Shown here in pieces: positions 1-64,000 of a stretch of DNA of 64,000 nt. The translations under genes were made by a program, and so were the position numbers. Positions within the stretch are counted from its first letter, which is position 1; each line of letters starts with the position of its first letter. The DNA lies in assembly GCF_000383975.1 (NCBI RefSeq), contig NZ_KB913018.1, positions 186,001 through 250,000 of the forward strand. Direction: 5' to 3'. The notes under the pieces are model-generated. The model searched no databases. It was not told the DNA's origin and worked only from the letters and a program-made list of their open reading frames with translations. The DNA comes from Natronorubrum tibetense GA33 (GTDB taxonomy: Archaea; Halobacteriota; Halobacteria; Halobacteriales; Natrialbaceae).

Positions 1-553
1 CGAGACAACTACAATCTTGGCAGAATTAGGTGTTGAACGCTCTCATGGGGCAGTTTGGAACTGGGTACATCGGCTGGCTGACAGCGGGTGCGACCCGCCT
101 GAGGCGCAGCCGAAGCGGGTCGCGGTTGACGAGACTGCTGTCAAGATCAATGGCGAGTGGTCTTGGCTGTACGCTGCAATAGACACCGAAACGAAGCTGA
201 TTCTCGATGTCGCGTTGTTTGGTCGGCATGGCACCGATCCGGCAGCTGCGTTTCTGCATCGACTCGACGAGAAATACGATCTCTCCGACACCGTATTTCT
301 CGTAGATCAATTCGGCTACCGGACTGCCCTTGCACGATTAGGGTTGAGCGGTCGGGTCAACTCTACCGAGAGAAACCTCATCGAAAAGTGGTTTCATACC
401 CTCAAAATGCGGATCGACCGCTTCCAAAACTCGTGGGTGGGCAGTCGGGCGAGTGCACGCGAATGATTTGAGCAATTCATGCATTACTACAACCGCCAGA
501 GACCGCACCAAGCTCTCGACGGCAAGACGCCGATCGAGGAGGTGCAGAACTAG
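1..553 (+). pseudogene. IS6-family transposase, truncated by window edge and nonsense-mutated
   Basis: The frame is open from base 2, so the 5' end lies outside the window. It encodes the DDE catalytic region of a small haloarchaeal IS6-type transposase: VDETAVKINGEWSWLYAAID, then the LFGRHGTDPAAAFLHRL block and the NLIEKWFHTLKMRIDRF block. At 464-466 a TGA replaces the Trp codon seen in the intact relative at 26545-27219 (REWLEQF there, RE-stop-FEQF here), after which the same frame continues through HYYNRQRPHQ to a TAG at 551-553. One nonsense mutation therefore removes the last 29 codons. This is a dead or near-dead copy. Confidence 0.85.
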
Positions 554-561
554 ACAGTGCC

Positions 562-814
562 GTACTGGATCTCCCGTCAAGTACTAGAGGCGGCCGTCGG
601 AATGGTATCATTCCCACCTGATACAGTCCAGCGATCATACCCTCTCGCAACGCCGGCAGCCCACAGGGGTTGCTGTGAATATAGGACATCCCACCATTAC
701 TCACCGCTGGGGGGTATCTGGCATTCACCCCCCACCCTACCTGCGTTCGGCGCTGTTGCCTGAGGGCAGGTGAATCCCATCGAATGTCTGTGAGCCATTG
801 TTATTTTGTGTGAA
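562..814 (-). repeat. Dispersed 250-260 bp repeat, copy 1 (TnpB 3' tail plus structured RNA candidate)
   Basis: This block matches 9987-10241 over its whole length at roughly 80-85% by eye, with only small indels. Read on the minus strand it starts with a short frame ending GIHLPSGNSAERR-stop. Its differences from the other copy (GIHLPSGNGAESR-stop) include silent third positions, as expected of a former protein C-terminus. The stop is followed by G-rich and C-rich inverted segments and a hairpin with GGAATG/CATTCC arms near 602-617. In copy 2 the arms are GGAAC/GTTCC, a paired change. Possible readings are the 3' end of a TnpB gene with its overlapping guide RNA (reRNA), or a MITE derived from one. 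The repeat is seen; the RNA role is inferred. Confidence 0.6.
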
Positions 815-848
815 TTGAGAGTCCAATTCTGAGTCGACAGATAAGCAA

Positions 849-883
849 GGCGAATGTCTGGGGCTTGCTCCCGAGGCGGTTCA
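849..883. repeat. Orphan IS200/IS605-type terminal hairpin
   Basis: An imperfect hairpin with arms around CTGGGGCTTGCTCCCGAGG is followed by the sequence GCGGTTCAC. The same hairpin-plus-TTCAC signature closes the IS605-like element at 36864-36893 and recurs near 9060, 10239 and 39940. No transposase lies beside this copy, so it is a relic end. Confidence 0.5.
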
Positions 884-1013
884 CAGGGGGCTGACTTGGT
901 AGCAGATCTAGTACACTCAATACGAATCGGCCAGGAGAGCGAACCAGAGCCAGTGATCCATCGATCGACGGATCGTAGAAACGTTTACCCAGTTACAGAC
1001 GGTACTGACGAGT

Positions 1014-1289
1014 ATGGCGACAGCCGTCAAGGTCGACGAGGACGCGAAGTCACGGCTTGAGGAACTCCAGGCGGAGATCCGACTGCAGACCGGACGGAAC
1101 GTCACCCAACAGGAACTCCTCACGCGAATCATTGACGGTGCGTACGAATCACGTGACGAGGTCATCAATTCGTTCCGAGAGTCGACGGTCCCGCTCTCGG
1201 AGAGCGAAAAGGAGACCATGCGTCGCGGTCGCTTCCGATCCGGTGTCGACACCGATGAAACGGATGTCGACGACGTGCTGTACGGATGA
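1014..1289 (+). CDS. VapB-type antitoxin
   Basis: A 91-residue acidic protein. Its first half (VKVDEDAKSRLEELQAEIRL, then NVTQQELLTRIIDGAYE) has the short strand plus two helices of ribbon-helix-helix antitoxins, which bind DNA as dimers; the tail is disordered-looking and acidic, as expected for the toxin-neutralising part. The stop overlaps the start of the PIN gene by 4 bp (ATGA), the usual layout of a VapBC operon. It should repress its own promoter together with the toxin. The family call rests on pattern and context. Confidence 0.75.
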   Translation: MATAVKVDEDAKSRLEELQAEIRLQTGRNVTQQELLTRIIDGAYESRDEVINSFRESTVPLSESEKETMRRGRFRSGVDTDETDVDDVLYG

Positions 1290-1735
1290 CGGTACTGATC
1301 GATACGGGTGTACTCTACGCGGAGCAGGACCTCGATGCGTCCAGACACGATGCAGCTACTGACGCTCTCGAGAGCGTTTACGACGGCGAGTTCGGACAGC
1401 CGTACGTGAGTGACTACATCTACGACGAAGCCGTGACGCTGACACTCATGCGAAGCGGATTGTTCACGCCGGCGAAGGAACTCGGCTCGAAGTTGCGCGG
1501 TGTCGATCCGTATCCGTCGACCTACGAAATACTTCGCGTTTCGGCTGCCGTCTTCGCCGATGCCGTCGACGTTTTCGAGCAGTACGACGATCAGGAGTTA
1601 AGTTTCACCGATGCAACGACGGTCGCACTGTGTCGACGCCACGATATTGACGTTGTCCTGAGTTTCGACGACGACTTCGATGGAATCGTGACCCGGATCG
1701 ATCCGATGGAGTTCGCAGAGATCGACGATCGATAG
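1286..1735 (+). CDS. VapC-type PIN-domain ribonuclease toxin
   Basis: 149 residues, normal length for a single PIN domain. The acidic metal ligands are visible in order: LIDTGVLYA at the N-terminus, DEAVTL near residue 50, SFTDATTVALCRRHDIDVVL, and SFDDDFDG near the C-terminus. PIN toxins cleave RNA, often tRNA, when freed from their antitoxin. It is translationally coupled to the upstream antitoxin by a 4-bp overlap. The pair looks intact, with no broken codon or missing ligand. Confidence 0.82.
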   Translation: MTVLIDTGVLYAEQDLDASRHDAATDALESVYDGEFGQPYVSDYIYDEAVTLTLMRSGLFTPAKELGSKLRGVDPYPSTYEILRVSAAVFADAVDVFEQYDDQELSFTDATTVALCRRHDIDVVLSFDDDFDGIVTRIDPMEFAEIDDR

Positions 1736-2077
1736 CTTTAATCAGAGGTCTTCGTCTCGAGATCCGGCTGGGACACGGTAACGTTCAGAAGGGGAACTGG
1801 CCGAGCTCAGCGGGAGGTGATCCATCATACCAAACGACCCGACATCATGTTCGACGAGACCGCGAATGGCAGTAGTACTGACCCCGATCCCAGTGCCAAG
1901 GAGATTGCAATAGCACTACAATGAGTAGCACACGCGACCATCTCGATTATCTGTTACAGCCATCTGTAATAGATATCTGTTTTCAACATTCTACAGAGAT
2001 TGTCTGAAACTGGTAGGGAGTATTAGCCCACGGCTAAAGCCGTGCGGTTTTTTCTTGTATTCCCTATAATCCCGCAG
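1736..2077. other. Intergenic region with relic repeats
   Basis: No convincing gene. It contains the TTACAG palindromic repeat (1921-1979) and, at about 2029-2051, a perfect short hairpin (CACGGCT-AA-AGCCGTG) followed on the plus strand by six T residues. The hairpin could be an IS200/IS605-type end or a terminator; it sits just beyond the 3' end of the surface-protein gene. Confidence 0.5.
1921..1979. repeat. TTACAG-type palindromic repeat, copy A
   Basis: A 59-bp block about 85% identical (9 differences) to 11509-11567. Its core consists of tandem, partly palindromic units of the form ATCTGTTACAG / ATCTGTAATAGA. Related cores occur at 28322-28359, 41585-41635 and 41796-41832. Confidence 0.7.
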
Positions 2078-5000
2078 CTACCGAAACGACGGTGGTGACC
2101 GTGAACCTGCCGTACCGTTTCGGTGCAGTCTGAGGAGTGCAACGACGATCACGGCGAGGAGTGTAACGACGACACTGAATCCTGGCACGCTATCAGTGTC
2201 GTCATCGGGACTGTCTCCTGTCTCGACATCATCAGCCGCGTCATCAGCGAAGTCCTCGTCAGTGTCAGCGTCGTCAGCCGCGTCACTCTCAGAGTCGTCT
2301 TCTGCGTCGGTCTCGTCACTGTCGAGCCCAACGGCGAACGCAGAGAAACCCGACGTGGTGGCCTCAATCGTGACCGCCTCGTTGATTTCATCCACAACTG
2401 CGGTCTCGAGTGGCGTCCACTCGTTCTCGACGTGGTGATAGACCGTTAGATCCGATGCCGTCCCATTGTAGTCGGACAGGATCTCTTCAGGGACCGTCAC
2501 CGTGAGTGTCGTCTCCGCAAATGAGCCAGCAGCGTCGTGTGTGACAGAGAAGTAGCCGATCGCGTCTGTGTTGGCCTCAAGTGACGGTGACTCAGCCCCG
2601 ATGGAATCCAGCGTAGGGCCCTGACGAACCTCAAAGCGATCGTCGACGTCACTGGCGAGACGCATTTCGAGTCGGTCGAGGCTGACCTCACCTGACTCCA
2701 CCCCGTCCGCCGAGACGAACTCGAGGTCGACGGATCCACCCGCAGATGCGACGATATCGATACTGGACTGGGAGCCGTCACCGTGCTCACTGTGTGTGAC
2801 CGTCGCTGAGAGATCATCCCCAGTTCGAACGAAGCCGGTGACGTCACCCGAGATCGAACTCGTCGGTCCAGTGGACAAGGACGGGGCGGGACGTGGTTCG
2901 ATCACGAACACCGGACCACTCACAGTCGAGTCGTTGAGCGTGATCGCCGTTGGACCATCGTCGACTACCACAACGAAGTCATTGCTCGATCCGACGTCGG
3001 TGCCGTTGATCGCTGCAGAAACGTTCTGCGAACCGAACGGCGCCGCAAGCGTGTATTCGCTCGGATCCTGTTCGGTGACGTTCCCGTCGATTGTGTGGGA
3101 GGTGATGTATTCGGACTCGTTTTCAGCAGAGATCCAGACCTCGAGCTCTTCATCGTCCTCGAATTGGCTGGCTGTTTCGTTATCGAAGAAGAGTTCACCT
3201 GTAACAGTTCCTTCACCGACGATATCGAATCCGGCGGCCGTTTGCTCTGCACTGATCACGGAGACGACTTCTGAGCTGATGTCGAAATCACTCGGCTCTC
3301 CAACGGCCGTCTCGAGGACGTCGATCGAGACCGTGTACGGAGCGAACGGAAGCTCCTCGAACTCATAGGCGACGCCGTCAGTCGCAGTCGAATTGAGCGT
3401 GAGTTCGGTTGCGTTGCGTTCTCCTTCGGTCTCGCTTTTGGCTTCGATTTCGAGGGTCAGTTCACCATCGTCGAGGACGGCAGCGGTGCCGGTATCGACT
3501 GTTACCGACCCTGTGAAGGCACCCTCGCCAGAAATTAGCGCACTGGTCGTTTCTGTGCCTCTGTCAAGGACGGTCCGATCGCCAACAAACTCGATCTCGT
3601 TCGTGTCGACATCGAAGTCGTCGACGGTGCCGACATCGGTCGCCGTCACCACTGCGGTGGTGTTGACCGTCCCGTACGGAAGCTCAATCGTATCGTTCGC
3701 TGGCTCCGAATCGAGATCGTCCATCCCGACGTCGATGGTAGTCGTTCGTCGCTCCTCGAGTTTGTCTTCGAACGTGAAGGTGAGTTCGATGCGTTCGCCA
3801 TCCGCAAGGACGTCACCGATGCCAGCAGTAATGCCAGCCTGAACGTCGACAGTACCCGTTGCCCCTGCCTCGACATCGCTGAACCGGGCTGTCGACGCAT
3901 CGAGTGTAACGGTGTTTCCGTCGGCAAACGTGAGGTCGAAGTCGTCGGCGAGTCCGAGGTCAGTCTCCGTGACATCGACGGCGACCGCGTACTCGTCGAA
4001 CGGAACTCCCTCGAACTCGACGTCTCCGGCGGCAGTTCCACCCGAGATGGTGACCGATTGCGTCTCGCTCACCCCGTGTTCCCCCTCGAGGGCGACTGTG
4101 AATGTAATACCATCGTCCTGTTCGAGCGTGTCGAGTGCGCCCTCGGTTCGCTCATCGAACGTGATAGTGCCCTCGACGGTTCCGTTACCCGCCGCCTCGA
4201 AGTTCAGGCCGTCGGTCGCCTCTCCAGCAACCGTCACCTCGTCGCCACCGAGAACGTCGATATCGAAGTCAGTCGTCTCGCCGGTATCCGTCTCGACGAC
4301 GAGCGCGGAGAGGTTGTAGTGGGCGAACGGGACGTCCTCGAGTTCGTACGTGGCGTCCGACTGATCGACCGCGACGGTCGTCAGTATCGACTCGTTGTGT
4401 GCGTCAGTCGTGGCAGTAATCTCGACGAGCGCTTCGTCATCGTCGTCGAACACTGCCGCGGTCCCATCAGCGAGTGACACCGAACCCACGATCGACCCCA
4501 CACCATCGAGTTCAACCGTCTCTGTGGCATCGACCTCAGCTCCGACGACGAGGGTGCCCACGTCGATCTCGGCTGCATCAAACTCGGTGTTCCCGTCAAC
4601 GGCATCGACATTTACGGTATAGGTCCCCGTCTGGGCACCGGCATCGAAGTCAGCTGCCACCATCACGAGGGCTGTCCCGTTTGCTTCAGCGTCGACGACA
4701 GTGTTGTTCTGATCGACTACCTCACCAGTCGCATCGAGGAGTTCGAACTCGACGATTGTCTCCTCGCCCGGTGGGACGACGAGGCCGGCGTCGACCTCAA
4801 CGGTCGCTGGCTCCGGCACGAGCGATAGCGTTTCAACTGTGCGCTCGGCACCCGGTGCCAGAACTTGATCGACGGCAATCGTATCCGCCCCGTACGCTTG
4901 GTTTCCACCGGTCGCCACAGCCATCACCTCGTAGGATCCAGTCTCGACGTCCGTATCACTGAAGGCTGCAGTGAGCGTCACCTCGTCGGTCTCGATTTCG

Positions 5001-8000
5001 TCTCCGCCGACGGTGGTTTCGCTCTCATCGACGACGAGCCCATCCACAGTATCAACCAGGGAAAACGTCACCGTCGTCTCCTCGCCTGGTTCGGCGTTAA
5101 GCGTCGCCCGTGCATCAACCGTTGCAGCCGCAGCCGTGAGGACAACATCGTCGGCGAGTTCGTGCTCATTGGGTCGCAGTTCGCCGAACTGCACGTCTGT
5201 TGGCTCGTAGTTCTCGTTTCCACCGACAGCGGAGACGACAACCTCGTAGTCATTTTCGACGCCGACGTCATCATCGGTGAAGTCGAGGTCGAAGGCCACT
5301 GTCTCGAGGTCCGTCGTAGCGGCCCCAGCCGATTCGATTGTCGACGCCAGTTCGGTGTCCGTCTCAGCGTTTCGCAGCACGAACTCGATATCGGTCTCCT
5401 CACCGGGAGCTGCCTCGAGTGTTGCGTCGACGGTAACGGTTGAATTGACGGGTTTGAGGGGGTCCTCGAACGTCACCGTTTCCACACCACCAGGGACAGC
5501 CTCGGCCGTCGCTTCGACACCGTCCGTCTCGTACTCGTCTGCCGAGATCGCCACGGTGTACTCGTCGTCGAACCCGAGCGCATCGACGGGGTCGAACTCA
5601 ATGACAACGTCACTATCGCCGTCATGGACGGATACCTGCTCCATTTCGAGGACCGTTTCGCTCGAGTCACGCAGTTCGAACTCGAGGACGGCATCGGGAA
5701 CGGTCACGTTGAGGTCGGCCTCGGCGGTGAGGGTGGCTGACTCGGCCTCGAGAAGGAGGTCGTCTCCATCGAGTGTCACCGTCTCACCGGGGGCGACGTA
5801 CGTCTCGACGACGGTACTTTCGTATCCATCGGCGCTCACCGACACCGAGAATACCTCGTCGGCGTTCATCGGTTCGACAGGCTCGAATAAGACCGGCTGG
5901 GAGCGTGTCGTCTCGCCTTCTGCAAACTCGACGGTGACGGAGTCGCCACCCACGTCGTACGTGACGTTGATGCCACCGCTCGGTGCGTCGGTATCGAGTT
6001 CGGCGTCGAGCAAGACGGTTCCGTCCTGCGCTGTCAGTTCGAGCAGGTCCGACTCGACTGACGTCGTCTGCCCCGGATCGAACGCGATGGCTGGCAGGCT
6101 GGCACCGTCGTAGCCCGCCGCGCTCACGTCGATTTCATACTCCGAGCTGGGGTCGAGGTCGTCGAACACGACCGGGTCGACCGCAGTCTCGCCCTCGTCG
6201 ACGGGAACTGTCTCCGAAATGTCCTCGCCGACGAGTTCGTACGTCACTTCGAAGGCGTCTGTCGGTGCCTTGATGTTCAGCCGTGCTTCGGCCTCGATCG
6301 CCCCGTCTTGGGCATCGAGCTGTCCGACGTCGACGCTGTCGGTCTCGCCAGGCGGAACGTACACTGTCGTGCTGGCTGCGTCGTAGCCCACAGCATCGAC
6401 CGTCACGGTGTACTGATCGCCAAAGTCGATCGCGCCGATATCCGTGAGCGTCTTCTCGAACTGTTTAACCCCTCGACCGAGTTCAAGGATCGCTGAACCG
6501 TCCGAACTGCCGGGGACGGCCACGTCCACGGAGAGCGCGAAGCCGTCCTCGGGCGCGTCGAGTTCGAGTTCGCCGTCGACGGCGATCGTCACGTCGTCTG
6601 CCTCGAGCGCGAGAACTACCGTCTCGTCGCCATCAGCATCGTCAAGATGCTCGACCACACCCGACTCGTATCCCCCGTCGACATCCGTTACTTCGATCGC
6701 ATACTCACCCGGATCGAGCACGATATCTTCGCCGAAGATCACGGACACCTCGCCGTCGCCATTGACTGTTTCAGCCTCAGTAGTGGTGACCGTATTCCCC
6801 GCTTCGTCCTGCAGTTCGACCGTAATGGCAACGCCGCCGGGCGCGTCGACCGCGAGGTCGACGGTAGTATCGATCACGACGTTATTGTCCACTGCAAACA
6901 CCGCCTGATCCTCGGGTTGGCCGCTCGAGTCGGGGAGATTCGCGGTGACGGTAACGTCCTCACCAAAGTCGTCTTCGGCGGGACTGTACGTCGTGCTGGC
7001 GGTCCCGTGTTCGTCGGTACTCCCATCGACATCGCTGAGTGTGGCTTCGTTGTCAGTTGAGAAGCCAACGGCGACGCCCTCCTGGGGGTTGTCCGCCGAA
7101 AACGGCGCTTCGAACGTCACCGTCGCGGTGAGTTCGTTCTCACCCGTTGGGTTGATCGATTCGGTTTCCGCTGTGAACTCGATCGACAGCTCCGGTTCGG
7201 AGACCTCGATTAATTGGGAGGCCGAAAGGGTCGAGTCCGCGTCGACTTCGACGCCGACCTCGACGTCCGTCTCCCAGTCGCCGTCGCCGACCTCATAAGA
7301 GACAGTCGCCTCACCGTGCTCGTCAGTCTCGCTGGCTGTGTTGAGCAACTGGCCGTCGACACCATCAAGCGAAAATGAGACCGGGACTCCGTTGATCGGG
7401 TTCTCACTCGTGAGCGTCGCGGTCAGCTCGACCGTGTTTGCCTCGCCACCGCTAACCGCATCGATGGTTCCGTCGGCGTTGAGCGCCGACTCGTCGAGTG
7501 CGAACTCGACGGAAACGGGATTGACAGCTACGGAACCGTCATCAGCGATTGCGCCATCAGCGTCGAGCGTAACCGTAACCTCGCCGTCTGCGTCCTGAAT
7601 GGCGGCGGTGTACGCACCCGTAATCACGCCGTTCTCGCTGCTCGTGACCGTCTCCTCGTCGAACGTGCCACCCCCGTCCGTCTCGAGCGTTACCGCTACT
7701 CCGTCGATCCCATCACCAGCGGTGTCGAGGACCTGTGCTTCGATGGCCACCGACTCGCCAGGGTCGATCGCGTCCGGCTCGAGAACGGTCCCCGTAATCC
7801 GGTCAGGAACCGCTTCGACCGTTACCTCGATGCTATCGGTATCATCGGTCAGCTCGGTACTCACGGCGACCGATTCGGTTTGGGCCGAGAGCGCGGTCGT
7901 CGCCCCGTCGGCGAGCACCTCGAGTGAGGTCGCCGCGCCGTTTTCGTCGAAGGAAACCCCTTCAAGGGTCACCGATTCGTCTTGACCGTCGAGGGCGTCG

Positions 8001-8938
8001 ACGCCGAACGTGACGTCGGCCTCGCCGGTAAACGGACTGCCCACGATGCTGACGGCGTTCTCGAGGTCGATCTCGAGTGGCGAACCTTGTTCGACCGTTT
8101 GGTCGGCAGCAACATCGACGGTCTCGAGTCCGGGGTTCCTGTTGACCTCGAACGTCGAGGTGAACTGTTCGGCGTCCTCGCCGGTTTCGTCGGCTGCGTC
8201 GATCGTTACAGTGACCGGCCCGTCGGAGTACGATTCTGGTGGATCGATCGTCAGCGTCTCGTCGCTGTAAGTGACGGCTCCATCGTCGAGTCCGGCGTTG
8301 GTGAGCACCGATCCATCGGCGTCAGTCACGGAAACGTCGATCGAGTCCTCGTCGACAGTCGTCCCTTTGTCAGCGAGGTCAACAGTGAACGACTGTTCGG
8401 GGTCGTCGACGATCGAGCCATCCCCGGGAGATGGGTTCTCAATTGTCGGCCCCTCGCTGTTTATGATGAACGTCGCCGTGTCGTCTGGGCTTCCGTAATC
8501 TATGAAATTACCGCCTCCAGTAACGAACACAGTTGCTTCACCGTCGGCGGGTGGACCTCCTCTGAAGTCATCTACCAAGTCGATTTCCGTTGTGTACGTC
8601 TCGCTAAAACTCTCTGTCTGAATCACTCCACTTCGGTCTCCCTCGCTGTCCTCGATTCCAAAGTTTACGGTCGAGCCCGAAAAATAGCTGTAGGAAACGG
8701 TGATCGTCCCGTCCGATTCGACCGGTGTTTCGGAGTCGATCGAGAGGTCCGAACCGAGTCCGACAGCGGTCCCCCCAAGTGCGATGATCCCCCCTCCCAG
8801 TAATACGACCACGAGAGCGGCAACAAGCAACATACGAAGACCGATCGCTCGCTGAACGAGCCACCTACGTCTAACGTGTCGTCGCAAAATGTCGACAAGC
8901 CCCCCTTGTGATGACTCGTTTTTTGTCCCGTTATCCAT
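2078..8938 (-). CDS. Giant PGF-CTERM-anchored surface protein with Ig-like repeats
   Basis: A 2,286-residue, highly acidic extracellular protein. Basic N-terminus (RRHVRRRWLVQR), then a hydrophobic segment at about residues 33-58. Residues about 380-685 hold three Big_1/invasin-like modules (for example INGVPVSFSLDGVDGQ and DEHGEATVSY). Residues about 690-1480 are beta-rich repeats of 80-110 residues built around PGEET-type and ADGYES/AAGYDG turns. Residues about 1480-2000 are four or five related modules with a DGTAAVFDDD/VEGTITFDE core. A PGF-pre-PGF-like domain at about 2020-2205 includes TTSGFSAFAVG. An Asp/Ser-rich linker and the C-terminal sorting signal SVPGFSVVVTLLAVIVVALL (PGF at 2252-2254) follow. 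PGF-CTERM proteins are processed by archaeosortase A and attached to lipid. Likely roles are adhesion or an S-layer-associated stalk; no enzymatic domain is seen. Confidence 0.85.
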   Translation of the reverse strand: MDNGTKNESSQGGLVDILRRHVRRRWLVQRAIGLRMLLVAALVVVLLGGGIIALGGTAVGLGSDLSIDSETPVESDGTITVSYSYFSGSTVNFGIEDSEGDRSGVIQTESFSETYTTEIDLVDDFRGGPPADGEATVFVTGGGNFIDYGSPDDTATFIINSEGPTIENPSPGDGSIVDDPEQSFTVDLADKGTTVDEDSIDVSVTDADGSVLTNAGLDDGAVTYSDETLTIDPPESYSDGPVTVTIDAADETGEDAEQFTSTFEVNRNPGLETVDVAADQTVEQGSPLEIDLENAVSIVGSPFTGEADVTFGVDALDGQDESVTLEGVSFDENGAATSLEVLADGATTALSAQTESVAVSTELTDDTDSIEVTVEAVPDRITGTVLEPDAIDPGESVAIEAQVLDTAGDGIDGVAVTLETDGGGTFDEETVTSSENGVITGAYTAAIQDADGEVTVTLDADGAIADDGSVAVNPVSVEFALDESALNADGTIDAVSGGEANTVELTATLTSENPINGVPVSFSLDGVDGQLLNTASETDEHGEATVSYEVGDGDWETDVEVGVEVDADSTLSASQLIEVSEPELSIEFTAETESINPTGENELTATVTFEAPFSADNPQEGVAVGFSTDNEATLSDVDGSTDEHGTASTTYSPAEDDFGEDVTVTANLPDSSGQPEDQAVFAVDNNVVIDTTVDLAVDAPGGVAITVELQDEAGNTVTTTEAETVNGDGEVSVIFGEDIVLDPGEYAIEVTDVDGGYESGVVEHLDDADGDETVVLALEADDVTIAVDGELELDAPEDGFALSVDVAVPGSSDGSAILELGRGVKQFEKTLTDIGAIDFGDQYTVTVDAVGYDAASTTVYVPPGETDSVDVGQLDAQDGAIEAEARLNIKAPTDAFEVTYELVGEDISETVPVDEGETAVDPVVFDDLDPSSEYEIDVSAAGYDGASLPAIAFDPGQTTSVESDLLELTAQDGTVLLDAELDTDAPSGGINVTYDVGGDSVTVEFAEGETTRSQPVLFEPVEPMNADEVFSVSVSADGYESTVVETYVAPGETVTLDGDDLLLEAESATLTAEADLNVTVPDAVLEFELRDSSETVLEMEQVSVHDGDSDVVIEFDPVDALGFDDEYTVAISADEYETDGVEATAEAVPGGVETVTFEDPLKPVNSTVTVDATLEAAPGEETDIEFVLRNAETDTELASTIESAGAATTDLETVAFDLDFTDDDVGVENDYEVVVSAVGGNENYEPTDVQFGELRPNEHELADDVVLTAAAATVDARATLNAEPGEETTVTFSLVDTVDGLVVDESETTVGGDEIETDEVTLTAAFSDTDVETGSYEVMAVATGGNQAYGADTIAVDQVLAPGAERTVETLSLVPEPATVEVDAGLVVPPGEETIVEFELLDATGEVVDQNNTVVDAEANGTALVMVAADFDAGAQTGTYTVNVDAVDGNTEFDAAEIDVGTLVVGAEVDATETVELDGVGSIVGSVSLADGTAAVFDDDDEALVEITATTDAHNESILTTVAVDQSDATYELEDVPFAHYNLSALVVETDTGETTDFDIDVLGGDEVTVAGEATDGLNFEAAGNGTVEGTITFDERTEGALDTLEQDDGITFTVALEGEHGVSETQSVTISGGTAAGDVEFEGVPFDEYAVAVDVTETDLGLADDFDLTFADGNTVTLDASTARFSDVEAGATGTVDVQAGITAGIGDVLADGERIELTFTFEDKLEERRTTTIDVGMDDLDSEPANDTIELPYGTVNTTAVVTATDVGTVDDFDVDTNEIEFVGDRTVLDRGTETTSALISGEGAFTGSVTVDTGTAAVLDDGELTLEIEAKSETEGERNATELTLNSTATDGVAYEFEELPFAPYTVSIDVLETAVGEPSDFDISSEVVSVISAEQTAAGFDIVGEGTVTGELFFDNETASQFEDDEELEVWISAENESEYITSHTIDGNVTEQDPSEYTLAAPFGSQNVSAAINGTDVGSSNDFVVVVDDGPTAITLNDSTVSGPVFVIEPRPAPSLSTGPTSSISGDVTGFVRTGDDLSATVTHSEHGDGSQSSIDIVASAGGSVDLEFVSADGVESGEVSLDRLEMRLASDVDDRFEVRQGPTLDSIGAESPSLEANTDAIGYFSVTHDAAGSFAETTLTVTVPEEILSDYNGTASDLTVYHHVENEWTPLETAVVDEINEAVTIEATTSGFSAFAVGLDSDETDAEDDSESDAADDADTDEDFADDAADDVETGDSPDDDTDSVPGFSVVVTLLAVIVVALLRLHRNGTAGSRSPPSFR

Positions 8939-8956
8939 ACCGTCCGCTCAGCAAGG

Positions 8957-8967
8957 TAGTTATAAGT
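8957..8967 (-). promoter_or_regulatory. TATA box of the surface-protein gene
   Basis: TTATAA reads on the minus strand at 8965-8960, about 24 bp from the ATG at 8938. That spacing would put transcription initiation at or very near the start codon, consistent with a leaderless mRNA. Confidence 0.5.
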
Positions 8968-9059
8968 ACTCGATACCAGCATGGGGTGGTCACACGGCCA
9001 ACTAGATAGTTACCCGACCACTTCGACAACTGGCCAGTGTCCACGACGACGCCCCGCCT

Positions 9060-9095
9060 GTGAAGTACCTCGGGGACAAGCCCCCGAGGCTTCAC
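9060..9095. repeat. Orphan IS200/IS605-type hairpin end
   Basis: A long palindrome with outer arms GTGAAG and CTTCAC and inner arms CCTCGGGG and CCCCGAGG around ACAAGC. It is the same kind of end as that flanking the TnpB element at 36.9 kb, but no transposase gene is adjacent. Confidence 0.6.
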
Positions 9096-9165
9096 CGTCT
9101 TGTCCGTGTCGCCTAGAAATGGGCGGACGGACGCAAACAAATGTAATTCGATAGCAGCCAGAGGA

Positions 9166-9804
9166 CTAGAAGAGTTCGTCGAGAGGACGGTCGGCACCGT
9201 CTTCGGTCTCGGCGTCTTCATCCGGCTCAATAGGGGGTGCATCGAAGAGTCGGCTACCACCGCGTTTTCGGGCAGTGAGCACGTCATCGATCATTGCCTC
9301 TGTTTCGTCGTCTATATCTGGAATTTTGAGGGCTTCACTCACGTCTTCTGGCAGGTCTGGTCGGAGCGCATCCTGATGCCGTTCGATTTTCTTAGTCAGG
9401 TAGAGATTTTCCTGTAGGGCACGCAGAACTGGGACGTACCGGAGGTAGCTGTACTCATCTAAGAGGGTGATCCCGTAGCTGGTGAACCCCCAGAACTCCC
9501 GTGGATCATTTTGTCCGGCCTCATCTCCACGGTATTTGTACTTCGTCACTACCTGCTTCTCTGCAAGCCGGTCAAGGTGCTCCCGAATAGTGGAGCGGTT
9601 CTTGGGCACAAGGTATTCGAGTTCGTCGAGCGTCGCCAAGTATTTTGGATGCCCAAGCACGGCTTGGATGATATGGTAGCGGGTTTCTTGCGTGAGGAAT
9701 TGGTGGGCCCGTCGCTGTTTCTCGATCGGCAAAACGTCGTCACCACCAAATGGATCTGCCTCGCCGCCGACCGGATTTCGTGGGCTCCCCGCACCATTGC
9801 TCAT
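9166..9804 (-). CDS. Winged-helix DNA-binding regulator
   Basis: 212 residues. After a disordered N-terminus, residues about 32-95 form a winged helix (QETRYHIIQAVLGHPKYLAT, then NRSTIREHLDRLAEKQVVTK as the recognition helix and wing entry). A second region, LYLTKKIERHQDALRP, looks helical, and the C-terminal third is acidic and low-complexity. The layout resembles ArsR-like haloarchaeal regulators found on plasmids and near mobile elements. Target genes cannot be told from sequence. It is transcribed away from the repeat at 9987-10241. Confidence 0.7.
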   Translation of the reverse strand: MSNGAGSPRNPVGGEADPFGGDDVLPIEKQRRAHQFLTQETRYHIIQAVLGHPKYLATLDELEYLVPKNRSTIREHLDRLAEKQVVTKYKYRGDEAGQNDPREFWGFTSYGITLLDEYSYLRYVPVLRALQENLYLTKKIERHQDALRPDLPEDVSEALKIPDIDDETEAMIDDVLTARKRGGSRLFDAPPIEPDEDAETEDGADRPLDELF

Positions 9805-9986
9805 ACGTGTCCGTTCCGTCTCTACTCATGTGACTGTTCGAGATGTGTAAAGGGCAACCATCGTTCGGAGGGCAGTTCGTTTGTTCCTATCGACGAATGG
9901 GTGATCCGCAACGAGCAATCTCATTAGAGAACACCGTGTGCGAAACATTAACAAGCACGAGCATAGACTGGTGAGATGACGGGGAC

Positions 9987-10241
9987 GTACTGGGTCTTCC
10001 GTCAAATACTAGAGGCGGCGGTCGGAACAGTATCGTTCCCACCTGATACAGTCCGGCGGTCGTACCCTCTCGCACCGCTCGGCAGCCCATGAGGGTTGCT
10101 GTGAATAAAGAAACATCCCACCATTACTCGCCGCCGGGGGGGAATCTGGCATACCCCCTCATCCTACCTGCTTTCAGCGCCATTGCCAGAGGGCAGGTGA
10201 ATCCCATCAAATGCCTGTTAGCCATTGTTATTTGATGTGAA
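9987..10241 (-). repeat. Dispersed 250-260 bp repeat, copy 2
   Basis: Partner of the repeat at 562-814; both copies start at the same GTACTGG and end at the same point (GCCATTGTTATTT...TGTGAA). On the minus strand the short frame ends GIHLPSGNGAESR-stop, followed by the same GC-rich structured stretch and a GGAAC/GTTCC hairpin. Shared end points argue for a defined unit rather than two chance truncations. A palindrome (10239-10275) lies at its right edge. Confidence 0.6.
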
Positions 10242-10275
10242 GTACCTCGGAGCTTGGCTTCGAAATACTTCACCC
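10239..10275. repeat. Palindrome at the edge of the dispersed repeat
   Basis: The arms GTGAAGTA and TACTTCAC enclose a diverged CCTCGGAGCTTGGCTTCGAA. This is a decayed version of the hairpin at 9060-9095, so probably an IS200/IS605-type end. Confidence 0.5.
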
Positions 10276-10276
10276 A

Positions 10277-10806
10277 CTATGCCGAAAATTCGGCTGTGGT
10301 CATTCTTCCTAAGTATTCTGCGCTCACGTATCGATATTCAATTTGCTCTGAAAAAACGTACTCTGGGAGCAACGTCTCTGCGGCCCGGCCTGCAGGTTTG
10401 TCTGTCGTCAAAAAACGACTCGCTCGGCTTCACCATTGTCGAGGAGCATTGCTGCAAGACCAATAAGAGCTGTATCCGCTTTTTCGATGAGATCCTCCGG
10501 AGGATCTGTATCATTCGAAATGAATCATCTGGCAGCATCCATGATGCCGGAGACAAGCGGATTCTCATATGTAAGTTCATCAGCTACAACAATCCATCCC
10601 TCTTCGATGCCCTCTTGCCACGGTATCTTACTCGAGGGGTAGTACTCATCCTCAGGCTCACCTCCTAACTCGAGATGCACTCATTGGGGAATACATAGCG
10701 AGACTCCTGCCTGGCGGACTGCATTGCGTAGTTGCTGATATTTTGTAGTGTCTGGTCCACCACAACGGATGAATACACCTGTATCTACGATATACGCCGT
10801 CTTCAT
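10277..10806 (-). pseudogene. PIN-domain toxin, degraded
   Basis: Read from the ATG at 10806 the frame begins MKTAYIVDTGVFIRCGGPD, a PIN-domain N-terminus with its first catalytic Asp. It has two in-frame TGA stops (after SLCIPQ, and after MDAAR) and one frameshift after ERVVF. Restoring the frame gives LTTDKPAGRAAETLLPEYVF and a C-terminus ending at the TAG at 10277-10279. LIEKADTALIGLAAMLLDN carries the middle acidic residues. The start overlaps the stop of the HTH gene by 4 bp (ATGA), so the two formed an operon. The toxin-like partner is dead while the regulator is intact. Confidence 0.75.
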
Positions 10807-11333
10807 TCGTCGTTTCGGTGCTGGAGAACCACTGGTTCGAGTGCCTGAAGAATGATTTCAGATTCCATCGGAGACACATCAAGTTCACGGGCCATGATTC
10901 GGTGGTTAACAGTGCCATCGATATATTCGTGAGCGTACTCGAGGGCAGTTGCCAAGCCGTCCATTCCATGGCGATCAAGGTAGACGTCAATATCGGTGTC
11001 TCGTTCACGACGACCAACTGCATCGACAAGTTCGGCAGTGATCGTTCGGGCTTCACCATCCGTCGTCAATGTGATCGAGAGTGGCTCAGTTGTGAACTCG
11101 TATGGTCGCTCCTCGCGTGTCTTCGTTACTAGACCGGCGTCCTCGAGTTTTCTCACGTAATCGTAGGCCGTTCCCTGGGGAATCTCGAGATCGGTAATCA
11201 TGTCCTCGACAGTCGCTCCATCAGTCTGTAGGACGTAAGTATAGATCCGAGCGAGTGTCGGATTTTCCAGCAGATCAACGAGCATTCGAAGTTGCTCAAT
11301 TGGCACCTCAGACGGAGTCGTAGACTGCGACAT
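10803..11333 (-). CDS. HTH regulator/antitoxin-like protein paired with a PIN gene
   Basis: 176 residues. Residues about 22-75 form a winged helix (LARIYTYVLQTDGATVEDMI, then GTAYDYVRKLEDAGLVTKTR); a beta-rich middle and a helical C-terminus (HEYIDGTVNHRIMARELDVS) follow. It is coupled by ATGA overlap to the decayed PIN gene downstream. This arrangement suggests it acted as antitoxin or autorepressor. A near-perfect 30-bp palindrome just upstream (11335-11364) is the obvious operator. I do not know a characterised homologue. Confidence 0.72.
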   Translation of the reverse strand: MSQSTTPSEVPIEQLRMLVDLLENPTLARIYTYVLQTDGATVEDMITDLEIPQGTAYDYVRKLEDAGLVTKTREERPYEFTTEPLSITLTTDGEARTITAELVDAVGRRERDTDIDVYLDRHGMDGLATALEYAHEYIDGTVNHRIMARELDVSPMESEIILQALEPVVLQHRNDE

Positions 11334-11334
11334 C

Positions 11335-11364
11335 TTATTATGAGTTATGCATAATTCGTAATAA
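11335..11364. promoter_or_regulatory. 30-bp palindromic operator over the HTH/PIN promoter
   Basis: TTATTATGAGTTATG is followed directly by the near-exact inverse CATAATTCGTAATAA (13 of 15 positions pair), centred on ATGCAT at 11347-11352. It begins 2 bp before the ATG at 11333 and covers the AT-rich stretch where the TATA box of that gene must lie. A dimeric regulator binding here would block transcription, pointing to autoregulation. Confidence 0.7.
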
Positions 11365-11508
11365 CGCTTCCGCTGGTTGCCTTGAGTCAGGGGATGAACG
11401 CTGATCGTCTACTCAGTTTTCGTGGTAGAGGGGGAATGCGCCCCGTATAAGCTGGGTTGCAGACTGGAATGTCCTCGAATTATACTGAGTTGCTACCAAA
11501 CCCACCAC

Positions 11509-11567
11509 ATGAGTAGCACATGTAGCCATCTCGAATGTCTGTTACAGGTATCTGTAATAGACATCTG
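11509..11567. repeat. TTACAG-type palindromic repeat, copy B
   Basis: Second copy of the 59-bp block at 1921-1979, starting at the same ATGAGTAGCACA and ending at the same ATCTG. It lies in an otherwise empty stretch between the HTH operon and the IS630 element. Confidence 0.7.
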
Positions 11568-11639
11568 ATTTTTGTCTTTCTCCAGGATCCTCTGAACAAA
11601 GACGATGACAGAGTATTCGTTGCCATTCTCACCCAACTT

Positions 11640-12694
11640 CTATAGTAACCGTTAGAACTGTTTACTCAGGAATTGTCGTTAAACGCAGTGGACCATCTCG
11701 ACAAAATCTCTGTCGAGGAATTACAAGATGCCCTCGGCAACGTGGAGGGAAAGAAGCCGACACAACGGCTATTAGCTGCAATAGCGTACAAAAATGGCCT
11801 CACACAGACTGAACTAGCCGAATGGTACGGCGTTCAGCGACGGACAATCTATAGCTGGCTCAAGCGACTCGACACCGACGAATCGCTTGAGCAGGCCGTT
11901 ACTGATGTTCACCGATCTGGGAGAAAGAGAAAGCTCTCAGAAAGTGAGCAAGAAGAATTCGAAGAAACTGTCCACGAATCGCCTGCGGAAGTTGGGTTTG
12001 GTGCGCCGACGTGGACGCCGGCGCTGGTCCAACAGTATCTTAACGAGACATACGATGTCGAATACTCAATCCCGAGTTGCCGACGGTTGCTCAAAGAAGC
12101 GGGATTGAGCTATCAGAAACCACGCCGTACAGTCGTTGAATCTGATGCTGGTGAGCAAGAAACGTTCCGCGATGAACTTAAACAAAGCGGCGGGAAATGG
12201 ACGCCACAGTAGTCCGTATCGATCAGACCAAGAAATCTGTTCAAGTAGAGCCGCGTGCCACAGGGAAACCACGCGGCACGTGGCCAACTATCAAACTATC
12301 TGGGCAACGCGACTGGACGTGTCTCTTGGGCGCAATCACCGAGGACGGTGATCGCTTTTTTTCGATTCGAAGAGTACGTGACTGCCGATCACGCAAAAAT
12401 TTCATTTCCACAATATATGAAAGTTCGAGGATGGCTTGATCATTGTGCTGGATAGAGCACCGTATTTTCAGACGTCAGCCGGCACGGACCTAGCGACCCG
12501 TGACGACCTCACCCTCGTCAGGTTGCCGGCGTGCTCTCCAGAGCCAAATCCGGTCGAAGAGTACTAGAGACAACTTAATCAGCGCTTAGCAACCGGTTTT
12601 TGACTTACTTCGTGAACTCACAACAGCGATCGATGCCGCTCTTGATCAACTCACTGTACCTAAAGTGAGCAATTATTTCTAACGCTTACTATAG
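11640..12694 (+). mobile_element. IS630-family insertion sequence, decayed
   Basis: The inverted ends are clear: CTATAGTAACCGTTAGAA at 11640-11657 and its inverse TTCTAACGCTTACTATAG at 12677-12694, one mismatch in 18. TA dinucleotides at both outer edges fit the TA target preference of IS630/Tc1-mariner elements. The element is about 1.05 kb and contains one transposase gene broken by several mutations. Confidence 0.82.
11673..12682 (+). pseudogene. IS630-family transposase, multiply frameshifted
   Basis: The N-terminal HTH part is open to 12212 (LTQTELAEWYGVQRRTIYSW is the helix-turn-helix). The DDE part starts in another frame at 12197 (ATVVRIDQTKKSVQVEPRA, first Asp) and runs through QRDWTCLLGAITEDGDRFF. 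Further shifts follow near 12360 and 12420; the second Asp motif LIIVLDRAPYFQ and the NPVEEY Glu motif lie in a third frame that ends in a TAG, then QLNQRL, a TGA and finally PKVSNYF-stop. The first overlap might be programmed frameshifting, but the later shifts and stops make the gene dead. Confidence 0.82.
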
Positions 12695-12805
12695 GAATAG
12701 ACGACCTAAGTAGTGACTATTATTGTATCTAAACGGGAAATATTTGATGTTATGATAATAAGAGAAGGCAGAACATTTAGCAGTGTACCGTCCCTGTTTG
12801 ACCAC

Positions 12806-14032
12806 ATGGTAGAGATTGACACTACTAGATTACGAGAAACGTTTGAAACGTACTCATCAATTGGACAGACAGATAACGACGGACTTCACCGATTAACACT
12901 CTCTGAGGAGGATGCACGTGTTCGAGACCAGTTCGTCTCAGACCTTGAACAATTAGGACTTGAGGTTCGAATCGACGAGATTGGAAACATATTCGGCAGG
13001 CGTGAGGGACAGAGCCCGGACGCCGCGCCAGTGCTCGTCGGTTCACATTTGGATTCGCAACCGTATGGTGGTCGGTTCGACGGACAACTTGGCGTACTGA
13101 CGGCCCTGGAAGCACTTCGTACGTTCGAAGATGAAGAGATCAAACATGAACGACCGATCGAGATCGTCAACTGGACAAATGAAGAAGGATCACGGTTCAA
13201 ACCCGCTTTGATGGGGAGTGGGACTTTCGTTGGCGAGTTTAGTGTTGATAAAACTCTGGCAGAGACGGATGCTGACGGTGTGACAGTGGAGGAAGCGCTC
13301 GAGGCGATCGGTTACCGTGGCGACGAGTCGTGTGAACCGCGTGAAGAAATTCACTCCTACCTTGAGCTACACGTCGAGCAGGGTCCGATTCTCGAGGACA
13401 ACGAAGTCGCCGTGGGTATTGTCGATGGGATCTATGGGATGGCGTGGCTCGAAGCAACGGTTCACGGAGAGTCAGATCATGCAGGGCCATCCCCGGTTTA
13501 TTCCCGGCAAGATGCACTCGTCGCGGCCGCTGACGTGGTCTTGAATGTCAGAAGGTTATCTAGTCGTGTAGCCGACGATGTAGTGACGACCGTCGGTGAA
13601 CTCGAGGTTGGTCCAGGTTCAATTAATGTAGTTCCATCATCAGCCGAATTTACTGTTGACGTACGTAGTTATGACGACGACGCAGTCGCCGAACTGGTCT
13701 CGTGTGTTGAAAACGAACTGGATGCAGCGTGTGCACGCGAAAACACTACGTATGATCTCGAGGAAATTTGGAGAATTACGCATACTGAGTTCTCATCAGT
13801 TGTTCGTGAATCCGCACTAGAGGCTGCAAATGTGCTCAACATTCCACACCAGCAGATGATTGGTGGAGCAGGTCACGATGCATCCTACTTGAACGAGATT
13901 ACAGATGCTGGAATGCTTTTTGTCCCGAGCGTCGACGGGAAAACCCATAATGAGGCAGAGTACACCGAGTGGTCCGACGTCATCGGAGGAGCAAAGGTGT
14001 TCACTGAGACGATGCGACGATTAGCTAGTTAG
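12806..14032 (+). CDS. Zn-dependent carbamoylase (M20 hydantoinase/carbamoylase family)
   Basis: 408 residues from the ATG at 12806; an upstream GTG at 12713 would add 31 residues in AT-rich, promoter-like DNA and is less likely. Family enzymes remove the carbamoyl group from N-carbamoyl amino acids, beta-ureidopropionate or allantoate, giving amine, CO2 and ammonia. Metal ligands are visible: GSHLDSQPYGGRFDGQLGV (His, Asp), NWTNEEGSRF (Glu), HVEQGPILE (His) and KTHNEAEYTEW (His). The dimerisation lid is interrupted by DHAGPSPVYSRQDAL. It converges with the decarboxylase/ABC operon and belongs to the same AT-rich island. With the deiminase at 22797-23927 it could form a guanidino-to-ureido-to-amine route. 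The exact substrate cannot be told. Confidence 0.82.
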   Translation: MVEIDTTRLRETFETYSSIGQTDNDGLHRLTLSEEDARVRDQFVSDLEQLGLEVRIDEIGNIFGRREGQSPDAAPVLVGSHLDSQPYGGRFDGQLGVLTALEALRTFEDEEIKHERPIEIVNWTNEEGSRFKPALMGSGTFVGEFSVDKTLAETDADGVTVEEALEAIGYRGDESCEPREEIHSYLELHVEQGPILEDNEVAVGIVDGIYGMAWLEATVHGESDHAGPSPVYSRQDALVAAADVVLNVRRLSSRVADDVVTTVGELEVGPGSINVVPSSAEFTVDVRSYDDDAVAELVSCVENELDAACARENTTYDLEEIWRITHTEFSSVVRESALEAANVLNIPHQQMIGGAGHDASYLNEITDAGMLFVPSVDGKTHNEAEYTEWSDVIGGAKVFTETMRRLAS

Positions 14033-14089
14033 GATCACACATCTAACACACGTTATTAACCACGTGTGTAGGTAGGCCAGCCAACATTT

Positions 14090-15778
14090 TCAATCCTGAA
14101 CTAATACATCAACTACCGATGGCCCATCTTCAGACAATGCGCCCTTGAGAGCGGTCGAAAGGTTTGATGGAGACTCGACAAATCGTCCTTTTGCTCCATG
14201 GCTCGCAGCATTTGCAGGTATATCAACTGGCGGTTCAAAATCCATGCCAATATACTCGTAATCGTTCTCAGATCCATCAAAAATCCGTTGCATATTATCT
14301 TTCAAAATCCGATAGTTACGATTATCTGGCACCACAACAGTGAGATCAATGTCATAGCGAGACGCTGAATAGAGAGTGTTTGGATAGTAGAGATATGAAC
14401 CATCACCAATAATCCCAACTACGTGCCGAGACCAGGGCCCTTCTTTCTCTGCAATTGCGGCGCCAACCGTTGCTGGTAACCCATAACCGAGACCGCCACT
14501 CTTGTTAGAGATGAGATGTTCCGGCTGGAGATCCCATTGTGTCCGAATTGAAGCGGCAGTTGTTATAGCTTCGTTCACCAAGAGAGCGTCAGGCGTCAAC
14601 TCATGAAGATTTTTGATTAGACCATCCTTTGATATGAGTTCTTCCTCACTCATCGAATCGGTTTCTTTAGAGGCCCAGTTTGATTCTATCTCCTGCTTTG
14701 TGGTCTGAAGCCGTTTTTGTCTTTCGTTGTCAGATAATTTATTCGCCACCATTTCGTTCAACTCTTGCGCTACCAAGCCAGGGTCGCCAATCACAGTGGC
14801 GTCAGAACGCAAATTCTTTCCCAGCTGCCACGGATCGTGTCCCAGATGAATACAAGTGGCATTATCAGGAATAAGTGGATTTTCGTGCTTCAATTCGGTT
14901 GTGTGGGTCGAACAACCGATAAATACCAATGTGTCCGCCTCCATAGCTTTAGCCGCACCTTCCTCTCTTGAAGAGATGAAAGATGCCCATTGCTCATGTG
15001 AGGAAGGGAAATTGACCTCGGCTGAAAGGATTTCTCCATGAACTCTGGCGCCTGTCGTTTCAGCCAGATCAACCACGGCTTCGATCGCTTGTGAGCCGGA
15101 ATGTGCTACGTGGTCACCAACAATTAGTATTGGTTCAGTTGCATCGATGAGATGTTTTGCTGCACGCTCAAGATTCTCGGGTGCGCCACATCCAGCTGTT
15201 GGTATATCTCCGAGTGGTTCTACCTGACTGCTTAGTTCGGCAGTCATCACATCGAGCGGAAGGTCAAGAAAAACTGGACCTGTTGGCGGTGTTCGGGCAA
15301 CTCGGAATGCTCGACGAAGCATTGTTGGAAGTGATTGGACATCCTTGACTTCAGCACTCCATTTCGTGAATTGCTCCGCCATGCGTACAAGGTTTCCATG
15401 AAGAATCGGTTCCTCGTGTTGAAATCCTGTATCATGGTTTCCAGCTGTGATAACTAACGGGGCATTCGCAAACATAGATCCATATAGATTTCCAAGTCCA
15501 TGAGCAAGACCGGGAGTGATATGAAGGTTTACTACTCCCACAGGGTTTATTTCCGGGTTATGATGAGAGTGATATCTCCTTGTACTCGCATAGCCTGCTG
15601 CCATACCGACAGCAATATCTTCATGTAACCCAAGAATGTATTGAAGTTCTGAATCCGCTAGTGAGTTCATCACTGGTAGTTCTGTTGTCCCAGGGTTTCC
15701 AAAGAGATGTGTGACCCCATACTCTTGCAATGCATTGACAAAATAATCTGCACCAGTTTGTCTAGCTTTGTCTGTCAT
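14090..15778 (-). CDS. Thiamine-diphosphate enzyme, benzoylformate decarboxylase-like
   Basis: 562 residues with the three domains of the ThDP decarboxylase/acetolactate synthase family. The activating Glu is E53 (GLHEDIAVGMAAGYA), a His sits at H86 (VVNLHITPGLAHG), and the motif GNPGTTELP at 28-36 resembles benzoylformate decarboxylase GNPGSNELP, with Thr in place of its active-site Ser. The cofactor motif is GDGSYLYYPNTLY with DNRNY. Likely reaction: non-oxidative decarboxylation of a 2-oxo acid to an aldehyde; a carboligase is an alternative. It is the last gene of the run that starts with the substrate-binding protein at 21530, 171 bp after the ATPase gene. Confidence 0.75.
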   Translation of the reverse strand: MTDKARQTGADYFVNALQEYGVTHLFGNPGTTELPVMNSLADSELQYILGLHEDIAVGMAAGYASTRRYHSHHNPEINPVGVVNLHITPGLAHGLGNLYGSMFANAPLVITAGNHDTGFQHEEPILHGNLVRMAEQFTKWSAEVKDVQSLPTMLRRAFRVARTPPTGPVFLDLPLDVMTAELSSQVEPLGDIPTAGCGAPENLERAAKHLIDATEPILIVGDHVAHSGSQAIEAVVDLAETTGARVHGEILSAEVNFPSSHEQWASFISSREEGAAKAMEADTLVFIGCSTHTTELKHENPLIPDNATCIHLGHDPWQLGKNLRSDATVIGDPGLVAQELNEMVANKLSDNERQKRLQTTKQEIESNWASKETDSMSEEELISKDGLIKNLHELTPDALLVNEAITTAASIRTQWDLQPEHLISNKSGGLGYGLPATVGAAIAEKEGPWSRHVVGIIGDGSYLYYPNTLYSASRYDIDLTVVVPDNRNYRILKDNMQRIFDGSENDYEYIGMDFEPPVDIPANAASHGAKGRFVESPSNLSTALKGALSEDGPSVVDVLVQD

Positions 15779-15949
15779 GCAAGTATAATTCGATGGTGGA
15801 CATAATAAATACCCATGTTAAAATATATTGCCGAAAAATGACATCAATAGCTGTTTGTTATCAAAACGCCGGTTGTTGTACAATCATCATCAAGTTGATA
15901 TCCTGATAACATTCAAATCAATTGAGTGGTCTCTGCGGGCGGGGTGGAA

Positions 15950-18055
15950 TTAATTATCTGGATTATTTTCCTTCTGGTTGATGTCGGACATCATATCAGA
16001 TTTGTCTAATAGACATGAGACTCTGTGTTGGCTATCTTCGGAGGGATCAACTTCTCTAAGTTGAGGGTGCTTCGCTTCACACTCATCACCAATTTTCTGG
16101 GGACAACGTGTTTGAAACGGACAGCCACTTGGAGGGTTCCGTGGACTTGGTACATCGCCATCTAACCGTATCCGAGTCATCTTTTCAGATGGATCAGTTG
16201 AAGGAATGCTTGATAACAACGCACGTGTATATGGATGGTATGGGGGCTCAAAGATTTCAGCTTTCGTCCCGACCTCCATTATTTCGCCAAGATACATGAT
16301 CGCAACGCGATCACAGATATAATTAATTACACTAAGATCATGGCTAATAAATAAGTATGAGGTGTTATATTCGTCACGTAGCTCTTCCAATAGTTGCAAT
16401 ATGCTGGCCTGTACACTAACGTCAAGTGCTGATACGGGTTCATCAAGCACAATAAACGAGGGATTCGCAGCAAACGCTCGAGCGATCGCAACACGTTGTT
16501 TTTCACCTCCAGAGAGTTCAGCAGGATATCTTGAAGCGAACTCGATCCCGAGATCGACATCTTCGAGAAGTTGGATAATCCGATCTTCTCGCTCTTCGGG
16601 CGATAGATCGGTAAACAGTTTGAGTGGCCGCTCCAGGGTCGAATAAATAGTTTTCTTCGGGTTGAGACTGGAATCCGGGTTCTGGAACACGACTTGACAT
16701 TCAGAGCGGAACTGCTGGAGATTACGTTCCGAGCGCGACGTAACTTCCTGGTCACGGAATCGAATGGTCCCAGAAGTCGCATCTAGCAGTTTTAAGAGTG
16801 TTTTACCGAGTGTACTTTTCCCACATCCACTTTCCCCAACTATTCCAAGAGTCTCTGATTCATGAATTTCAAAGCTAACCCCATTAACCGCTTTCACAGG
16901 GTTGCTGCTACCGAAGATGCGGTCAATTAAGGAAGAGTCATCAAAGTGCTTCGAAATATTTTTAACTTCAAGAAGTGATTCACCAATGTCATTAGTTGTG
17001 TGCTTTTCGCCGCCCATCGTAGTGGGATTTGATTGCGCTTGCTCCCAGTGAATGCACCGAGAAGTATGCGGTGGGTTTGAGGACACTTGGACTTCATGGA
17101 CGTTCTCTGATTTGCATTCGTTAGTAGCAAACTCACACCTGTCTGCAAAAATACAGCCTGTTGAGATGTCTGTTAGATCAGGAAGATGGCCTGGAATCGC
17201 TTTCAACGTTTTTTCCCGTGTGACCTGTGGTAATGCTGCGAGTAGACCTTGTGTATAAGGGTTTGAGGGGGTCGTGAAAACATCATTCACACGGCCACGT
17301 TCCATGATTTCTCCTGCATATAATATGCCGACGCGGTCCGCCGTCTCTGCGATGACACCGAGATTATGCGTGATCAGCATGATACTAGTTCTATACTCTT
17401 CTTTCAACTCTTTGATCAAATCCAATATTTTTGCTTGAGTAGTGACGTCTAGGCCGGTCGTAGGTTCATCTAAAATTAGTAATTCGGGACTGCATGAAAG
17501 TGCCATTGCAACAAGCACTCTCTGTTGCATACCGCCGGACAGCTCATGTGGATAGCGGTCAGCATTATATTCTGGGTCTGTGATATTCACATCCTCGAGC
17601 AATTCATATACTTTCTCTTTTGCCTCAGATTTTGTAACGTCTTGGTGGAGACGAATCGTTTCTGCGATTTGTTCGCCAATGCGAATGCTTGGGTTCAGTG
17701 ATTTTTTCGGATCTTGTGGCACATGTGCAATTTCATTTCCCCGAATAGAGAGCAATTCATTCTCCGAGAGTTCGCTCATAGAGCGATCCTTGAACGCAAT
17801 TTCTCCCTCAGTGATACGTCCATTGCTGCTTAGGTATCGCAGAATAGCTTTTGCTAATGTACTTTTCCCACTCCCGCTCTCTCCGGCAATTCCGAGGGTC
17901 TCTCCCCGTTGAATTGAGAGTGTAATGTCCCGAAGTGCTTTTAGTGGTCCACGGTTAGTTTCAAACTCGACGTTCAGCGATTCGATACTCAACACGGACT
18001 CTTCTGCTAAGTCTATGCTTGGATCGGCTGGTGTCTCCTGGATATTGTTGTTCAT
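15950..18055 (-). CDS. ABC importer ATPase, DppD-DppF fusion
   Basis: 701 residues carrying two complete nucleotide-binding domains. First: Walker A GESGSGKST at about 58-66, signature LSGGMQQR, Walker B LLILDEPTTGLD. Second: Walker A GESGCGKST, signature LSGGEKQR, Walker B FIVLDEPVSALD. Each ends in the Cys-containing oligopeptide-transporter tail (CIFADRCEFATNEC and GCPFQTRCPQKIGDEC). Such fused ATPases power Dpp/Opp-type importers. It lies 22 bp after the second permease gene, in one transcription unit with both permeases and the binding protein. Nothing is broken. Confidence 0.88.
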   Translation of the reverse strand: MNNNIQETPADPSIDLAEESVLSIESLNVEFETNRGPLKALRDITLSIQRGETLGIAGESGSGKSTLAKAILRYLSSNGRITEGEIAFKDRSMSELSENELLSIRGNEIAHVPQDPKKSLNPSIRIGEQIAETIRLHQDVTKSEAKEKVYELLEDVNITDPEYNADRYPHELSGGMQQRVLVAMALSCSPELLILDEPTTGLDVTTQAKILDLIKELKEEYRTSIMLITHNLGVIAETADRVGILYAGEIMERGRVNDVFTTPSNPYTQGLLAALPQVTREKTLKAIPGHLPDLTDISTGCIFADRCEFATNECKSENVHEVQVSSNPPHTSRCIHWEQAQSNPTTMGGEKHTTNDIGESLLEVKNISKHFDDSSLIDRIFGSSNPVKAVNGVSFEIHESETLGIVGESGCGKSTLGKTLLKLLDATSGTIRFRDQEVTSRSERNLQQFRSECQVVFQNPDSSLNPKKTIYSTLERPLKLFTDLSPEEREDRIIQLLEDVDLGIEFASRYPAELSGGEKQRVAIARAFAANPSFIVLDEPVSALDVSVQASILQLLEELRDEYNTSYLFISHDLSVINYICDRVAIMYLGEIMEVGTKAEIFEPPYHPYTRALLSSIPSTDPSEKMTRIRLDGDVPSPRNPPSGCPFQTRCPQKIGDECEAKHPQLREVDPSEDSQHRVSCLLDKSDMMSDINQKENNPDN

Positions 18056-18077
18056 TTTAATATGTTTTGGAAGTTAT

Positions 18078-18971
18078 TTAGTTGTCCTCAACGACATCAC
18101 GGAGACCGTCACCAAGTAGATTGAACCCGATAACGGTTAATGATAACGCAACACTTGGTGCTAGAAGAAACCAGGGAGTATGGTAGATATGGTTTCGAGC
18201 TTCAGCTACCATATATCCCCAGTCCGGTGTCGGTGGTTGTGCACCGAGTCCGAGGAACGAGAGTGAAGTGGCGACGAGTATCGCGTATCCAACACGGATT
18301 GAACCTTCAACAATAATTGGCCCGCTAATATTCGGCAGAATTTCGCGGTACATGATATACGTTGATGACTCTCCTCGGACCTTTGCAGCCTTTACAAACT
18401 CCTCATTCTTCACTGAGAGTGTACTGGCACGTACAATTCTAGCGATTCGGGGTGCATATACCAATCCGACAGCGAGAATCGCGTTCCACATGCTTGCGGA
18501 AAGCGCAGTTAGGATCAAAAGCGCAAGTATGAGTGTTGGGAAACTCATCATCACGTCCATTAAGCGCATGATCGCTTCATCGATTTTCCCCCCAGAGTAT
18601 CCAGCAGCAAGTCCAATCGGAACCCCCAGAGTCAACGCTAACGTACTAGCGACCAGTCCCATAACAAGACTTGTCTGACCACCTAACAACACGCGTGAAA
18701 TGATATCACGTCCGTAGTTATCTGTCCCCATTGGATGCTCGACGCTTGGAGAAGCGTATCTGTTATCGGCATTTGTTTCAGTGGGACTGTGGGGTGCGAG
18801 CATCGGTCCAAACATACTTCCAAACACCAATGGAATTAGGATGATGATTCCGATGAGTGCACTACGATTGTTCGAGAGTTTTTTAACGAACGTAATTGAA
18901 CGCTCGGTCCGGCTTGGTAACTCTACTGACCCTGACTCCGTCTGTTTTGATTGAGAGATGCTTTCTGTCAT
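18078..18971 (-). CDS. Dpp/Opp-type ABC permease, DppC-like
   Basis: 297 residues, inner-membrane subunit. A cytoplasmic N-terminus precedes the first membrane segment (LIGIIILIPLVFGSMFG), followed by the GTDNYGRDIISRVL motif typical of the C-type subunit. Five further membrane spans and the ATPase-docking loop (ILPNISGPIIVEGSIRVGYA) follow. The start overlaps the stop of the upstream permease by 4 bp, so translation is coupled. Confidence 0.87.
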   Translation of the reverse strand: MTESISQSKQTESGSVELPSRTERSITFVKKLSNNRSALIGIIILIPLVFGSMFGPMLAPHSPTETNADNRYASPSVEHPMGTDNYGRDIISRVLLGGQTSLVMGLVASTLALTLGVPIGLAAGYSGGKIDEAIMRLMDVMMSFPTLILALLILTALSASMWNAILAVGLVYAPRIARIVRASTLSVKNEEFVKAAKVRGESSTYIMYREILPNISGPIIVEGSIRVGYAILVATSLSFLGLGAQPPTPDWGYMVAEARNHIYHTPWFLLAPSVALSLTVIGFNLLGDGLRDVVEDN

Positions 18972-19924
18972 TTATATTCAATTCGTGGATCAAGGTATGT
19001 ATACACGATATCAGCACCTAGGTTGGCCAACGTGTATGTTGTTGCGATAATCAACACTGTGATTTGAATGACTGGAAGGTCCCGGCTTTGGATCGACTCA
19101 ATTACGAGTCGTCCCATCCCAGGATATGCAAAAACCTCCTCTACAACTACGATACTTCCCAGTAACCAGCCGAAGCTAAGTGCTAAGATGGTTACTGTAG
19201 CCATCAAGCCATTTCGCAAAGCATGTTTAGTGATTACTTGCTTTTCATTCATTCCTTTAAGCCTCGCGGTTCTAACGTACTCCGATTGAAGTGCGTCTAT
19301 CATTCCGGACCGGGTTTGTCGCATTACATGAGCAATGGCAACAATAGCGAGAGTAATACTAGGAAGTATTAGATGTTGGAGCCATGGGATAATCCCCTCA
19401 CTTAATGGAACATATCCTGAGTGGGGGAGTATACCGAATGACGGACCCGCCAACAACAGAATCAGGAGAGCTCCAGTTACGAACTCGGGAACACTCACTC
19501 CTGCATAGGATATGCCACTAACCAATGAATCAAACACTGTATTTCGTTTGACAGCGGCGAGTACTCCTAAGGGTATACCAATTAACGTAATCAGAACCAT
19601 CGTTAATAGTGCAAGCTCGACGGATCTAATTAACCGTGGGACCACAAGATCTGCTACAGGAGTTCTATGGATCAAGCTATCTCCCCAATTTCCAGATACT
19701 ATTCCGATCAGCCAATCAAAATACTGTATATATACCGGCTGATCCAACCCGAGCTCTTGTTCAAGTGCAGCAATTGACTCCTCGGTTGCATATTGGCCAA
19801 GAATCATCTGTGCTGCACTACCAGGAAGTGCCTGTGTTATACCAAAAATTGCAACTGAGACTAAAAACAACGTCATTATCGTATACACGGCACGTTTGAG
19901 CAAATACTGGTATAATGATGCCAT
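18968..19924 (-). CDS. Dpp/Opp-type ABC permease, DppB-like
   Basis: 318 residues. The B-type features are the first span right at the N-terminus, the LGLDQPVYIQYFDWL block, the GDSLIHRTPVADLV loop, and the ATPase-docking loop ALRNGLMATVTILALSFGWL. Six membrane segments are apparent. It lies 22 bp after the substrate-binding gene and overlaps the next permease by 4 bp. It should form the translocation pore with the DppC-like subunit. Confidence 0.87.
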   Translation of the reverse strand: MASLYQYLLKRAVYTIMTLFLVSVAIFGITQALPGSAAQMILGQYATEESIAALEQELGLDQPVYIQYFDWLIGIVSGNWGDSLIHRTPVADLVVPRLIRSVELALLTMVLITLIGIPLGVLAAVKRNTVFDSLVSGISYAGVSVPEFVTGALLILLLAGPSFGILPHSGYVPLSEGIIPWLQHLILPSITLAIVAIAHVMRQTRSGMIDALQSEYVRTARLKGMNEKQVITKHALRNGLMATVTILALSFGWLLGSIVVVEEVFAYPGMGRLVIESIQSRDLPVIQITVLIIATTYTLANLGADIVYTYLDPRIEYK

Positions 19925-19946
19925 TATATTTACTATAGTGTTTTGA

Positions 19947-21530
19947 TTAGTTGTGATTCACTTCTTGGATATGGAGGCCAAGGCCACCTGGATCCGGTTC
20001 GTAATTTTCGATCTCTGTTGATGCTGCAGTCAGACGGGATGCGTAGAATGGGACGAGCAATCCACCTTGCTGTTGCATAATACGTGAGCATTCCTCGAGA
20101 TAGGCCTCACGCTCTTCTGAATCAGGTGTGGCTATAGCGTTCTCTAGAGTTTGATCAAATTCGTCCTCATACTCTGGTGGAATGTGCTCACGATTCCATG
20201 CTCCGTCAGAGTGAGCCAATAATCCAAACATGGTTTCCTCAACCGGGCGCATTCCATAAGAATTCATATAAAACGGGGCAGTGCCAGCAACCTCTGAAAG
20301 GAATCTATCCCAACTCACTTCCTCAATTTCGAACTCAACGCCGACACGTGACATCTGCTCTTGGAGTAACACAGCAGTCTCGCCTGTTTCAGGAGTCCTC
20401 TGAGCCGTTGCATAGAGCGGGTCATCAAGTTCGAGCCCGTCACCGTAGCCTGCCTCCTCAAGGAGTTCTTCTGCTCTTTCTGGTTGAGCGCCAGGACCAT
20501 ACGGGTCACCGATATCTGTCCAGTGTTGGTGAGCTGGTCCGAGGAGATTATCTTGGCCGGGGGCACCAAGCCCATCTACGACAATTTCAAGCATTTCCTC
20601 TTTGTCGTACGCAAATTTGAACGCATCACGAACCCGATTATCGTCAAAAGGCTCTTCCACTGTTCGCATCACCACCGGGAAGATCCAACCACCTTCCACC
20701 TCTATTGCGTCAATATCTGAGTTGTCATCCAATCGATCAAATTGGTTGGAAGGAACCGTATCCATAATGTGTGACGATCCCGTCTCTAACGCGTTCACCT
20801 CAGTAGATGTCTCTGGATAGATTTGCAATGTAACTCGGTCCGCATGAGGAAGCGGGTTGCCCTCCTCATCTTCGAAGTAGAAATCGTCAACCGCGGTAAC
20901 GGTAATATGACTTCCTTCTTCAATTTCTTCTAACTCGAATGGACCACTCCCGTATGTGTCATTATGCATTGCATCTATATCGTTTTCGAGTGTTTCTTTT
21001 GGCATAATACGTCCGAACTCACCTGCCAGTTTCCCTGGTAATGCGCCATCCGGCGATGAGAGATTAAACACAACGGTGTGATCATCAACGACCTCAATAT
21101 CATCTATATCACCCATATCTCCTTTACCAGGGTATTCACTGTCGGGATCGTAGATTGTCTCAAATGTCGCTTTGACATCATCGGCGACAACCTCTGAATC
21201 ATTATGGTTGAACGTTACTCCTTCTCTTAGCTCGAAGGTCCAGTTTTCGCCATCATTCTCGGGTTCCCAGTCTGTTGCTAAGTCAGGCTGAACGTTAAGC
21301 TCATGATCCATCCGAGTTAGGCTCGAGTAAGTCCATTGGCTCACAAAGTAACCCTCCGTATCAAGATGCTCGAGTGGATGGATAGTATCCGGATAGCCAG
21401 AAGAGGTGACTACAAGTTCGTCTGAACCCTCATCAGGCTCAGTCCCTAAACAGCCTGCAAACGCTGCTGCTGTTCCTATTCCAAATGCACTGATGAATCT
21501 GCGCCGGTCAATTTCGTCACGTGTTGCCAT
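19947..21530 (-). CDS. Tat-exported lipoprotein, ABC substrate-binding protein (SBP family 5)
   Basis: 527 residues from the ATG at 21530. A longer reading from 21683 adds 51 residues of AT-rich non-coding-like sequence and is rejected, because the true signal peptide begins MATRDEIDRRRFISAFGI. That is a twin-arginine motif followed by the lipobox AAFAGC, so the protein is exported folded and lipid-anchored, as usual in haloarchaea. The mature part has the family 5 fold signatures: LATDWEPENDGENWTFELR, FNHNDSEVVADDVKATFETI and YGSGPFELEEI. It captures the solute for the permeases encoded just downstream; the family covers peptides, opines and other amino-acid derivatives, so the ligand is open. 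Confidence 0.86.
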   Translation of the reverse strand: MATRDEIDRRRFISAFGIGTAAAFAGCLGTEPDEGSDELVVTSSGYPDTIHPLEHLDTEGYFVSQWTYSSLTRMDHELNVQPDLATDWEPENDGENWTFELREGVTFNHNDSEVVADDVKATFETIYDPDSEYPGKGDMGDIDDIEVVDDHTVVFNLSSPDGALPGKLAGEFGRIMPKETLENDIDAMHNDTYGSGPFELEEIEEGSHITVTAVDDFYFEDEEGNPLPHADRVTLQIYPETSTEVNALETGSSHIMDTVPSNQFDRLDDNSDIDAIEVEGGWIFPVVMRTVEEPFDDNRVRDAFKFAYDKEEMLEIVVDGLGAPGQDNLLGPAHQHWTDIGDPYGPGAQPERAEELLEEAGYGDGLELDDPLYATAQRTPETGETAVLLQEQMSRVGVEFEIEEVSWDRFLSEVAGTAPFYMNSYGMRPVEETMFGLLAHSDGAWNREHIPPEYEDEFDQTLENAIATPDSEEREAYLEECSRIMQQQGGLLVPFYASRLTAASTEIENYEPDPGGLGLHIQEVNHN

Positions 21531-21799
21531 GGCGTACATGAGAAAGCCTACCATTATAAAACTAATTATTTTCGCCCATACCATATGGAAAAACATATCT
21601 TGGGTGAAGAAATGTGTGAATTTAGCGGACAAGAGAAAGCGATCATTCAGAAAGTTCAAAGAAAACAGACCTAAGGAACACAACCTCAGTTTGGTTCCCT
21701 GTCCTACGGAACTTCAGATATGCTGGGAATTGATATGCATAACACTTCGTTTAGGTCCTGATCCGTCAAAGGATTCATCATGGGCGTTCTCCTTTGTAG

Positions 21800-22680
21800 G
21801 ATCGATACCTGGCGATAGATTTCATGGGTATCGGACGCTCCGGCGGAGGTTGTAGACGGTGGCTTTGAGCACCATTTCGCGGAACTCTAGATGCCATGTT
21901 CTGGCTCGGACTGCTGAACCGAGCGTTCGTTTGATGCTTGAGAAGTGGCTTCGACCATACAACGTTGGTTGTAGCGGTCACTGTTGATGCGACCGTTGTG
22001 CGCGTGATCGAGCGCCCAGTAGATCCGATGTTCGATTAGGGGGCGATTCCGTGCTCGCGGAGGCTATCACAGAAAGCTTTGTCGTCGTAGCCGCGGTCCG
22101 TGGCAAGGTTCCGCAGGTCGTTCGCATTGCGTCGAGCGACCCGCAGACCGATTCGGAAATCCGACGGCATACATGTCGTCGAGTGGATGTCGGTGATATA
22201 CAGCGTCTCGACATCCACGAGAGCGGTGACTTTCAGGGTGCGAACGCAGTAGTGTAAGCGGGTAGCGTAGTGGCGACACGGCTGGTCACGGTGAAGCCAG
22301 TCAAGTCGATCGCAGCGTGGCCACTGCGGTTTTCGACCGAAGCGGCGAGAAACGCTCGCCACGTCGCCAATGAAATCGTCTCGAACCAATCTCGGAACAC
22401 GGTGGAGTGAGGGATCCGAGTCGGCCCGATTTCGTCGAGAACACCCGGTATCTCGCTGAGTAAATCACACGTCACGCGGTAGGATTTCCCAGCACGATTC
22501 CCAGCGCATGCAGCGTCAGCATCGCCCATTCCGCGAACCCGCCACCGCCGATCGGGTCAGCAGGGGCATCTGGATTTGCGACAACTAGTTTAGCTTTGTG
22601 AACCGACTTGCGGGTGAAGCAGCGGATTTCAGAACTCAGAACACTCTGTCGCTTCGCTTTCTACAGGAATAACCCAGTCG
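21800..22680 (-). pseudogene. IS5/ISH-type transposase, degraded
   Basis: Pieces of a single transposase appear on the minus strand in different frames. FTRKSVHKAKLVVANPDAPA and GGGGFAEWAMLTLHALG form the N-terminus (about 22620-22500). GRLGSLTPPC and a shifted RDWFETISLATWRAFL fall in the middle. VTALVDVETLYITDIHST and ATDRGYDDKAFCDSLREHGI (22100-22036) carry DDE-type motifs, then DHAHNGRINSDRYNQRCMVE comes in yet another frame. At least three frameshifts and several stops are needed to join them. It sits between the binding-protein gene and the deiminase gene. Confidence 0.72.
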
Positions 22681-22796
22681 TCACCCCCCAGTCTAGCGAT
22701 CCTACAGGACAGGGGCTTTGCTACTCCTACACAGGATAAAAATAATAAATTTTGTAATATTCTAAAGAGTGGTCTATCGATTGCGGTTATGGTGAT

Positions 22797-23927
22797 CTAC
22801 GCGTAGGTTGCTGGTTCATCAGGTTCTGCATCACGCTTAAGACTCCCCACACAGCAGTGAATGCTACCAGTGTTTCGTGGACGAACGAGACTATCAATAT
22901 TTACTTCCACAACCTCAACTCCGATCGATTCAAACCATCTAGTTGCCTCTGGATACTGATCTGTTGTCAGAATTTTTCCGGGCTCTAGGACAACACCCGT
23001 ATCAGGTCCTTTAGCAAAACCACGTGTATCAATACTAGATAGTTCTTCAGGAGGTTCAATAAAGCGCCAATCCATTTCAGCTTTCATCCAATCAACTAAG
23101 TACGGATCATACCATTCCTCTTTTCCCACACTGGTATGGCGATCGATCATACTGTAATGAATGGTGCCTTTCCTAGTTCCGTAGCCAGGATTCATTCGAA
23201 TGTCAACCTCCGGATCTTGAGATTTGATGATATTCGCGTACTGTTGGTGGCCCCATTCATTGGCTCTAACTATTTCGGGCTCCGAAGTATTTGCACGGGG
23301 GTAGTGTACTTCTATGAACATGTGTTTCTCATCCAGCCATCCACATGAGCCACCCTCAACCATCCCATCACCGGTAACCATTCCGACGACGGGAATGTTA
23401 TTTTCAGCCAGTGTTTTGAACGTAGGGACTTCTTCGCCCTTTCGGATGTGGTCGTACATCCGAAGAATCACATGACCATATGGTGCAGCGTGTGCGACGT
23501 CATCACAATAAATCGACTTCACCTGGTAAGGGCGATCGTTTGGATCAGGTTGTCTAACAATGACGTCAACACCTTCATCTTCAAGAGTATCCTTTAAATT
23601 ATAATGGTGTTCAACCAGTTCATCGAGATCAGGATTTTCCGTCATCCTCCATGCTTCAAGGCTGGACTCGTGTGGTGGCCATGGCGTTTCTTCACCGACA
23701 TTAAGAAACTCCTCCCCCGGTTTGTGAAGGAGTGCTGTCTGGAGTTTCCCAATCGTCGTATTGGCTGTCCAGTCTTCACCCCAATACTTTGGCATCTCAT
23801 CCTCAAAATCACTGTGTACCTGAGGATGAAGTTGTTTGTATGTTTCATCGAGTTTATTTTCAGACTCTTTGTACTGCTCCACTTTGTCGTTGGCGGCTTC
23901 TCCGCTATCTTCGCTACTCATTAGCAT
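22797..23927 (-). CDS. Guanidino-group deiminase/amidinotransferase-superfamily enzyme
   Basis: 376 residues (an ATG at 23921 is an equally good start). Superfamily enzymes attack a guanidino carbon with a catalytic Cys, releasing ammonia (deiminases, dimethylargininase) or transferring an amidino group. The Glu-Gly-Gly motif MVEGGSCGWLDEKHMFIEVH, the catalytic His region YSMIDRHTSVG and the C-terminal Cys motif NTGSIHCCVGSLKRD are present in the proper order. The N-terminal 60 residues are an extra acidic, charged region. It lies upstream of the ABC operon, in the same orientation, separated by a dead IS. With the carbamoylase it could turn a guanidino compound into a ureido compound and then a free amine. 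Whether it is a deiminase or an amidinotransferase cannot be decided by eye. Confidence 0.75.
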   Translation of the reverse strand: MLMSSEDSGEAANDKVEQYKESENKLDETYKQLHPQVHSDFEDEMPKYWGEDWTANTTIGKLQTALLHKPGEEFLNVGEETPWPPHESSLEAWRMTENPDLDELVEHHYNLKDTLEDEGVDVIVRQPDPNDRPYQVKSIYCDDVAHAAPYGHVILRMYDHIRKGEEVPTFKTLAENNIPVVGMVTGDGMVEGGSCGWLDEKHMFIEVHYPRANTSEPEIVRANEWGHQQYANIIKSQDPEVDIRMNPGYGTRKGTIHYSMIDRHTSVGKEEWYDPYLVDWMKAEMDWRFIEPPEELSSIDTRGFAKGPDTGVVLEPGKILTTDQYPEATRWFESIGVEVVEVNIDSLVRPRNTGSIHCCVGSLKRDAEPDEPATYA

Positions 23928-24829
23928 TCAGAACTGGTCGTGTACACTATATAAATTTATGGGTGAGAAAAGCTCATCCACAAATTATATCTAACTTTTC
24001 AGTAACGGAGAAAAGAGAAGGGGCCTCTTCTGAGCAATCAGTGTCACCCTTCTAGAAGTCGTATTCAGTAAGCTGATACCGTATCTCTAAGGAAATGTAG
24101 CATGGGCCCCATGGGTTGTGATTTCCGTTCTAATGATCCAGTACCAAAATGAGATAGCACCAGTTTGAATTGACAATTTCGACAATATTACCACAGTACT
24201 CGGTAACTCGATTGTCTAACGTAATTACATTTTATTAGAATCTCCACAACAAGAGCGTGTCAAGATCTGTTGGCAGATACGCTGGACGTAGCTGGCCAAG
24301 GAGAGGCCAATTAAAATACGTTGTACATGGAAATATTGCGAGACGTTAACACGAGCATCAACCATAATCTTTTAAATATGATTGAATTATTTTTATAATA
24401 CATTATATATACTCGACAGATGATGGACTATTTCATATTATACAATCGAAACCAGTCAGTAGACTTGACATCTACCTCTATAACAGAGGTCGATATCTAA
24501 TATATTACAACAGTACAGTTGTAATTCGAACTAGATGCGGCAGTCCTGAAGCGGTCATTATCATTACGATATTACGGTCTATCAAAACAGCCACATAGAT
24601 CGTAATCAGGTGAATATGAATCACACAATCTATAGATCTCTAGCAGCACTCGTACGACTACTACGGCACGTGTGTTCGTATTTTAGTCCATGCGTACAAA
24701 TTTCACAATGTCGAATGGCTAGTAATATGATATAGGCAGCAGATGGTACTGTCTATATGAAAGTTTGAAGAATGAATAGGTGGCAGCGAGAAGTGTCCAT
24801 ACAATTCGCCACCCCACTCAGAGAGATCT
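23928..24829. other. Long AT-rich intergenic region
   Basis: About 900 bp without a credible gene on either strand, markedly AT-rich (for example 24361-24520). It holds several short A/T palindromes but no repeat shared with the rest of the window that I could see. It may contain the promoter of the deiminase gene and scars of old insertions. Confidence 0.6.
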
Positions 24830-25478
24830 TAAACGTGGATTGTGATGAGGTTTGGGAAAGCAGCGTACCCCAACGCCCGTAAGGGTGTTCGGGGTGCGCC
24901 TGCATTCAATGGGATTGTCCGTGCTAGAGGTCATCGAAGTCCTCAAATTGCTTGTCGTTGACCGTTTTCACGGTGCAATCTGGAACTAAACACGCACTCA
25001 TTCGGAGGCCCAGAGCGACCCGCCGACGGCAGAGCCGTCGCAGGTCGCGGTCGGTAAGAAACATATCGAAATCGACGACGAGAAAAATGCCTGTGCACCG
25101 CGGTCGACACAGAATCGAATCTCCTGCTCGAAATCGAGGTATTCAGCCGTCGCGTGACTGACTCTGCTGCGGCGTTCCTGCACCGTCTTACTGAGAAACA
25201 CAAAATAGACGAGGTAGAGTTTCTCGTCGGTGCTGCCGGCTATCTAACAGCCCTCGTTCGCTACGAATTGATCGGTCAGTTCAACTACAGCGACCGAAAC
25301 CACGTCGAAAAGTGGTCTCAAAGCATCTCAATACGAATTGACCGTTTACACTCGTTCTGGCGGGGTAGTCCAGCCAGTGCACGCCGCTGGCTGAGACGGT
25401 TCAGACACCTTACAATCATGATCGACCGAATCGGGCGCTCAATGGCCTAACGCCAGCTGAGGAGATAGTCAACTAGAC
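24830..25478 (+). pseudogene. IS6-family transposase, degraded
   Basis: A decayed relative of the intact IS6 gene at 26545-27219. The HTH and first Asp region are scrambled by frameshifts (24840-25150). From 25150 the frame is good: TDSAAAFLHRLTEKHKIDEV, then GYLTALVRYELIGQFNYSDR and NHVEKWSQSISIRIDR. A last shift separates the tail RALNGLTPAEEIVN-stop, ending at about 25478. The sequence right after it (ACTAGACAGTTTTTT) retains the IS6 end motif CTAGACAGT. Confidence 0.75.
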
Positions 25479-25579
25479 AGTTTTTTCCAGATGATATTAC
25501 TAACACGAATCGGCATCAAACGCCCAAAGAGGAAGCACATTGGATCGGTATATGAGGTGACAGACAAAGATAATAAGAT

Positions 25580-26356
25580 TCAGTTGATTGAATGTTCCAT
25601 GTTGATTTCTAACTCATTAACAGCACCATGTAGAGTTTGATACAACTCTTTTTTATGGCTTTCGGTCCGTAACCGGTGAATTGGCCCAGAGATACTCATA
25701 GCACCATAGAATTTTTTTCCGGGCATTTTTACTGGCATTGCCATTGCCCATAATCCATCTATGCTCTCCTCATTATTTTCGGCCAGTCCTTTTTTTCGGA
25801 TTGATTTTAACTCTTCGAATAGCTCTGCGCGATCCGTGGTCGTATTTTCAGTAGCCTTTGGCAATCCGTGATAATCAATAATTTGATCGACCATTGATTC
25901 GGGTATTTTAGCCAAAATTACTTTACCAGCAGCGGTACGGTGCATATGGAGCTCTTTACCAATTCGACTGTTAATTCGAACTGCATTATTGCCGAATTCT
26001 TGTTGGATTATGAATAGCTTCCCGTTTTCCATTACGGAAAACTCAGTAAGTTCGCCTGTTTCTTCAGATAGATCCCGTACCTTGTCCGATATCAAATTCT
26101 GAAAATCATAGTTTTGTCTTGCAAACGACCCAAGATCAAGAAATTTGACTCCTACTCGGTAATTCCCATCCTGCTCGGTAATATACCCTCTTTTCATCAT
26201 AGTTCTCAAATGAAGGTATGCTGTACTATTCGCAACATTAAATTCATTTGCAACTTCATTCATACTCGCACCACCCGACTTCTTCAGATACTCTAAGATA
26301 TTAAAAGCTTTTTCGAGACTTTTAATCGTCTTCTGGTCTTTTGGTGGTTCGATCAT
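25580..26356 (-). CDS. IclR-family transcriptional regulator
   Basis: 258 residues from the ATG at 26356 (MIEPPKDQKTIKSLEKAFNI). The longer frame from 26455 runs into the flanking IS and is rejected. Residues about 10-70 form the winged helix (GGASMNEVANEFNVANSTAY, then LHLRTMMKRGYITEQDGNYR). The rest is the IclR effector domain, with HMHRTAAGKVILAKIPESMV and the loop AENNEESIDGLWAMAMPVKM that normally lines the ligand pocket. IclR proteins usually sit beside and control catabolic genes. It lies at the edge of the ABC/deiminase island in the same orientation and is the best candidate for its control. Confidence 0.85.
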   Translation of the reverse strand: MIEPPKDQKTIKSLEKAFNILEYLKKSGGASMNEVANEFNVANSTAYLHLRTMMKRGYITEQDGNYRVGVKFLDLGSFARQNYDFQNLISDKVRDLSEETGELTEFSVMENGKLFIIQQEFGNNAVRINSRIGKELHMHRTAAGKVILAKIPESMVDQIIDYHGLPKATENTTTDRAELFEELKSIRKKGLAENNEESIDGLWAMAMPVKMPGKKFYGAMSISGPIHRLRTESHKKELYQTLHGAVNELEINMEHSIN

Positions 26357-26477
26357 AGCGAATAGAGTACCGCGACGAAACTTGAACCTTTCCCCGGTGA
26401 CGAGCATCGTGTTCAGATAAGCTGATTCCATGCAAAGGCGAACGGTCTGAGCCACTCGTCAGCTGTTTCTGCGTATG

Positions 26478-27235
26478 CGTTGCTGGGCAGTGTCTAGTTA
26501 GGCCAGTTTGAGAAGTGAGCAGGTCGTAGAGTTAGTTTGGAACAATGCTCGCAGACCTGCTCAGTGAGAGCTACGCGGCGGAATTTGATGAATGTTGGGA
26601 GCGTGAGCGGACGGCGACGCCCGTCAGGGTGTTCGCCGTCCGTCTCCACGCGACCGGTTGTTCTCTTCGAGAGACACAAGCAATCCTTCGCTTGATCGGC
26701 GTGGAACGCTCTCATCAAGCGATCTGGAACTGGGTACATCGGCTGGCTGACAGCGTTCCAGACCCGCCGACGGCGAAGCCGTCGCGGGTCGCCATTGATG
26801 AAACCGCTGTCAGGATCAACGGCGACTGGTCTTGGGTGTACGCTGCAATAGACCTAGACTCAAAACTAATTCTCGATGTCGCAGTGTTCGGACGTCGAGG
26901 CACCGATCCAGCTGCTGCGTTTCTGCACCGATTGACCGAGAAACACGAACTATCCGACACCGTGTTTCTCGCTGATGGCTATGGCTATCTGACTGCCCTC
27001 TCTCGATTAGAATTGAGCGGTCAGCTCGACTACGTTGACCGAAACCTGATCGAAAAGTGGTTTCACACCTTGAAGATGAGAGTTGACCGCTTCCATAACT
27101 CATGGGTGGGCAGTCGGGCGAGCGTCAGAGAGTGGCTTGAACAGTTTGTACACTATTACAACACACAACGACCACATCAATCACTCAATGGACAGACGCC
27201 CGCGGAGGTGCTAAACTAGACAGTGCCCGTTGCTG
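26478..27235 (+). mobile_element. Intact IS6-family element with 8-bp target duplication
   Basis: The element spans 26486-27227 (742 bp). Its ends are inverted repeats (GGCAGTGTCTAGTT at the left; AACTAGACAGTGCC at the right). It is flanked by a perfect direct repeat CGTTGCTG at 26478-26485 and 27228-27235. IS6-family transposition typically makes 8-bp duplications, so both boundaries are firm. Confidence 0.9.
26545..27219 (+). CDS. IS6-family DDE transposase, intact
   Basis: 224 residues, full length for a haloarchaeal IS6 transposase. HTH: GCSLRETQAILRLIGVERSH and QAIWNWVHRL. Catalytic residues: Asp in VAIDETAVRINGDWSWVYAA, Asp in DTVFLADGYGYL, Glu in VDRNLIEKWFHTLKMRVDRF. The C-terminal YNTQRPHQSLNGQTPAEVLN ends just inside the right inverted repeat. 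Compared with the copy at 1-553 it has Trp (TGG) where that one has TGA. Its element carries intact ends and a fresh target duplication, so it is probably active. Confidence 0.92.
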   Translation: MLADLLSESYAAEFDECWERERTATPVRVFAVRLHATGCSLRETQAILRLIGVERSHQAIWNWVHRLADSVPDPPTAKPSRVAIDETAVRINGDWSWVYAAIDLDSKLILDVAVFGRRGTDPAAAFLHRLTEKHELSDTVFLADGYGYLTALSRLELSGQLDYVDRNLIEKWFHTLKMRVDRFHNSWVGSRASVREWLEQFVHYYNTQRPHQSLNGQTPAEVLN

Positions 27236-27850
27236 AAGCAGTTTGAAAACGAAGAAGTTCGTCTTTTTACCTCTCGAAAGACACGTTCGGCGCTGTTCCG
27301 ATTTCCGTGACGTTCGTGTCTGAAATCGAGATCATGTCGTTGGCAAGCGTAGTTCAGTGCTTTGTCGCCGTCAACGAGAAACACGGCGTCGTCGACGTTG
27401 TGTTTCTCGCGTAGTTCCGCAATGAATGAACTTGCTATCACTTTGGCTCTGGTCGGCTCGAGCTGTGTATGGAGTAATTCGTTCGATTCGGGATCCACCG
27501 CAGCATACAGCCAGTACTGCTCATCGTTGAGTCGAATCACAGTCTCGTCAACCGCAACCTGATCCGGATTCCGACCAGAATCTGGCTGTAGATCAGCCTT
27601 GTGAACCCAGTTATGGACGGTGGATCGAGCTCGTTTAACACCGAATATATCGGGAATTCGAACAGTATTCGAAAGAGAGAGAGAGAGACCAGCGAGATGA
27701 AGCTGAATACTGAGCTTCATCAACAGTCGCGGTGTTGCCTCTCGCTCCACAAAACCTAAGTCAATCTGGCCGATACTAGAGCTGAGGCGTGCGTTTTCGG
27801 GCATAGAAAACTTTGAAAACGCCACGCCTCACTCCTTCAACCTTATCTGA

Positions 27851-28190
27851 ACACCACCCCTCGATCCGCAAGAAATTCAAATTCGGGTTGCGGATGGCAT
27901 CGGTGATGCGGAGGGGTGTCGAATCGATATTATCAGGTATACGTCGGGAGCCTATCGATTCCATTGCGTCGATTCCAACAAAGTCAACTGGCGATTTGAT
28001 AGCCACCCGAACCCGCACTCTTCGGACCGCCATTTCCACGAGCCACCGGATGCCCGTCAGCGTCGGCAACGGAGTCGTGTATCCAGGTTTCTGAACCGGT
28101 CCTGGTTACTCGAGCCGTGTTGAAACTGTGGCGGCGCACCTACGAACAGAACGACCTGAAGAGCCTCAACACAGCACAGAACCCGCCATG
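27851..28190 (+). pseudogene. Frameshifted remnant of a small haloarchaeal protein
   Basis: One frame reads EIQIRVADGIGDAEGCRIDI, then RYTSGAYRFHCVDSNKVNWR and FDSHPNPHSSDRHFHEPPDA. A different frame then continues ASATESCIQVSEPVLVTRAV and LKLWRRTYEQNDLKSLNTAQ to a TGA at about 28190. The join needs a single shift near 28040-28080; the upstream end is lost. The Phe-Asp-x-His-Pro-x-Pro-His pattern recalls small haloarchaeal proteins that pair with antitoxin-like genes, but I cannot name the family. On the opposite strand, 28241-28320 ends in ANSHLPYRGEELSEENLEEL, possibly a fragment of another such gene. Confidence 0.4.
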
Positions 28191-28321
28191 AATTCTTGTC
28201 TGTAGAATATGCTCAAAACCGTGTTCAGGGTCGGTCGTTGCTACTCCAGCAGTTCCTCGAGATTTTCTTCCGAGAGTTCCTCTCCACGGTAGGGCAGGTG
28301 ACTGTTCGCTGCCGTACAGCC

Positions 28322-28359
28322 TCTGTAACAGACGTATATAACGAATATCTGTAACAGAC
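28322..28359. repeat. TTACAG-type palindromic repeat, copy C
   Basis: Two TCTGTAACAGAC-type half units, at 28322-28333 and 28348-28359, separated by an AT-rich spacer. They are the same core as in copies A and B and the parA upstream region. They lie about 110 bp before the sulfurtransferase start. Confidence 0.55.
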
Positions 28360-28465
28360 ATACAGAATGTAACGTGGAGGCGACCCGAATATTGACGGAG
28401 AATCGACGCATGGGTATGACTAATGCGAGAGCCATAGGACAAACGACCAACGATGGGCGATACCA

Positions 28466-29344
28466 ATGACGACTGAGACCGTCCCCTCCCTAGTCGAACC
28501 GGAGTGGCTCGAGGCCCGACTAGAGACTCCGGATGTGCGCGTTGTCGACTGTACGCTTCACCTCAGCTTCGATTCCGAAACCGGAGACAGACAGTCCGAA
28601 TCCGGCCGTTCGGACTGGGAGCGCGCCCATATCCCGGGGAGCGTGTTCGCAGACATTCAGGACGATCTCTCGGCAGCTGACCCGGAGTATCCGTACCAAC
28701 GACCGACGCCCGAGAGATTCGCCGACGCGATGGAGGCATTGGGGATCGGGGACGACTCGCGGGTTGTCCTCTACGATGCGGCAGAGAACATCTGGGCGGC
28801 ACGGGCTTGGTGGTTGCTGCGGGCGTTTGGCTTCGATCGCGCGGGCATCCTGAACGGTGGCTGGAAACGCTGGACGGCCGAGGATCGCCCCATCTCCACC
28901 GCGCCACCGACGGATCAGGAGGTAACGTTCACGCCCGAGCCGAGGCCAGAGCTATTCGTCGATAAGGAGACGGTTCTGGAAGCCATCGACGATGACAGCT
29001 GTTGTCTGGTCAACGCGCTCCGGCCAGCGGATCACGCCGGGACCGGCCTCGTCAAATACGGTCGTCCCGGACGAATCCCGGACAGCGTCAACGTGCCAGC
29101 CATCGGTGACGAATCAATCGTCGGTCCAGCGGACAACACGTACCTCCCACGGCCCACACTCCGAGAGCGATTCGCCGACGTCGGCGTGATCGATACCGGT
29201 CGCGTGATCACCTACTGCGGCGGTGGAATCGCCGCCAGCAATGCCGCATTCGCACTCCATCTGCTCGGCAGAGAGAACGTGGCTGTGTATGACGGATCCC
29301 TTGCAGAGTGGGGACGGACCGATCTTCCGATGGAGACCGACTGA
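28466..29344 (+). CDS. Sulfurtransferase (thiosulfate/3-mercaptopyruvate type)
   Basis: 292 residues made of two rhodanese domains. The first (residues about 1-135, SLVEPEWLEARLETPDVRVV) is catalytically silent. The second carries the active-site loop ITYCGGGIAASNAAFAL with the Cys that holds the persulfide. Such enzymes move sulfane sulfur from thiosulfate or 3-mercaptopyruvate to acceptors such as cyanide or thiols. The loop CGGGIAAS fits the thiosulfate sulfurtransferase branch better than the CGSGVTA-type mercaptopyruvate one, but the split is not clean. It stands alone between IS debris and a secreted protein gene, in GC-rich DNA unlike the island before it. Confidence 0.85.
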   Translation: MTTETVPSLVEPEWLEARLETPDVRVVDCTLHLSFDSETGDRQSESGRSDWERAHIPGSVFADIQDDLSAADPEYPYQRPTPERFADAMEALGIGDDSRVVLYDAAENIWAARAWWLLRAFGFDRAGILNGGWKRWTAEDRPISTAPPTDQEVTFTPEPRPELFVDKETVLEAIDDDSCCLVNALRPADHAGTGLVKYGRPGRIPDSVNVPAIGDESIVGPADNTYLPRPTLRERFADVGVIDTGRVITYCGGGIAASNAAFALHLLGRENVAVYDGSLAEWGRTDLPMETD

Positions 29345-29539
29345 GTGGTCCGTTGTCTGAAGACTATCTAATACAGTGAGAGAGCCCCACCGTTCACGGC
29401 GTTGACGAGACGCGACGCATCTCATTGATGCAGGAATCCCGAGCAATGGAAGTTTTAGGCTTACAACCATGATCCTGCCGAGCGAGCACAATAAAAATGT
29501 ACGGCAAGTACTTCTAGCCAGAGACGAATATAATACGTA

Positions 29540-30469
29540 ATGGATGGAGGGAATCGGACAACTCGACGAACTGCGCTTGGCTTCATCGCCATCGGTGGTA
29601 TGCTACTAATTATGAAAAGCGCAGGATTCACAAAGACTACAGCGAATCGAATGGCTAGTGTTCGTAGCGCAGACGATGAAAATGCGCTATTGGGACTAAC
29701 AGATCACTCCACAGATGCACGAATCGAAACCGCAACTGATACGACTACAATCTACACACTCAACGACTCTCTCGGTGGGTTAGCTGAAGAAAATATAGAT
29801 GTTACTGTCGTCAGTCTTGTCAGTGATGACAGTACTCTCAACAACCCGCCAATTGAAGCGACAGTCAGTAGCGAAACAGCGCCTGAGTTTTCTGTAACGC
29901 TTCAGTGTTCTAAAAGCGATGCTACGATTGAAGCGACATACGAAGTCATCTCAAATATCGTAGCATCGAATGGACAGGTCTCCATCGATTTAACCCGGAC
30001 AACTGATGAACAGATATTCATCTCATGTGCGATTGACTATGGAGACTCGGGTAACTACCGAGATGAAGATGGTAGAGGTGCAGCACACCCGGAGGATGCA
30101 CGGGGAACAGTCACCAACCCTAGTGCGGTCAGTAGTGAGGATGGTAATTCTGCAACAGCAATATCAACGTCAGGTGGCAATACAGGAAAAGTTGGATTCA
30201 AACTCCCAACACAGTCAGCTAGAGACAGTTATCAACTCAGAGTCGTTACTCCAGGACGCACTGGAACACGCTGGGAAACATATCTTTTAGATAGAGATGG
30301 GGACGAGTTGACAGCCAGAAATGAGTTAGAGAATGGCGAAAATATATTCACATTTGATTCTAGTGAGAATGATGCCATTCGGGAGAACCACGAAGAGTTA
30401 TATATCGTATTCGAGGGTGGAACAGGGAACAATAACGAACTTCAACTTGACTATTTTGAACTCCAATAG
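29540..30469 (+). CDS. Secreted beta-rich protein, function unknown
   Basis: 309 residues. The N-terminus TTRRTALGFIAIGGMLLIMK has a twin-arginine-like pair and one hydrophobic stretch, so the protein is probably exported. The rest is Ser/Thr/Asp-rich and predicted beta: it includes TIYTLNDSLGGLAEENIDVT, DEQIFISCAIDYGDSGNYRD and a C-terminal VFEGGTGNNNELQLDYFELQ. The general pattern (signal anchor, glycine- and threonine-rich beta domain) is like DUF1102-type haloarchaeal surface proteins, but I do not recognise a specific family. The codon use is AT-richer than its neighbours on both sides, suggesting transfer. Confidence 0.6.
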   Translation: MDGGNRTTRRTALGFIAIGGMLLIMKSAGFTKTTANRMASVRSADDENALLGLTDHSTDARIETATDTTTIYTLNDSLGGLAEENIDVTVVSLVSDDSTLNNPPIEATVSSETAPEFSVTLQCSKSDATIEATYEVISNIVASNGQVSIDLTRTTDEQIFISCAIDYGDSGNYRDEDGRGAAHPEDARGTVTNPSAVSSEDGNSATAISTSGGNTGKVGFKLPTQSARDSYQLRVVTPGRTGTRWETYLLDRDGDELTARNELENGENIFTFDSSENDAIRENHEELYIVFEGGTGNNNELQLDYFELQ

Positions 30470-30596
30470 ACCCACTATACACGATTTCAAGTACTCCGTA
30501 CGACAGCGAGAGCATGTTTCTATGGGGAAGGTGAACCAGTGACGACCGTTGGGACGCACAAAGAGATCACAGTTGCTAACGTGCCCAATCGTGCCC

Positions 30597-30770
30597 TTAG
30601 AATGACGACTCTCCCCCAGTTCGATTCTCGAGTGAGTGCTCGGCCCCACTTCCGTTTTGAAGTTCGCGGTATGTCGAGCAGTTTGGGCAGCTATCGACTG
30701 CACCGTCCATGCCGAACACACGAACGAAGTCACTCGTGACGTACTCTTCGCAGTTGCTGCAAGTTGGCAT
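30597..30770 (-). CDS. Small zinc-finger protein
   Basis: 57 residues beginning MPTCSNCEEYVTSDFVRVFG. Two CxxC pairs (CSNC and CPNC) flank the VTSDFVRVFGMDGAVDS core. This matches the very common haloarchaeal one-domain zinc fingers of 50-70 residues, whose roles are largely unknown. Too short for most gene callers, but the Cys spacing and the conserved core make it convincing. It is the first of three small Cys-pair frames on this strand up to 31178. Confidence 0.65.
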   Translation of the reverse strand: MPTCSNCEEYVTSDFVRVFGMDGAVDSCPNCSTYRELQNGSGAEHSLENRTGGESSF

Positions 30771-30840
30771 GAGGCAGTCCGTAGTTTCGAATAAGCAATG
30801 ATAAATGTGCTGGTAGTTACAAGAACTCCAGAACAGCCAC

Positions 30841-30957
30841 CTAATACTGGTTGTAGCTTTTCAAGATCAAAAACACACTTATTTGAATTACTTCCTCGGT
30901 GTCACAGATCGGACAGTACACCATATCTTCCGTGTTCTCGCCCATCTTCTCCCCCAT
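30841..30957 (-). CDS. Very short zinc-ribbon-like frame, possibly truncated
   Basis: 38 residues (MGEKMGENTEDMVYCPICDT, then EEVIQISVFLILKSYNQY). Only one Cys pair (CPIC) is present, so it is half a zinc ribbon: either a fragment or a small protein that pairs with another. Three possible ATG starts exist (30957, 30945, 30924). Confidence 0.35.
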   Translation of the reverse strand: MGEKMGENTEDMVYCPICDTEEVIQISVFLILKSYNQY

Positions 30958-31028
30958 ATGGCACGCATATTACAACACACATAAGCATTTCCAATGGCTA
31001 TTCTATCCAAAGACACTTTCAATCGAGA

Positions 31029-31178
31029 TCAGTCGATGACATATTCGGATATTTGTTCAGATCCGCACACTGAACAAGTTTCGGCCGACGGTGCTACCCC
31101 TGTTCCACACTGGCGACACTCACGGACAACAGTTGTGTCGTGCTTTCGGAAGAGCACCGATACGATGAGGTCCTTCAT
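31029..31178 (-). CDS. Small zinc-ribbon protein
   Basis: 49 residues, MKDLIVSVLFRKHDTTVVRE followed by CRQCGTGVAPSAETCSVCGS. The two CxxC pairs with a 12-residue spacer form a complete zinc ribbon, followed by a beta-strand end (EQISEYVID). Small haloarchaeal proteins of this type are numerous and uncharacterised. It is a neighbour of two other tiny Cys-pair frames, with the coiled-coil/TBP pair on the other side. Confidence 0.6.
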   Translation of the reverse strand: MKDLIVSVLFRKHDTTVVRECRQCGTGVAPSAETCSVCGSEQISEYVID

Positions 31179-31280
31179 TATTGGGTACAGAGATCGTCAG
31201 ACAGGTGTGGATTAGCCAGTGTCATCCTAACTATAGAGAACCACCGACTGCCAAGCGAATCACAGCACAGCAGCCGATAG

Positions 31281-32435
31281 CTAGTCGTCAGTGGATAACG
31301 CCTCTCCCTGAAAGGCATCTTGCATGGCGTTTCGAAACGCCGTCAACTCCGCTATTTGATCCTGAACCGTCTCTTGTCTCTCTTCGACATCCTCGACTGT
31401 GTGTTCCAGAGTGCAGAGTTCACTATTGACGGATTGCTGTTGACTCTCGACGGTGGCTTCGATCTGACTGAGATCCGCTTCAACGTCTTCCTGTCGACTC
31501 TCGAACGCCGTCTCGAGCTGTTCGGTTCGGTCCTCGAAGGCCTCGAGCCGTGCATTGATGGCAGCCTGCTCGTCACGGACGGACTCGAGTTGCTCACGAA
31601 CAGCGTGCAGTTCATCCAATACCTCGGTAAGTACGCTCTCCCCAGTTCCATGGTCATCGAGGAACTCCTCCATAGCATCGGTGTAGGTTGCGAGGTCCTG
31701 AAGCTGTGACTGCAAGTACATTACACGTAGTTCGAGACTCGAGCGAGAGACGTCCAGGTCACTGAGTTCGTTAGCCAACCTATTGTGCTGTTCCTGCGAT
31801 GCATCCGCGTCGAGCATCTCGACCACCATATCGACGAGTTCATCACCGTTATTGACAGTCTCCTCAGCAGCACGGGTCGTGGCCTCAGTTGGCTGGCTCT
31901 TGATCACTGCGGCGTCGCCGCGATCAACCGATGCGGTAGTCTCAGTCGGAGCCGAGGCTGTGTCTGTTGTGGTGTCTCCCACAATATCTCCGACAGAGAC
32001 CTCATCCTCGGCCATCTCGAACTCGGTGTCTTCGGCAGTATCGTGGGACACTGACGCCTGCGCGTGAGCCTCTTCGGCGTACGTCATGGTATCAGCACTA
32101 TCTGATGTAGCTTCGCCATCGACGACCAGTTCTGGTGGCTGGTGAGTCGTTGTCTCAGCCTCGGTAGTAGTGTATTTGTACCTCGTCGTAACCGATTCCT
32201 CTGGCTCGAGTGTTCGTTTGTACTCGACTGTTTCGTCGGTTGTCGACCAGTGTGATGGTTGTGTGGTAGGAACCTGGACAGTCGTATTCGTCGGGACTGC
32301 ATCCAACACACGGACTGTTAACGAACACTCCCGTGATGACTCGAGCCGTAGTCCGATCTTCACCTCGTCACCGTTCACGTCGACGTGTTTTGTCACTGTG
32401 ACGCCTGCTTCCTCCGTAGTGAATAGGTCTGGCAT
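31281..32435 (-). CDS. Haloarchaeal coiled-coil protein divergent from TBP
   Basis: 384 residues. Residues 1 to about 105 form a beta-rich head (MPDLFTTEEAGVTVTKHVDV; WSTTDETVEYKRTLEPEESV). A Thr/Ala/Asp-rich linker follows, and from about residue 190 a long coiled coil with heptads (LSDLDVSRSSLELRVMYLQS; HAVREQLESVRDEQAAINAR; QSVNSELCTLEHTVEDVEER). No enzymatic motif. The family occurs in many haloarchaea without known function. It is transcribed away from the TBP gene, with about 250 bp in between. A scaffold or DNA-organising role is possible but not shown. Confidence 0.6.
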   Translation of the reverse strand: MPDLFTTEEAGVTVTKHVDVNGDEVKIGLRLESSRECSLTVRVLDAVPTNTTVQVPTTQPSHWSTTDETVEYKRTLEPEESVTTRYKYTTTEAETTTHQPPELVVDGEATSDSADTMTYAEEAHAQASVSHDTAEDTEFEMAEDEVSVGDIVGDTTTDTASAPTETTASVDRGDAAVIKSQPTEATTRAAEETVNNGDELVDMVVEMLDADASQEQHNRLANELSDLDVSRSSLELRVMYLQSQLQDLATYTDAMEEFLDDHGTGESVLTEVLDELHAVREQLESVRDEQAAINARLEAFEDRTEQLETAFESRQEDVEADLSQIEATVESQQQSVNSELCTLEHTVEDVEERQETVQDQIAELTAFRNAMQDAFQGEALSTDD

Positions 32436-32647
32436 CTAATGTCCCCCCTTGTACGTTAATACACAGTCAACCAACTAAACTGTTCGGAATATTAATAATT
32501 ATTGAGAATAGACATGAAGAAGCTATCACCAATAGCAATTAATTGAATAACCAGATATCGATCAGATTGCTGTTAACACTTGCTATCGTAACCATCCAGT
32601 CGTATATTCGAAAAGTTACGTGAGAGGTGTTAGATAGTAGCACTAGT

Positions 32648-32656
32648 ATTTATAAG
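32648..32656 (+). promoter_or_regulatory. TATA box of the TBP gene
   Basis: TTTATAAG ends about 28 bp before the ATG at 32684, which suits a transcript with a leader of only a few bases. Confidence 0.5.
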
Positions 32657-32683
32657 CAGCAAATACGTCTTTTTAGCTAACTA

Positions 32684-33244
32684 ATGACTGATCCAAAGGA
32701 TTCAATCAGCATCGAAAACGTAGTAGCGTCAACCGGTATCGGGCAGGAACTCGACCTCCAGAGTGTCGCAATGGACCTGGAGGGTGCCGATTACGATCCT
32801 GAAAATTTCCCCGGTCTCGTCTACCGCACCCAGAACCCCAAGTCCGCTGCCCTAATCTTCCGTTCAGGAAAGATCGTCTGTACGGGCGCCAATAGCACTG
32901 AAGCCGTTCATGGAAGCCTAAATGTCGTGTTTGACAAGCTCCGTGAACTCCAGATTCAGGTTGAGGAGGATCCCGAGATCATCGTTCAGAACATCGTCAG
33001 CAGTGCCGATCTCGGCCGCAATCTCAACCTGAACGCGATTGCAATCGGGCTCGGCCTCGAGAATATCGAATATGAACCGGAGCAGTTCCCTGGACTGGTG
33101 TACCGAATCGATGAACCTGAGGTCGTTGCCCTCCTCTTTGGCTCTGGGAAATTGGTCGTCACTGGCGGGAAGCAAATAGAAGATGCCAAACAGGCCGTCG
33201 ACGTCATCGTCAAGCGACTCGAGGACCTCGGTTTGCTCGAGTAA
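32684..33244 (+). CDS. tbp: TATA-binding protein
   Basis: 186 residues, the full length of archaeal TBP. The two direct repeats of the saddle are obvious: ENVVASTGIGQELDLQSVAM ... FPGLVYRTQNPKSAALIFRS ... GKIVCTGANS, and QNIVSSADLGRNLNLNAIAI ... FPGLVYRIDEPEVVALLFGS ... GKLVVTGGKQ. TBP recruits TFB and RNA polymerase at TATA boxes. Haloarchaea carry several TBP genes, often on megaplasmids, and this one sits within 1.5 kb of the origin and orc1. It may be the replicon's own factor for condition-specific promoters rather than the main chromosomal TBP. Confidence 0.92.
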   Translation: MTDPKDSISIENVVASTGIGQELDLQSVAMDLEGADYDPENFPGLVYRTQNPKSAALIFRSGKIVCTGANSTEAVHGSLNVVFDKLRELQIQVEEDPEIIVQNIVSSADLGRNLNLNAIAIGLGLENIEYEPEQFPGLVYRIDEPEVVALLFGSGKLVVTGGKQIEDAKQAVDVIVKRLEDLGLLE

Positions 33245-33588
33245 CGCGATTTCTTCTTATATCTGAAACTGGCTCTTAATTCTGAACTCCTCAAAAAGGA
33301 GAACCGCAGATGACGTGGTGCTCGAGGGGACCTCCGTATTGTCTGGCTGTTGTTCTCTGACGGTGAGGTCCCAGACGAGCCGTCAATCGACGATACAGAG
33401 TATCACCTCCATCTCTGGGTATCCGTCGATGAATCGAACGGAAACTAGACCCACCACCCATTCATTCGTTTCTCGAGCGTCTACATTACGGCGTTGAGCG
33501 CTCTGACGACGAGAACTGAACAGGCTACACTCGAAGCGACACGCTTGAAGAACCAAACTCGAAGGTGTTGACGGGCGTCTCCCGAGGC
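33245..33588. other. Intergenic, possible gene remnant
   Basis: No intact gene. On the plus strand a frame at about 33330-33449 reads GDLRIVWLLFSDGEVPDEPS then IDDTEYHLHLWVSVDESNGN and stops. It looks protein-like but begins at a stop codon without a start, so it may be a leftover of a deleted gene. A short hairpin (GACGGGCGTCTCCCGAGGCTC) is near 33570. Confidence 0.35.
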
Positions 33589-33708
33589 TCAAGCGTGGGC
33601 TTCGGCCTTTTCAGTAATCGTCACTGACGGCAACTCGTCGAGTGTTGTCTCGATAGCGTCACTTGGGAAGGTCAGACTCGTAGTCGTCTGTTTCTGGTCG
33701 GTGCTCAT
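33589..33708 (-). CDS. Small hypothetical protein, second of a coupled pair
   Basis: 39 residues (MSTDQKQTTTSLTFPSDAIE, then TTLDELPSVTITEKAEAHA). Its ATG overlaps the stop of the 62-residue frame by 4 bp (ATGA), a sign of real coupled genes. Acidic and Thr-rich. No family recognised. Confidence 0.35.
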   Translation of the reverse strand: MSTDQKQTTTSLTFPSDAIETTLDELPSVTITEKAEAHA

Positions 33709-33893
33709 CGGTCGACCTCGGGGAGATCTACATTCACATCGGCGGGCGTCGCGTAAGTCGGGTCGTCGACGCGGATCGTTAGCTTGCCGTCGATCACGTT
33801 GGCTGCTTCGATGACACCCGACGAGTAAACACTCAAGTTAACGTACGCGAAGGTGGGGTCGTCGCCGACTCCGCAGTCGATTAGAACGATCAC
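33705..33893 (-). CDS. Small hypothetical protein, first of a coupled pair
   Basis: 62 residues from a GTG at 33893 (VIVLIDCGVGDDPTFAYVNL). It is beta-rich with alternating hydrophobic residues and an acidic composition, ending in ATPADVNVDLPEVDR. There is no ATG in frame before an upstream stop. Coupled by ATGA to the next small gene. Lies between TBP and the origin. No function assigned. Confidence 0.38.
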   Translation of the reverse strand: MIVLIDCGVGDDPTFAYVNLSVYSSGVIEAANVIDGKLTIRVDDPTYATPADVNVDLPEVDR

Positions 33894-34104
33894 CTCGAGA
33901 GTCGCCGCCGAACGGTAGTAGTCGCTACGCCGCTGTCAAAGGAGTGTGTGCTGTTTCGCATTATGCAAGCGATGGATTGTAATCGTCTATCGAGATAGTC
34001 ACAGGGTTTGACTGCAAATGTATGGCCACATACTGTTGGAGAGAGGGCTACTGCCCTTCAAATTCGGACAATTCGATTGATTCTGATAGTACCGGTACTG
34101 GGCA

Positions 34105-34560
34105 GGGACCCCCCACATTTCACGAGAGTTCCAGAGCGCGCTGTCAACAGGATACAACGCACCACCCCCCACTTTTCACGAGTGCTTGTGAGATTGTATT
34201 ATGCATGGACTGTTCCCCCACCCCCCACATTTCACGAGAGTTCCAGAGCAATCGAGCGATCAGAGCGACTCAAGAGTTGTATTTGCAACCCCCTCCCCCC
34301 ACTTTTCACGAGAGTTGGGCCCAAACTACCGACCAGAGAAACAATCTTTGACGTTCTCCTAGACCATCTCTCCGTAGAATAGAATGCTTTTGAGTGTACT
34401 GCGGATACTGTTTATACTATATCGACTTATAATTTCTGGCTAGAGTAGGTCTCCGTTCGGGGGATCCCCTTCAATCGTAGAGAAACACTCGTGAAATGTG
34501 GGGGGAGGGGGTTCAACATTAACCCAACACTCGTGAAACAGATGAAACTCGTGAACCAGT
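34105..34560. other. Predicted replication origin with origin-recognition-box-like repeats
   Basis: Four copies of CCCCCCAC(A/T)TTTCACGAG lie in one orientation: about 34109-34127, 34165-34183, 34221-34238 and 34295-34312. On the far side is one full inverted copy (ACTCGTGAAATGTGGGGGG, 34487-34505), followed by two G-less cores (CACTCGTGAAAC near 34527 and AACTCGTGAACC near 34546). Between the two groups is an AT-rich stretch (34380-34435, with TTTATACTATATCGACTTAT), a good unwinding element. Haloarchaeal origins have inverted ORB arrays with G-runs around an AT-rich element, next to an orc1/cdc6 gene. The gene begins at 34595. Layout and location are seen; origin activity is inferred. Confidence 0.82.
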
Positions 34561-34594
34561 GGTTTTATGTTTTCTCCACTGACAGTGTCTCTCA

Positions 34595-35797
34595 ATGGGT
34601 CTCGAACCGTTCACTCCTGATTCGACCATCTTTCAGGACGAAAATGTTCTTCGCGACGGGTATCAGCCCGATACGCTGATCGAACGGGATCGAGAACTCG
34701 AGGCGTTCCAATCCGCGCTTCGGCCTGTCGTCAACGGTGCGCAACCGAAGAACCTCTTTCTGTACGGGCAGACCGGGGTCGGGAAGACGCTCGCGACGAG
34801 CATGGTTCTCGATCGGCTTGCATCTGATCTCGAGCCTATGGTTGAGATCGACCTCGAGACGATTTTCTTGAACTGCAAGTCGCTCACCTCAAGTTATCAG
34901 GTTGCCGCCCATCTCGTCAACGAGTTTCGACCGCCGGACGAACAGATCAAGACGACCGGCTATCCGTCAGGTATGATCAACAAGATGCTCTGGTCGGAGA
35001 TCAACGCACTCGACGCGACCCACTGTCTGATCGTGCTTGACGAAGTGGATTCGATCGGCAACGACGATGATATTCTCTATCAGGTCCCGCGGGCAAACGA
35101 CAACGGCCATGTCGACGAGACACAGGTCGGCGTAATCGGTATCTCGAACGATTTTACGTTCCGTGATAACCTCTCGGCGCGGGTCAAAGACTCCCTCTGT
35201 GATGAGGAGATCCTGTTTTCGCCCTACGACGCAAACGAGTTGCGACGGATTCTCGAGCAACGCGCAGAACAGGCGTTCCACCCTGGCGTCCTTGAAGACG
35301 GTGTCGTCGGGTTGGCAGCTGCGTTCGCCGCCCAGAGTAGCGGCTCTGCACGGCAAGCACTCCGGCGACTCTACAAAGCCGGCGATCTCGCTCGTGACGA
35401 AGGGACGGACTCGGTAGTCGAACGCCATATTCGGGCCGCTGATGAGGCTGTCGAACGGGACAAAGTCCACGAGGAATTGGTCAGTGTGCCGGTCCAGTCG
35501 AAACTCACGCTGTACGCGCTCTTGACGCTCGAAGCCGAAGAGAAGCTCCCGGCGAAGCGGTCGGCCATCTACAAACGATATCGGGTCGCCGCTCAAAAGA
35601 TTGGGGCGGACGTCCGGACCGATCGGACTGTCCACGATCGTCTCTCACAGTTGACGCTCAAGGGCTTCCTAGATGTCGAGGAGAAGAACAAAGGACCGAA
35701 AGGTGGCTCGTACTACGAATATCAGTTCAGTATCCGTACTGAGTTAGTGAGAGAAGCCCTGCAACGAGATTCGCGGATGGACGAACTATTCAACTAA
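34595..35797 (+). CDS. orc1: Orc1/Cdc6 replication initiator
   Basis: 400 residues. The AAA+ domain has Walker A GQTGVGKT at about residues 64-71, Walker B LIVLDEVDSIG, and the sensor region QVGVIGISNDFTFRDNLSAR. The lid follows (LRRILEQRAEQAFHPGVLED; GSARQALRRLYKAGDLARDE) and then a C-terminal winged helix (LTLYALLTLEAEEKLPAKRS; VHDRLSQLTLKGFLDVEEKN) that reads the origin boxes. It lies directly beside the repeat array and reads away from it, the typical layout in haloarchaea. A TTTTATG at 34563-34569 is a likely TATA box. The specific repeats next to it should be its own binding sites. Confidence 0.93.
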   Translation: MGLEPFTPDSTIFQDENVLRDGYQPDTLIERDRELEAFQSALRPVVNGAQPKNLFLYGQTGVGKTLATSMVLDRLASDLEPMVEIDLETIFLNCKSLTSSYQVAAHLVNEFRPPDEQIKTTGYPSGMINKMLWSEINALDATHCLIVLDEVDSIGNDDDILYQVPRANDNGHVDETQVGVIGISNDFTFRDNLSARVKDSLCDEEILFSPYDANELRRILEQRAEQAFHPGVLEDGVVGLAAAFAAQSSGSARQALRRLYKAGDLARDEGTDSVVERHIRAADEAVERDKVHEELVSVPVQSKLTLYALLTLEAEEKLPAKRSAIYKRYRVAAQKIGADVRTDRTVHDRLSQLTLKGFLDVEEKNKGPKGGSYYEYQFSIRTELVREALQRDSRMDELFN

Positions 35798-35803
35798 CGG
35801 AAT

Positions 35804-35974
35804 GTGTCCCGAAAGGGAGCATGCACTCGGGCGGCCATCGAACGGTGCGACGACTGCCGCACGCTGGACCACCTCGAGTACCAGTACCACGGTGGGCAGC
35901 CGACGGCGGACAAAACCTTGGCAACGGACGACAATGACTGGTTCTCTGACGCCTTGTATGGTACCCTCGACTAA
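35804..35974 (+). CDS. Short Cys-containing frame after orc1
   Basis: 56 residues from a GTG just 6 bp after the orc1 stop (VSRKGACTRAAIERCDDCRT, then LDHLEYQYHGGQPTADKTLA). It has a CDDC pair and an acidic tail. It could be a small protein co-transcribed with orc1 or the leftover of a longer gene. No family recognised. Confidence 0.3.
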   Translation: MSRKGACTRAAIERCDDCRTLDHLEYQYHGGQPTADKTLATDDNDWFSDALYGTLD

Positions 35975-36001
35975 CCGTGCGGTCGTTTCGACAACGCCTA
36001 T

Positions 36002-36260
36002 TCATGAATCATCGCGGCGATTCGTCGTCAGGACGGGGACCGACGCAGTGCGGAGGACCCGTTCGGAGATACTGCCGAGGAGTCGCTCGTCCAGTCCCGT
36101 GCGACCGTGGGGTCCCATCACTACCAGATTGGTTCCCGTGGAGTCAGCGTACGCGAGGGCGAGATTGTCGCCGACTCGGTCACCGATACGCTCTGCAGTC
36201 GCGTTTTCGATGTCGCCGCGTTCGTACAGGCCAATTGGGATATCCGTTTCCCAGTAACCG
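36002..36260 (-). pseudogene. Universal stress protein, C-terminal fragment
   Basis: The last 80-odd residues are clearly UspA-like: DNLALAYADSTGTNLVVMGP then HGRTGLDERLLGSISERVLR and TASVPVLTTNRRDDS. The ATP-binding motif Gly-x2-Gly-x9-Gly-Ser is complete. Upstream, the frame turns into sequence without any UspA N-terminus, so the first half is lost or scrambled. Not expected to be functional. Confidence 0.6.
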
Positions 36261-36386
36261 CCGTTTCGTCGAGACGAGTACGGCCCTCTGTACTCGAACG
36301 CTCTCTGTCGACGTTGACGATCGGGTTGATCGTGTCCGGCGTGCCGAGTCCAGGCGTCCCGAGTTTCCGTTCCGAATTGGAGTCGA

Positions 36387-36785
36387 TTATCGGCCGACCG
36401 CCTTGGTGTCGCCTGTTGTTCGGCGTTTCTTCCAACTGTCAATATCGTCGGCCCGATCAACGGACTCGACATCGGCAGTGTTGCCGAAACACAACCAGTC
36501 GCAGACGTGCATGTAGTCGCGGTCGCGCTCGAGGACGATTGCCTCAGCGTTATCCTTTGATCAGGCGAAGAGCGATTCGTGGTTGTGGTCGAACTCATCG
36601 TCCTCGACGCCCAGTTCGCACATTTCGAACTCGGATTCGAACGTCTCGCGGGCCTCCGTGCGCGACATCGCTTCGACGAGGATGTGGTACTCAAGTCCGG
36701 TCTCCATAGCCGTGATGATCCACTGCTTGGGTTCGCCGGGCTCGAATCCAGGGAGTGCGCCTTGCTTGGACTCGGCTTCAAACAT
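36387..36785 (-). pseudogene. Hypothetical gene with an in-frame TGA
   Basis: The frame starts at the ATG at 36785 (MFEAESKQGALPGFEPGEPK, QWIITAMETGLEYHILVEAM, a plausible small alpha/beta domain) and meets a TGA at 36561-36563 after HESLFA. The same frame then continues without interruption for 57 codons (SKDNAEAIVLERDRDYMHVC DWLCFGNTADVESVDR in two parts) to a TAA at 36387. Codon bias and acidity are the same on both sides, so the stop looks like a single point mutation in a gene of about 131 residues. Alternatively the first 74 residues are a complete protein. Family unknown. Confidence 0.5.
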
Positions 36786-36863
36786 TCTGGACCGCCTCCA
36801 TCTGTTGTTCCTGGTCGCTTCTTGACCTATTTCAATGGGACTCCCACACCCCGACTGTCGAGT

Positions 36864-36893
36864 GTGAACCGCCTCGGGGTCAAGCCCCGAGGC
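36864..36893. repeat. Right-end hairpin of the IS605-like element
   Basis: A perfect 9-bp stem CCTCGGGGT/caag/CCCCGAGG, preceded by GTGAACC. On the tnpB strand it lies 11-40 bp beyond the tnpB stop, where the guide RNA (reRNA) of TnpB systems is encoded. The bases just outside, at about 36844-36863, would act as its guide. Confidence 0.55.
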
Positions 36894-36903
36894 TTCCCGT
36901 GGT

Positions 36904-38178
36904 TTAATCGGAAACTCCCATCCGACTATCGGCCTGATAGCCTCGAACAGTCGGGTGGGTCACGGTCGGGGCGTCCACGGCCCCCGATGCCTGCCGTCGC
37001 ACCTTCCGAACAACAGGAAGGCTGTTGAGAGCAGGCACATTCCAATCGAGTTTCTTCACGCCTTTCACGGCGATATTCACGCTTGCACCACGGTCGCTGT
37101 GGTCTTGATGTTCACATGACCGACACTTGAACCGCTTCTTGTGACGGTTCGCTCGCTCCGTATGACCGCACATCGGACACTGCTGACTCGTGTACTCGGG
37201 GTTAATCCACGCGGTCGGAATCCCCTCGAACGACGCCTTGTACGACGTATAGAACTGAAGGGCGCGGAACGGGAGATGGTGCAAGCGCCGGTTCATCCGC
37301 GTGCCGTAGTCAATACTATCGCGCATCTCTTTGAGGTCTTCAAAGACGATACACGGCTTCTCGAACTGACGACTCCACTCCACGATGTGCCGAGACACCT
37401 TGTGGAGTCGGTCGCGGACAAACCGTTCCTCACGCCCTTCCAACGTATCGTGGATGCTGTCCTTCCTCGCGTTCTGAACGCGCTTCCGCATCGTGAAGTA
37501 GCGGTGACGCTCGAACTTGATTTCGGGGAAGTCGATGACCAACGTGTCCTTGACGCCATCCTCGGAGAGAGCGGCGAGAGCCACGTTGTCCTCGTTCACG
37601 TCCACACCGACGACCGTCCGCGAGTCCTGCTTGTCTCGGACAGTCTGCTCAGTGTTGGTGACGTTGACGTGCAACTCTGCGGTGTCGTCGTGGAACAGGG
37701 CTTCTGCCGTCCCAATCTTCCACTCGTCACTCGTGAGCGCAGTCTTGAGAATGTCGAGGTGGGCGTCACTCCCTTTGAGGACCCCCTTGACATGCTTGTA
37801 CGGCTTCGCGCTGATGCGGAACGCAACGCCGCCGTCGTCGGTGAGCGACAAGTTGTACCCCTCCTCATAGTTCGCACGAAGCGGGTACGCACCATCTCTA
37901 GTGTGACTCGGGAGGCCGAAGTCGTCGTACTCGTAGTAGTTCTCCATCGCACTGAGTGCCTTCGCAACGACGCGCTGAGTCGTGTTCTTTACGAGGTTGG
38001 CGTCGTCGGCCACTCGGTCGGGGATCGCGTCCCAGTCCACACCTTCTTTGGCGAGTCGGATGGTTTCGTTGTACACCGAGCGGGCTTCGAGTGTGGCATC
38101 GTACAGCAGGCTCTCGTTGTCACTCTGGATGTCGAGTTGGAAGTCCAGCGTCTTGGTGAGAGCCTGTTTCGTGGTCAT
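36904..38178 (-). CDS. tnpB: TnpB RNA-guided nuclease of IS200/IS605 family
   Basis: 424 residues, full length. The N-terminal OrfB_IS605 region is followed by the split RuvC nuclease: Asp in VVGVDVNEDNVALAAL, Glu in CIVFEDLKEMRDS, and the final Asp in HQDHSDRGASVNIAVKG. The zinc ribbon between is CPMCGHTERANRHKKRFKCR with CEHQ. All catalytic residues are present. TnpB cuts DNA using an RNA made from the right end of its element. It overlaps the upstream DUF2080 gene by 4 bp. The partner transposase is broken, so this nuclease now sits in an immobile element. Confidence 0.92.
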   Translation of the reverse strand: MTTKQALTKTLDFQLDIQSDNESLLYDATLEARSVYNETIRLAKEGVDWDAIPDRVADDANLVKNTTQRVVAKALSAMENYYEYDDFGLPSHTRDGAYPLRANYEEGYNLSLTDDGGVAFRISAKPYKHVKGVLKGSDAHLDILKTALTSDEWKIGTAEALFHDDTAELHVNVTNTEQTVRDKQDSRTVVGVDVNEDNVALAALSEDGVKDTLVIDFPEIKFERHRYFTMRKRVQNARKDSIHDTLEGREERFVRDRLHKVSRHIVEWSRQFEKPCIVFEDLKEMRDSIDYGTRMNRRLHHLPFRALQFYTSYKASFEGIPTAWINPEYTSQQCPMCGHTERANRHKKRFKCRSCEHQDHSDRGASVNIAVKGVKKLDWNVPALNSLPVVRKVRRQASGAVDAPTVTHPTVRGYQADSRMGVSD

Positions 38179-38330
38179 TCTTCGTCTTGTTCAGTGGATT
38201 CTGAGATTCGGACAACTTTCACGTCTGCTCCACGCCAGCGTTTGGGGACGGTGACGTGGGCGCTGTTCCCGAACGGTTTGACCTCGCCGTCGAGAACTTC
38301 CTCGCCGTCGATTTCAAAACGGTTCGCCAT
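38175..38330 (-). CDS. DUF2080-family transposon-encoded protein
   Basis: 51 residues from the ATG at 38330 (MANRFEIDGEEVLDGEVKPF, then GNSAHVTVPKRWRGADVKVV). It resembles the short SpoVT/AbrB-like proteins that accompany TnpB in haloarchaeal IS elements. It precedes TnpB with a 4-bp overlap (ATGA), so the two are co-translated. The AT-rich stretch 38338-38360, with GTATATCC-type sequence, is the promoter between it and the divergent tnpA. Role unknown; a DNA-binding regulator of the element is plausible. Confidence 0.75.
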   Translation of the reverse strand: MANRFEIDGEEVLDGEVKPFGNSAHVTVPKRWRGADVKVVRISESTEQDEE

Positions 38331-38384
38331 ACCCCCTGTATATCCTTTGGATATACTTAACTGTGTCGGTGGCGTATCCTCAAT

Positions 38385-38783
38385 ATGGGTGAGAAGCGGT
38401 CGAACCACACGGTATACAACGTCAACTATCACTTCGTGTGGTACCCCAAGTACCGTCACGCAATACTCGAATCAATCTAAGATTCGCTGGAATCGAGTTT
38501 CCGAGATGTGTGCGACGAGTACGACTACGAGATATTGTCTCTCCACATCTCGTCTGACCACGTACACTTGTTCCTCTCCGCCCACTCGAAGCACGCTCCG
38601 AGCGAGATTGTTCGGACAGTCAAGAGCATCACAGCACGGGAGATATGGGAACAACACGAACCATATTTGGAGGTGTATCTGTGGGGTGGTGGGTTCTGGG
38701 AATAGTCGTACTACATTGGAACGGCAGGGCAGCAATCAAGCGAGACGATTGAACGGTATATCGAACGAACAGAACACGTTTGA
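38385..38783 (+). pseudogene. tnpA: IS200 Y1 transposase TnpA, two nonsense mutations
   Basis: The reading frame of 133 codons is otherwise perfect: MGEKRSNHTVYNVNYHFVWY, the HUH motif HISSDHVHLFLSAHS, and the region SYYIGTAGQQSSETIERYIE. It contains a TAA after AILESI (38478-38480) and a TAG after GGGFWE (38703-38705). Both stand where a Lys is usual, so each is probably an A-to-T change in AAA/AAG. The second one separates the HUH from the catalytic Tyr region, so the protein cannot work. Confidence 0.88.
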
Positions 38784-38847
38784 GTATCGGCTTTACCCTC
38801 GGGGTCAAGCCCCGAGGCACTCGCCTTGCTCATCTGTAGAAATAGGA

Positions 38848-38935
38848 AGCCTCGGGGTCGTTCAAGAGAGCAAAGCTCTCTCGTGATGACGAGAACTTCG
38901 ATTCTTGAACCACTTAACCCGAAGCAGTTCACTTG
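38848..38935. repeat. Nested palindromes at the left end of the IS605-like element
   Basis: GCCTCGGGGT and AACCCGAAGC are outer arms. Inside lie GTTCAAGA/TCTTGAAC arms, and inside those a perfect AGAGAGC-AAA-GCTCTCT hairpin. The block ends AGTTCAC, the same outer signature as the other IS605-type ends. Confidence 0.5.
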
Positions 38936-38976
38936 TGATTCAAATAGCCAATGGATCAGATAACATTCTCGGTGTT

Positions 38977-38984
38977 CTTATATA
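38977..38984 (+). promoter_or_regulatory. TATA box of the PadR-like gene
   Basis: CTTATATA ends 22 bp before the ATG at 39006, at the spacing expected for a leaderless haloarchaeal transcript. Confidence 0.5.
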
Positions 38985-39005
38985 CTGACAGAACGACGAT
39001 CAGAC

Positions 39006-39293
39006 ATGTACGATTTAACCGCCTTTCAGCGTGATTTGCTATATACGATCGCAGGTCAAGACGAACCGCACGGTCTTGCGATCAAAGACGAACTCGAGAA
39101 CTATTACGAAAGCGAGATCCATCACGGACGGCTCTATCCGAACCTCGACACGATCGTCGATAAGGGCCTCGTCGAAAAAGGCGAAGTAGATCAACGAACG
39201 AACTACTACACACTAACTGCACGTGGGCGGCGTGAAATCGAGGCTCGTCGAGAGTGGGAAAACCAGTATGTCGGTAATCTGTTGTCAGAGTAA
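39006..39293 (+). CDS. PadR-like winged-helix regulator
   Basis: 95 residues, a single winged helix. LTAFQRDLLYTIAGQDEPHG is helix 1, GLAIKDELENYYESEIHHGR is helix 2 to the recognition helix, LYPNLDTIVDKGLVEKGEVD is the continuation and NYYTLTARGRREIEARREWE is the wing and tail helix. The motif Gly-Arg-Leu-Tyr-Pro-Asn-Leu is characteristic of PadR-like proteins in haloarchaea. Length is complete. Targets unknown; it borders the IS605-like element. Confidence 0.82.
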   Translation: MYDLTAFQRDLLYTIAGQDEPHGLAIKDELENYYESEIHHGRLYPNLDTIVDKGLVEKGEVDQRTNYYTLTARGRREIEARREWENQYVGNLLSE

Positions 39294-39635
39294 TACCAGC
39301 AAAAACCGTTCCAAGGACGTCTCCAGTGGCCAGTAGGCTTAATCCACGTTACTCGAATAATCCACCTGGCGGGGGTGAGGAGTACTGTCGTTGCCGACAG
39401 GTTCCGTTCGACTTAGGACATTCGCAAGCCACCGTCATCGGTCGAGATCGTTCCACCGTTAATAGCCACTGACACCCGATCTCTGATCGGCTCGTCCGAT
39501 TGACACATCACTAGCGGATGAGGAGCTCCGACGTCGGCTCATTACCGACGTCTTTTGGACACGTGACTTCTCTAAACAACCTTCGAGGGCGAGTTCCCGA
39601 CCCACCGGGGTCGGGGGTGAAGCCCGACACTCGCC
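39294..39635. other. Intergenic with a relic IS end
   Basis: No gene. The end at 39580-39632 contains GAGTTCCCGACCCACCGGGGTCGGGGGTGAAGCCCGACACTCGCC (given here by its parts: GACCC/GGGTC, then CGGGGGTGAAGCCCG), a GC hairpin pair of the IS200/IS605 kind. It adjoins the broken tnpA that follows. Confidence 0.45.
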
Positions 39636-39971
39636 TTAGTGTTCCGTCTCTTCGATATACCGTTCAACCACTTCCTCAGACACCGCGCCCGTCGTTCCCA
39701 CATAGTACCCGACCTTCTCAAACCCGCCACCTCAAAAATACGACTCCCGAATCTCGGGATACCAGTCCAGCAAGTGCTTGGCAGAGTATGACTTGAATTG
39801 CCGAGCGATGTTCGCAGGGCTGTGCTTTGGGTCAGTTTGCACGAACAGGTGAACGTAGTCGTCTGGAATCTCTGACGCCAGAATCTCGTGTCCGAAGTGG
39901 TCGGCGATCTCACCAAACAACTCTCGTACGTCGTCTAAGAATCCTCGAGGCTTGAGCCCGAGGCGATTCAC
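39636..39971 (-). pseudogene. tnpA: IS200 TnpA remnant, N-terminus missing
   Basis: The frame GFLDDVRELFGEIADHFGHE, ILASEIPDDYVHLFVQTDPK contains the HUH region (YVHLFV with the first His replaced by Tyr). SPANIARQFKSYSAKHLLDW follows; a TGA comes after RESYF (39729-39731), followed in frame by GGGFEKVGYYVGTTGAVSEE and VVERYIEETEH-stop. The N-terminal part with the first strand is lost: the frame starts inside an IS-end hairpin (39942-39971). It is a different, more decayed copy than 38385-38783. Confidence 0.78.
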
Positions 39972-39975
39972 ACAT
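39940..39975. repeat. Orphan IS200/IS605-type hairpin end
   Basis: CCTCGAGGCTTGAGCCCGAGGC followed by GATTCACAC, matching the hairpin-plus-TTCAC signature. Confidence 0.5.
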
Positions 39976-40103
39976 CGATGACGGGGTGAGAGGGTTTGTG
40001 ATGAAACTTCTTTTTCTAGTCACTCTGAATAATACCGAACCCAAGGAGCAGTCAAAACACCTCGGTACAGACCTCAAGTTTGGTTAGAACAGTGGATAGG
40101 TGT

Positions 40104-40538
40104 CTAGCTGAGCTCTCCGAACCCTTCCTCGCGCATCAACTCGGCAACCCCCTCTGGATTCTCGAAAGCGAACTTCAGGGCGAACTCTCGTGCATCCGAT
40201 TTCGGAATATCGTCATTTGTCTCAAGTTCGTCAGCGAGTGCACTCCGAAAGTTCGACTCTTGGTCAGTAACTTCTTTTCGAAGGTGGGCTTCAATACGCT
40301 CGTCTCGCTCATCGAGAACCTTGCTCCGACGGACAAAATATGGGTACTTGTGATCATCCTGTTCTGTTTCCTCTGTTGACTTTGATGAGGATCCAGACTG
40401 GTTTGTTTCGGGTGCCTGCGACTGGTCGTGATCCTGCTGGCTATCGTCACTCGAGGAGTCACCTGGCGGTTCAGAATCGGTGGCCTCCTCTGTATCATCG
40501 CTTTGGCCGAAATCGAGGTTCCCAGCACCGTCTTTCAT
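40104..40538 (-). CDS. Small acidic partner of ParA, putative
   Basis: 144 residues. The first 65 are low-complexity (Asp/Ser/Glu/Gln), the rest helical: YPYFVRRSKVLDERDERIEA, HLRKEVTDQESNFRSALADE, SDAREFALKFAFENPEGVAE. Its start overlaps the parA stop by 4 bp, so the two are coupled. This is where haloarchaeal replicons place the ParB-like or adaptor partner of ParA, yet the protein has no canonical ParB HTH. It may be a lineage-specific adaptor; that is inference from position. Confidence 0.6.
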   Translation of the reverse strand: MKDGAGNLDFGQSDDTEEATDSEPPGDSSSDDSQQDHDQSQAPETNQSGSSSKSTEETEQDDHKYPYFVRRSKVLDERDERIEAHLRKEVTDQESNFRSALADELETNDDIPKSDAREFALKFAFENPEGVAELMREEGFGELS

Positions 40539-41530
40539 TGCGCGGTCACCTCCGCTTCAGCGTCATCAGTAACGTCGAACGACCGTTCACCGTGGTCTTC
40601 AATATCGAGCGTAAGTTCTGGGTCGATTTCGACGTCGAAGGTTTCGGTCGCTATGAACGCGGCCAGCTCATAGATATCGCGAACGGTCTCGAGTTCGCGG
40701 TCTCGAATCCGACGCTGTCCGGGCTCGCTAACCATTTTGTCGTCTTTCTCGAACGTTTTCCAGCGTTCCTCGATCACTTTGTACGCAGAGCCGCGGGCTT
40801 CCCACATCGTATCCATCAAGCTCTCTCGATCGGGGATTGCAACCGGCGTTGCAAACTCGTCGGTATTGTTGAACTGTTTGGAGTACTGTTGGTGTGCGTT
40901 CGTCTGGCCGACGCCGGATGGAACGACACACGATAGGCCGACCTCAATATCCAACTTCTTCTCCATATTTCCGACAAGCTCGTCGAGGCCCTCAAGGCTC
41001 AGGTTTCCTTTCCCAGCTGGTTTTACTGGTGCTACCAGCGTCCGCATGGCATAGATGGAGTTGTAGAGTAGATCCTCCGCTCGAGCGTTAGGGTCGATGA
41101 GGACAGCGTCGTACTTCTCATGTAGCTGCTGTTCGTTCCACAGCAAGTCATAGAGCAGTTCATACCGCGGGAACTCCTCTTTGCTCATATTCTTCATTCC
41201 CGTCTCGTAGGCGATCTTTTGCTCGAGATTTGAGGTGAAGTCACCGAGCATATCGTGGCTCGGGATCACATCGACGCCTTCATCCGAAGTTTCGATGAGA
41301 TCGGTGAACTCGCCATCGGGCATCTCGAGGACGTGTTTGACCAAATTATCGGCGTCTGGATCGCTCCGGTGTGCACCCACATCGAACAGACTCGTTAGGT
41401 TACCTTCCTGTGGATCGAGATCGATTATGCAGACATCTAATCCCATTCGTTCCAAGCTAACCGCGAGATTTGCTGTTGTGGTCGTTTTGAAGGTTCCGCC
41501 CGATTCTGAGTACACAACTACTGTGATCAT
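40535..41530 (-). CDS. parA: ParA-family partition ATPase
   Basis: 331 residues. The deviant Walker A motif SESGGTFKTTTTANLA (residues about 8-23), the A' motif DVCIIDLDPQEGNLTSLF and the Walker B region YDAVLIDPNARAEDLLYN are all present. ParA proteins bind DNA non-specifically and move replicons or other cargo apart, using ATP. It is followed by a small coupled gene, and preceded by palindromic repeats of the TTACAG type at 41585-41635 and 41796-41832. The pair is the probable segregation system of this replicon. Confidence 0.88.
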   Translation of the reverse strand: MITVVVYSESGGTFKTTTTANLAVSLERMGLDVCIIDLDPQEGNLTSLFDVGAHRSDPDADNLVKHVLEMPDGEFTDLIETSDEGVDVIPSHDMLGDFTSNLEQKIAYETGMKNMSKEEFPRYELLYDLLWNEQQLHEKYDAVLIDPNARAEDLLYNSIYAMRTLVAPVKPAGKGNLSLEGLDELVGNMEKKLDIEVGLSCVVPSGVGQTNAHQQYSKQFNNTDEFATPVAIPDRESLMDTMWEARGSAYKVIEERWKTFEKDDKMVSEPGQRRIRDRELETVRDIYELAAFIATETFDVEIDPELTLDIEDHGERSFDVTDDAEAEVTAQ

Positions 41531-41584
41531 AAAGAGACTATACAGTAAACTATTACATAAATCTGTTTCAGGTTGCCGGGCCAG

Positions 41585-41635
41585 ATATCTGTTATGATTA
41601 TCTGGTACAGCATTCTGTTACAGACATCTGTAACG
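41585..41635. repeat. TTACAG-type palindromic repeat cluster upstream of parA, copy D
   Basis: Alternating units: ATATCTGTTATGAT, TATCTGGTACAG, ATTCTGTTACAG and ACATCTGTAACGGA, about 55 bp before the parA start. Same core as the copies at 1.9, 11.5 and 28.3 kb. This is where a centromere or a ParA operator would be expected. Confidence 0.6.
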
Positions 41636-41795
41636 GATGGTGCTCACGTTCACTCGTTCTACATACCCGCATCAACAACTCATTTGTAGAGTTAGTAACC
41701 ATCTATATATGGTACGATCAAGCATAACGGTAGTCCGTAACAGCTGTTTATGACAAAGACTAGGTCCAGATAATTGGGGCAGACGTATGTTCTCT

Positions 41796-41832
41796 ACATC
41801 TGTTACAGATATCTATAACAGATTTCTGTAAT
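41796..41832. repeat. TTACAG-type palindromic repeat cluster upstream of parA, copy E
   Basis: ACATCTGTTACAG, ATATCTATAACAG and ATTTCTGTAATCG in direct succession with a 13-bp period, about 270 bp upstream of parA, next to the decayed IS6 copy. Confidence 0.6.
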
Positions 41833-41839
41833 CGCGTGG

Positions 41840-42361
41840 CTAAAATAGTTTGAGAACGAAGAGATACGACGTGTTATATCGAGAAAAACATGTCGAACAT
41901 TGTTCCGATTTCCATGTTTTTAACATCGAAATCGGAGCCTAGATTGGCGGGGTCCAGTCTGGAGATGTTTTACTCCATCGACTAGAAACACGGCATCGTT
42001 GACGTCATGTTTCTCAGTGATTTCCTGCAGGCACCGTTCTGTCAACGCGGTCGTAGTCGTCGAATCTAGCCGAATCTGGTGTATGCTGTTTGTTTCTGAA
42101 TCGATAGTACTGTACAGCCAATATCGATGTTTGTCAAGTTAAATCACCGCTCATCAAACGGGACGTGATTCGGGTCCTTGTCAATTTCCGGCTGTAGGTC
42201 GTGTTTGTGAACCCGGTCGTGGACTGCCTTGCGACTACGTTTGATACCAAACCTCTCTGATCATCGAATATTATCTGAAATGAAAGAACAGCAGGATAGG
42301 GTCGAATACCGAGTTCCATCAGCTGGCGCAGTGTCCGTTCTCGCTCCACAAAACTCAAATC
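41840..42361 (-). pseudogene. IS6-family transposase, degraded
   Basis: On the minus strand the fragments EQIDLSFVERERTLRQLMEL, then HDLQPEIDKDPNHVPF-like and RYWLYSTIDSETNSIHQIRL, HDVNDAVFLVDG and RNNVRHVFL appear in several frames. Stops and frameshifts occur throughout (for example the TAA before LDKHRYWLYS). It belongs to the same subfamily as the interrupted gene at 27804. Its 5' end abuts the truncated cupin gene. Confidence 0.7.
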
Positions 42362-42604
42362 GATCTGTTCTACGTGCTCGAGGGAACGCTCTCCCTGAAG
42401 CTCGGACGATCGGACGAGGAAGAGTTCGTTGAGGTCGACGAGGGAAGGTTCTGGGTGGCCGCGCCGAAGATCGGTCACGGTCACCGTTGTATCAGTGAGG
42501 ACGGCGGTGCCGTCCTCGCAATTGGTGCACCGCCGGTCGAGGATCCCGGTCTCGACCCGCATTCGCTGGGTGATGACAAAATCGACGAAGCGCTCGAGGA
42601 CTGA
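42362..42604 (+). pseudogene. Cupin-domain protein, N-terminus lost at an IS junction
   Basis: The frame DLFYVLEGTLSLKLGRSDEE, FVEVDEGRFWVAAPKIGHGH and CISEDGGAVLAIGAPPVEDP is the C-terminal two thirds of a small cupin. It is open without a start and adjoins the IS6 debris; the 14-odd bases around 42355-42370 fit both the transposase start and the cupin, so the breakpoint lies there. Remaining length is 80 residues; a metal-binding His is still present. It marks the left edge of the acyl-CoA region. Confidence 0.65.
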
Positions 42605-42699
42605 GTCGGTCTCGCGAGTACAACAACCGCTGCAGTGGGGTCGATGAATGACCACCGGGAAGCGAAATCCGGATTCACACCCCGAAGGTAGAATCCATG

Positions 42700-43467
42700 C
42701 TATCGACTGGTCCAGCCGCCGTCTGCCGCGAGGATGGTCCCGGTCACGTAGCTCGCAGCATCGCTTGCGAGAAAGACCACCGGACCAGCGATCTCCTCCG
42801 GTTCGGCGAATCGATCAAGCGGCGTTCGATCGATGATCGATCGCCGAAGCTGTTCGTTCGATTCGAGCTCTTCGGTGAGCTCCGTCGAGACGTAGCCGGG
42901 CGCGACAGCGTTGACCCGGACCTCGGGAGCCCAGTCGAGGGACATGCTCTTCGTCAGACCGACGAGCCCGTGTTTCGAGGCGACGTACGGGTGCTGACGC
43001 GGGAGACCAACGAGGCCACCGACGCTGGCGACGTTGATCACCGATCCGCCGTCGCTCTCGAGGAGCCCCTCTGCGGCCGCGGTCGTCACCTCGTAAGCGC
43101 CGTTCAGATTGACGTCGAGGACGCGATCAAGACTCTCGGTCGGGACATCCTCCGGGCGACCGAGCGCGTTGTCGGGGTTGAAGCCAGCGTTGTTGACGAC
43201 GATGTCGATACCGCCGAACTCGTCCTCGGTCCGATCGATCACGTCGGCGACGGCGTCCGAATCGGTTACGTCCGCCGGGACGGCGAGCGCGTCACCGCCG
43301 TCGGCCCTGATCTCCTCGGCCACGGCCTCAATTTCGTCCGTGGATCGGGCGGAGGGAACGACCGCGGCGCCAGCGTTTGCGAGCCCGATGGCGATGGCAC
43401 GCCCGATGCCGCGACCGCCACCCGTTACTACTGCGACTCGTCCATTGAGGTCGAATTGATCACTCAT
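42700..43467 (-). CDS. Short-chain dehydrogenase/reductase (FabG-like)
   Basis: 255 residues. NAD(P) motif VVTGGGRGIGRAIA at residues about 13-26, NNAG motif IVVNNAGFNPDN, and catalytic Ser-Tyr-Lys visible in NVASVGGLVGLPRQHPYVASKHG (Tyr-x3-Lys). Start overlaps the upstream acyl-CoA synthetase by 8 bp, so the two are co-transcribed. Probable substrate: a hydroxy- or oxoacyl-CoA, for example reduction of a 4-oxoacyl-CoA or oxidation of a 3-hydroxyacyl-CoA. The exact reaction is open. Confidence 0.85.
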   Translation of the reverse strand: MSDQFDLNGRVAVVTGGGRGIGRAIAIGLANAGAAVVPSARSTDEIEAVAEEIRADGGDALAVPADVTDSDAVADVIDRTEDEFGGIDIVVNNAGFNPDNALGRPEDVPTESLDRVLDVNLNGAYEVTTAAAEGLLESDGGSVINVASVGGLVGLPRQHPYVASKHGLVGLTKSMSLDWAPEVRVNAVAPGYVSTELTEELESNEQLRRSIIDRTPLDRFAEPEEIAGPVVFLASDAASYVTGTILAADGGWTSR

Positions 43468-45070
43468 CGGAAAACACCGTATCGATTTGATCGCGAAGTC
43501 TCATTTTGTCGAATTTTCCGGTCGCGGTCTTCGGGATCGACTCTACCGTCCTGATCTCGTCGGGATACCACCAGTCGGGCTGGTCGAGTTCGTCGTCGAG
43601 GTAGGTCAGCAACTCGTCCTTGTCGACATTGCTTCCAGCTGCGGCCACGACGCAGGCCAGCGGCCGTTCCTGCCATTTCTCGTGTGGGACGCCGACGACG
43701 GCCGCCTCAACGACCTCGTCGTGGGCCATCAGCGCGTTCTCAAGTTCGATCGAGGAGATCCATTCCCCGCCGCTCTTGATGACGTCCTTCGCGCGATCGA
43801 CGATCTCGATGTAGCCGTCCTCGTCAATGGTGACGATATCGCCGGTTTTGAGCCAGCCGTCCTCGAAGTCCTCCTCGTTAGCGTCGGGTCGGTTGTAGTA
43901 CTCCGGGACGACGCTCGGACCGCGGACCCACAGTTCCCCGACGGCCTGGCCGTCCCACGCGACTTCGTCGCCGTTGTCGTTGACGACGCGCATCTCGAGA
44001 CCGGGCGAGAGAGTCCCCTGCTTCTTCCGCTTTTCGTACTTTCGGCTCCGATCCCAGTCGCCCATGGACGCCTTCGGCCGCGAGATCGAACCGATGCTCA
44101 TCGTCTCGGTCATCCCCCATGCGTGTTCCATCGTGACGTCGAACTCGTCCTCGTACCGACGCATGACGCCTTCGGGCGCCGCGCTCCCGCCGATGATGAT
44201 CCGCTCGAGGCTCGAGAGATCGCCGCCATGCTCGTCGACGTGTTCGAGGAGGTTGATCCAGACCGTCGGCACACCGGCGCTCAGTGTGACGCCGGCGCGC
44301 TCGATCAGTTCGAGCAGATCGGCGGGGCCGGGCGACGGGCCGGGAAACACCTGTGTCGCGCCGGCCATCGTTGCGGCGTAGGGAAACTCCCAGGCGTTGA
44401 CGTGGAACATCGGCACGACGGGCATAACGACGTCGCGCTCGTCGACGTTCAGTCCCGCGGGCGTCATCGCCATCATCGCGTGGGCGTAGATCATCTTCTG
44501 GGTGTACTCGACGCCCTTCGGTCGTCCCGTGGTCCCGGAGGTGTAGCACATTCCGCCGGGAAGGTCTTCCGTCAGGTCGGGGAACGCGTCGTCTCCGATC
44601 GGCTTGCCGTCTGCGAGAAGGTCTGCGTAGGCGACCGCATTGACGTCGGTTTCCGGAACCGACTCGTCCATGACGACGACCTCGTCGACCGGCAGGTCGG
44701 ACCAGAGCCGTTCGATCGTCTCGAACGGGTCACCGGGATCGATGAACAGGATATCGTCGTCCGCGTCCCCGACGATGTGGACGATGTCGTCGTCGCCCAG
44801 TTGCACGTTGATCGTGTGGAGCTGGGCACCTGACAGCGGTGCGGCGAAGTAGGTTTCGAAGTGCCGGTGATGGTTCCAGCCGAACGTTCCGATTCGATCA
44901 CCCGGCCCGAGCCCGCGGTCACGAAGTGCGTCGACCAGCGATCGAACGCGAGTACCGAACGCGTCGTACGTGTAGTCCGTAATCCCCCCGTGTGTCCGTG
45001 AAATGATCCGCTTCTCTGGAAAGAGATTCGTTGGGCGCCAGAAAAACGGGCGGAGTGTCAGATTAGACAT
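43460..45070 (-). CDS. AMP-forming acyl-CoA synthetase
   Basis: 536 residues from the ATG at 45070 ([20 protein letters not shown]); an upstream start at 45154 gives an unlikely basic extension. P-loop-like motif [19 protein letters not shown]5 motif AWGMTETMS, and the C-terminal hinge [20 protein letters not shown] with the adenylation Lys near TATGKFDK. It activates a carboxylic acid with ATP and CoA. The sequence is of the medium/long-chain type common in haloarchaea. Operon: it lies 231 bp after the other synthetase gene and overlaps the SDR gene. Confidence 0.87.
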
Positions 45071-45301
45071 CGTCCTCGGTCGTTGGCTGCGGGAATCGCG
45101 TGCTGTGCGCCAGCGGTACTTCCCCGGTTCCGGATACACGCGGTATCCGTTCAAACGTTTCTGTCATGACTCTATTTTCGTGATAGAGTCACCCACGCAT
45201 ATGAATCATCTGGGTTTCCCGCGCGCCCGAACCGCCCCAGCGGGACCGCGCGCCGGAAAGCGACCGGGAAGGGGCCGAACCAGCAGCGAGACGTCAGGCG
45301 G

Positions 45302-46945
45302 TCAGTCCCGTTCGCGTTCTTCGAGTTTGTAGCGCTGAATCTTCCCGGTCGCCGTCGTCGGGAGTTCGTCGACGAACTCGATTTCGCGGGGGTAGGCGTG
45401 TCTTGCCAGTCCGTCCTTGACGTGAGACTGGAGGTCCTCGAGCGTCGCCTCAGGATCGTCCGGCGTCTCGACCGGGACCACGAACGCCTTGACGATCTGT
45501 CCTCGCTGGTCGTCAGGGACACCGATCGCGGCGGCTTCCGCAACGGTCGGGTGCTCTATGAGGCTGCTCTCGACCTCAAATGGGCCGATTCGGTAGCCGG
45601 ACGAGATGATGACGTCGTCGCTTCGACCTTCGTACCAGAAGTAGCCGTCCTCGTCCTTGCGGGCCAGGTCGTCCGTAAGCAGCCAGCCGTCGTAGAAGGC
45701 GTCCTCCGTCTTTTGGGGCATCTCCCAGTACTCGTCCATGAGGACCCACTCTCTTGGCTTCGCCGCGACCTCGCCGATCTCGTCGGTTCCGACCGGCTCT
45801 CGGGTCTCGGGATCGAGCAACTCGACCTCGTATCCGGGGGAGGGACGGCCCATCGATCCGGCTTTGGTCTCCATATCGAGGCCCGCGTAGTTGTTGACGA
45901 TCATCCCCGCCTCGGTGAGGCCGTACGTGTCGTGGACCTTGAGGCCGAGGTTGTCCTCGAACCAATTGTACACCTCCGGGTTCAGCGGTTCGCCGGCGCT
46001 ACTCAGGACGCGCAGGCTCTCGAAGGAGTGGCCCTCGAGTACGTCGTCGCCAGCGGCGATGATCCCGCGATACGCACTGGGTGCGGCGCCCATGACAGTG
46101 ACGTCGTGTTCGTCGAGAATCCGGACCCAGTGCTCCGCGTCGAACTGTCCCGAGTGGAGCAGCCGGGTCGCGCCGAGCGCCATCGGTGCGAACCCGGCCG
46201 TGAAGAGGCCGTACGACCAGCTCGGGTCCGCAGCCCCCCACACGAGGTCGTCCTCGGTGACGTCCATCGCGTATTTCGTGTGGGGATACAGGATCGGCAG
46301 TACCTTGTGAGACATGACCACGCCCTTTGGCGGCCCCGTCGTCCCGGAGGTGTACTGCATCGCCGCCGCTTCGTCCATACTGGTGCGGACGACGTCGTAC
46401 TCGGTCGACTGGCCGTCGACGAGGCTGTCGTAGGCGTAATCGCTGGCCTCGTTGTCGCCGTCTCCGACGCTGATGACGTCGAGTTCGGTCTCGATATCCA
46501 GGCTCGTGACCGTGTCGTCGTGATCGGTGTGGTAGAGCAACAGCTCCGGATCGCAGTCGTTGACCCGGAACTCCACGGCCTGTTTCTCGAACGCGGTGAA
46601 CAGGGGAACGTGGATCGCCCCCGTCTTCCAGATGCCCAGAACGGTGATGATCGTCTCCGGGATCTTCGGGAGCAGCGTCGTGATGCGATCGCCGCGTTCG
46701 ATTCCAAGTTCCGCCAGCGCGTTCGCGACTCGATTCGACGCGTCGCGAAGTTCGGTGAACGTGTACTCGGAGAGCTTCCCCTCCTCCGAGACCCACGCGA
46801 AGCCCACGTTCCCCGATCCGGCGTGTCGATCGACGGCTTCGTGGGCCATGTTCAATTCCTCCGGCGCGTCCCAGTCGTACGTTTCGAGAACCGACTCCCA
46901 GTCGAACGACTCGTATACCTCCTCGTATTCGTCACTCGTTAGCAT
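45302..46945 (-). CDS. AMP-forming acyl-CoA synthetase (acetyl/propionyl-type)
   Basis: 547 residues from the ATG at 46945; the GTG at 46963 would lie within the TATA region. Motifs: MQYTSGTTGPPKGVVMSHKV, YGLTEAGMIVNNY and YFWYEGRSDDVIISSGYRIG, with catalytic Lys in TATGKIQRY. Overall the sequence resembles acetyl-CoA synthetase-like (ACSM/medium-chain) enzymes: a 'PSWSYGLFTAGFAPMALGA' motif like that of the medium-chain group is visible. It is the first gene of the minus-strand run 46945 to 42700 and diverges from the thiolase gene. Confidence 0.87.
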   Translation of the reverse strand: MLTSDEYEEVYESFDWESVLETYDWDAPEELNMAHEAVDRHAGSGNVGFAWVSEEGKLSEYTFTELRDASNRVANALAELGIERGDRITTLLPKIPETIITVLGIWKTGAIHVPLFTAFEKQAVEFRVNDCDPELLLYHTDHDDTVTSLDIETELDVISVGDGDNEASDYAYDSLVDGQSTEYDVVRTSMDEAAAMQYTSGTTGPPKGVVMSHKVLPILYPHTKYAMDVTEDDLVWGAADPSWSYGLFTAGFAPMALGATRLLHSGQFDAEHWVRILDEHDVTVMGAAPSAYRGIIAAGDDVLEGHSFESLRVLSSAGEPLNPEVYNWFEDNLGLKVHDTYGLTEAGMIVNNYAGLDMETKAGSMGRPSPGYEVELLDPETREPVGTDEIGEVAAKPREWVLMDEYWEMPQKTEDAFYDGWLLTDDLARKDEDGYFWYEGRSDDVIISSGYRIGPFEVESSLIEHPTVAEAAAIGVPDDQRGQIVKAFVVPVETPDDPEATLEDLQSHVKDGLARHAYPREIEFVDELPTTATGKIQRYKLEERERD

Positions 46946-46962
46946 ACCATCGGATGGTTGCA

Positions 46963-46972
46963 CCTTATATAT
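46963..46972 (-). promoter_or_regulatory. TATA box of the acyl-CoA synthetase operon
   Basis: TATATAAG reads on the minus strand at 46971-46964, about 23 bp from the ATG at 46945: a leaderless arrangement. It also supports this ATG over the GTG at 46963, which lies next to the box. Confidence 0.55.
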
Positions 46973-47095
46973 GATAAAATTACCGCCAGATGGCGTTCAG
47001 GCGCAGTGTCAACAGCGTAACTGGGTCTCGAGTACCGCACAGTTCCTGAGCCGACTCCTCACGTTTATGAGAGTAGAGCCCGAACCACTCGGTGT

Positions 47096-48268
47096 ATGGG
47101 AGAACGAGCCACAGTAGTAGGGGCCGGTATGACGAAATTCGGCCCTCACGAGCAACCACTACCTGAACTGTTCGCCGACGCCGCACTGCCTGCGCTTTCC
47201 GACGCCGGGATCGGTCAGAATGAGATTGATGCGTTCTACCTGGGCAACACGCTCGGTGGGATGACAGAGAATGCGTCTCATTTGGCACCTGCACTCGCGA
47301 GTCATATCGGCCTCCGCAGCATCCCGTGTCAGCGATTCGAGGACGCCTGTGCCACGTCGTCGAGTGCGTTCAAACACGCCGTCCAGGCCGTCGAAAACGG
47401 TGTCCACGACACCGTGCTGGTTGGGGGGGTCGAACGGTGTACGCCGACAACCGGGAAGGAGACGGACGAGATGACGAAGATATTCGCGAGCGCGACCCAC
47501 CGCCAGTATGAACAGCCGACGGGCATTACGTTTCCTGGCGTCTTCGCTCTGCTGACGAAACGCCACATGCATGAACATGGGACAACCCGTGAACAACTGG
47601 CCGAGGTCGCAGTGAAGAATCAGCATCACGGGAGTATGAATCCACGGGCCCACTTCGGCGAAAACGCGACCGTCGATGATGTCCTCGAGAGTCCGGTCAT
47701 CGCCGATCCGTTCCACCTCATGGACTGCTGTCCGTTCTCGGACGGCGCGTCCGCGGTCGTCGTCACGTCTCCGGAACTCGCGGACAGCTACGACGGCGAG
47801 GGCGTGAACGTGACCGGGATCGGACACGCGACGGACATTGTCCCGATCGCCGACAAGCAGGGGCTGACGGAGACGAGAGCCGCACGGGACGCGGCAGCGG
47901 AGGCGTACCGACAGGCGGGTATCGATGCCGACGACGTTGACTTCGCAGAGGTCCACGACTGCTTCACCGGGGCGGAAGTGATCGCGGTCGAGGCGCTCGG
48001 ACTCGTCGAGGACGGCAAAGGCGGAACCGCCGCAGCCTCCGGACTCACGGCGCTCGGCGGCGAGGTCCCGGTAAACCCGAGCGGCGGACTTAAGGCGAAA
48101 GGACATCCGATCGGCGCGACCGGAACCGCCCAGATCGTCGAACTCACCGAACAACTCCGCGGAGAGACCGGCGACCGCCAGGTCGAGGACGCAGAGATCG
48201 GAATCGCACACAATCTCGGTGGAGACACTGCGACGACGTTCGTGACCGTCATGGAGGTGACAGCATGA
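47096..48268 (+). CDS. Thiolase (acetyl-CoA acyltransferase, SCP-x type)
   Basis: 390 residues. Nucleophile Cys in RFEDACATSSSAFKHAVQAV; His motif NPSGGLKAKGHPIGATG; and AEVHDCFTGAE. The C-terminal Cys-Gly-x-Gly of biosynthetic thiolases is replaced by AHNLGGD, as in the archaeal/SCP-2 group. It cleaves a 3-oxoacyl-CoA with CoA. It overlaps the DUF35 gene by 4 bp; in archaea such thiolases form a complex with the OB-fold DUF35 partner. Confidence 0.86.
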   Translation: MGERATVVGAGMTKFGPHEQPLPELFADAALPALSDAGIGQNEIDAFYLGNTLGGMTENASHLAPALASHIGLRSIPCQRFEDACATSSSAFKHAVQAVENGVHDTVLVGGVERCTPTTGKETDEMTKIFASATHRQYEQPTGITFPGVFALLTKRHMHEHGTTREQLAEVAVKNQHHGSMNPRAHFGENATVDDVLESPVIADPFHLMDCCPFSDGASAVVVTSPELADSYDGEGVNVTGIGHATDIVPIADKQGLTETRAARDAAAEAYRQAGIDADDVDFAEVHDCFTGAEVIAVEALGLVEDGKGGTAAASGLTALGGEVPVNPSGGLKAKGHPIGATGTAQIVELTEQLRGETGDRQVEDAEIGIAHNLGGDTATTFVTVMEVTA

Positions 48269-48648
48269 GTGAACTGGATCTCGCGACCGAACCGGACGAA
48301 CTGACCTACGAGGACTGGGCGAAGGCGCTCCGCGAAGGGACGCTCCTCGGACAGCGATGTGGCGATTGCGCGCACGTTACTGGTGCACCGAAGGCGGCCT
48401 GTGCCCGCTGTGGCAGCCTGGACCTCGAGACGATCGAACTCTCGACGACGGGGGAGGTCTTCACCGAGACCAGGCTCGAGGTCGTCCCAGAAGGTTACGA
48501 GCGGCCCCACCACGTCGTACTCGTATCGCTCGGCGACGCACGTGTCATGGCCCACGTTCCAGAAGCCGTCGAGATCGGCCAGCAGATCGAACTGACCGAC
48601 ACACTCGAGGTCGACGGCGCCGTCGCCCCGGTGTTCGAGCCGAACTGA
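48265..48648 (+). CDS. DUF35 Zn-ribbon/OB-fold acyl-CoA-associated protein
   Basis: 127 residues. A rubredoxin-like Zn ribbon RCGDCAHVTGAPKAACARCG (two CxxC pairs, residues about 31-50) precedes an OB fold (GEVFTETRLEVVPEGYERPH; VVLVSLGDARVMAHVPEAVE). DUF35 proteins bind and stabilise thiolases or HMG-CoA synthase and may shuttle acyl-CoA. It overlaps the thiolase stop by 4 bp, so the pair forms one unit. Confidence 0.85.
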   Translation: MSELDLATEPDELTYEDWAKALREGTLLGQRCGDCAHVTGAPKAACARCGSLDLETIELSTTGEVFTETRLEVVPEGYERPHHVVLVSLGDARVMAHVPEAVEIGQQIELTDTLEVDGAVAPVFEPN

Positions 48649-48693
48649 TCGGCCCGGTCATTCTCGTTCTCGGAGCCGACGTTCTGCTCCGGA

Positions 48694-49899
48694 CTATCCG
48701 AGCAACCCGTTTTGCTTCGCGATCGTATTGAGTTGGAGTTCGTCGGTTCCCTCGACGATTCGAAGCATCCGGGCGTAATGCAGGTGATCCATGAACGGAT
48801 TTTCTTCGGCGAGTCCGCTACCGCCGTGGACCTGGACCGCGGCGTCAGCGACCTCCCAGAACGACTGCGTCGCGAACCAGTTGAAGATGGAGGTGTCCTC
48901 GACGACGTCCTCGTCGTTGTCCATCAGCCACGCACAGCGAAGTCCGGCCGTTTCCGCGGCGTACTGTTTTGCCCGACCGCGAGCGATCATCGACGACACC
49001 TGCTGGAAGTTCCCGATCGGCTGTCCGAACGCCTCCCGATCCCGTGCGTACTCCGTCGCGAGCGCGAGGAGGTGGTCGCTGAGGCCGACTGCCTGGGCGC
49101 CGAGCTCGAGCCGCCCCAGCGAGAGGAAGTCCATCGCGGCGTAAAACCCATTGTCGACCTCGCCGAGAACCCGATCGTCGGGTATCCGGACGTCGTCGAA
49201 CCGGAGTTCGCTCTGCCAGCCGACCTGCCCGGGCACGTTGTTGAACGATCCGCGTTCCCACTCGTCGGATTCGACGATGAAACACGTGATTCCGCCGTAC
49301 CGTCCTGCCTCTTCCTGCGGCGTCGTTCGAGCGAACACCTGGGCGAAGTCCGCGTACGGGCCGTTCGTGATCCACTGTTTTGTCCCGTTGAGAACCCACT
49401 CGTCGCCGTCTCGTTCGGCAGCCATCTTCATGTTCGGCGAATCCGAGCCGACGCTCGGTTCGGTCTGGGCGAACGCCGTCGTCTTTTCGCCTCGGACGAG
49501 CGGCCGAACGTACATCTCGCGCTGTCGCGCGTCGGCCAACAGCAGCAGCGGCTTCGGTCCCTCGGGCCCGGCGAGGACGTACTTGTTGAGGCCACGCCCC
49601 TTGGAGAACACGTGCTTGATCGACCGGTACCACGTCACGGTCGAGACGCCGCCGCCACCGACCTCTTCGGGCATGTTCATCGCGTAGAATCCCGATTCGG
49701 CGCTCTTCTTCCGGACCGTTTCGATCGCGTTTAGCAGCTCGTCGGTCACTCGTCCGTTCGGCTCGTGACCGCGCCGAGGGTTCGTCAGGGCCTCTCCCAG
49801 CCCCTCCTCGAGCGGCTCGACTTCCCGTTCGATGAAATCGTCGAGGCTCTCGAGGATCATATCTGTTTCACTGCTCGTCTCGAAGGACGTACCGACCAT
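48694..49899 (-). CDS. Acyl-CoA dehydrogenase (1)
   Basis: 401 residues from the ATG at 49899 (MVGTSFETSSETDMILESLD); a longer start at 50040 would cross the promoter of the neighbouring gene. FAD-binding motifs: FAQTEPSVGSDSPNMKMAAE, NGTKQWITNGPYADFAQVFA, and the C-terminal region QVHGGSGLAEENPFMDHLHY with VEGTDELQLNTIA. It removes two hydrogens from an acyl-CoA to give the enoyl-CoA and passes electrons to ETF. It shares a divergent promoter with the alcohol dehydrogenase gene. Short- or branched-chain substrate likely. Confidence 0.85.
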   Translation of the reverse strand: MVGTSFETSSETDMILESLDDFIEREVEPLEEGLGEALTNPRRGHEPNGRVTDELLNAIETVRKKSAESGFYAMNMPEEVGGGGVSTVTWYRSIKHVFSKGRGLNKYVLAGPEGPKPLLLLADARQREMYVRPLVRGEKTTAFAQTEPSVGSDSPNMKMAAERDGDEWVLNGTKQWITNGPYADFAQVFARTTPQEEAGRYGGITCFIVESDEWERGSFNNVPGQVGWQSELRFDDVRIPDDRVLGEVDNGFYAAMDFLSLGRLELGAQAVGLSDHLLALATEYARDREAFGQPIGNFQQVSSMIARGRAKQYAAETAGLRCAWLMDNDEDVVEDTSIFNWFATQSFWEVADAAVQVHGGSGLAEENPFMDHLHYARMLRIVEGTDELQLNTIAKQNGLLG

Positions 49900-49923
49900 G
49901 CTAATCACAGACAAAGCCGCTGA

Positions 49924-49931
49924 GCTTATAG
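49924..49931 (-). promoter_or_regulatory. TATA box of acyl-CoA dehydrogenase gene (1)
   Basis: CTATAAG on the minus strand at about 49931-49925, 26-31 bp from the ATG at 49899; leaderless spacing. Confidence 0.5.
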
Positions 49932-50029
49932 CTTTGGTTCGATTCCGCCGGTCGACGCCGAGCCCCGAAACCCGGCTCGCGTCGCTGCGATGCAAATGTA
50001 TATTCCGTATGCACGTGTTTTGATATCGT

Positions 50030-51220
50030 ATGTCGCCCAAATACCGATTTTCGTACGACCCGGGGACGATCGTCTACGGCCGGAACTGCCTCGATCGAAT
50101 CGAGGACGAACTTGAGTGGATCGGCGCCAAACGAGCCCTAATCGTCTGTGGTACGACGGTCGGCTCCATCGACGACGTAATCGATCCGGTCGTCGACGGG
50201 GCCGGTGACCGACTCGCCGGCGTGTTCGACGAAACGACGCCGGACAAGCGACTGACAACCGTATTCGACGGCGTCGACCGAATGGACGAGGGCGAGGTCG
50301 ACGCGCTGGTGAGCCTCGGCGGCGGGAGCAGTCTCGATATCGCAAAGGTAATGAGCGTCGTCGCAGCCAGCGACCGGTCTCCCGATGACGTTCGAGCGAC
50401 GTTCGAACGCGAGCGGACGATCCCGATTCCGGACGCCGAGCTGACACCGATCCTCACGATTCCGACGACGCTCGCGGGATCGGACCTCTCCGCGGTCGCC
50501 GGGATCACCGCTCGCAAAGGCGGGCTCACCCGCGGTGCACTCATCGATGACCGGCTGATGCCGAGCGCGCTGTTCTACGATCCGGCGCTCTTCGAAACGA
50601 CCCCGCACGAGATTCTTTGTGCATCGGCTATGAACGGGTTCGACAAGGCCGTTGAGTCACTGTACGCACGCAACTCGACGCCGATCACGGACGGGACCGC
50701 AGTGCGGGGGCTGCGCCTGCTCGACCGAGGGTTACCGCGACTCGGCGACGGCGACCGCAGCGAGGAGACGCTACACGACTCAATCATGGGAACGGTCCTG
50801 GCACAGTACGGTGCGCTGGGCGGCGAGAATGTTACCGCGTCGCTCATTCACTCGTTCGGCCATGGGATCTCTCGCGGCTACGCGATCCAGCAGGGCGGTG
50901 CCCACGGTATCATCGCCCCGCACGCGCTTCGGTACCTGTTCGATAACGTGTACGGTCGGCGCGACCTGCTGGCGGAGGGGTTCGACGTCGACGAGACGGA
51001 CTCGCCCGAGGAGACCGCCACTGCGGTCGTCGAAGCTGTCACGGAGGTTCGCGACGCGCTCGGTCTGCCCTCGCGGCTTCGCTCGATCGATGACCTCTCG
51101 GAAGACGACTTGCCGCACATCGCCGTCGAGGTCGAGGACGATGTGATGATGGACAACGTGCCCGAAGGATTCGAGCCGACGGCGGACGAACTCGAGGACG
51201 TCCTTCGCAATATGTGGTGA
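50030..51220 (+). CDS. Iron-containing alcohol dehydrogenase
   Basis: 396 residues, group III metal-dependent alcohol dehydrogenase. NAD motif LVSLGGGSSLDIAKVMSVVA; PTTLAGSDLSAVAGIT; metal ligands Asp in CASAMNGFDKAVESL, and the three His in IHSFGHGISRGYAIQQGGAH. Family members oxidise primary or 4-hydroxy alcohols (including 4-hydroxybutyrate) or reduce aldehydes. In this cluster it could feed the carboxylic acid that the ligases activate, or act on a hydroxyacid. It is divergent from the acyl-CoA dehydrogenase gene. Confidence 0.87.
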   Translation: MSPKYRFSYDPGTIVYGRNCLDRIEDELEWIGAKRALIVCGTTVGSIDDVIDPVVDGAGDRLAGVFDETTPDKRLTTVFDGVDRMDEGEVDALVSLGGGSSLDIAKVMSVVAASDRSPDDVRATFERERTIPIPDAELTPILTIPTTLAGSDLSAVAGITARKGGLTRGALIDDRLMPSALFYDPALFETTPHEILCASAMNGFDKAVESLYARNSTPITDGTAVRGLRLLDRGLPRLGDGDRSEETLHDSIMGTVLAQYGALGGENVTASLIHSFGHGISRGYAIQQGGAHGIIAPHALRYLFDNVYGRRDLLAEGFDVDETDSPEETATAVVEAVTEVRDALGLPSRLRSIDDLSEDDLPHIAVEVEDDVMMDNVPEGFEPTADELEDVLRNMW

Positions 51221-51385
51221 TTCGAGTCCAACCCGAAGCAGGCGCGAAGCGCCACGCGGAGACGTGTGGGACCGGTCGCAGGTGTCAGGGCGTACGCGGG
51301 ATTGAGTCGATCGTTGTAGTCCCGGACCGTGGGGGAACCGTTGGTTAACCGCAACCTCTTTTCGTAATCCCGTTTTAGAACATGT

Positions 51386-51910
51386 ATGTTTAGAAAACTG
51401 CTTTCTCTGTACATCGGTAGCCGATGGCGATCGTTTTGCGGTATAGACCGGGACGAATTCACCGAACTGGCCATAGAAACGCTCGATGAACTCGAGTACG
51501 ATTACACCCACGAAGTGACGGAAACGACGAGCGGAGAAAAGTACATGCTCACAGCCGGGGACGAGAAAGTCGAGATAGCAATTAAAGCACCAGAGCAGTT
51601 CACGATTCAGGTAGTGACCGCGAAGGCGAATCCCGGCGTCGGCTACGCGCTCAAATTTTTCTCCACGAAAGAGATGCGTGAGGAGATGACATCAAACGCC
51701 TGTGTCGTCGATATCCAGGACGTCACGAAGACGACGCGGCCACGCATCGCGCAGTTCATGCAACGAGTAATCGAGCAAAGCGACCATCCGCCGTGGAAGG
51801 TAACACACCACGTCGGATTCCGTCTCGCCTTCCTCCTCCGGTGGAAGATACGGATCCTCTGGAAGTACTGGCTTGGTGTGGATCACGATCCTGCCACTGA
51901 CGCGGCGTAA
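51386..51910 (+). CDS. Conserved-looking hypothetical protein, 174 residues
   Basis: 174 residues with an alpha/beta pattern: FTELAIETLDELEYDYTHEV, then EKYMLTAGDEKVEIAIKAPE, and a C-terminal basic/aromatic segment (HHVGFRLAFLLRWKIRILWK) that may be membrane-associated. Less acidic than its neighbours. No family recognised. It stands alone between the alcohol dehydrogenase and the symporter. Confidence 0.6.
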   Translation: MFRKLLSLYIGSRWRSFCGIDRDEFTELAIETLDELEYDYTHEVTETTSGEKYMLTAGDEKVEIAIKAPEQFTIQVVTAKANPGVGYALKFFSTKEMREEMTSNACVVDIQDVTKTTRPRIAQFMQRVIEQSDHPPWKVTHHVGFRLAFLLRWKIRILWKYWLGVDHDPATDAA

Positions 51911-52218
51911 GTGCTGTTTTTGGCTTCTTCTGACGGAATACTCCAAACGACTATTATTAGTCATAACATATCTAATGGAATATAATCCCGACAATGGAAC
52001 GGTTTTCGAAAAATAGACTCTAGCGAATCGCCATACTGCGTCGGGTTCTAGTGTCTTGCAGTCTTTGTGAGAGCATCCAATCGTTTCGTTAACGCCGAAC
52101 TCCTCGAGGTGACAGTCAGGATCTGCCCCCTAGCGATGCCTCGATCGACGTGATTTATCGCCGAAGGTCGTCGCCATCTAGTGTTTCAACTGAGCTAAAA
52201 AATTGAGTGGGTATCCGG
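51911..52218. other. Intergenic region
   Basis: No gene or repeat seen. It lies between convergent genes and may hold their terminators. Confidence 0.5.
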
Positions 52219-53736
52219 TTAGTCGTCGTCAGTAACAACCTTTGTCGGCGTGTCGCCGGTTTGGTGGAACTGAATGAAACCCTGAAGCTCTTCGCCGGTC
52301 GGCCGGCGCGTCGCTAGGGTCACTGCGACGAAGGTGATCACGCCGAGTGGTACCGTTACCAGGACTTCTGATTGTTCAACGGGCATATATCCACCCAAGA
52401 ACAGGACCACGTACGAGCCCCCTCCGACGAGCATCGAGGCAATCGCACCTGGTGCGTTAGCGCGTTTCCACCACGTTCCGATTGCCAATGCAGGGAACAA
52501 TCCGGACGCCGCGCCGCCAGCGATGATCGTAGTCATGATCCCGATGATTCCCGGCGGCGAAATCGCAAAGTACGCTGCCGCGAACGCACCGACCCAGATC
52601 ACGAGTGTTCCGAGTCTTGTCTCTTGTTGCTCTGTCAGACCAACATCCAATGATTCGGGAATGTCATGCGAGACGCTCGCACTGAGCGCGACTAGCAGTG
52701 CGTCCGTCGAGGACATCACCGCCGCCAGCAACCCGGCTGCGCCAAGCCCTTGAACGATCGGGCCGGTGTACTCGACCAGAACCGCGTAGTAGAAGTGGTC
52801 AGCGGTCGCGAGGTTCGGCTCGAGCGCCATCGCAGCTCCCGCGACGAAGAATGCGGACAACACGAACGCGCTAATGTAGAGTAAATTCATCCACATGAAG
52901 CCCCGTCGGGCGGTCTTTGCGTCGGCGCTTGCGAGCGCCCGCTGCCCGAACTGAGGCAGACCAAGGAATGCGAGAATCCATGTGAATCCGATCCCGAGGA
53001 CCATCAGGTACGGTGCACTATTTCCAGCAAAGGTCGGATCGTTCGCCATTGCACCGGACAGCGTCCCGCCTACGCCCATGTCCGCGAAGATGATCGGCAG
53101 CGGGAGCAGGGTGAGGATGAACATCATGATTCCCTGTATGAAGTCGGTCCACGTGACTGCCCACATCCCGCCCAGCGATACATACAGAGCAAAGATAACT
53201 ACGCTAACAAGTATACCCAGTTCATAACCGAGCGAGGGCAGGACGAATTCCATCGTGATCCCCGCCGCAGTCAGCTGGGGTACGAGGTACGCCCAAGATG
53301 CTACGGCGAAGATAATCCCGGCTACCAAGCGGACTGTGGTGCTTTGATATCGTTTTTTAAGGTAGTCCGGAACCGTGTAAACGCCACTGCGGCGCATCGG
53401 TGCAGCGATGGTGATCATCATCATCAACCCTCCAGCACAGACGGCCACGACAACCATTGTCGAGAACGCAGCACCGAAAGCGTACGCGAAACCTCCGAAC
53501 CCGAAGAACGAACCGGCGCTCGCCGTTACCGCGAAGTACGCGAACACTTGAACGTAGAGCGGAATGTTCCCGCCCGCGATCCAGAAGTCGCCGGTGCTCT
53601 CGCGCGACTTTTTGAAGAAGTACACCCCGATCGCCATGACCAAGATGAAGTACAGTACCAGCATCAATATGGCTTCCGGACCGCTCGATACCTCGGGCGT
53701 GACCTGCATTGGCGAAATCATGTTACCATACCCCAT
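52219..53736 (-). CDS. Sodium:solute symporter (SSS family)
   Basis: 505 residues, about 13 membrane segments (AILMLVLYFILVMAIGVYFF; GSFFGFGGFAYAFGAAFSTM; GILVSVVIFALYVSLGGMWA and more), including the SSS signature-like GLGAAGLLAAVMSSTDALLV. Family members use sodium to import monocarboxylates, proline or pantothenate. It overlaps by 14 bp the small membrane protein encoded upstream, a pairing seen in many archaeal and bacterial carboxylate symporters. Likely importer of the acid degraded by the surrounding enzymes. Confidence 0.86.
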   Translation of the reverse strand: MGYGNMISPMQVTPEVSSGPEAILMLVLYFILVMAIGVYFFKKSRESTGDFWIAGGNIPLYVQVFAYFAVTASAGSFFGFGGFAYAFGAAFSTMVVVAVCAGGLMMMITIAAPMRRSGVYTVPDYLKKRYQSTTVRLVAGIIFAVASWAYLVPQLTAAGITMEFVLPSLGYELGILVSVVIFALYVSLGGMWAVTWTDFIQGIMMFILTLLPLPIIFADMGVGGTLSGAMANDPTFAGNSAPYLMVLGIGFTWILAFLGLPQFGQRALASADAKTARRGFMWMNLLYISAFVLSAFFVAGAAMALEPNLATADHFYYAVLVEYTGPIVQGLGAAGLLAAVMSSTDALLVALSASVSHDIPESLDVGLTEQQETRLGTLVIWVGAFAAAYFAISPPGIIGIMTTIIAGGAASGLFPALAIGTWWKRANAPGAIASMLVGGGSYVVLFLGGYMPVEQSEVLVTVPLGVITFVAVTLATRRPTGEELQGFIQFHQTGDTPTKVVTDDD

Positions 53737-54049
53737 CTTCGATCTTCATCAGCCAGTACTCGTAAATGAAGCCACATGCGATGATTACGAGGCCCCATAT
53801 CACGGACGTGTACGAGAACAGCGTTAATTCACTATCGCCGGGTTCGGCGTATATGGGTAGTCCCGCCAGAAGTATGAACGAGATTACCACTACTGACGCG
53901 ATCCCGATCATCGGCTTGAACCCCGGCTGGTCCGTGAAGCTGATGTCTTCGTACGCTATTTGTTCCGTTTCGGTCGGTCCTGTTACCTCTCCCCCTGTCG
54001 GTTCACTGTCGAGGGGGTTTGCGTCGTCTTCCGGTGTTTCGCTTGCCAT
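53723..54049 (-). CDS. Small two-span membrane protein paired with the symporter
   Basis: 108 residues. A Glu/Thr-rich cytoplasmic N-terminus precedes two hydrophobic segments (PMIGIASVVVISFILLAGLP and YTSVIWGLVIIACGFIYEYW). Overlap with the symporter gene implies coupled translation. It probably is a helper or second subunit of the transporter, by analogy with other SSS pairs. Confidence 0.7.
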   Translation of the reverse strand: MASETPEDDANPLDSEPTGGEVTGPTETEQIAYEDISFTDQPGFKPMIGIASVVVISFILLAGLPIYAEPGDSELTLFSYTSVIWGLVIIACGFIYEYWLMKIEDGVW

Positions 54050-54177
54050 GGTTAATCCTCACACACTGATGTGATCTGTAGATGTATATTAAAATATTGT
54101 GTTTAAATTCTGACTATTTTGGCCAGATCGGTTCTCATGTCGAACTCGCCGTCACTCGGTCGACTACGATACGCAAC

Positions 54178-54603
54178 TTATCCGGTCACTACGACGGGAA
54201 CATCGACGTGAAGGATTACTGCCTGAGTTACGCTCCCGAACAGCAGTTTCCCCGTCGGCGAGCGCTTCCGCGCCCCGATAACGACTAGATCGATGTTCTG
54301 ATCGTCGACGTAATTTAGTATTGAGTCGGCCGGATCCCCACTACTTACTGCACTGACCGCCTCGAGACCCTTTGATTCGGCCCGATCAGCGACGTCAGTC
54401 GCGATCTGTTCGGCGCGACTCCGAAGATCCATCTCCTGTTTCTCGGTGGCGTCGACCGACAACGAACCGTATCCGCCCTCCCGGCTGTAGGCGCAGAGCG
54501 AGTGGACGACTGCGTCATGTTTCTCCGCCATCTCGAACGCGTGCGGAACCGCTGTTTCCGAAATCTCGGTACCGTTCACTGGAACGAGTATGTTCTGATA
54601 CAT
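54178..54603 (-). CDS. Universal stress protein (UspA)
   Basis: 141 residues, single UspA domain. MYQNILVPVNGTEISETAVP begins the fold; the ATP-binding C-terminal region is LVVIGARKRSPTGKLLFGSV, followed by TQAVILHVDVPVVVTG. The Gly-x2-Gly portion is changed (GARKRSPTG), so nucleotide binding is not certain. It is complete, in contrast to the fragment at 36002-36260. Lies between the transporter and an acyl-CoA dehydrogenase on the same strand; such UspA genes are often next to transport genes in haloarchaea. Confidence 0.83.
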   Translation of the reverse strand: MYQNILVPVNGTEISETAVPHAFEMAEKHDAVVHSLCAYSREGGYGSLSVDATEKQEMDLRSRAEQIATDVADRAESKGLEAVSAVSSGDPADSILNYVDDQNIDLVVIGARKRSPTGKLLFGSVTQAVILHVDVPVVVTG

Positions 54604-54690
54604 CTACTAGACAAACACTTCGGCCCCAAATAACATTTTCCATAAAATTGTTAGAAATTCACATGCATGATCAAGGCGGTGAAGTTCGAC

Positions 54691-55899
54691 CTAAAAGGTC
54701 GGAAGCGGGCCTAACTCATCCATATCGATGTCTTCGTATGCGTCACGAGCGATCACGCGCTTGTGGACCTCGTCGGGACCGTCGACGATGCGGAACTGTC
54801 GCACGTTCTCGTAGAAGTCGGCGATAGGCAGGTCCTTTCCGATGCCGCTCGCCCCACAGAGCTGGAGCGCCGTATTGATCGCGTCTTCCGTGACGTTCGC
54901 AGTGTAGAACTTACACATCGATACCGGTACGCGGGCCTGATTGCCGCGCGAAATTTCGTTGGCGGCGTGGCGAACCATCGTCCGCGCGGCGTGGAGGTTG
55001 GTTTCGGCTTCCGCGATATCGAACCGAACACCTTGCTTGTCCGCGATCGCTTCGCCGAACCCCTCCCGCTCACTCGTGTAGGCCTTCGCGACCTCCAGCG
55101 CTCGAGTGGCCATGCCGGAGTATCGCATGCAGTGGGTGAGTCGGGCCGGACCGAGACGCTTCTGTGCGATTGTGAATCCTTCACCTTCCTCCCCCACCAG
55201 GTTTTCTTCCGGGACGCGGACATCGTCGTAGATGATCTCCGAATGAATATCGGACGTAATATCATCCCCCAAGTGGGGAATGTCCCGCTTTACTTCGAGA
55301 CCGGGCGTGTCTTCGGGTACAATGATGAGTGAACAGCCTTCGTACGGGTGGCTATCCTGGTCCGTTCGCGCGAGCGTGATGAAGAAGTCAGCTTCGCTGC
55401 CGTTCGTGATCCACCACTTGTGGCCGTCAATGACCCACTCGTCGCCGTCTCTCTCTGCTGTCGTCTTGATCATTTTCGGATCTGCACCGCCGCCCTGCCG
55501 CGGCTCGGTCATCGAAAATGCGGATGTGAGTTCGCCCTCCAGGAGCGGCTCCAGCCATCGCTCCTGTTGCTCCTCGGTTCCCGCGAGTTCGAGCGTATGC
55601 ATGTTCCCTTCGTCGGGGGCGTCCACGCGCATCGCCGGCGGAGCGAGCAGGCTCCGGCCCGCCTCCTCGAACAGCGGGAGCACGTCGCGAAACTCGACAC
55701 CCATACCGCCGTGTTCTTCCCCGATCTGTGGGGCGTACAGGTTTCGGTCTCGAGCCTCTTCGCGGAGATCTTCGATCACGTCGTCGGGAACTTTCGTCCC
55801 GCCTTCCAGTTCCCGCTCGCGTGGAATGACCACCTCGTCAACGAAATTACGCGCGCGCTTGGCTAACTTTCTCGCCTGCTCGGAGTCTTGGTACTCCAT
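54691..55899 (-). CDS. Acyl-CoA dehydrogenase (2), ACAD10/11-like
   Basis: 402 residues. FAD-binding FSMTEPRQGGGADPKMIKTT and DGHKWWITNGSEADFFITLA. Distinct C-terminal motifs GPARLTHCMRYSGMATRALE and LCGASGIGKDLPIADFYENV, with FRIVDGPDEVHKRVIAR, are those of the ACAD10/ACAD11 group rather than straight fatty acyl-CoA dehydrogenases. That group includes enzymes that act on 4-phosphohydroxyacyl-CoA after a kinase domain of the aminoglycoside phosphotransferase fold. Such a kinase is encoded nearby at 58369-59424. The motif reading is mine; the substrate is inferred from that pairing. Confidence 0.8.
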   Translation of the reverse strand: MEYQDSEQARKLAKRARNFVDEVVIPRERELEGGTKVPDDVIEDLREEARDRNLYAPQIGEEHGGMGVEFRDVLPLFEEAGRSLLAPPAMRVDAPDEGNMHTLELAGTEEQQERWLEPLLEGELTSAFSMTEPRQGGGADPKMIKTTAERDGDEWVIDGHKWWITNGSEADFFITLARTDQDSHPYEGCSLIIVPEDTPGLEVKRDIPHLGDDITSDIHSEIIYDDVRVPEENLVGEEGEGFTIAQKRLGPARLTHCMRYSGMATRALEVAKAYTSEREGFGEAIADKQGVRFDIAEAETNLHAARTMVRHAANEISRGNQARVPVSMCKFYTANVTEDAINTALQLCGASGIGKDLPIADFYENVRQFRIVDGPDEVHKRVIARDAYEDIDMDELGPLPTF

Positions 55900-56132
55900 A
55901 CTGGTACTCTTGTTAGAACTCGATTTATAATTATTCCCCGCGGATACACGACCCGGGAGACCGCGACCCGTGTCAGCGGCGGATCTTCAGTAAAACTATT
56001 TACTGAAATAGCTCGATATCGACGCACGGTCACTGCACGGTGAGGCGAGGCGTGTCGGGAGCGATGGACTCGCGCCGGCATGGGAACTCGCGATCGTCCT
56101 CGCGCATCGAGCAGCGATCGGAGTATTTGACC

Positions 56133-56864
56133 ATGATGGACGAAATCAGCCTCGACGGACGGACTGCGATCGTAACGGGCGGTGGACGCGGAATCGGACG
56201 CCAGATTGCACTCGAATTCGCTGACCGCGGCGTAGATGTCGTCGTCGCGGCCAGAAGTGAAGACGAGATTACCGACGTTGCGTCGATGATAGACGAACGG
56301 GGCGGCGAAGCCGTCGCGGTGCCGACCGACATTACCGTTACCGACGATGTCGGCACGCTCTTCGAGCGCGCTCGAGAGGCTTACGATCAGGTGGACATCC
56401 TGATCAATAACGCCGGAATCAGCGTCAACGAGACGATCTGGAGTCTCTCGGACGAAGAGTGGCAGAACGTTATCGACGTGAACCTCAGCGGTACCTTCCG
56501 TTGTACCAGAGAGGCGTTGACCGGCGGCATGCTAGAGCGCGACGAGGGCACGATAATCAACATGAGTTCGCTTTCCGGAAAGGTCGGATTCACACAGACG
56601 GGCCCATATACCGCCTCGAAGCACGGAGTTCAGGGACTGACAAATGTCCTGTCGAAAGAGCTCAAGGAGACGGATATCCGCGTGAGTGCCGTCTGTCCCG
56701 GCCAGGTGAAGACCGAACTGACGGACGATATCGTGGCAGTCGATCGGCTCGAGACCGACGATATCACCGATATTGTCCTCTTTCTCGCGACTCGACCACC
56801 GTCCGTCTACATCCCCAAAATCGTCGCCGTGCCGCCGGAGTCGATTCCGCTCGTTCGACACTGA
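56133..56864 (+). CDS. Short-chain dehydrogenase/reductase (2)
   Basis: 243 residues from the ATG at 56133; a further ATG at 56136 is equally possible. An upstream start at 56040 would add an arginine-rich extension that lies in promoter-like DNA. NAD(P) motif IVTGGGRGIGRQIALEF; NNAG in ILINNAGISVNETIWSL; catalytic Ser-Tyr-Lys in NMSSLSGKVGFTQTGPYTASKHG. The tail LATRPPSVYIPKIVAVPPES is typical of FabG-type SDRs. In the cluster it could be the oxoacyl-CoA reductase or a 3-hydroxyacyl-CoA dehydrogenase. Confidence 0.85.
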   Translation: MMDEISLDGRTAIVTGGGRGIGRQIALEFADRGVDVVVAARSEDEITDVASMIDERGGEAVAVPTDITVTDDVGTLFERAREAYDQVDILINNAGISVNETIWSLSDEEWQNVIDVNLSGTFRCTREALTGGMLERDEGTIINMSSLSGKVGFTQTGPYTASKHGVQGLTNVLSKELKETDIRVSAVCPGQVKTELTDDIVAVDRLETDDITDIVLFLATRPPSVYIPKIVAVPPESIPLVRH

Positions 56865-56906
56865 CGGATCAATCCGAGAAATCCCGCTCAACCGCGGGTG
56901 CGGCGA

Positions 56907-58076
56907 TCAGACGACGTCGTTTTTTTCGAGTTCGTCCAGCCGTTCCTCCGAGAGGACTCGCGAGAGGATCTCATCGGTGTGTTCGCCAAATTCGGGGGCC
57001 GGCGTACGCATGTCGTCAATGTCACTCGAGGATTTCGCCGGGAAGCCAACGTACGAGAATTCGCCGTCGCCGATGTCCATTTCCCGGACCATCTCCCGCG
57101 ATCTGAGCTGTGGATGTTCGAACACCTCGTCGAACTCGTTGATCGGTGCGAACATCGTCTCGTCGGATAGGTACTCCTCCCATTCGTCACGGGTGCGCTT
57201 TTCGAACTCGGACTGGAGCTCCTCACGAGCGTACTCGGCGTCGTCCCCGGTCGCGAACTGGTACTCCGTCAGGTCCTCGCGGCCGAGTTCTTCGAGGAAC
57301 TGGTCCCAGAACTTCTCTTCGCGGGGGGCGATGGTTACGTACTTCCCGTCTTTTGTCTCGTAAACGTTGTAACAGGGTGCCTCCATCGCCGCGGGCGAGC
57401 GTTCTTCTTCCGGTAACTCGTCGCTCATGAACGCGCGCCAGCTCTGGCCGGTCGACAGCGACGCAACGACATCTGTCATCGAGACATCAAGATACTGACC
57501 GCCGTTTCCGGCCTCGCGGTCGAGAAGTGCGGACGTGATCATGAATGCGCTGAACATCCCGCCGACTTTGTCCCCGATCTGATATGCTGGAACGGCCGGG
57601 AACGTCCCGTCTTTCGAGACGGTATCGTTCATCAGTCCCGCGACCCCGACGTAATTGATGTCATGGCCGACGCGGTCGCTGTAGGGACCGTCCTGTCCGT
57701 AGCCGGAGAGCGAACAGTAGACGATATCCTTGTTGACCTCGCGAACGTCGTCGTATCCGATGCCGAGGCGATCGACGACGCCCGGCCGGAACTGTTCGAA
57801 GACGACGTCCGCGTCGGCGGCCAGTTCGAGAAACGCCTCGCGACCCGCCTCGCTTTTCAGGTCCAGCGTTACGCTCTTTTTGTTCCGGTTGACGGAGTGG
57901 AAGAGCGCACCCGAGTCCGTCGACTCGACCTCCGGTTCGAGCCAGCGGGCGTAGTCTCCCCTCGTCGGCTCCTCGATCTTGACGACTTCGGCGCCCATGT
58001 CTGCTAGCAGCATTGTCCCGTACGGACCCGGCAACAGCCACGTCAGATCGAGAACGGTGTAGTCCTCGAGGTTCAT
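56907..58076 (-). CDS. Family III CoA-transferase (CaiB/BaiF)
   Basis: 389 residues from the ATG at 58076 (MNLEDYTVLDLTWLLPGPYG); the extension to 58205 is basic and in promoter-like sequence. The motif LADMGAEVVKIEEPTRGDYA, the catalytic Asp in DRVGHDINYVGVAGLMND, and the C-terminal FAPINEFDEVFEHPQLRSRE are family hallmarks. These enzymes move CoA from an acyl-CoA donor to a free acid without ATP. It would provide an alternative to the ligases for activating the substrate. It is convergent with the SDR gene and divergent from the kinase gene. Confidence 0.87.
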   Translation of the reverse strand: MNLEDYTVLDLTWLLPGPYGTMLLADMGAEVVKIEEPTRGDYARWLEPEVESTDSGALFHSVNRNKKSVTLDLKSEAGREAFLELAADADVVFEQFRPGVVDRLGIGYDDVREVNKDIVYCSLSGYGQDGPYSDRVGHDINYVGVAGLMNDTVSKDGTFPAVPAYQIGDKVGGMFSAFMITSALLDREAGNGGQYLDVSMTDVVASLSTGQSWRAFMSDELPEEERSPAAMEAPCYNVYETKDGKYVTIAPREEKFWDQFLEELGREDLTEYQFATGDDAEYAREELQSEFEKRTRDEWEEYLSDETMFAPINEFDEVFEHPQLRSREMVREMDIGDGEFSYVGFPAKSSSDIDDMRTPAPEFGEHTDEILSRVLSEERLDELEKNDVV

Positions 58077-58368
58077 GATCGCGTCCCTCCGGTCACCGTC
58101 CGCATTCGTCGACCGTTTCTCCCGTTTCCGTGGTCCGCCTCGGACGGGAATGCCGTCGTTCGATCGGCTACCATGTGTGGTGCTGGCATACTCTTCGAGT
58201 ATCACGTATTCCCTTATTAAGCATTTGGAGACGACCGCTCGCGTCGGCAGGAGCGGCGGCGATGACCGTGCTCCTGAGACTGCCAGCGATTCAGCATCGT
58301 GAGAGTAGTGACCGTAAGCACAATGTGAAGATTAAACTACTACGACAACGAGTATCAAGCAGAGGACG

Positions 58369-59424
58369 ATGGCCGAAAACAAAACCTATCTTGACCGGCT
58401 TGTCGACAAATCCGCGTTGAAAGAGTATCTAGAGCGGGAGCTCGGCGACGCCAGAGCAGTCACCGTCCAGTACCACGACGAGGGTCACTCGAACGAGACA
58501 CTGTTCATTGAGTGGGGCGAGCAGAATCTCGTCATGCGACGGCCGCCGGCCGGGGAGACGGCGGACACAGCCCACGATGTTCTCCGGGAGTACCGCGTCA
58601 TCTCTTCGCTCGAGGATACGGGCGTTCCGGTCCCGAATCCAATACTGGCCTGCGACGATACGTCGGTGATCGGCGGCAAGTTCTACCTGATGGAACGTCT
58701 CGAAGGCGATGTCATCCGCGATCACGAGCCCGATCGGTTCGCGACGGCCGGGCAGCGTCGTCAGGTCGGAGAAACACTCATCGACACGCTCGCGGAGATT
58801 CACACGATCGACTACGAAGCGGTCGGGCTGTCGGATCTCGGTCGTCCGGAGGGGTACACGGAACGACAGGTCGAACGCTGGGGGAAGCAGTTCGACTGGG
58901 CATACGAGACGACAGCGGACGAACGGGATGTACCCCACATCGACGAAATCGCTGAGTGGCTCGAGGCGAACATTCCCGAGGAGTACGAGCACACGCTCGT
59001 ACACGGCGACTTCAAACTCGACAACGTGATGTACGCCCCCGGGACCCCGCCGAAGATCAACGCCGTGCTGGACTGGGAGATGGGAACCCTTGGCGATCCG
59101 TCGGCTGATATCGGCTGGATGCTCTGTTACTGGGACACCGATCCCCTCATCGACGAACTGATGCCAACGTTCCTCGACCAACCAGGATACCCGAGCAAGG
59201 AGGAACTCGTCGAACGGTACGAGGAGCAGTCAGGACTCGAGTTCACGAACCGCCGGTTCTACGTCGCGCTAGGTCTGTACATGCTCATCGCGGTCTGTGA
59301 GATGTTCTACGCGCGGTATCTCAACGGGAACAGCAACGACGACCTCTACCCGAAGATGGGATCCGTCGTACCGGAGATCAGCCAGCGAGCAAAGGAAGTT
59401 ATCGACGGCGAACGCGACATCTGA
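58369..59424 (+). CDS. Aminoglycoside-phosphotransferase-like kinase, ACAD-associated
   Basis: 351 residues. APH-fold kinase with catalytic loop LVHGDFKLDNVMYAPGTPPK (Asp, Asn) and metal-binding INAVLDWEMGTLGDPSADIG. This version, with 'VLDWEMGTLGDP', is the one fused to acyl-CoA dehydrogenases in ACAD10/11 and found beside them in bacterial levulinate (lva) operons, where the kinase phosphorylates a 4-hydroxyacyl-CoA. It sits in this window with acyl-CoA dehydrogenase (2) on the other strand, 2.5 kb away, and precedes the HADH/ECH fusion in the same direction. Function is inferred from those relations. Confidence 0.82.
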   Translation: MAENKTYLDRLVDKSALKEYLERELGDARAVTVQYHDEGHSNETLFIEWGEQNLVMRRPPAGETADTAHDVLREYRVISSLEDTGVPVPNPILACDDTSVIGGKFYLMERLEGDVIRDHEPDRFATAGQRRQVGETLIDTLAEIHTIDYEAVGLSDLGRPEGYTERQVERWGKQFDWAYETTADERDVPHIDEIAEWLEANIPEEYEHTLVHGDFKLDNVMYAPGTPPKINAVLDWEMGTLGDPSADIGWMLCYWDTDPLIDELMPTFLDQPGYPSKEELVERYEEQSGLEFTNRRFYVALGLYMLIAVCEMFYARYLNGNSNDDLYPKMGSVVPEISQRAKEVIDGERDI

Positions 59425-59697
59425 ACTCGCACCCGAAACTGGGAACCGGCCCGTTGGCGATCATGGCTGCGTCGTCGACAAAGCGGGCAGACGTTGTACA
59501 CCATCTCCGCGTACTGCTGGACGGTCCGTCAATCGTCCGCGTCACGAGAGTCGACCGAAGTCTCTGTCAATCCTTCAGCAGTGTGATCGCCTCGGTGAGA
59601 CAGTCGCTCCGTGCTGGCTTCCAGAGCGGAGGAGTGTAAACCACAGTCGGGGAAAGCTATAACACATGTCATGGTAAGTATCTACACGAAGTCAACA

Positions 59698-61671
59698 ATG
59701 AGCGATCCACTAGCCGACCGTGTAGACGCTGTTACTGTCGTCGGTGCCGGAACGATGGGCCATGGAATCGCCCAGACGTTCGCGACGGCCGGATACGACG
59801 TCACTATCTTGGACATCGACAACGACGTGCTGGCAACGGCGCTCGAAAAGATCAATGAGAGCCTGACGAAACTCGGCGAGAACCCCGACACCATCCTCAA
59901 TCGGATCGAGACGACCACGTCTGACGAGGAGGCCTACGGGGACGCTGACCTCGTCGTCGAGGCGGTTCCCGAGGACATCGAGCTGAAAGAGAACATCTTC
60001 GGTACTATCGACGAACTCGCACCGGATCGAGCGATCCTGGCGACCAACACCAGTACGCTCCCGATCACCGAAATCGCGTCCGCGACGGATCGGCCGGGCG
60101 ATGTCGTCGGGATGCACTTCTCGAATCCGGTTCAGCTGATGGAAATTGTCGAGGTCATCCGCGGCGAGGAGACGCGCGATGACGTGTTCGAAGCGGCCCA
60201 AGAGATCAGCGAAGAGATTGGAAAAATACCGGTCCTCGTCGAGAAGGATATTCCCGGCTTCCTCATCAACCGGATCAATCTCCGCTTCTGGCTTGAGGGC
60301 GTACGACAGGTCGAATGGGGGATTCAGGACGAGAAAACTATAGACGCAGCACTCCGCCGAATCGGTCTCCCGATGGGGCCGTTCGAGGTACTCGACTTCA
60401 GCGGTATCGATGTCGCCACGATGGCCGCCCGATCGATGCGCGACCGGGGAGTCGACCTGCACGTGCCCGACCTCCTCGAGGAGAAGACCGAGGCCGAAGA
60501 TCACGGGATGAAAACCGGTGCGGGCTTCTACACCTATCCGAAACCGGGAGAGTACTCGCGCGTTGATATCCCGCGCGAACGGCGGTACGACTTCGATCCG
60601 AAGGATCTCCTCGCGCCCGCCGTCAACGAGGCAGCGTGGCTGCTGGCCAACGACGTGACTACGAAGGCGGAGATAGACAAGGCGATGCAGATCGGGATGA
60701 ACTGGCCGCGGGGTCTCCTCGAAATGGCCGACGAGTACGGTATCGATCGACTCGTCGACCGACTTGAGACGCTGCGCGAGCGGTCCGGCTGGGAGGAGTA
60801 CGAACCTCATCCCCGTCTCCGGGAAATGGTCTCGAACGACGAACTCGGACGGAAGACGGGAACCGGGTTCTACGAGTGGAGCTACGAGCAGATGGAGTTC
60901 AACACGGTCCAATACGAGCGACGCGAGTATATCGCCTGGATCACGCTCAATAGACCCGAGCAGCTCAACGCCTTGGACGAACCGAGCTGGGAGGGACTGA
61001 ACGACGCGCTCGAGTGTGCAGCAGCGGACGACAAGGTCCGCGCGACGATCCTTCGAGGATCGGGACGCGCATTCTGCGCCGGCGACGATATCGCGGAGAT
61101 CCAGAGCTGGGAGTCGACCGAGGACGCCGCGGAGATGGTCGAGGAGATTCTCGGTCCGACCGTCCAGACGCTTCGGGACCACCCGAAACCGGTGATCGCC
61201 GCGGTCGACGGCGTCGCGAACGGGGGCGGTTGTGAACTCGTGCTCCTGAGTGATCTCGCAGTCGCCTCCGCGGACAGCGATTTCGCCCTGCCCGAGGCGA
61301 AGATCGGTGCGCTTCCGCCGATCGGACTCACATACGGTCGGATGAGCCTCGGCAAGAAATCGATCATGGAACTCGCGATGACGGGTGAGCAGCTGACCGC
61401 TACCGAAGCTGAATCGATGGGGATCGTCAACTACGCTGTCGATGATGGACAAGTCGAGGACATCGCCCGCGAACTCGCCCGTTCGACGTCGGCGTCGGGC
61501 CCGAAGTCGGTCGCGGAGATGAAAGACCTGTGGTCGAACATGGAGGACGACCTGCTCGAAGGGTGGTTCGGCGACGCCATGGACCGTCTCGTCGAGCGGA
61601 CTCAGTCCGAGGAGGCTGAAGAGGGGCTCGCGGCGTTCCTTGAGAAGCGTAATCCGGACTGGCAGCGATAG
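59698..61671 (+). CDS. 3-hydroxyacyl-CoA dehydrogenase/enoyl-CoA hydratase fusion
   Basis: 657 residues from the ATG at 59698; a start at 59611 would add a basic extension over the promoter. Residues about 10-190: NAD domain (TVVGAGTMGHGIAQTFATAG; DLVVEAVPEDIELKENIFGT). About 190-400: two 3HCDH C-terminal domains (GFLINRINLRFWLEGVRQVE). About 400-657: crotonase domain with GRAFCAGDDIAEI and DGVANGGGCELVLLSDLAVA, carrying the oxyanion hole and the Glu (GGCELVL). It does hydration and oxidation steps of beta-oxidation. Follows the kinase gene with 273 bp between. A TATA-like GCTATAAC lies at about 59656. Confidence 0.9.
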   Translation: MSDPLADRVDAVTVVGAGTMGHGIAQTFATAGYDVTILDIDNDVLATALEKINESLTKLGENPDTILNRIETTTSDEEAYGDADLVVEAVPEDIELKENIFGTIDELAPDRAILATNTSTLPITEIASATDRPGDVVGMHFSNPVQLMEIVEVIRGEETRDDVFEAAQEISEEIGKIPVLVEKDIPGFLINRINLRFWLEGVRQVEWGIQDEKTIDAALRRIGLPMGPFEVLDFSGIDVATMAARSMRDRGVDLHVPDLLEEKTEAEDHGMKTGAGFYTYPKPGEYSRVDIPRERRYDFDPKDLLAPAVNEAAWLLANDVTTKAEIDKAMQIGMNWPRGLLEMADEYGIDRLVDRLETLRERSGWEEYEPHPRLREMVSNDELGRKTGTGFYEWSYEQMEFNTVQYERREYIAWITLNRPEQLNALDEPSWEGLNDALECAAADDKVRATILRGSGRAFCAGDDIAEIQSWESTEDAAEMVEEILGPTVQTLRDHPKPVIAAVDGVANGGGCELVLLSDLAVASADSDFALPEAKIGALPPIGLTYGRMSLGKKSIMELAMTGEQLTATEAESMGIVNYAVDDGQVEDIARELARSTSASGPKSVAEMKDLWSNMEDDLLEGWFGDAMDRLVERTQSEEAEEGLAAFLEKRNPDWQR

Positions 61672-61822
61672 AACACCGAGATCAACCGTCTTGCTACGCG
61701 ACGACGGTCGACTCTCCCCGGGAACCGGTTATTCTCCATCGAACCCGTGGTCACAGTTCTTCGAAACGCTGCTAGCGTTCGGTTGCCGATCGTTATCGAG
61801 AGATGCGGGACCGATCCCGAAC

Positions 61823-62824
61823 TCACGCTGAGTCATCGATACGTCCGAGAGCGTCGATGAGTGATTCAATCTCGGCCACGGACGCGTCCATCGAGGGCAT
61901 CGCGATGATGACGTCAGCACCGTCGCGAGCGTACCGCTGGAGCTGCTCCCGGACATCTGATTCGGTTCCGGAAACGGTTAGTTCATCGACCATCCGGCCG
62001 GAGATCGCGTCGACTGCCGCCCCGCGGTCTCCGTCTCGGAACAGGGCGTGGGCCCTGTCCGGCGCATCCCCGAAGCCGTAGTCGTTGACCTGTTCGTTGT
62101 ATCCCATCGCCATTTCCTGTGCGAGGAGGTAACGGACGCGTCGCTCAGCGCGATCTGGATCGTCGTCGACGGCGATGGGAACCCACGGAGCGACGGTCAG
62201 TTCGCCCGGATCCCGGCCGGCGTCTCTCGCGCTTTCTCGGACGTCAGTGACGTGACTCGAAAACGAGGGCTGCGGAATGAACGCTGGCAGCCAGCCGTCT
62301 GCGTACTCTCCGGTCAGCGCGCGGTTCGCGTCGCTTATCGCGGCGTTGAATACCGGGACCTCGTCGGTCGTCTCGAGCGCCATGGAGTACGGGCCGATAT
62401 CGAACACCTCCCCGTCGTACTCGACCGTCCCACCGGCCGTCGTTTGCCGGACGATTTCGATCGTTTCGCGCAGCCGTCGGAGCGGCCGGTCGAAGGCCAT
62501 CCCGTGCCACCGTTCGACGAGCGGTGGCGAACTCACACCGACTCCGAGCAGCGCCCGCCCGCTCGAGAGCTGCTGCAGGGTCGCCGCGCTCATCCCGAGC
62601 AACGTGGGGCTCCGGGAATAGACGCTGGCCACGCCGGTCCCGATCCGAACGTCCGTCGTGCACTGGGCGACCGCGGCGAGCGTGGCTACCCCGTTGCTGC
62701 CGGATGCTTCCTGTTTCCACACCGAATGGAGGCCCGTCTCGTCAGCTCGCCTGGCGAATTCCAGCGTTTGCTCAAGCGATACGTGCGAGAACTCGTCGGG
62801 AAGGACGAATCCGAGTTTGGTCAT
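61823..62824 (-). CDS. LLM-class flavin-dependent oxidoreductase
   Basis: 333 residues, luciferase-like monooxygenase barrel (TLEFARRADETGLHSVWKQE; TTDVRIGTGVASVYSRSPTL; SSGRALLGVGVSSPPLVERW). Archaeal members use F420 or FMN; the RRLRETIEIVRQTTAGGTVE and GTESDVREQLQRYARDGADV motifs fit the F420/methylene-H4MPT reductase-like group. The role in this cluster is not obvious: it may oxidise a side product or be independent. Confidence 0.82.
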   Translation of the reverse strand: MTKLGFVLPDEFSHVSLEQTLEFARRADETGLHSVWKQEASGSNGVATLAAVAQCTTDVRIGTGVASVYSRSPTLLGMSAATLQQLSSGRALLGVGVSSPPLVERWHGMAFDRPLRRLRETIEIVRQTTAGGTVEYDGEVFDIGPYSMALETTDEVPVFNAAISDANRALTGEYADGWLPAFIPQPSFSSHVTDVRESARDAGRDPGELTVAPWVPIAVDDDPDRAERRVRYLLAQEMAMGYNEQVNDYGFGDAPDRAHALFRDGDRGAAVDAISGRMVDELTVSGTESDVREQLQRYARDGADVIIAMPSMDASVAEIESLIDALGRIDDSA

Positions 62825-63189
62825 CGTTCGTCAATTCGGCGGCGATGGCTTCAACCTTCGCGTCACATCTCAGCTCACGAGGGTGACGAGTTAACCAATT
62901 TCCAGCATCGGCCCCCTCTCGAGTGTTCATGTATCGCGTAACTTCCGCTTGCGGTCCTCTCGGTTACCCTTTCACTCTGAAAGTTGTGTTCCGATATGGT
63001 GATCTGGATCACCCTGGTTCCGTCACGTTACAACAGCGGTATCTAACCGTCTAGTTCGATCACGATCGACGAATACCGTCTCATTCCGACCACCAACAGG
63101 CTACATTGTGACTTACCCCACATATGGGTCAGCAGCGTCCTACGAACCCAACTATTCGGTGGCCGATACCCGCGCTGATCACACGTATT
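62825..63189. other. Intergenic region
   Basis: No intact gene. The last part runs into the broken synthetase that follows. Confidence 0.45.
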
Positions 63190-63575
63190 GGATTCAGTAC
63201 ACGATTGGAAGGTACACCGAAAGGCGTCGAGGTACGACACGCCGGCATCGTTACGCTGTATCCGTTGTTCGTCTGGGCTGCAGACCAGCGGCCGATGGAC
63301 GAGTACTTCGGAGACGCTCCGTCGGCGTGGTCGCACGGTTTGTTCGATTGTACCGCATTCCCGCTTCATCTGGGTATGGGACAACGGCGTATTGAAGGAA
63401 ACTCACTCCGAGCGCGGTTGTCAACGTCCTCGAAACACACGAGGTCACGAACTTCTTTACGCCGCTAACGCTCCTCCGACAGCTCATTAACCCGTCTATC
63501 GATTTCGAAACTATCGACCACGAGCTCCGAGTCGTAGTAACTGGCGGTGAACCGCTCGATCCGTGGAGGCAGTAA
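63190..63575 (+). pseudogene. AMP-forming acyl-CoA synthetase, internal fragment
   Basis: The fragment starts near the phosphate-binding loop (STRLEGTPKGVEVRHAGIVT, the loop being decayed from SGTTGTPKGV). It continues LYPLFVWAADQRPMDEYFGD, PSAWSHGLFDCTAFPLHLGM and, after a frameshift near 63395, LTPSAVVNVLETHEVTNFFT, PLTLLRQLINPSIDFETIDH, RVVVTGGEPLDPW-stop. Both the N-terminal and the C-terminal lid parts are missing. It is a third, dead synthetase in the region, a remnant of an older gene set or of deletion. Confidence 0.72.
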
Positions 63576-63624
63576 TCACCGTCAATTTAACGATGCAATC
63601 TGTATTACATGCTGCGAGGATAAG

Positions 63625-64000
63625 TCACGAGTAAGATAGGTTGACTTGAATGACGTTCGCGGTCTCGAGGATTCGGTTCGGATACTCTTTGTGGATCATT
63701 GCATCGGTAAGACGGTTCGCCGGGCCGTAGATGGCGATACCGGCGGTAACAGCGTCGCCGCCGGTCTCAACCGGTGCACCGACGCCGCGCATTCCCTCGA
63801 ACCGTTCCTCGTCATCGATAGCGTAGCCTACGTCTCGGATCTGTGTGAGATCCTCGAACAGTTCGTCCGAACTCGTAATCGTGTTCCTGGTCTTCGGTGC
63901 CAGACCGTATCGATCGACGATCTCGCGGACGCGATCGTCGGAAAACTGCGCGAGAATTGACTTTCCGCTCGCGGTCGTGCTCAGTCGCGTCTTCGTCCCG
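63625..64000 (-). CDS. IclR-family regulator, 5' end beyond the window
   Basis: The minus-strand frame is open to the window edge, so only 124 C-terminal residues are seen: LSTTASGKSILAQFSDDRVR, EIVDRYGLAPKTRNTITSSD, ELFEDLTQIRDVGYAIDDEE, RFEGMRGVGAPVETGGDAVT, then AGIAIYGPANRLTDAMIHKE. This is the IclR effector-binding domain (Thr-Ala-Ser-Gly-Lys, then Asp-Asp-Glu-Glu and Gly-x-Ala-Pro-Val near the end). It is separate from the regulator at 25580-26356. It may control the acyl-CoA cluster on its left. DNA-binding part not visible. Confidence 0.82.
   Translation of the reverse strand, partial: GTKTRLSTTASGKSILAQFSDDRVREIVDRYGLAPKTRNTITSSDELFEDLTQIRDVGYAIDDEERFEGMRGVGAPVETGGDAVTAGIAIYGPANRLTDAMIHKEYPNRILETANVIQVNLSYS

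Follow-up and report, generated by a model that had tools for sequence, protein, structure and literature searches.

A putative split ACAD10/11-type kinase and acyl-CoA dehydrogenase pair in Natronorubrum tibetense and its distribution among haloarchaea

INTRODUCTION

The 4-hydroxyacyl-CoA kinase/acyl-CoA dehydrogenase (ACAD) route has been tied to genes only recently, in bacteria in 2017 and in mammals in 2024-2025. Both enzyme halves are fused in mammalian ACAD10 and ACAD11 (PMC12440821, PMC11342911), and split bacterial orthologues carry out the ACAD10 reactions in vitro (PMC11342911). When 4-, 5- and 6-hydroxyhexanoate were studied, the ACAD10-dependent phospho-intermediate was described as specific to the 4-hydroxy acid (PMC11342911). 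In the Pseudomonas lva operon, the kinase and an ACAD with a catalytic Asp (LvaA and LvaC) are split and lie near SDR and acyl-CoA ligase genes. A levulinate-induced cluster of Pseudomonas citronellolis also has a gene for a cation/acetate symporter and contains no lvaB (PMC6692424). The 25-hydroxysteroid kinase (25-HSK; 9fsg/9ft5) is another APH-fold enzyme for ATP-driven hydroxyl removal, its substrate being the tertiary alcohol of a sterol side chain (PMC8449060).

Here we describe a window of 64,000 nucleotides from Natronorubrum tibetense GA33 (Table 1) that probably encodes the ACAD10/11 (LvaA plus LvaC) reaction, 4-phosphorylation followed by phosphate elimination, in a split two-protein form. 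The kind of enzyme is already known; the points of interest are its archaeal spread and the exact co-occurrence of the pair. Our literature search agrees with the earlier note on this DNA in that no paper describing such a route in Archaea was found, and the papers that were found do not mention archaea. The chemistry of the route is familiar, but its occurrence throughout the salt-loving archaea seems not to have been described before. If the reading is true, the route reaches a third domain of life, through genes that today are annotated merely as ‘phosphotransferase family protein’ and ‘acyl-CoA dehydrogenase’.

Table 1. Features of the window, with positions counted from its first nucleotide
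Feature	Position	Strand	Evidence
Second SDR	42700-43467	-	ORF
Acyl-CoA ligase 1, candidate LvaE-like step	43460-45154	-	Recurrent near kinase or ACAD in other haloarchaea; best solved relative 1ult
Acyl-CoA ligase 2	45302-46963	-	Acetate/medium-chain ligase family; 86% orthologue in N. caseinilyticum cluster
Thiolase, SCP2/lipid-transfer type	47096-48268	+	PRK06064 over cut-off; 88% in N. caseinilyticum
DUF35-type thiolase partner	48265-48648	+	N. caseinilyticum orthologue annotated zinc-ribbon protein
Ordinary ACAD, catalytic Glu, lacking phosphate-binding residues	48694-50040	-	Residues, tree
Iron-containing alcohol dehydrogenase (Fe-ADH)	50030-51220	+	PF00465; every NCBIfam equivalog below cut-off
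SSF sodium:solute symporter, candidate uptake	52219-53736	-	PF00474 2e-40; 68% in Halomarina PSR21 cluster
ACAD10/11-type ACAD, predicted 4-phosphoacyl-CoA phospho-eliminase, 402 aa	54691-55899	-	Sequence, fold, tree
Catalytic Asp373 of ACAD	54781-54783	-	Aligns with D753 of mouse ACAD11; ordinary ACADs have Glu
Phosphate-binding helix of ACAD, R248-x4-R253-xx-H256-C-M-R259	55123-55158	-	Mouse ACAD11 R626, R631, H634, R637 equivalents, alignment
SDR oxidoreductase, candidate 4-oxo/4-hydroxy interconversion	56040-56864	+	PF00106 2e-60
CaiB/BaiF class III CoA-transferase, candidate CoA activation	56907-58205	-	81% conserved in both related clusters
Predicted 4-hydroxyacyl-CoA kinase of ACAD10/11 type, APH fold, 351 aa	58369-59424	+	PF01636 7e-47, phmmer, fold match
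Kinase catalytic loop D214...N219 (mouse ACAD11 D220...N225)	59008-59025	+	Invariant in 28/28 aligned archaeal and bacterial kinases
3-Hydroxyacyl-CoA dehydrogenase/enoyl-CoA hydratase (HADH/ECH) fusion, putative downstream beta-oxidation	59611-61671	+	PF02737, PF00725, PF00378
LLM-class (F420-type) oxidoreductase, conserved cluster member	61823-62824	-	Mer 1z69 2e-30; F420 alcohol dehydrogenase 1rhc 3e-13
IclR-family regulator, truncated by window edge	63625-63999	-	Cluster member

RESULTS AND DISCUSSION

The dehydrogenase

The dehydrogenase reading frame is intact, has a full-length Pfam match (PF02771/02770/00441) and is assigned to the ACAD10/11 type by its residues, tree position and fold. 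Alignment shows that it has the complete seven-residue set specific to ACAD11 (R626, R631, H634-C-M-R637 and D753): KRLGPARLTHCMR spans R248 to R259, and VDGPDEVH holds Asp373. Mouse ACAD11 no longer eliminates phosphate when R626, H634 or R637 is replaced by Ala or Leu (PMC12440821). Three of the 21 ACADs in this genome carry the full residue set and the other 18 do not. Since one of these non-signature ACADs (L010) also has D at the catalytic column, the catalytic Asp alone is not diagnostic of the type.

The best solved relatives by sequence are 4hr3 and ACAD11 (2wbi, 8v3u), and the same three entries head the fold search (Z 50.2, 47.6 and 46.2) made with a structure model of pLDDT 90, where all ordinary ACADs rank below them. 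Our ACAD and kinase trees took in ACAD11 and bacterial relatives and left out the LvaA and LvaC sequences. A branch with 100/100 support sets the ACAD10/11-type rows apart from ordinary ACADs. The window enzyme falls inside this group, within a haloarchaeal clade of 100/100 support that stands apart from the ACAD11 clade. The earlier note had placed the enzyme in the ACAD10/11 group from its HCMR and DGPDEVH motifs, and the tree bears this out. Unlike ACAD10 and ACAD11, the kinase/ACAD pair has no HAD domain and is encoded by two separate genes; the distance between these is about 2.5 kb and takes in two further genes.

The kinase

The kinase frame is also intact, with the motifs VHGD(214)FKLDN(219) and VLDWEMGTLGDP. 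Residues R73, E74, R166, D214, N219 and D235 are invariant in all 28 aligned archaeal and bacterial kinases. By alignment, D214 and N219 form the HGDxxxxN loop, D235 is the metal-binding Asp, E74 is the alpha-C Glu, and R166 corresponds to ACAD11 R176, an Arg said to contact CoA. The R86 of the ACAD11 literature has no secure match to the chain numbering; R73 is the Arg beside the alpha-C Glu. In phmmer searches the kinase matches 9o56 (1e-66), ACAD11 (1.6e-55) and 3dxp (1.9e-51), in comparison with 1.6e-17 for 25-HSK and values above 1e-3 for antibiotic kinases. A quick tree, with some long branches, likewise groups it with ACAD11-type kinases and apart from unrelated APH enzymes, in agreement with what had been proposed. 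In sequence, the predicted kinase resembles the kinase domain of ACAD11 far more than it does other APH enzymes, and its catalytic residues are intact. The fold search gives 3dxp at Z 32.2, 25-HSK (9ft5) at 29.2 and Rv3168 at 29.1. Because 9o56 is absent from that list and ACAD11 ranks low (Z 21.5 over 229 residues), fold ranking alone cannot separate the kinase subfamilies.

Distribution and co-occurrence

The kinase and the ACAD are both present in the same 37 of 61 haloarchaeal relatives and both absent from the same 24, and phylum-wide they occur in the same 22 of 295 genomes, even where unlinked. No genome in either set has only one of the two (Fisher 1.7e-17 for the 61 genomes and 1.2e-33 for the 295, values that ignore the shared ancestry of the genomes). 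Ordinary ACADs, by comparison, are found in 59 of the 61. The pair is thus a widespread haloarchaeal trait, and the idea that it is unique to one archaeon was rejected. As the halves are separate genes, their perfect co-occurrence gives independent support for a two-step mechanism. Some of the hosts are cultured (e.g. Haloferax mediterranei), which makes gene removal and growth tests feasible. In Hfx. mediterranei (locus L047) the ACAD spans 10632-11849 and the kinase 11989-13059. The genome studied here has three ACAD10/11-type ACADs against two such kinases.

The two genes lie within 6 kb of each other in 21 of the 37 genomes and are unlinked in the remaining 16. Similar pairs of the same two families occur in Actinomycetota, Deinococcota and Pseudomonadota (for example on Rhodococcus pRB98, Thermus pTT27 and Caulobacter p1), and the signature ACAD is present at 53 of 71 bacterial kinase loci. 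The bacterial genes are usually adjacent and co-directional, with an adjoining CaiB in Rhodococcus, whereas linked haloarchaeal pairs are mostly divergent (in the L056-L064 set, each of the five linked pairs has its genes on opposite strands). The haloarchaeal kinases and ACADs form their own clades, apart from the proteins of the bacterial pairs. Both folds are common, and with 21 ACADs and several APH-fold proteins in the genome, the two genes might in principle be chance neighbours, an antibiotic- or metabolite-type APH kinase beside an ordinary fatty acyl-CoA dehydrogenase. The diagnostic residues, tree placement, exact co-occurrence, and linkage in both haloarchaea and bacteria make this extremely improbable, and the ordinary-ACAD and unrelated-APH identities were rejected on residues, trees and co-occurrence.

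In many haloarchaea the pair is found as unlinked chromosomal copies. These would suit a housekeeping role, in which the pair clears 4-hydroxy acids that come from lipid peroxidation or arise as side products instead of supporting growth on external carbon. Clearance of this kind has been proposed for mammalian ACAD10/11 (PMC12440821). Such a role seems very unlikely for the pair in the window, which lies with its neighbouring cluster on a small replicon, as in a catabolic island, together with genes for uptake, CoA activation and an IclR-type regulator.

Predicted reaction sequence

Since the kinase and the ACAD match the two halves of ACAD10/11, this archaeon probably removes the 4-hydroxyl group before fatty-acid-like compounds are burned. 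A carboxylic acid would be converted to its CoA ester by a ligase or the CoA-transferase, and a 4-oxo group, if carried, would be reduced to 4-hydroxy by the SDR, LLM oxidoreductase or Fe-ADH. The kinase, judging from its family and intact catalytic residues, would transfer the gamma-phosphate of ATP to the 4-hydroxyl of the acyl-CoA. In the mechanism proposed for ACAD11, Asp373 of the window ACAD would take the alpha proton while the beta hydride is held on FAD; the 4-phosphate, held by R248/H256/R259, would then be expelled and the hydride returned, to give a trans-2-enoyl-CoA without net oxidation. From there, the HADH/ECH fusion could act together with the thiolase and its DUF35 partner to complete the round to acetyl-CoA and a shortened acyl-CoA.

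The haloarchaeal enzymes are 33-44% identical to the aligned bacterial ones and, in the ACAD half, about 34% identical to ACAD11, which leaves room for a shift in the position or size of the substrate. It is conceivable, if quite unlikely, that the pair acts on another hydroxyl position or on a bulkier acyl-CoA (branched, isoprenoid or sterol-like), in the manner of 25-HSK. This would fit the high fold matches to 9ft5 and Rv3168, the SCP2/lipid-transfer type of the thiolase with its DUF35 partner, and the pocket of the ACAD10/11 group, where a proline (Pro463 in human ACAD11) is thought to widen it for bulky substrates (PMC11153573). The aligned human ACAD11 stretch offers two candidates for this proline and the window ACAD, whose A94-P95-D96 is invariant among 26 sequences, has Pro at both. 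However, the sequence of the kinase resembles those of ACAD11 and 3dxp far more closely than that of 25-HSK (24% identity), its partner ACAD retains the residues that place the C4 phosphate beside FAD, and the 4-hydroxy-acid specificity of the ACAD10 phospho-intermediate (PMC11342911) also favors a 4-hydroxyacyl-CoA.

Gene neighborhood and candidate substrates

Orthologous clusters are found on plasmid NZ_CP100446 of Natrinema caseinilyticum (ACAD 91%, kinase 84%, HADH/ECH fusion 84%) and on a plasmid of Halomarina sp. PSR21 (77%, 72% and 75%), both with CaiB, LLM and IclR genes. The N. caseinilyticum cluster also keeps the thiolase-DUF35-FeADH group, but at the corresponding place it has none of the window's symporter, Usp, SDR and second ACAD genes. 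In the Halomarina stretch no Fe-ADH orthologue was found, and the thiolase is just 40% identical to that of the window. The neighbors listed in the earlier note (two acyl-CoA ligases, two SDRs, CaiB, the HADH/ECH fusion, the thiolase with a DUF35-type partner and an SSF symporter) are all present. Its claim that they cover all steps from uptake to acetyl-CoA holds as a plausible gene list, although several of the genes are not conserved in the related clusters.

A narrower form of our reading is an archaeal lva operon for levulinate (or 4-hydroxyvalerate/gamma-valerolactone), in which the symporter would handle uptake, ligase 1 would stand in for LvaE and the SDR for LvaD, ahead of the kinase and ACAD. 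We consider this possible but doubtful. The two core enzymes are the same as in the lva operon, with an SDR, acyl-CoA ligases and a symporter of a cation/carboxylate family nearby. The P. citronellolis cluster without lvaB likewise includes a symporter (PMC6692424), and ligase 1 recurs by the pair in other haloarchaea (61-80% orthologues close to the kinase or ACAD at loci L048, L054, L061, L171 and L172). On the other hand, gene content and order differ from the Pseudomonas operon, a comparison made at the gene level and not by residue; the additional core genes (CaiB, LLM, amidase and MaoC) are not lva genes; and the symporter and SDR are missing at the same place in N. caseinilyticum. Using DUF6285, the small partner in the Thermus operon, as an assumed proxy for LvaB, we found no candidate in the 61 haloarchaea, and a plasmid search with the Thermus protein matched Thermus only. 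Levulinate or 4-hydroxyvalerate, which had been suggested as the substrate, is unsupported. None of the substrate-specific models matches the SDR or the ligases, and CaiB and the ligases were rejected as substrate-specific enzymes because NCBIfam equivalog cut-offs were not reached.

In a speculative and highly improbable haloarchaeal variant, the recurrent LLM oxidoreductase would reduce 4-oxoacyl-CoA with F420H2, replacing the NAD(P)H-dependent LvaD and feeding the kinase/ACAD pair. An LLM oxidoreductase lies near the kinase or ACAD at three of nine loci (a simple binomial gives about 0.01, too weak to lean on), and that of the window scores 235 bits against TIGR04024, under the cut-off of 345. 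The Fe-ADH was rightly recognized as such in the earlier note, but not as one specifically of the 4-hydroxybutyrate dehydrogenase type, since it reaches 95.5 bits with model NF058672 (cut-off 500). Next to it lies another ACAD of the window, an ordinary one that had been passed over.

A conserved dehydrogenase and kinase of the ACAD10/11 type

The genes singled out by the earlier note, encoding an acyl-CoA dehydrogenase (ACAD) and a kinase of the aminoglycoside phosphotransferase (APH) fold, are both intact, and their products are a conserved ACAD10/11-type dehydrogenase and kinase. In mouse ACAD11, the 4-phosphate is held by R626, H634 and R637 beside the catalytic D753, and substituting the residues that hold it abolishes phosphate elimination (PMC12440821). 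The equivalent positions of the window ACAD are R248, H256, R259 and D373, with R253, C257 and M258 completing the phosphate-binding motif. The whole residue set is found in 3 of the 21 ACADs of the genome (the one in the window and two on the chromosome, at C1:855434 and C1:3517544), while the remaining 18 are without it. A careful maximum-likelihood tree separates all ACADs carrying the set, including ACAD11, from ordinary ACADs at 100/100, and places the haloarchaeal ones in a single clade, also at 100/100. The second ACAD in the window falls among the ordinary enzymes in this tree. By sequence, the nearest solved structures to the window ACAD are 4hr3 from M. abscessus and ACAD11 (2wbi, 8v3u), with all ordinary ACADs ranking lower. 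Its predicted model (pLDDT 90) matches 4hr3 and two ACAD11 entries with Z scores of 50.2, 47.6 and 46.2, followed by 44.0 for the next best fold. The assignment to the ACAD10/11 group made in the earlier note is therefore in agreement with the residues, the tree and the nearest solved structures.

The same affiliation had been proposed for the kinase, and phmmer bears it out by ranking ACAD11 (1.6e-55) far above the 25-hydroxysteroid kinase (only 1.6e-17) and antibiotic kinases (above 1e-3). The other strong matches are 9o56 (1e-66) and 3dxp (1.9e-51), the latter being also the top fold match. Residues D214, N219, D235, E74 and R166, the last corresponding to R176 of ACAD11, are invariant across 28 archaeal and bacterial kinases. 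In a quick tree, haloarchaeal kinases form one clade with a support of 98. The one exception is an APH protein from Natrinema gelatinilyticum, which is unrelated and sits on a long branch. The window kinase groups with the cluster kinases of N. caseinilyticum and Halomarina.

Features of the window
Feature	Coordinates	Remarks
2286-residue protein with Big_1 Ig-like domains	2078-8938	
Region of low G+C	14001-26000	
Orc1/Cdc6-type initiator gene and ParA-type ATPase gene	34595-35797 and 40535-41530	
TnpB/Cas12f-like TNB-domain protein (PF07282)	36904-38178	transposon-associated nuclease
Second ACAD	48694-50040	
ORF, no Pfam or NCBIfam match	51386-51910	59% in Halomarina PSR21 cluster
ORF, no Pfam or NCBIfam match	53723-54049	46% in Halomarina PSR21 cluster; overlaps symporter gene start
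ACAD10/11-type ACAD	54691-55899 (-)	
APH-fold kinase	58369-59424 (+)	
LLM-class F420-type oxidoreductase	61823-62824	

Co-occurrence and linkage of the pair

Using a presence threshold of E below 1e-100 for kinase and ACAD alike, we found both genes in an identical 37 of 61 genomes from the same genus, family and order, and neither in the other 24. Among 295 genomes drawn evenly from the phylum, the two again occur in an identical set of 22, every one from the order of the window's genome. There is a clean gap below the threshold, the next-best kinases lying at about 1e-45. Fisher's exact test gives 1.7e-17 for the 61 genomes and 1.2e-33 for the 295, treating genomes as independent although they are related; the shared pattern of presence and absence covers many families. 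Since an ordinary ACAD, taken as a control, is present in 59 of the 61 genomes, the pair is not a mere marker of beta-oxidation.

Linkage within 6 kb was observed for 25 of 56 haloarchaeal kinases, in 21 of 37 genomes. At bacterial kinase loci, a signature ACAD is present in 53 out of 71, and within 300 bases at 46. The Natronorubrum tibetense chromosome carries a second kinase (C1:2929115, locus L024) close to another HADH/ECH fusion; this kinase and the two further ACAD10/11-type ACADs are mutually unlinked. On plasmid pTT27 of Thermus thermophilus HB8 (L173), a kinase-ACAD pair is followed by DUF6285 and histidine phosphatase genes, and the DUF6285 protein is possibly the equivalent of LvaB.

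Related clusters and surrounding genes

N. caseinilyticum shares a block comprising the thiolase, its DUF35 partner, Fe-ADH, ACAD, CaiB, kinase, HADH/ECH fusion, LLM oxidoreductase, IclR regulator, amidase, MaoC and ligase, the last genes of which lie past the window edge in this genome and were read by eye. The cluster of Halomarina sp. PSR21 has in common with the window the genes for IclR, LLM, HADH/ECH, kinase, CaiB, ACAD and Usp, together with a small ORF and the symporter gene. Orthologues of ligase 1 (61-80%) adjoin the kinase or the ACAD in other haloarchaea. When tested against family models, none of the cluster enzymes scored over a substrate-specific cut-off except the thiolase, whose model describes a broad subfamily. 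In several haloarchaea, LLM-class F420-type oxidoreductases lie near a kinase or ACAD, as in the window and at loci L055, L056, L057, L059 and L172; with 17 LLM-class genes in the genome, the chance of finding them at 3 of 9 loci is about 0.01 by a simple binomial.

Proposed mechanism and taxonomic range

By analogy with the biochemistry of ACAD10/11 and LvaA/LvaC, the kinase would phosphorylate a 4-hydroxyacyl-CoA, and the ACAD would release the phosphate with the assistance of its flavin, yielding trans-2-enoyl-CoA. Products of the neighbouring genes could then carry out hydration, oxidation and thiolysis. Split bacterial orthologues substitute for both halves of ACAD10 in vitro (PMC11342911), so the split arrangement is functional. 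Levulinate is one among several candidates for the natural substrate. The ACAD10/11 papers found in our literature search do not mention archaea, and a search for archaea with ACAD11 in a limited paper collection returned nothing on a 4-hydroxyacid pathway. The kind of system is already known; its range in haloarchaea appears to be new.

Replicon and wider window

The window is located on a contig of 257,517 bases (C2) in a genome of 4.93 Mb. Because Orc1/Cdc6 and ParA genes are present, this contig is likely a plasmid-type replicon, and the predicted 4-hydroxyacid cluster is located close to these replication genes. The closest annotated relative of the cluster is on a plasmid of N. caseinilyticum, and close relatives of window sequences were Halobacteria in every search, which marks the window as haloarchaeal. 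The low-G+C region (about 44-50%, versus about 60% in the cluster) encodes a TPP enzyme along with an ABC transporter of the dipeptide/oligopeptide type, and it looks like separately acquired DNA. The Big_1 protein is probably a large surface protein.
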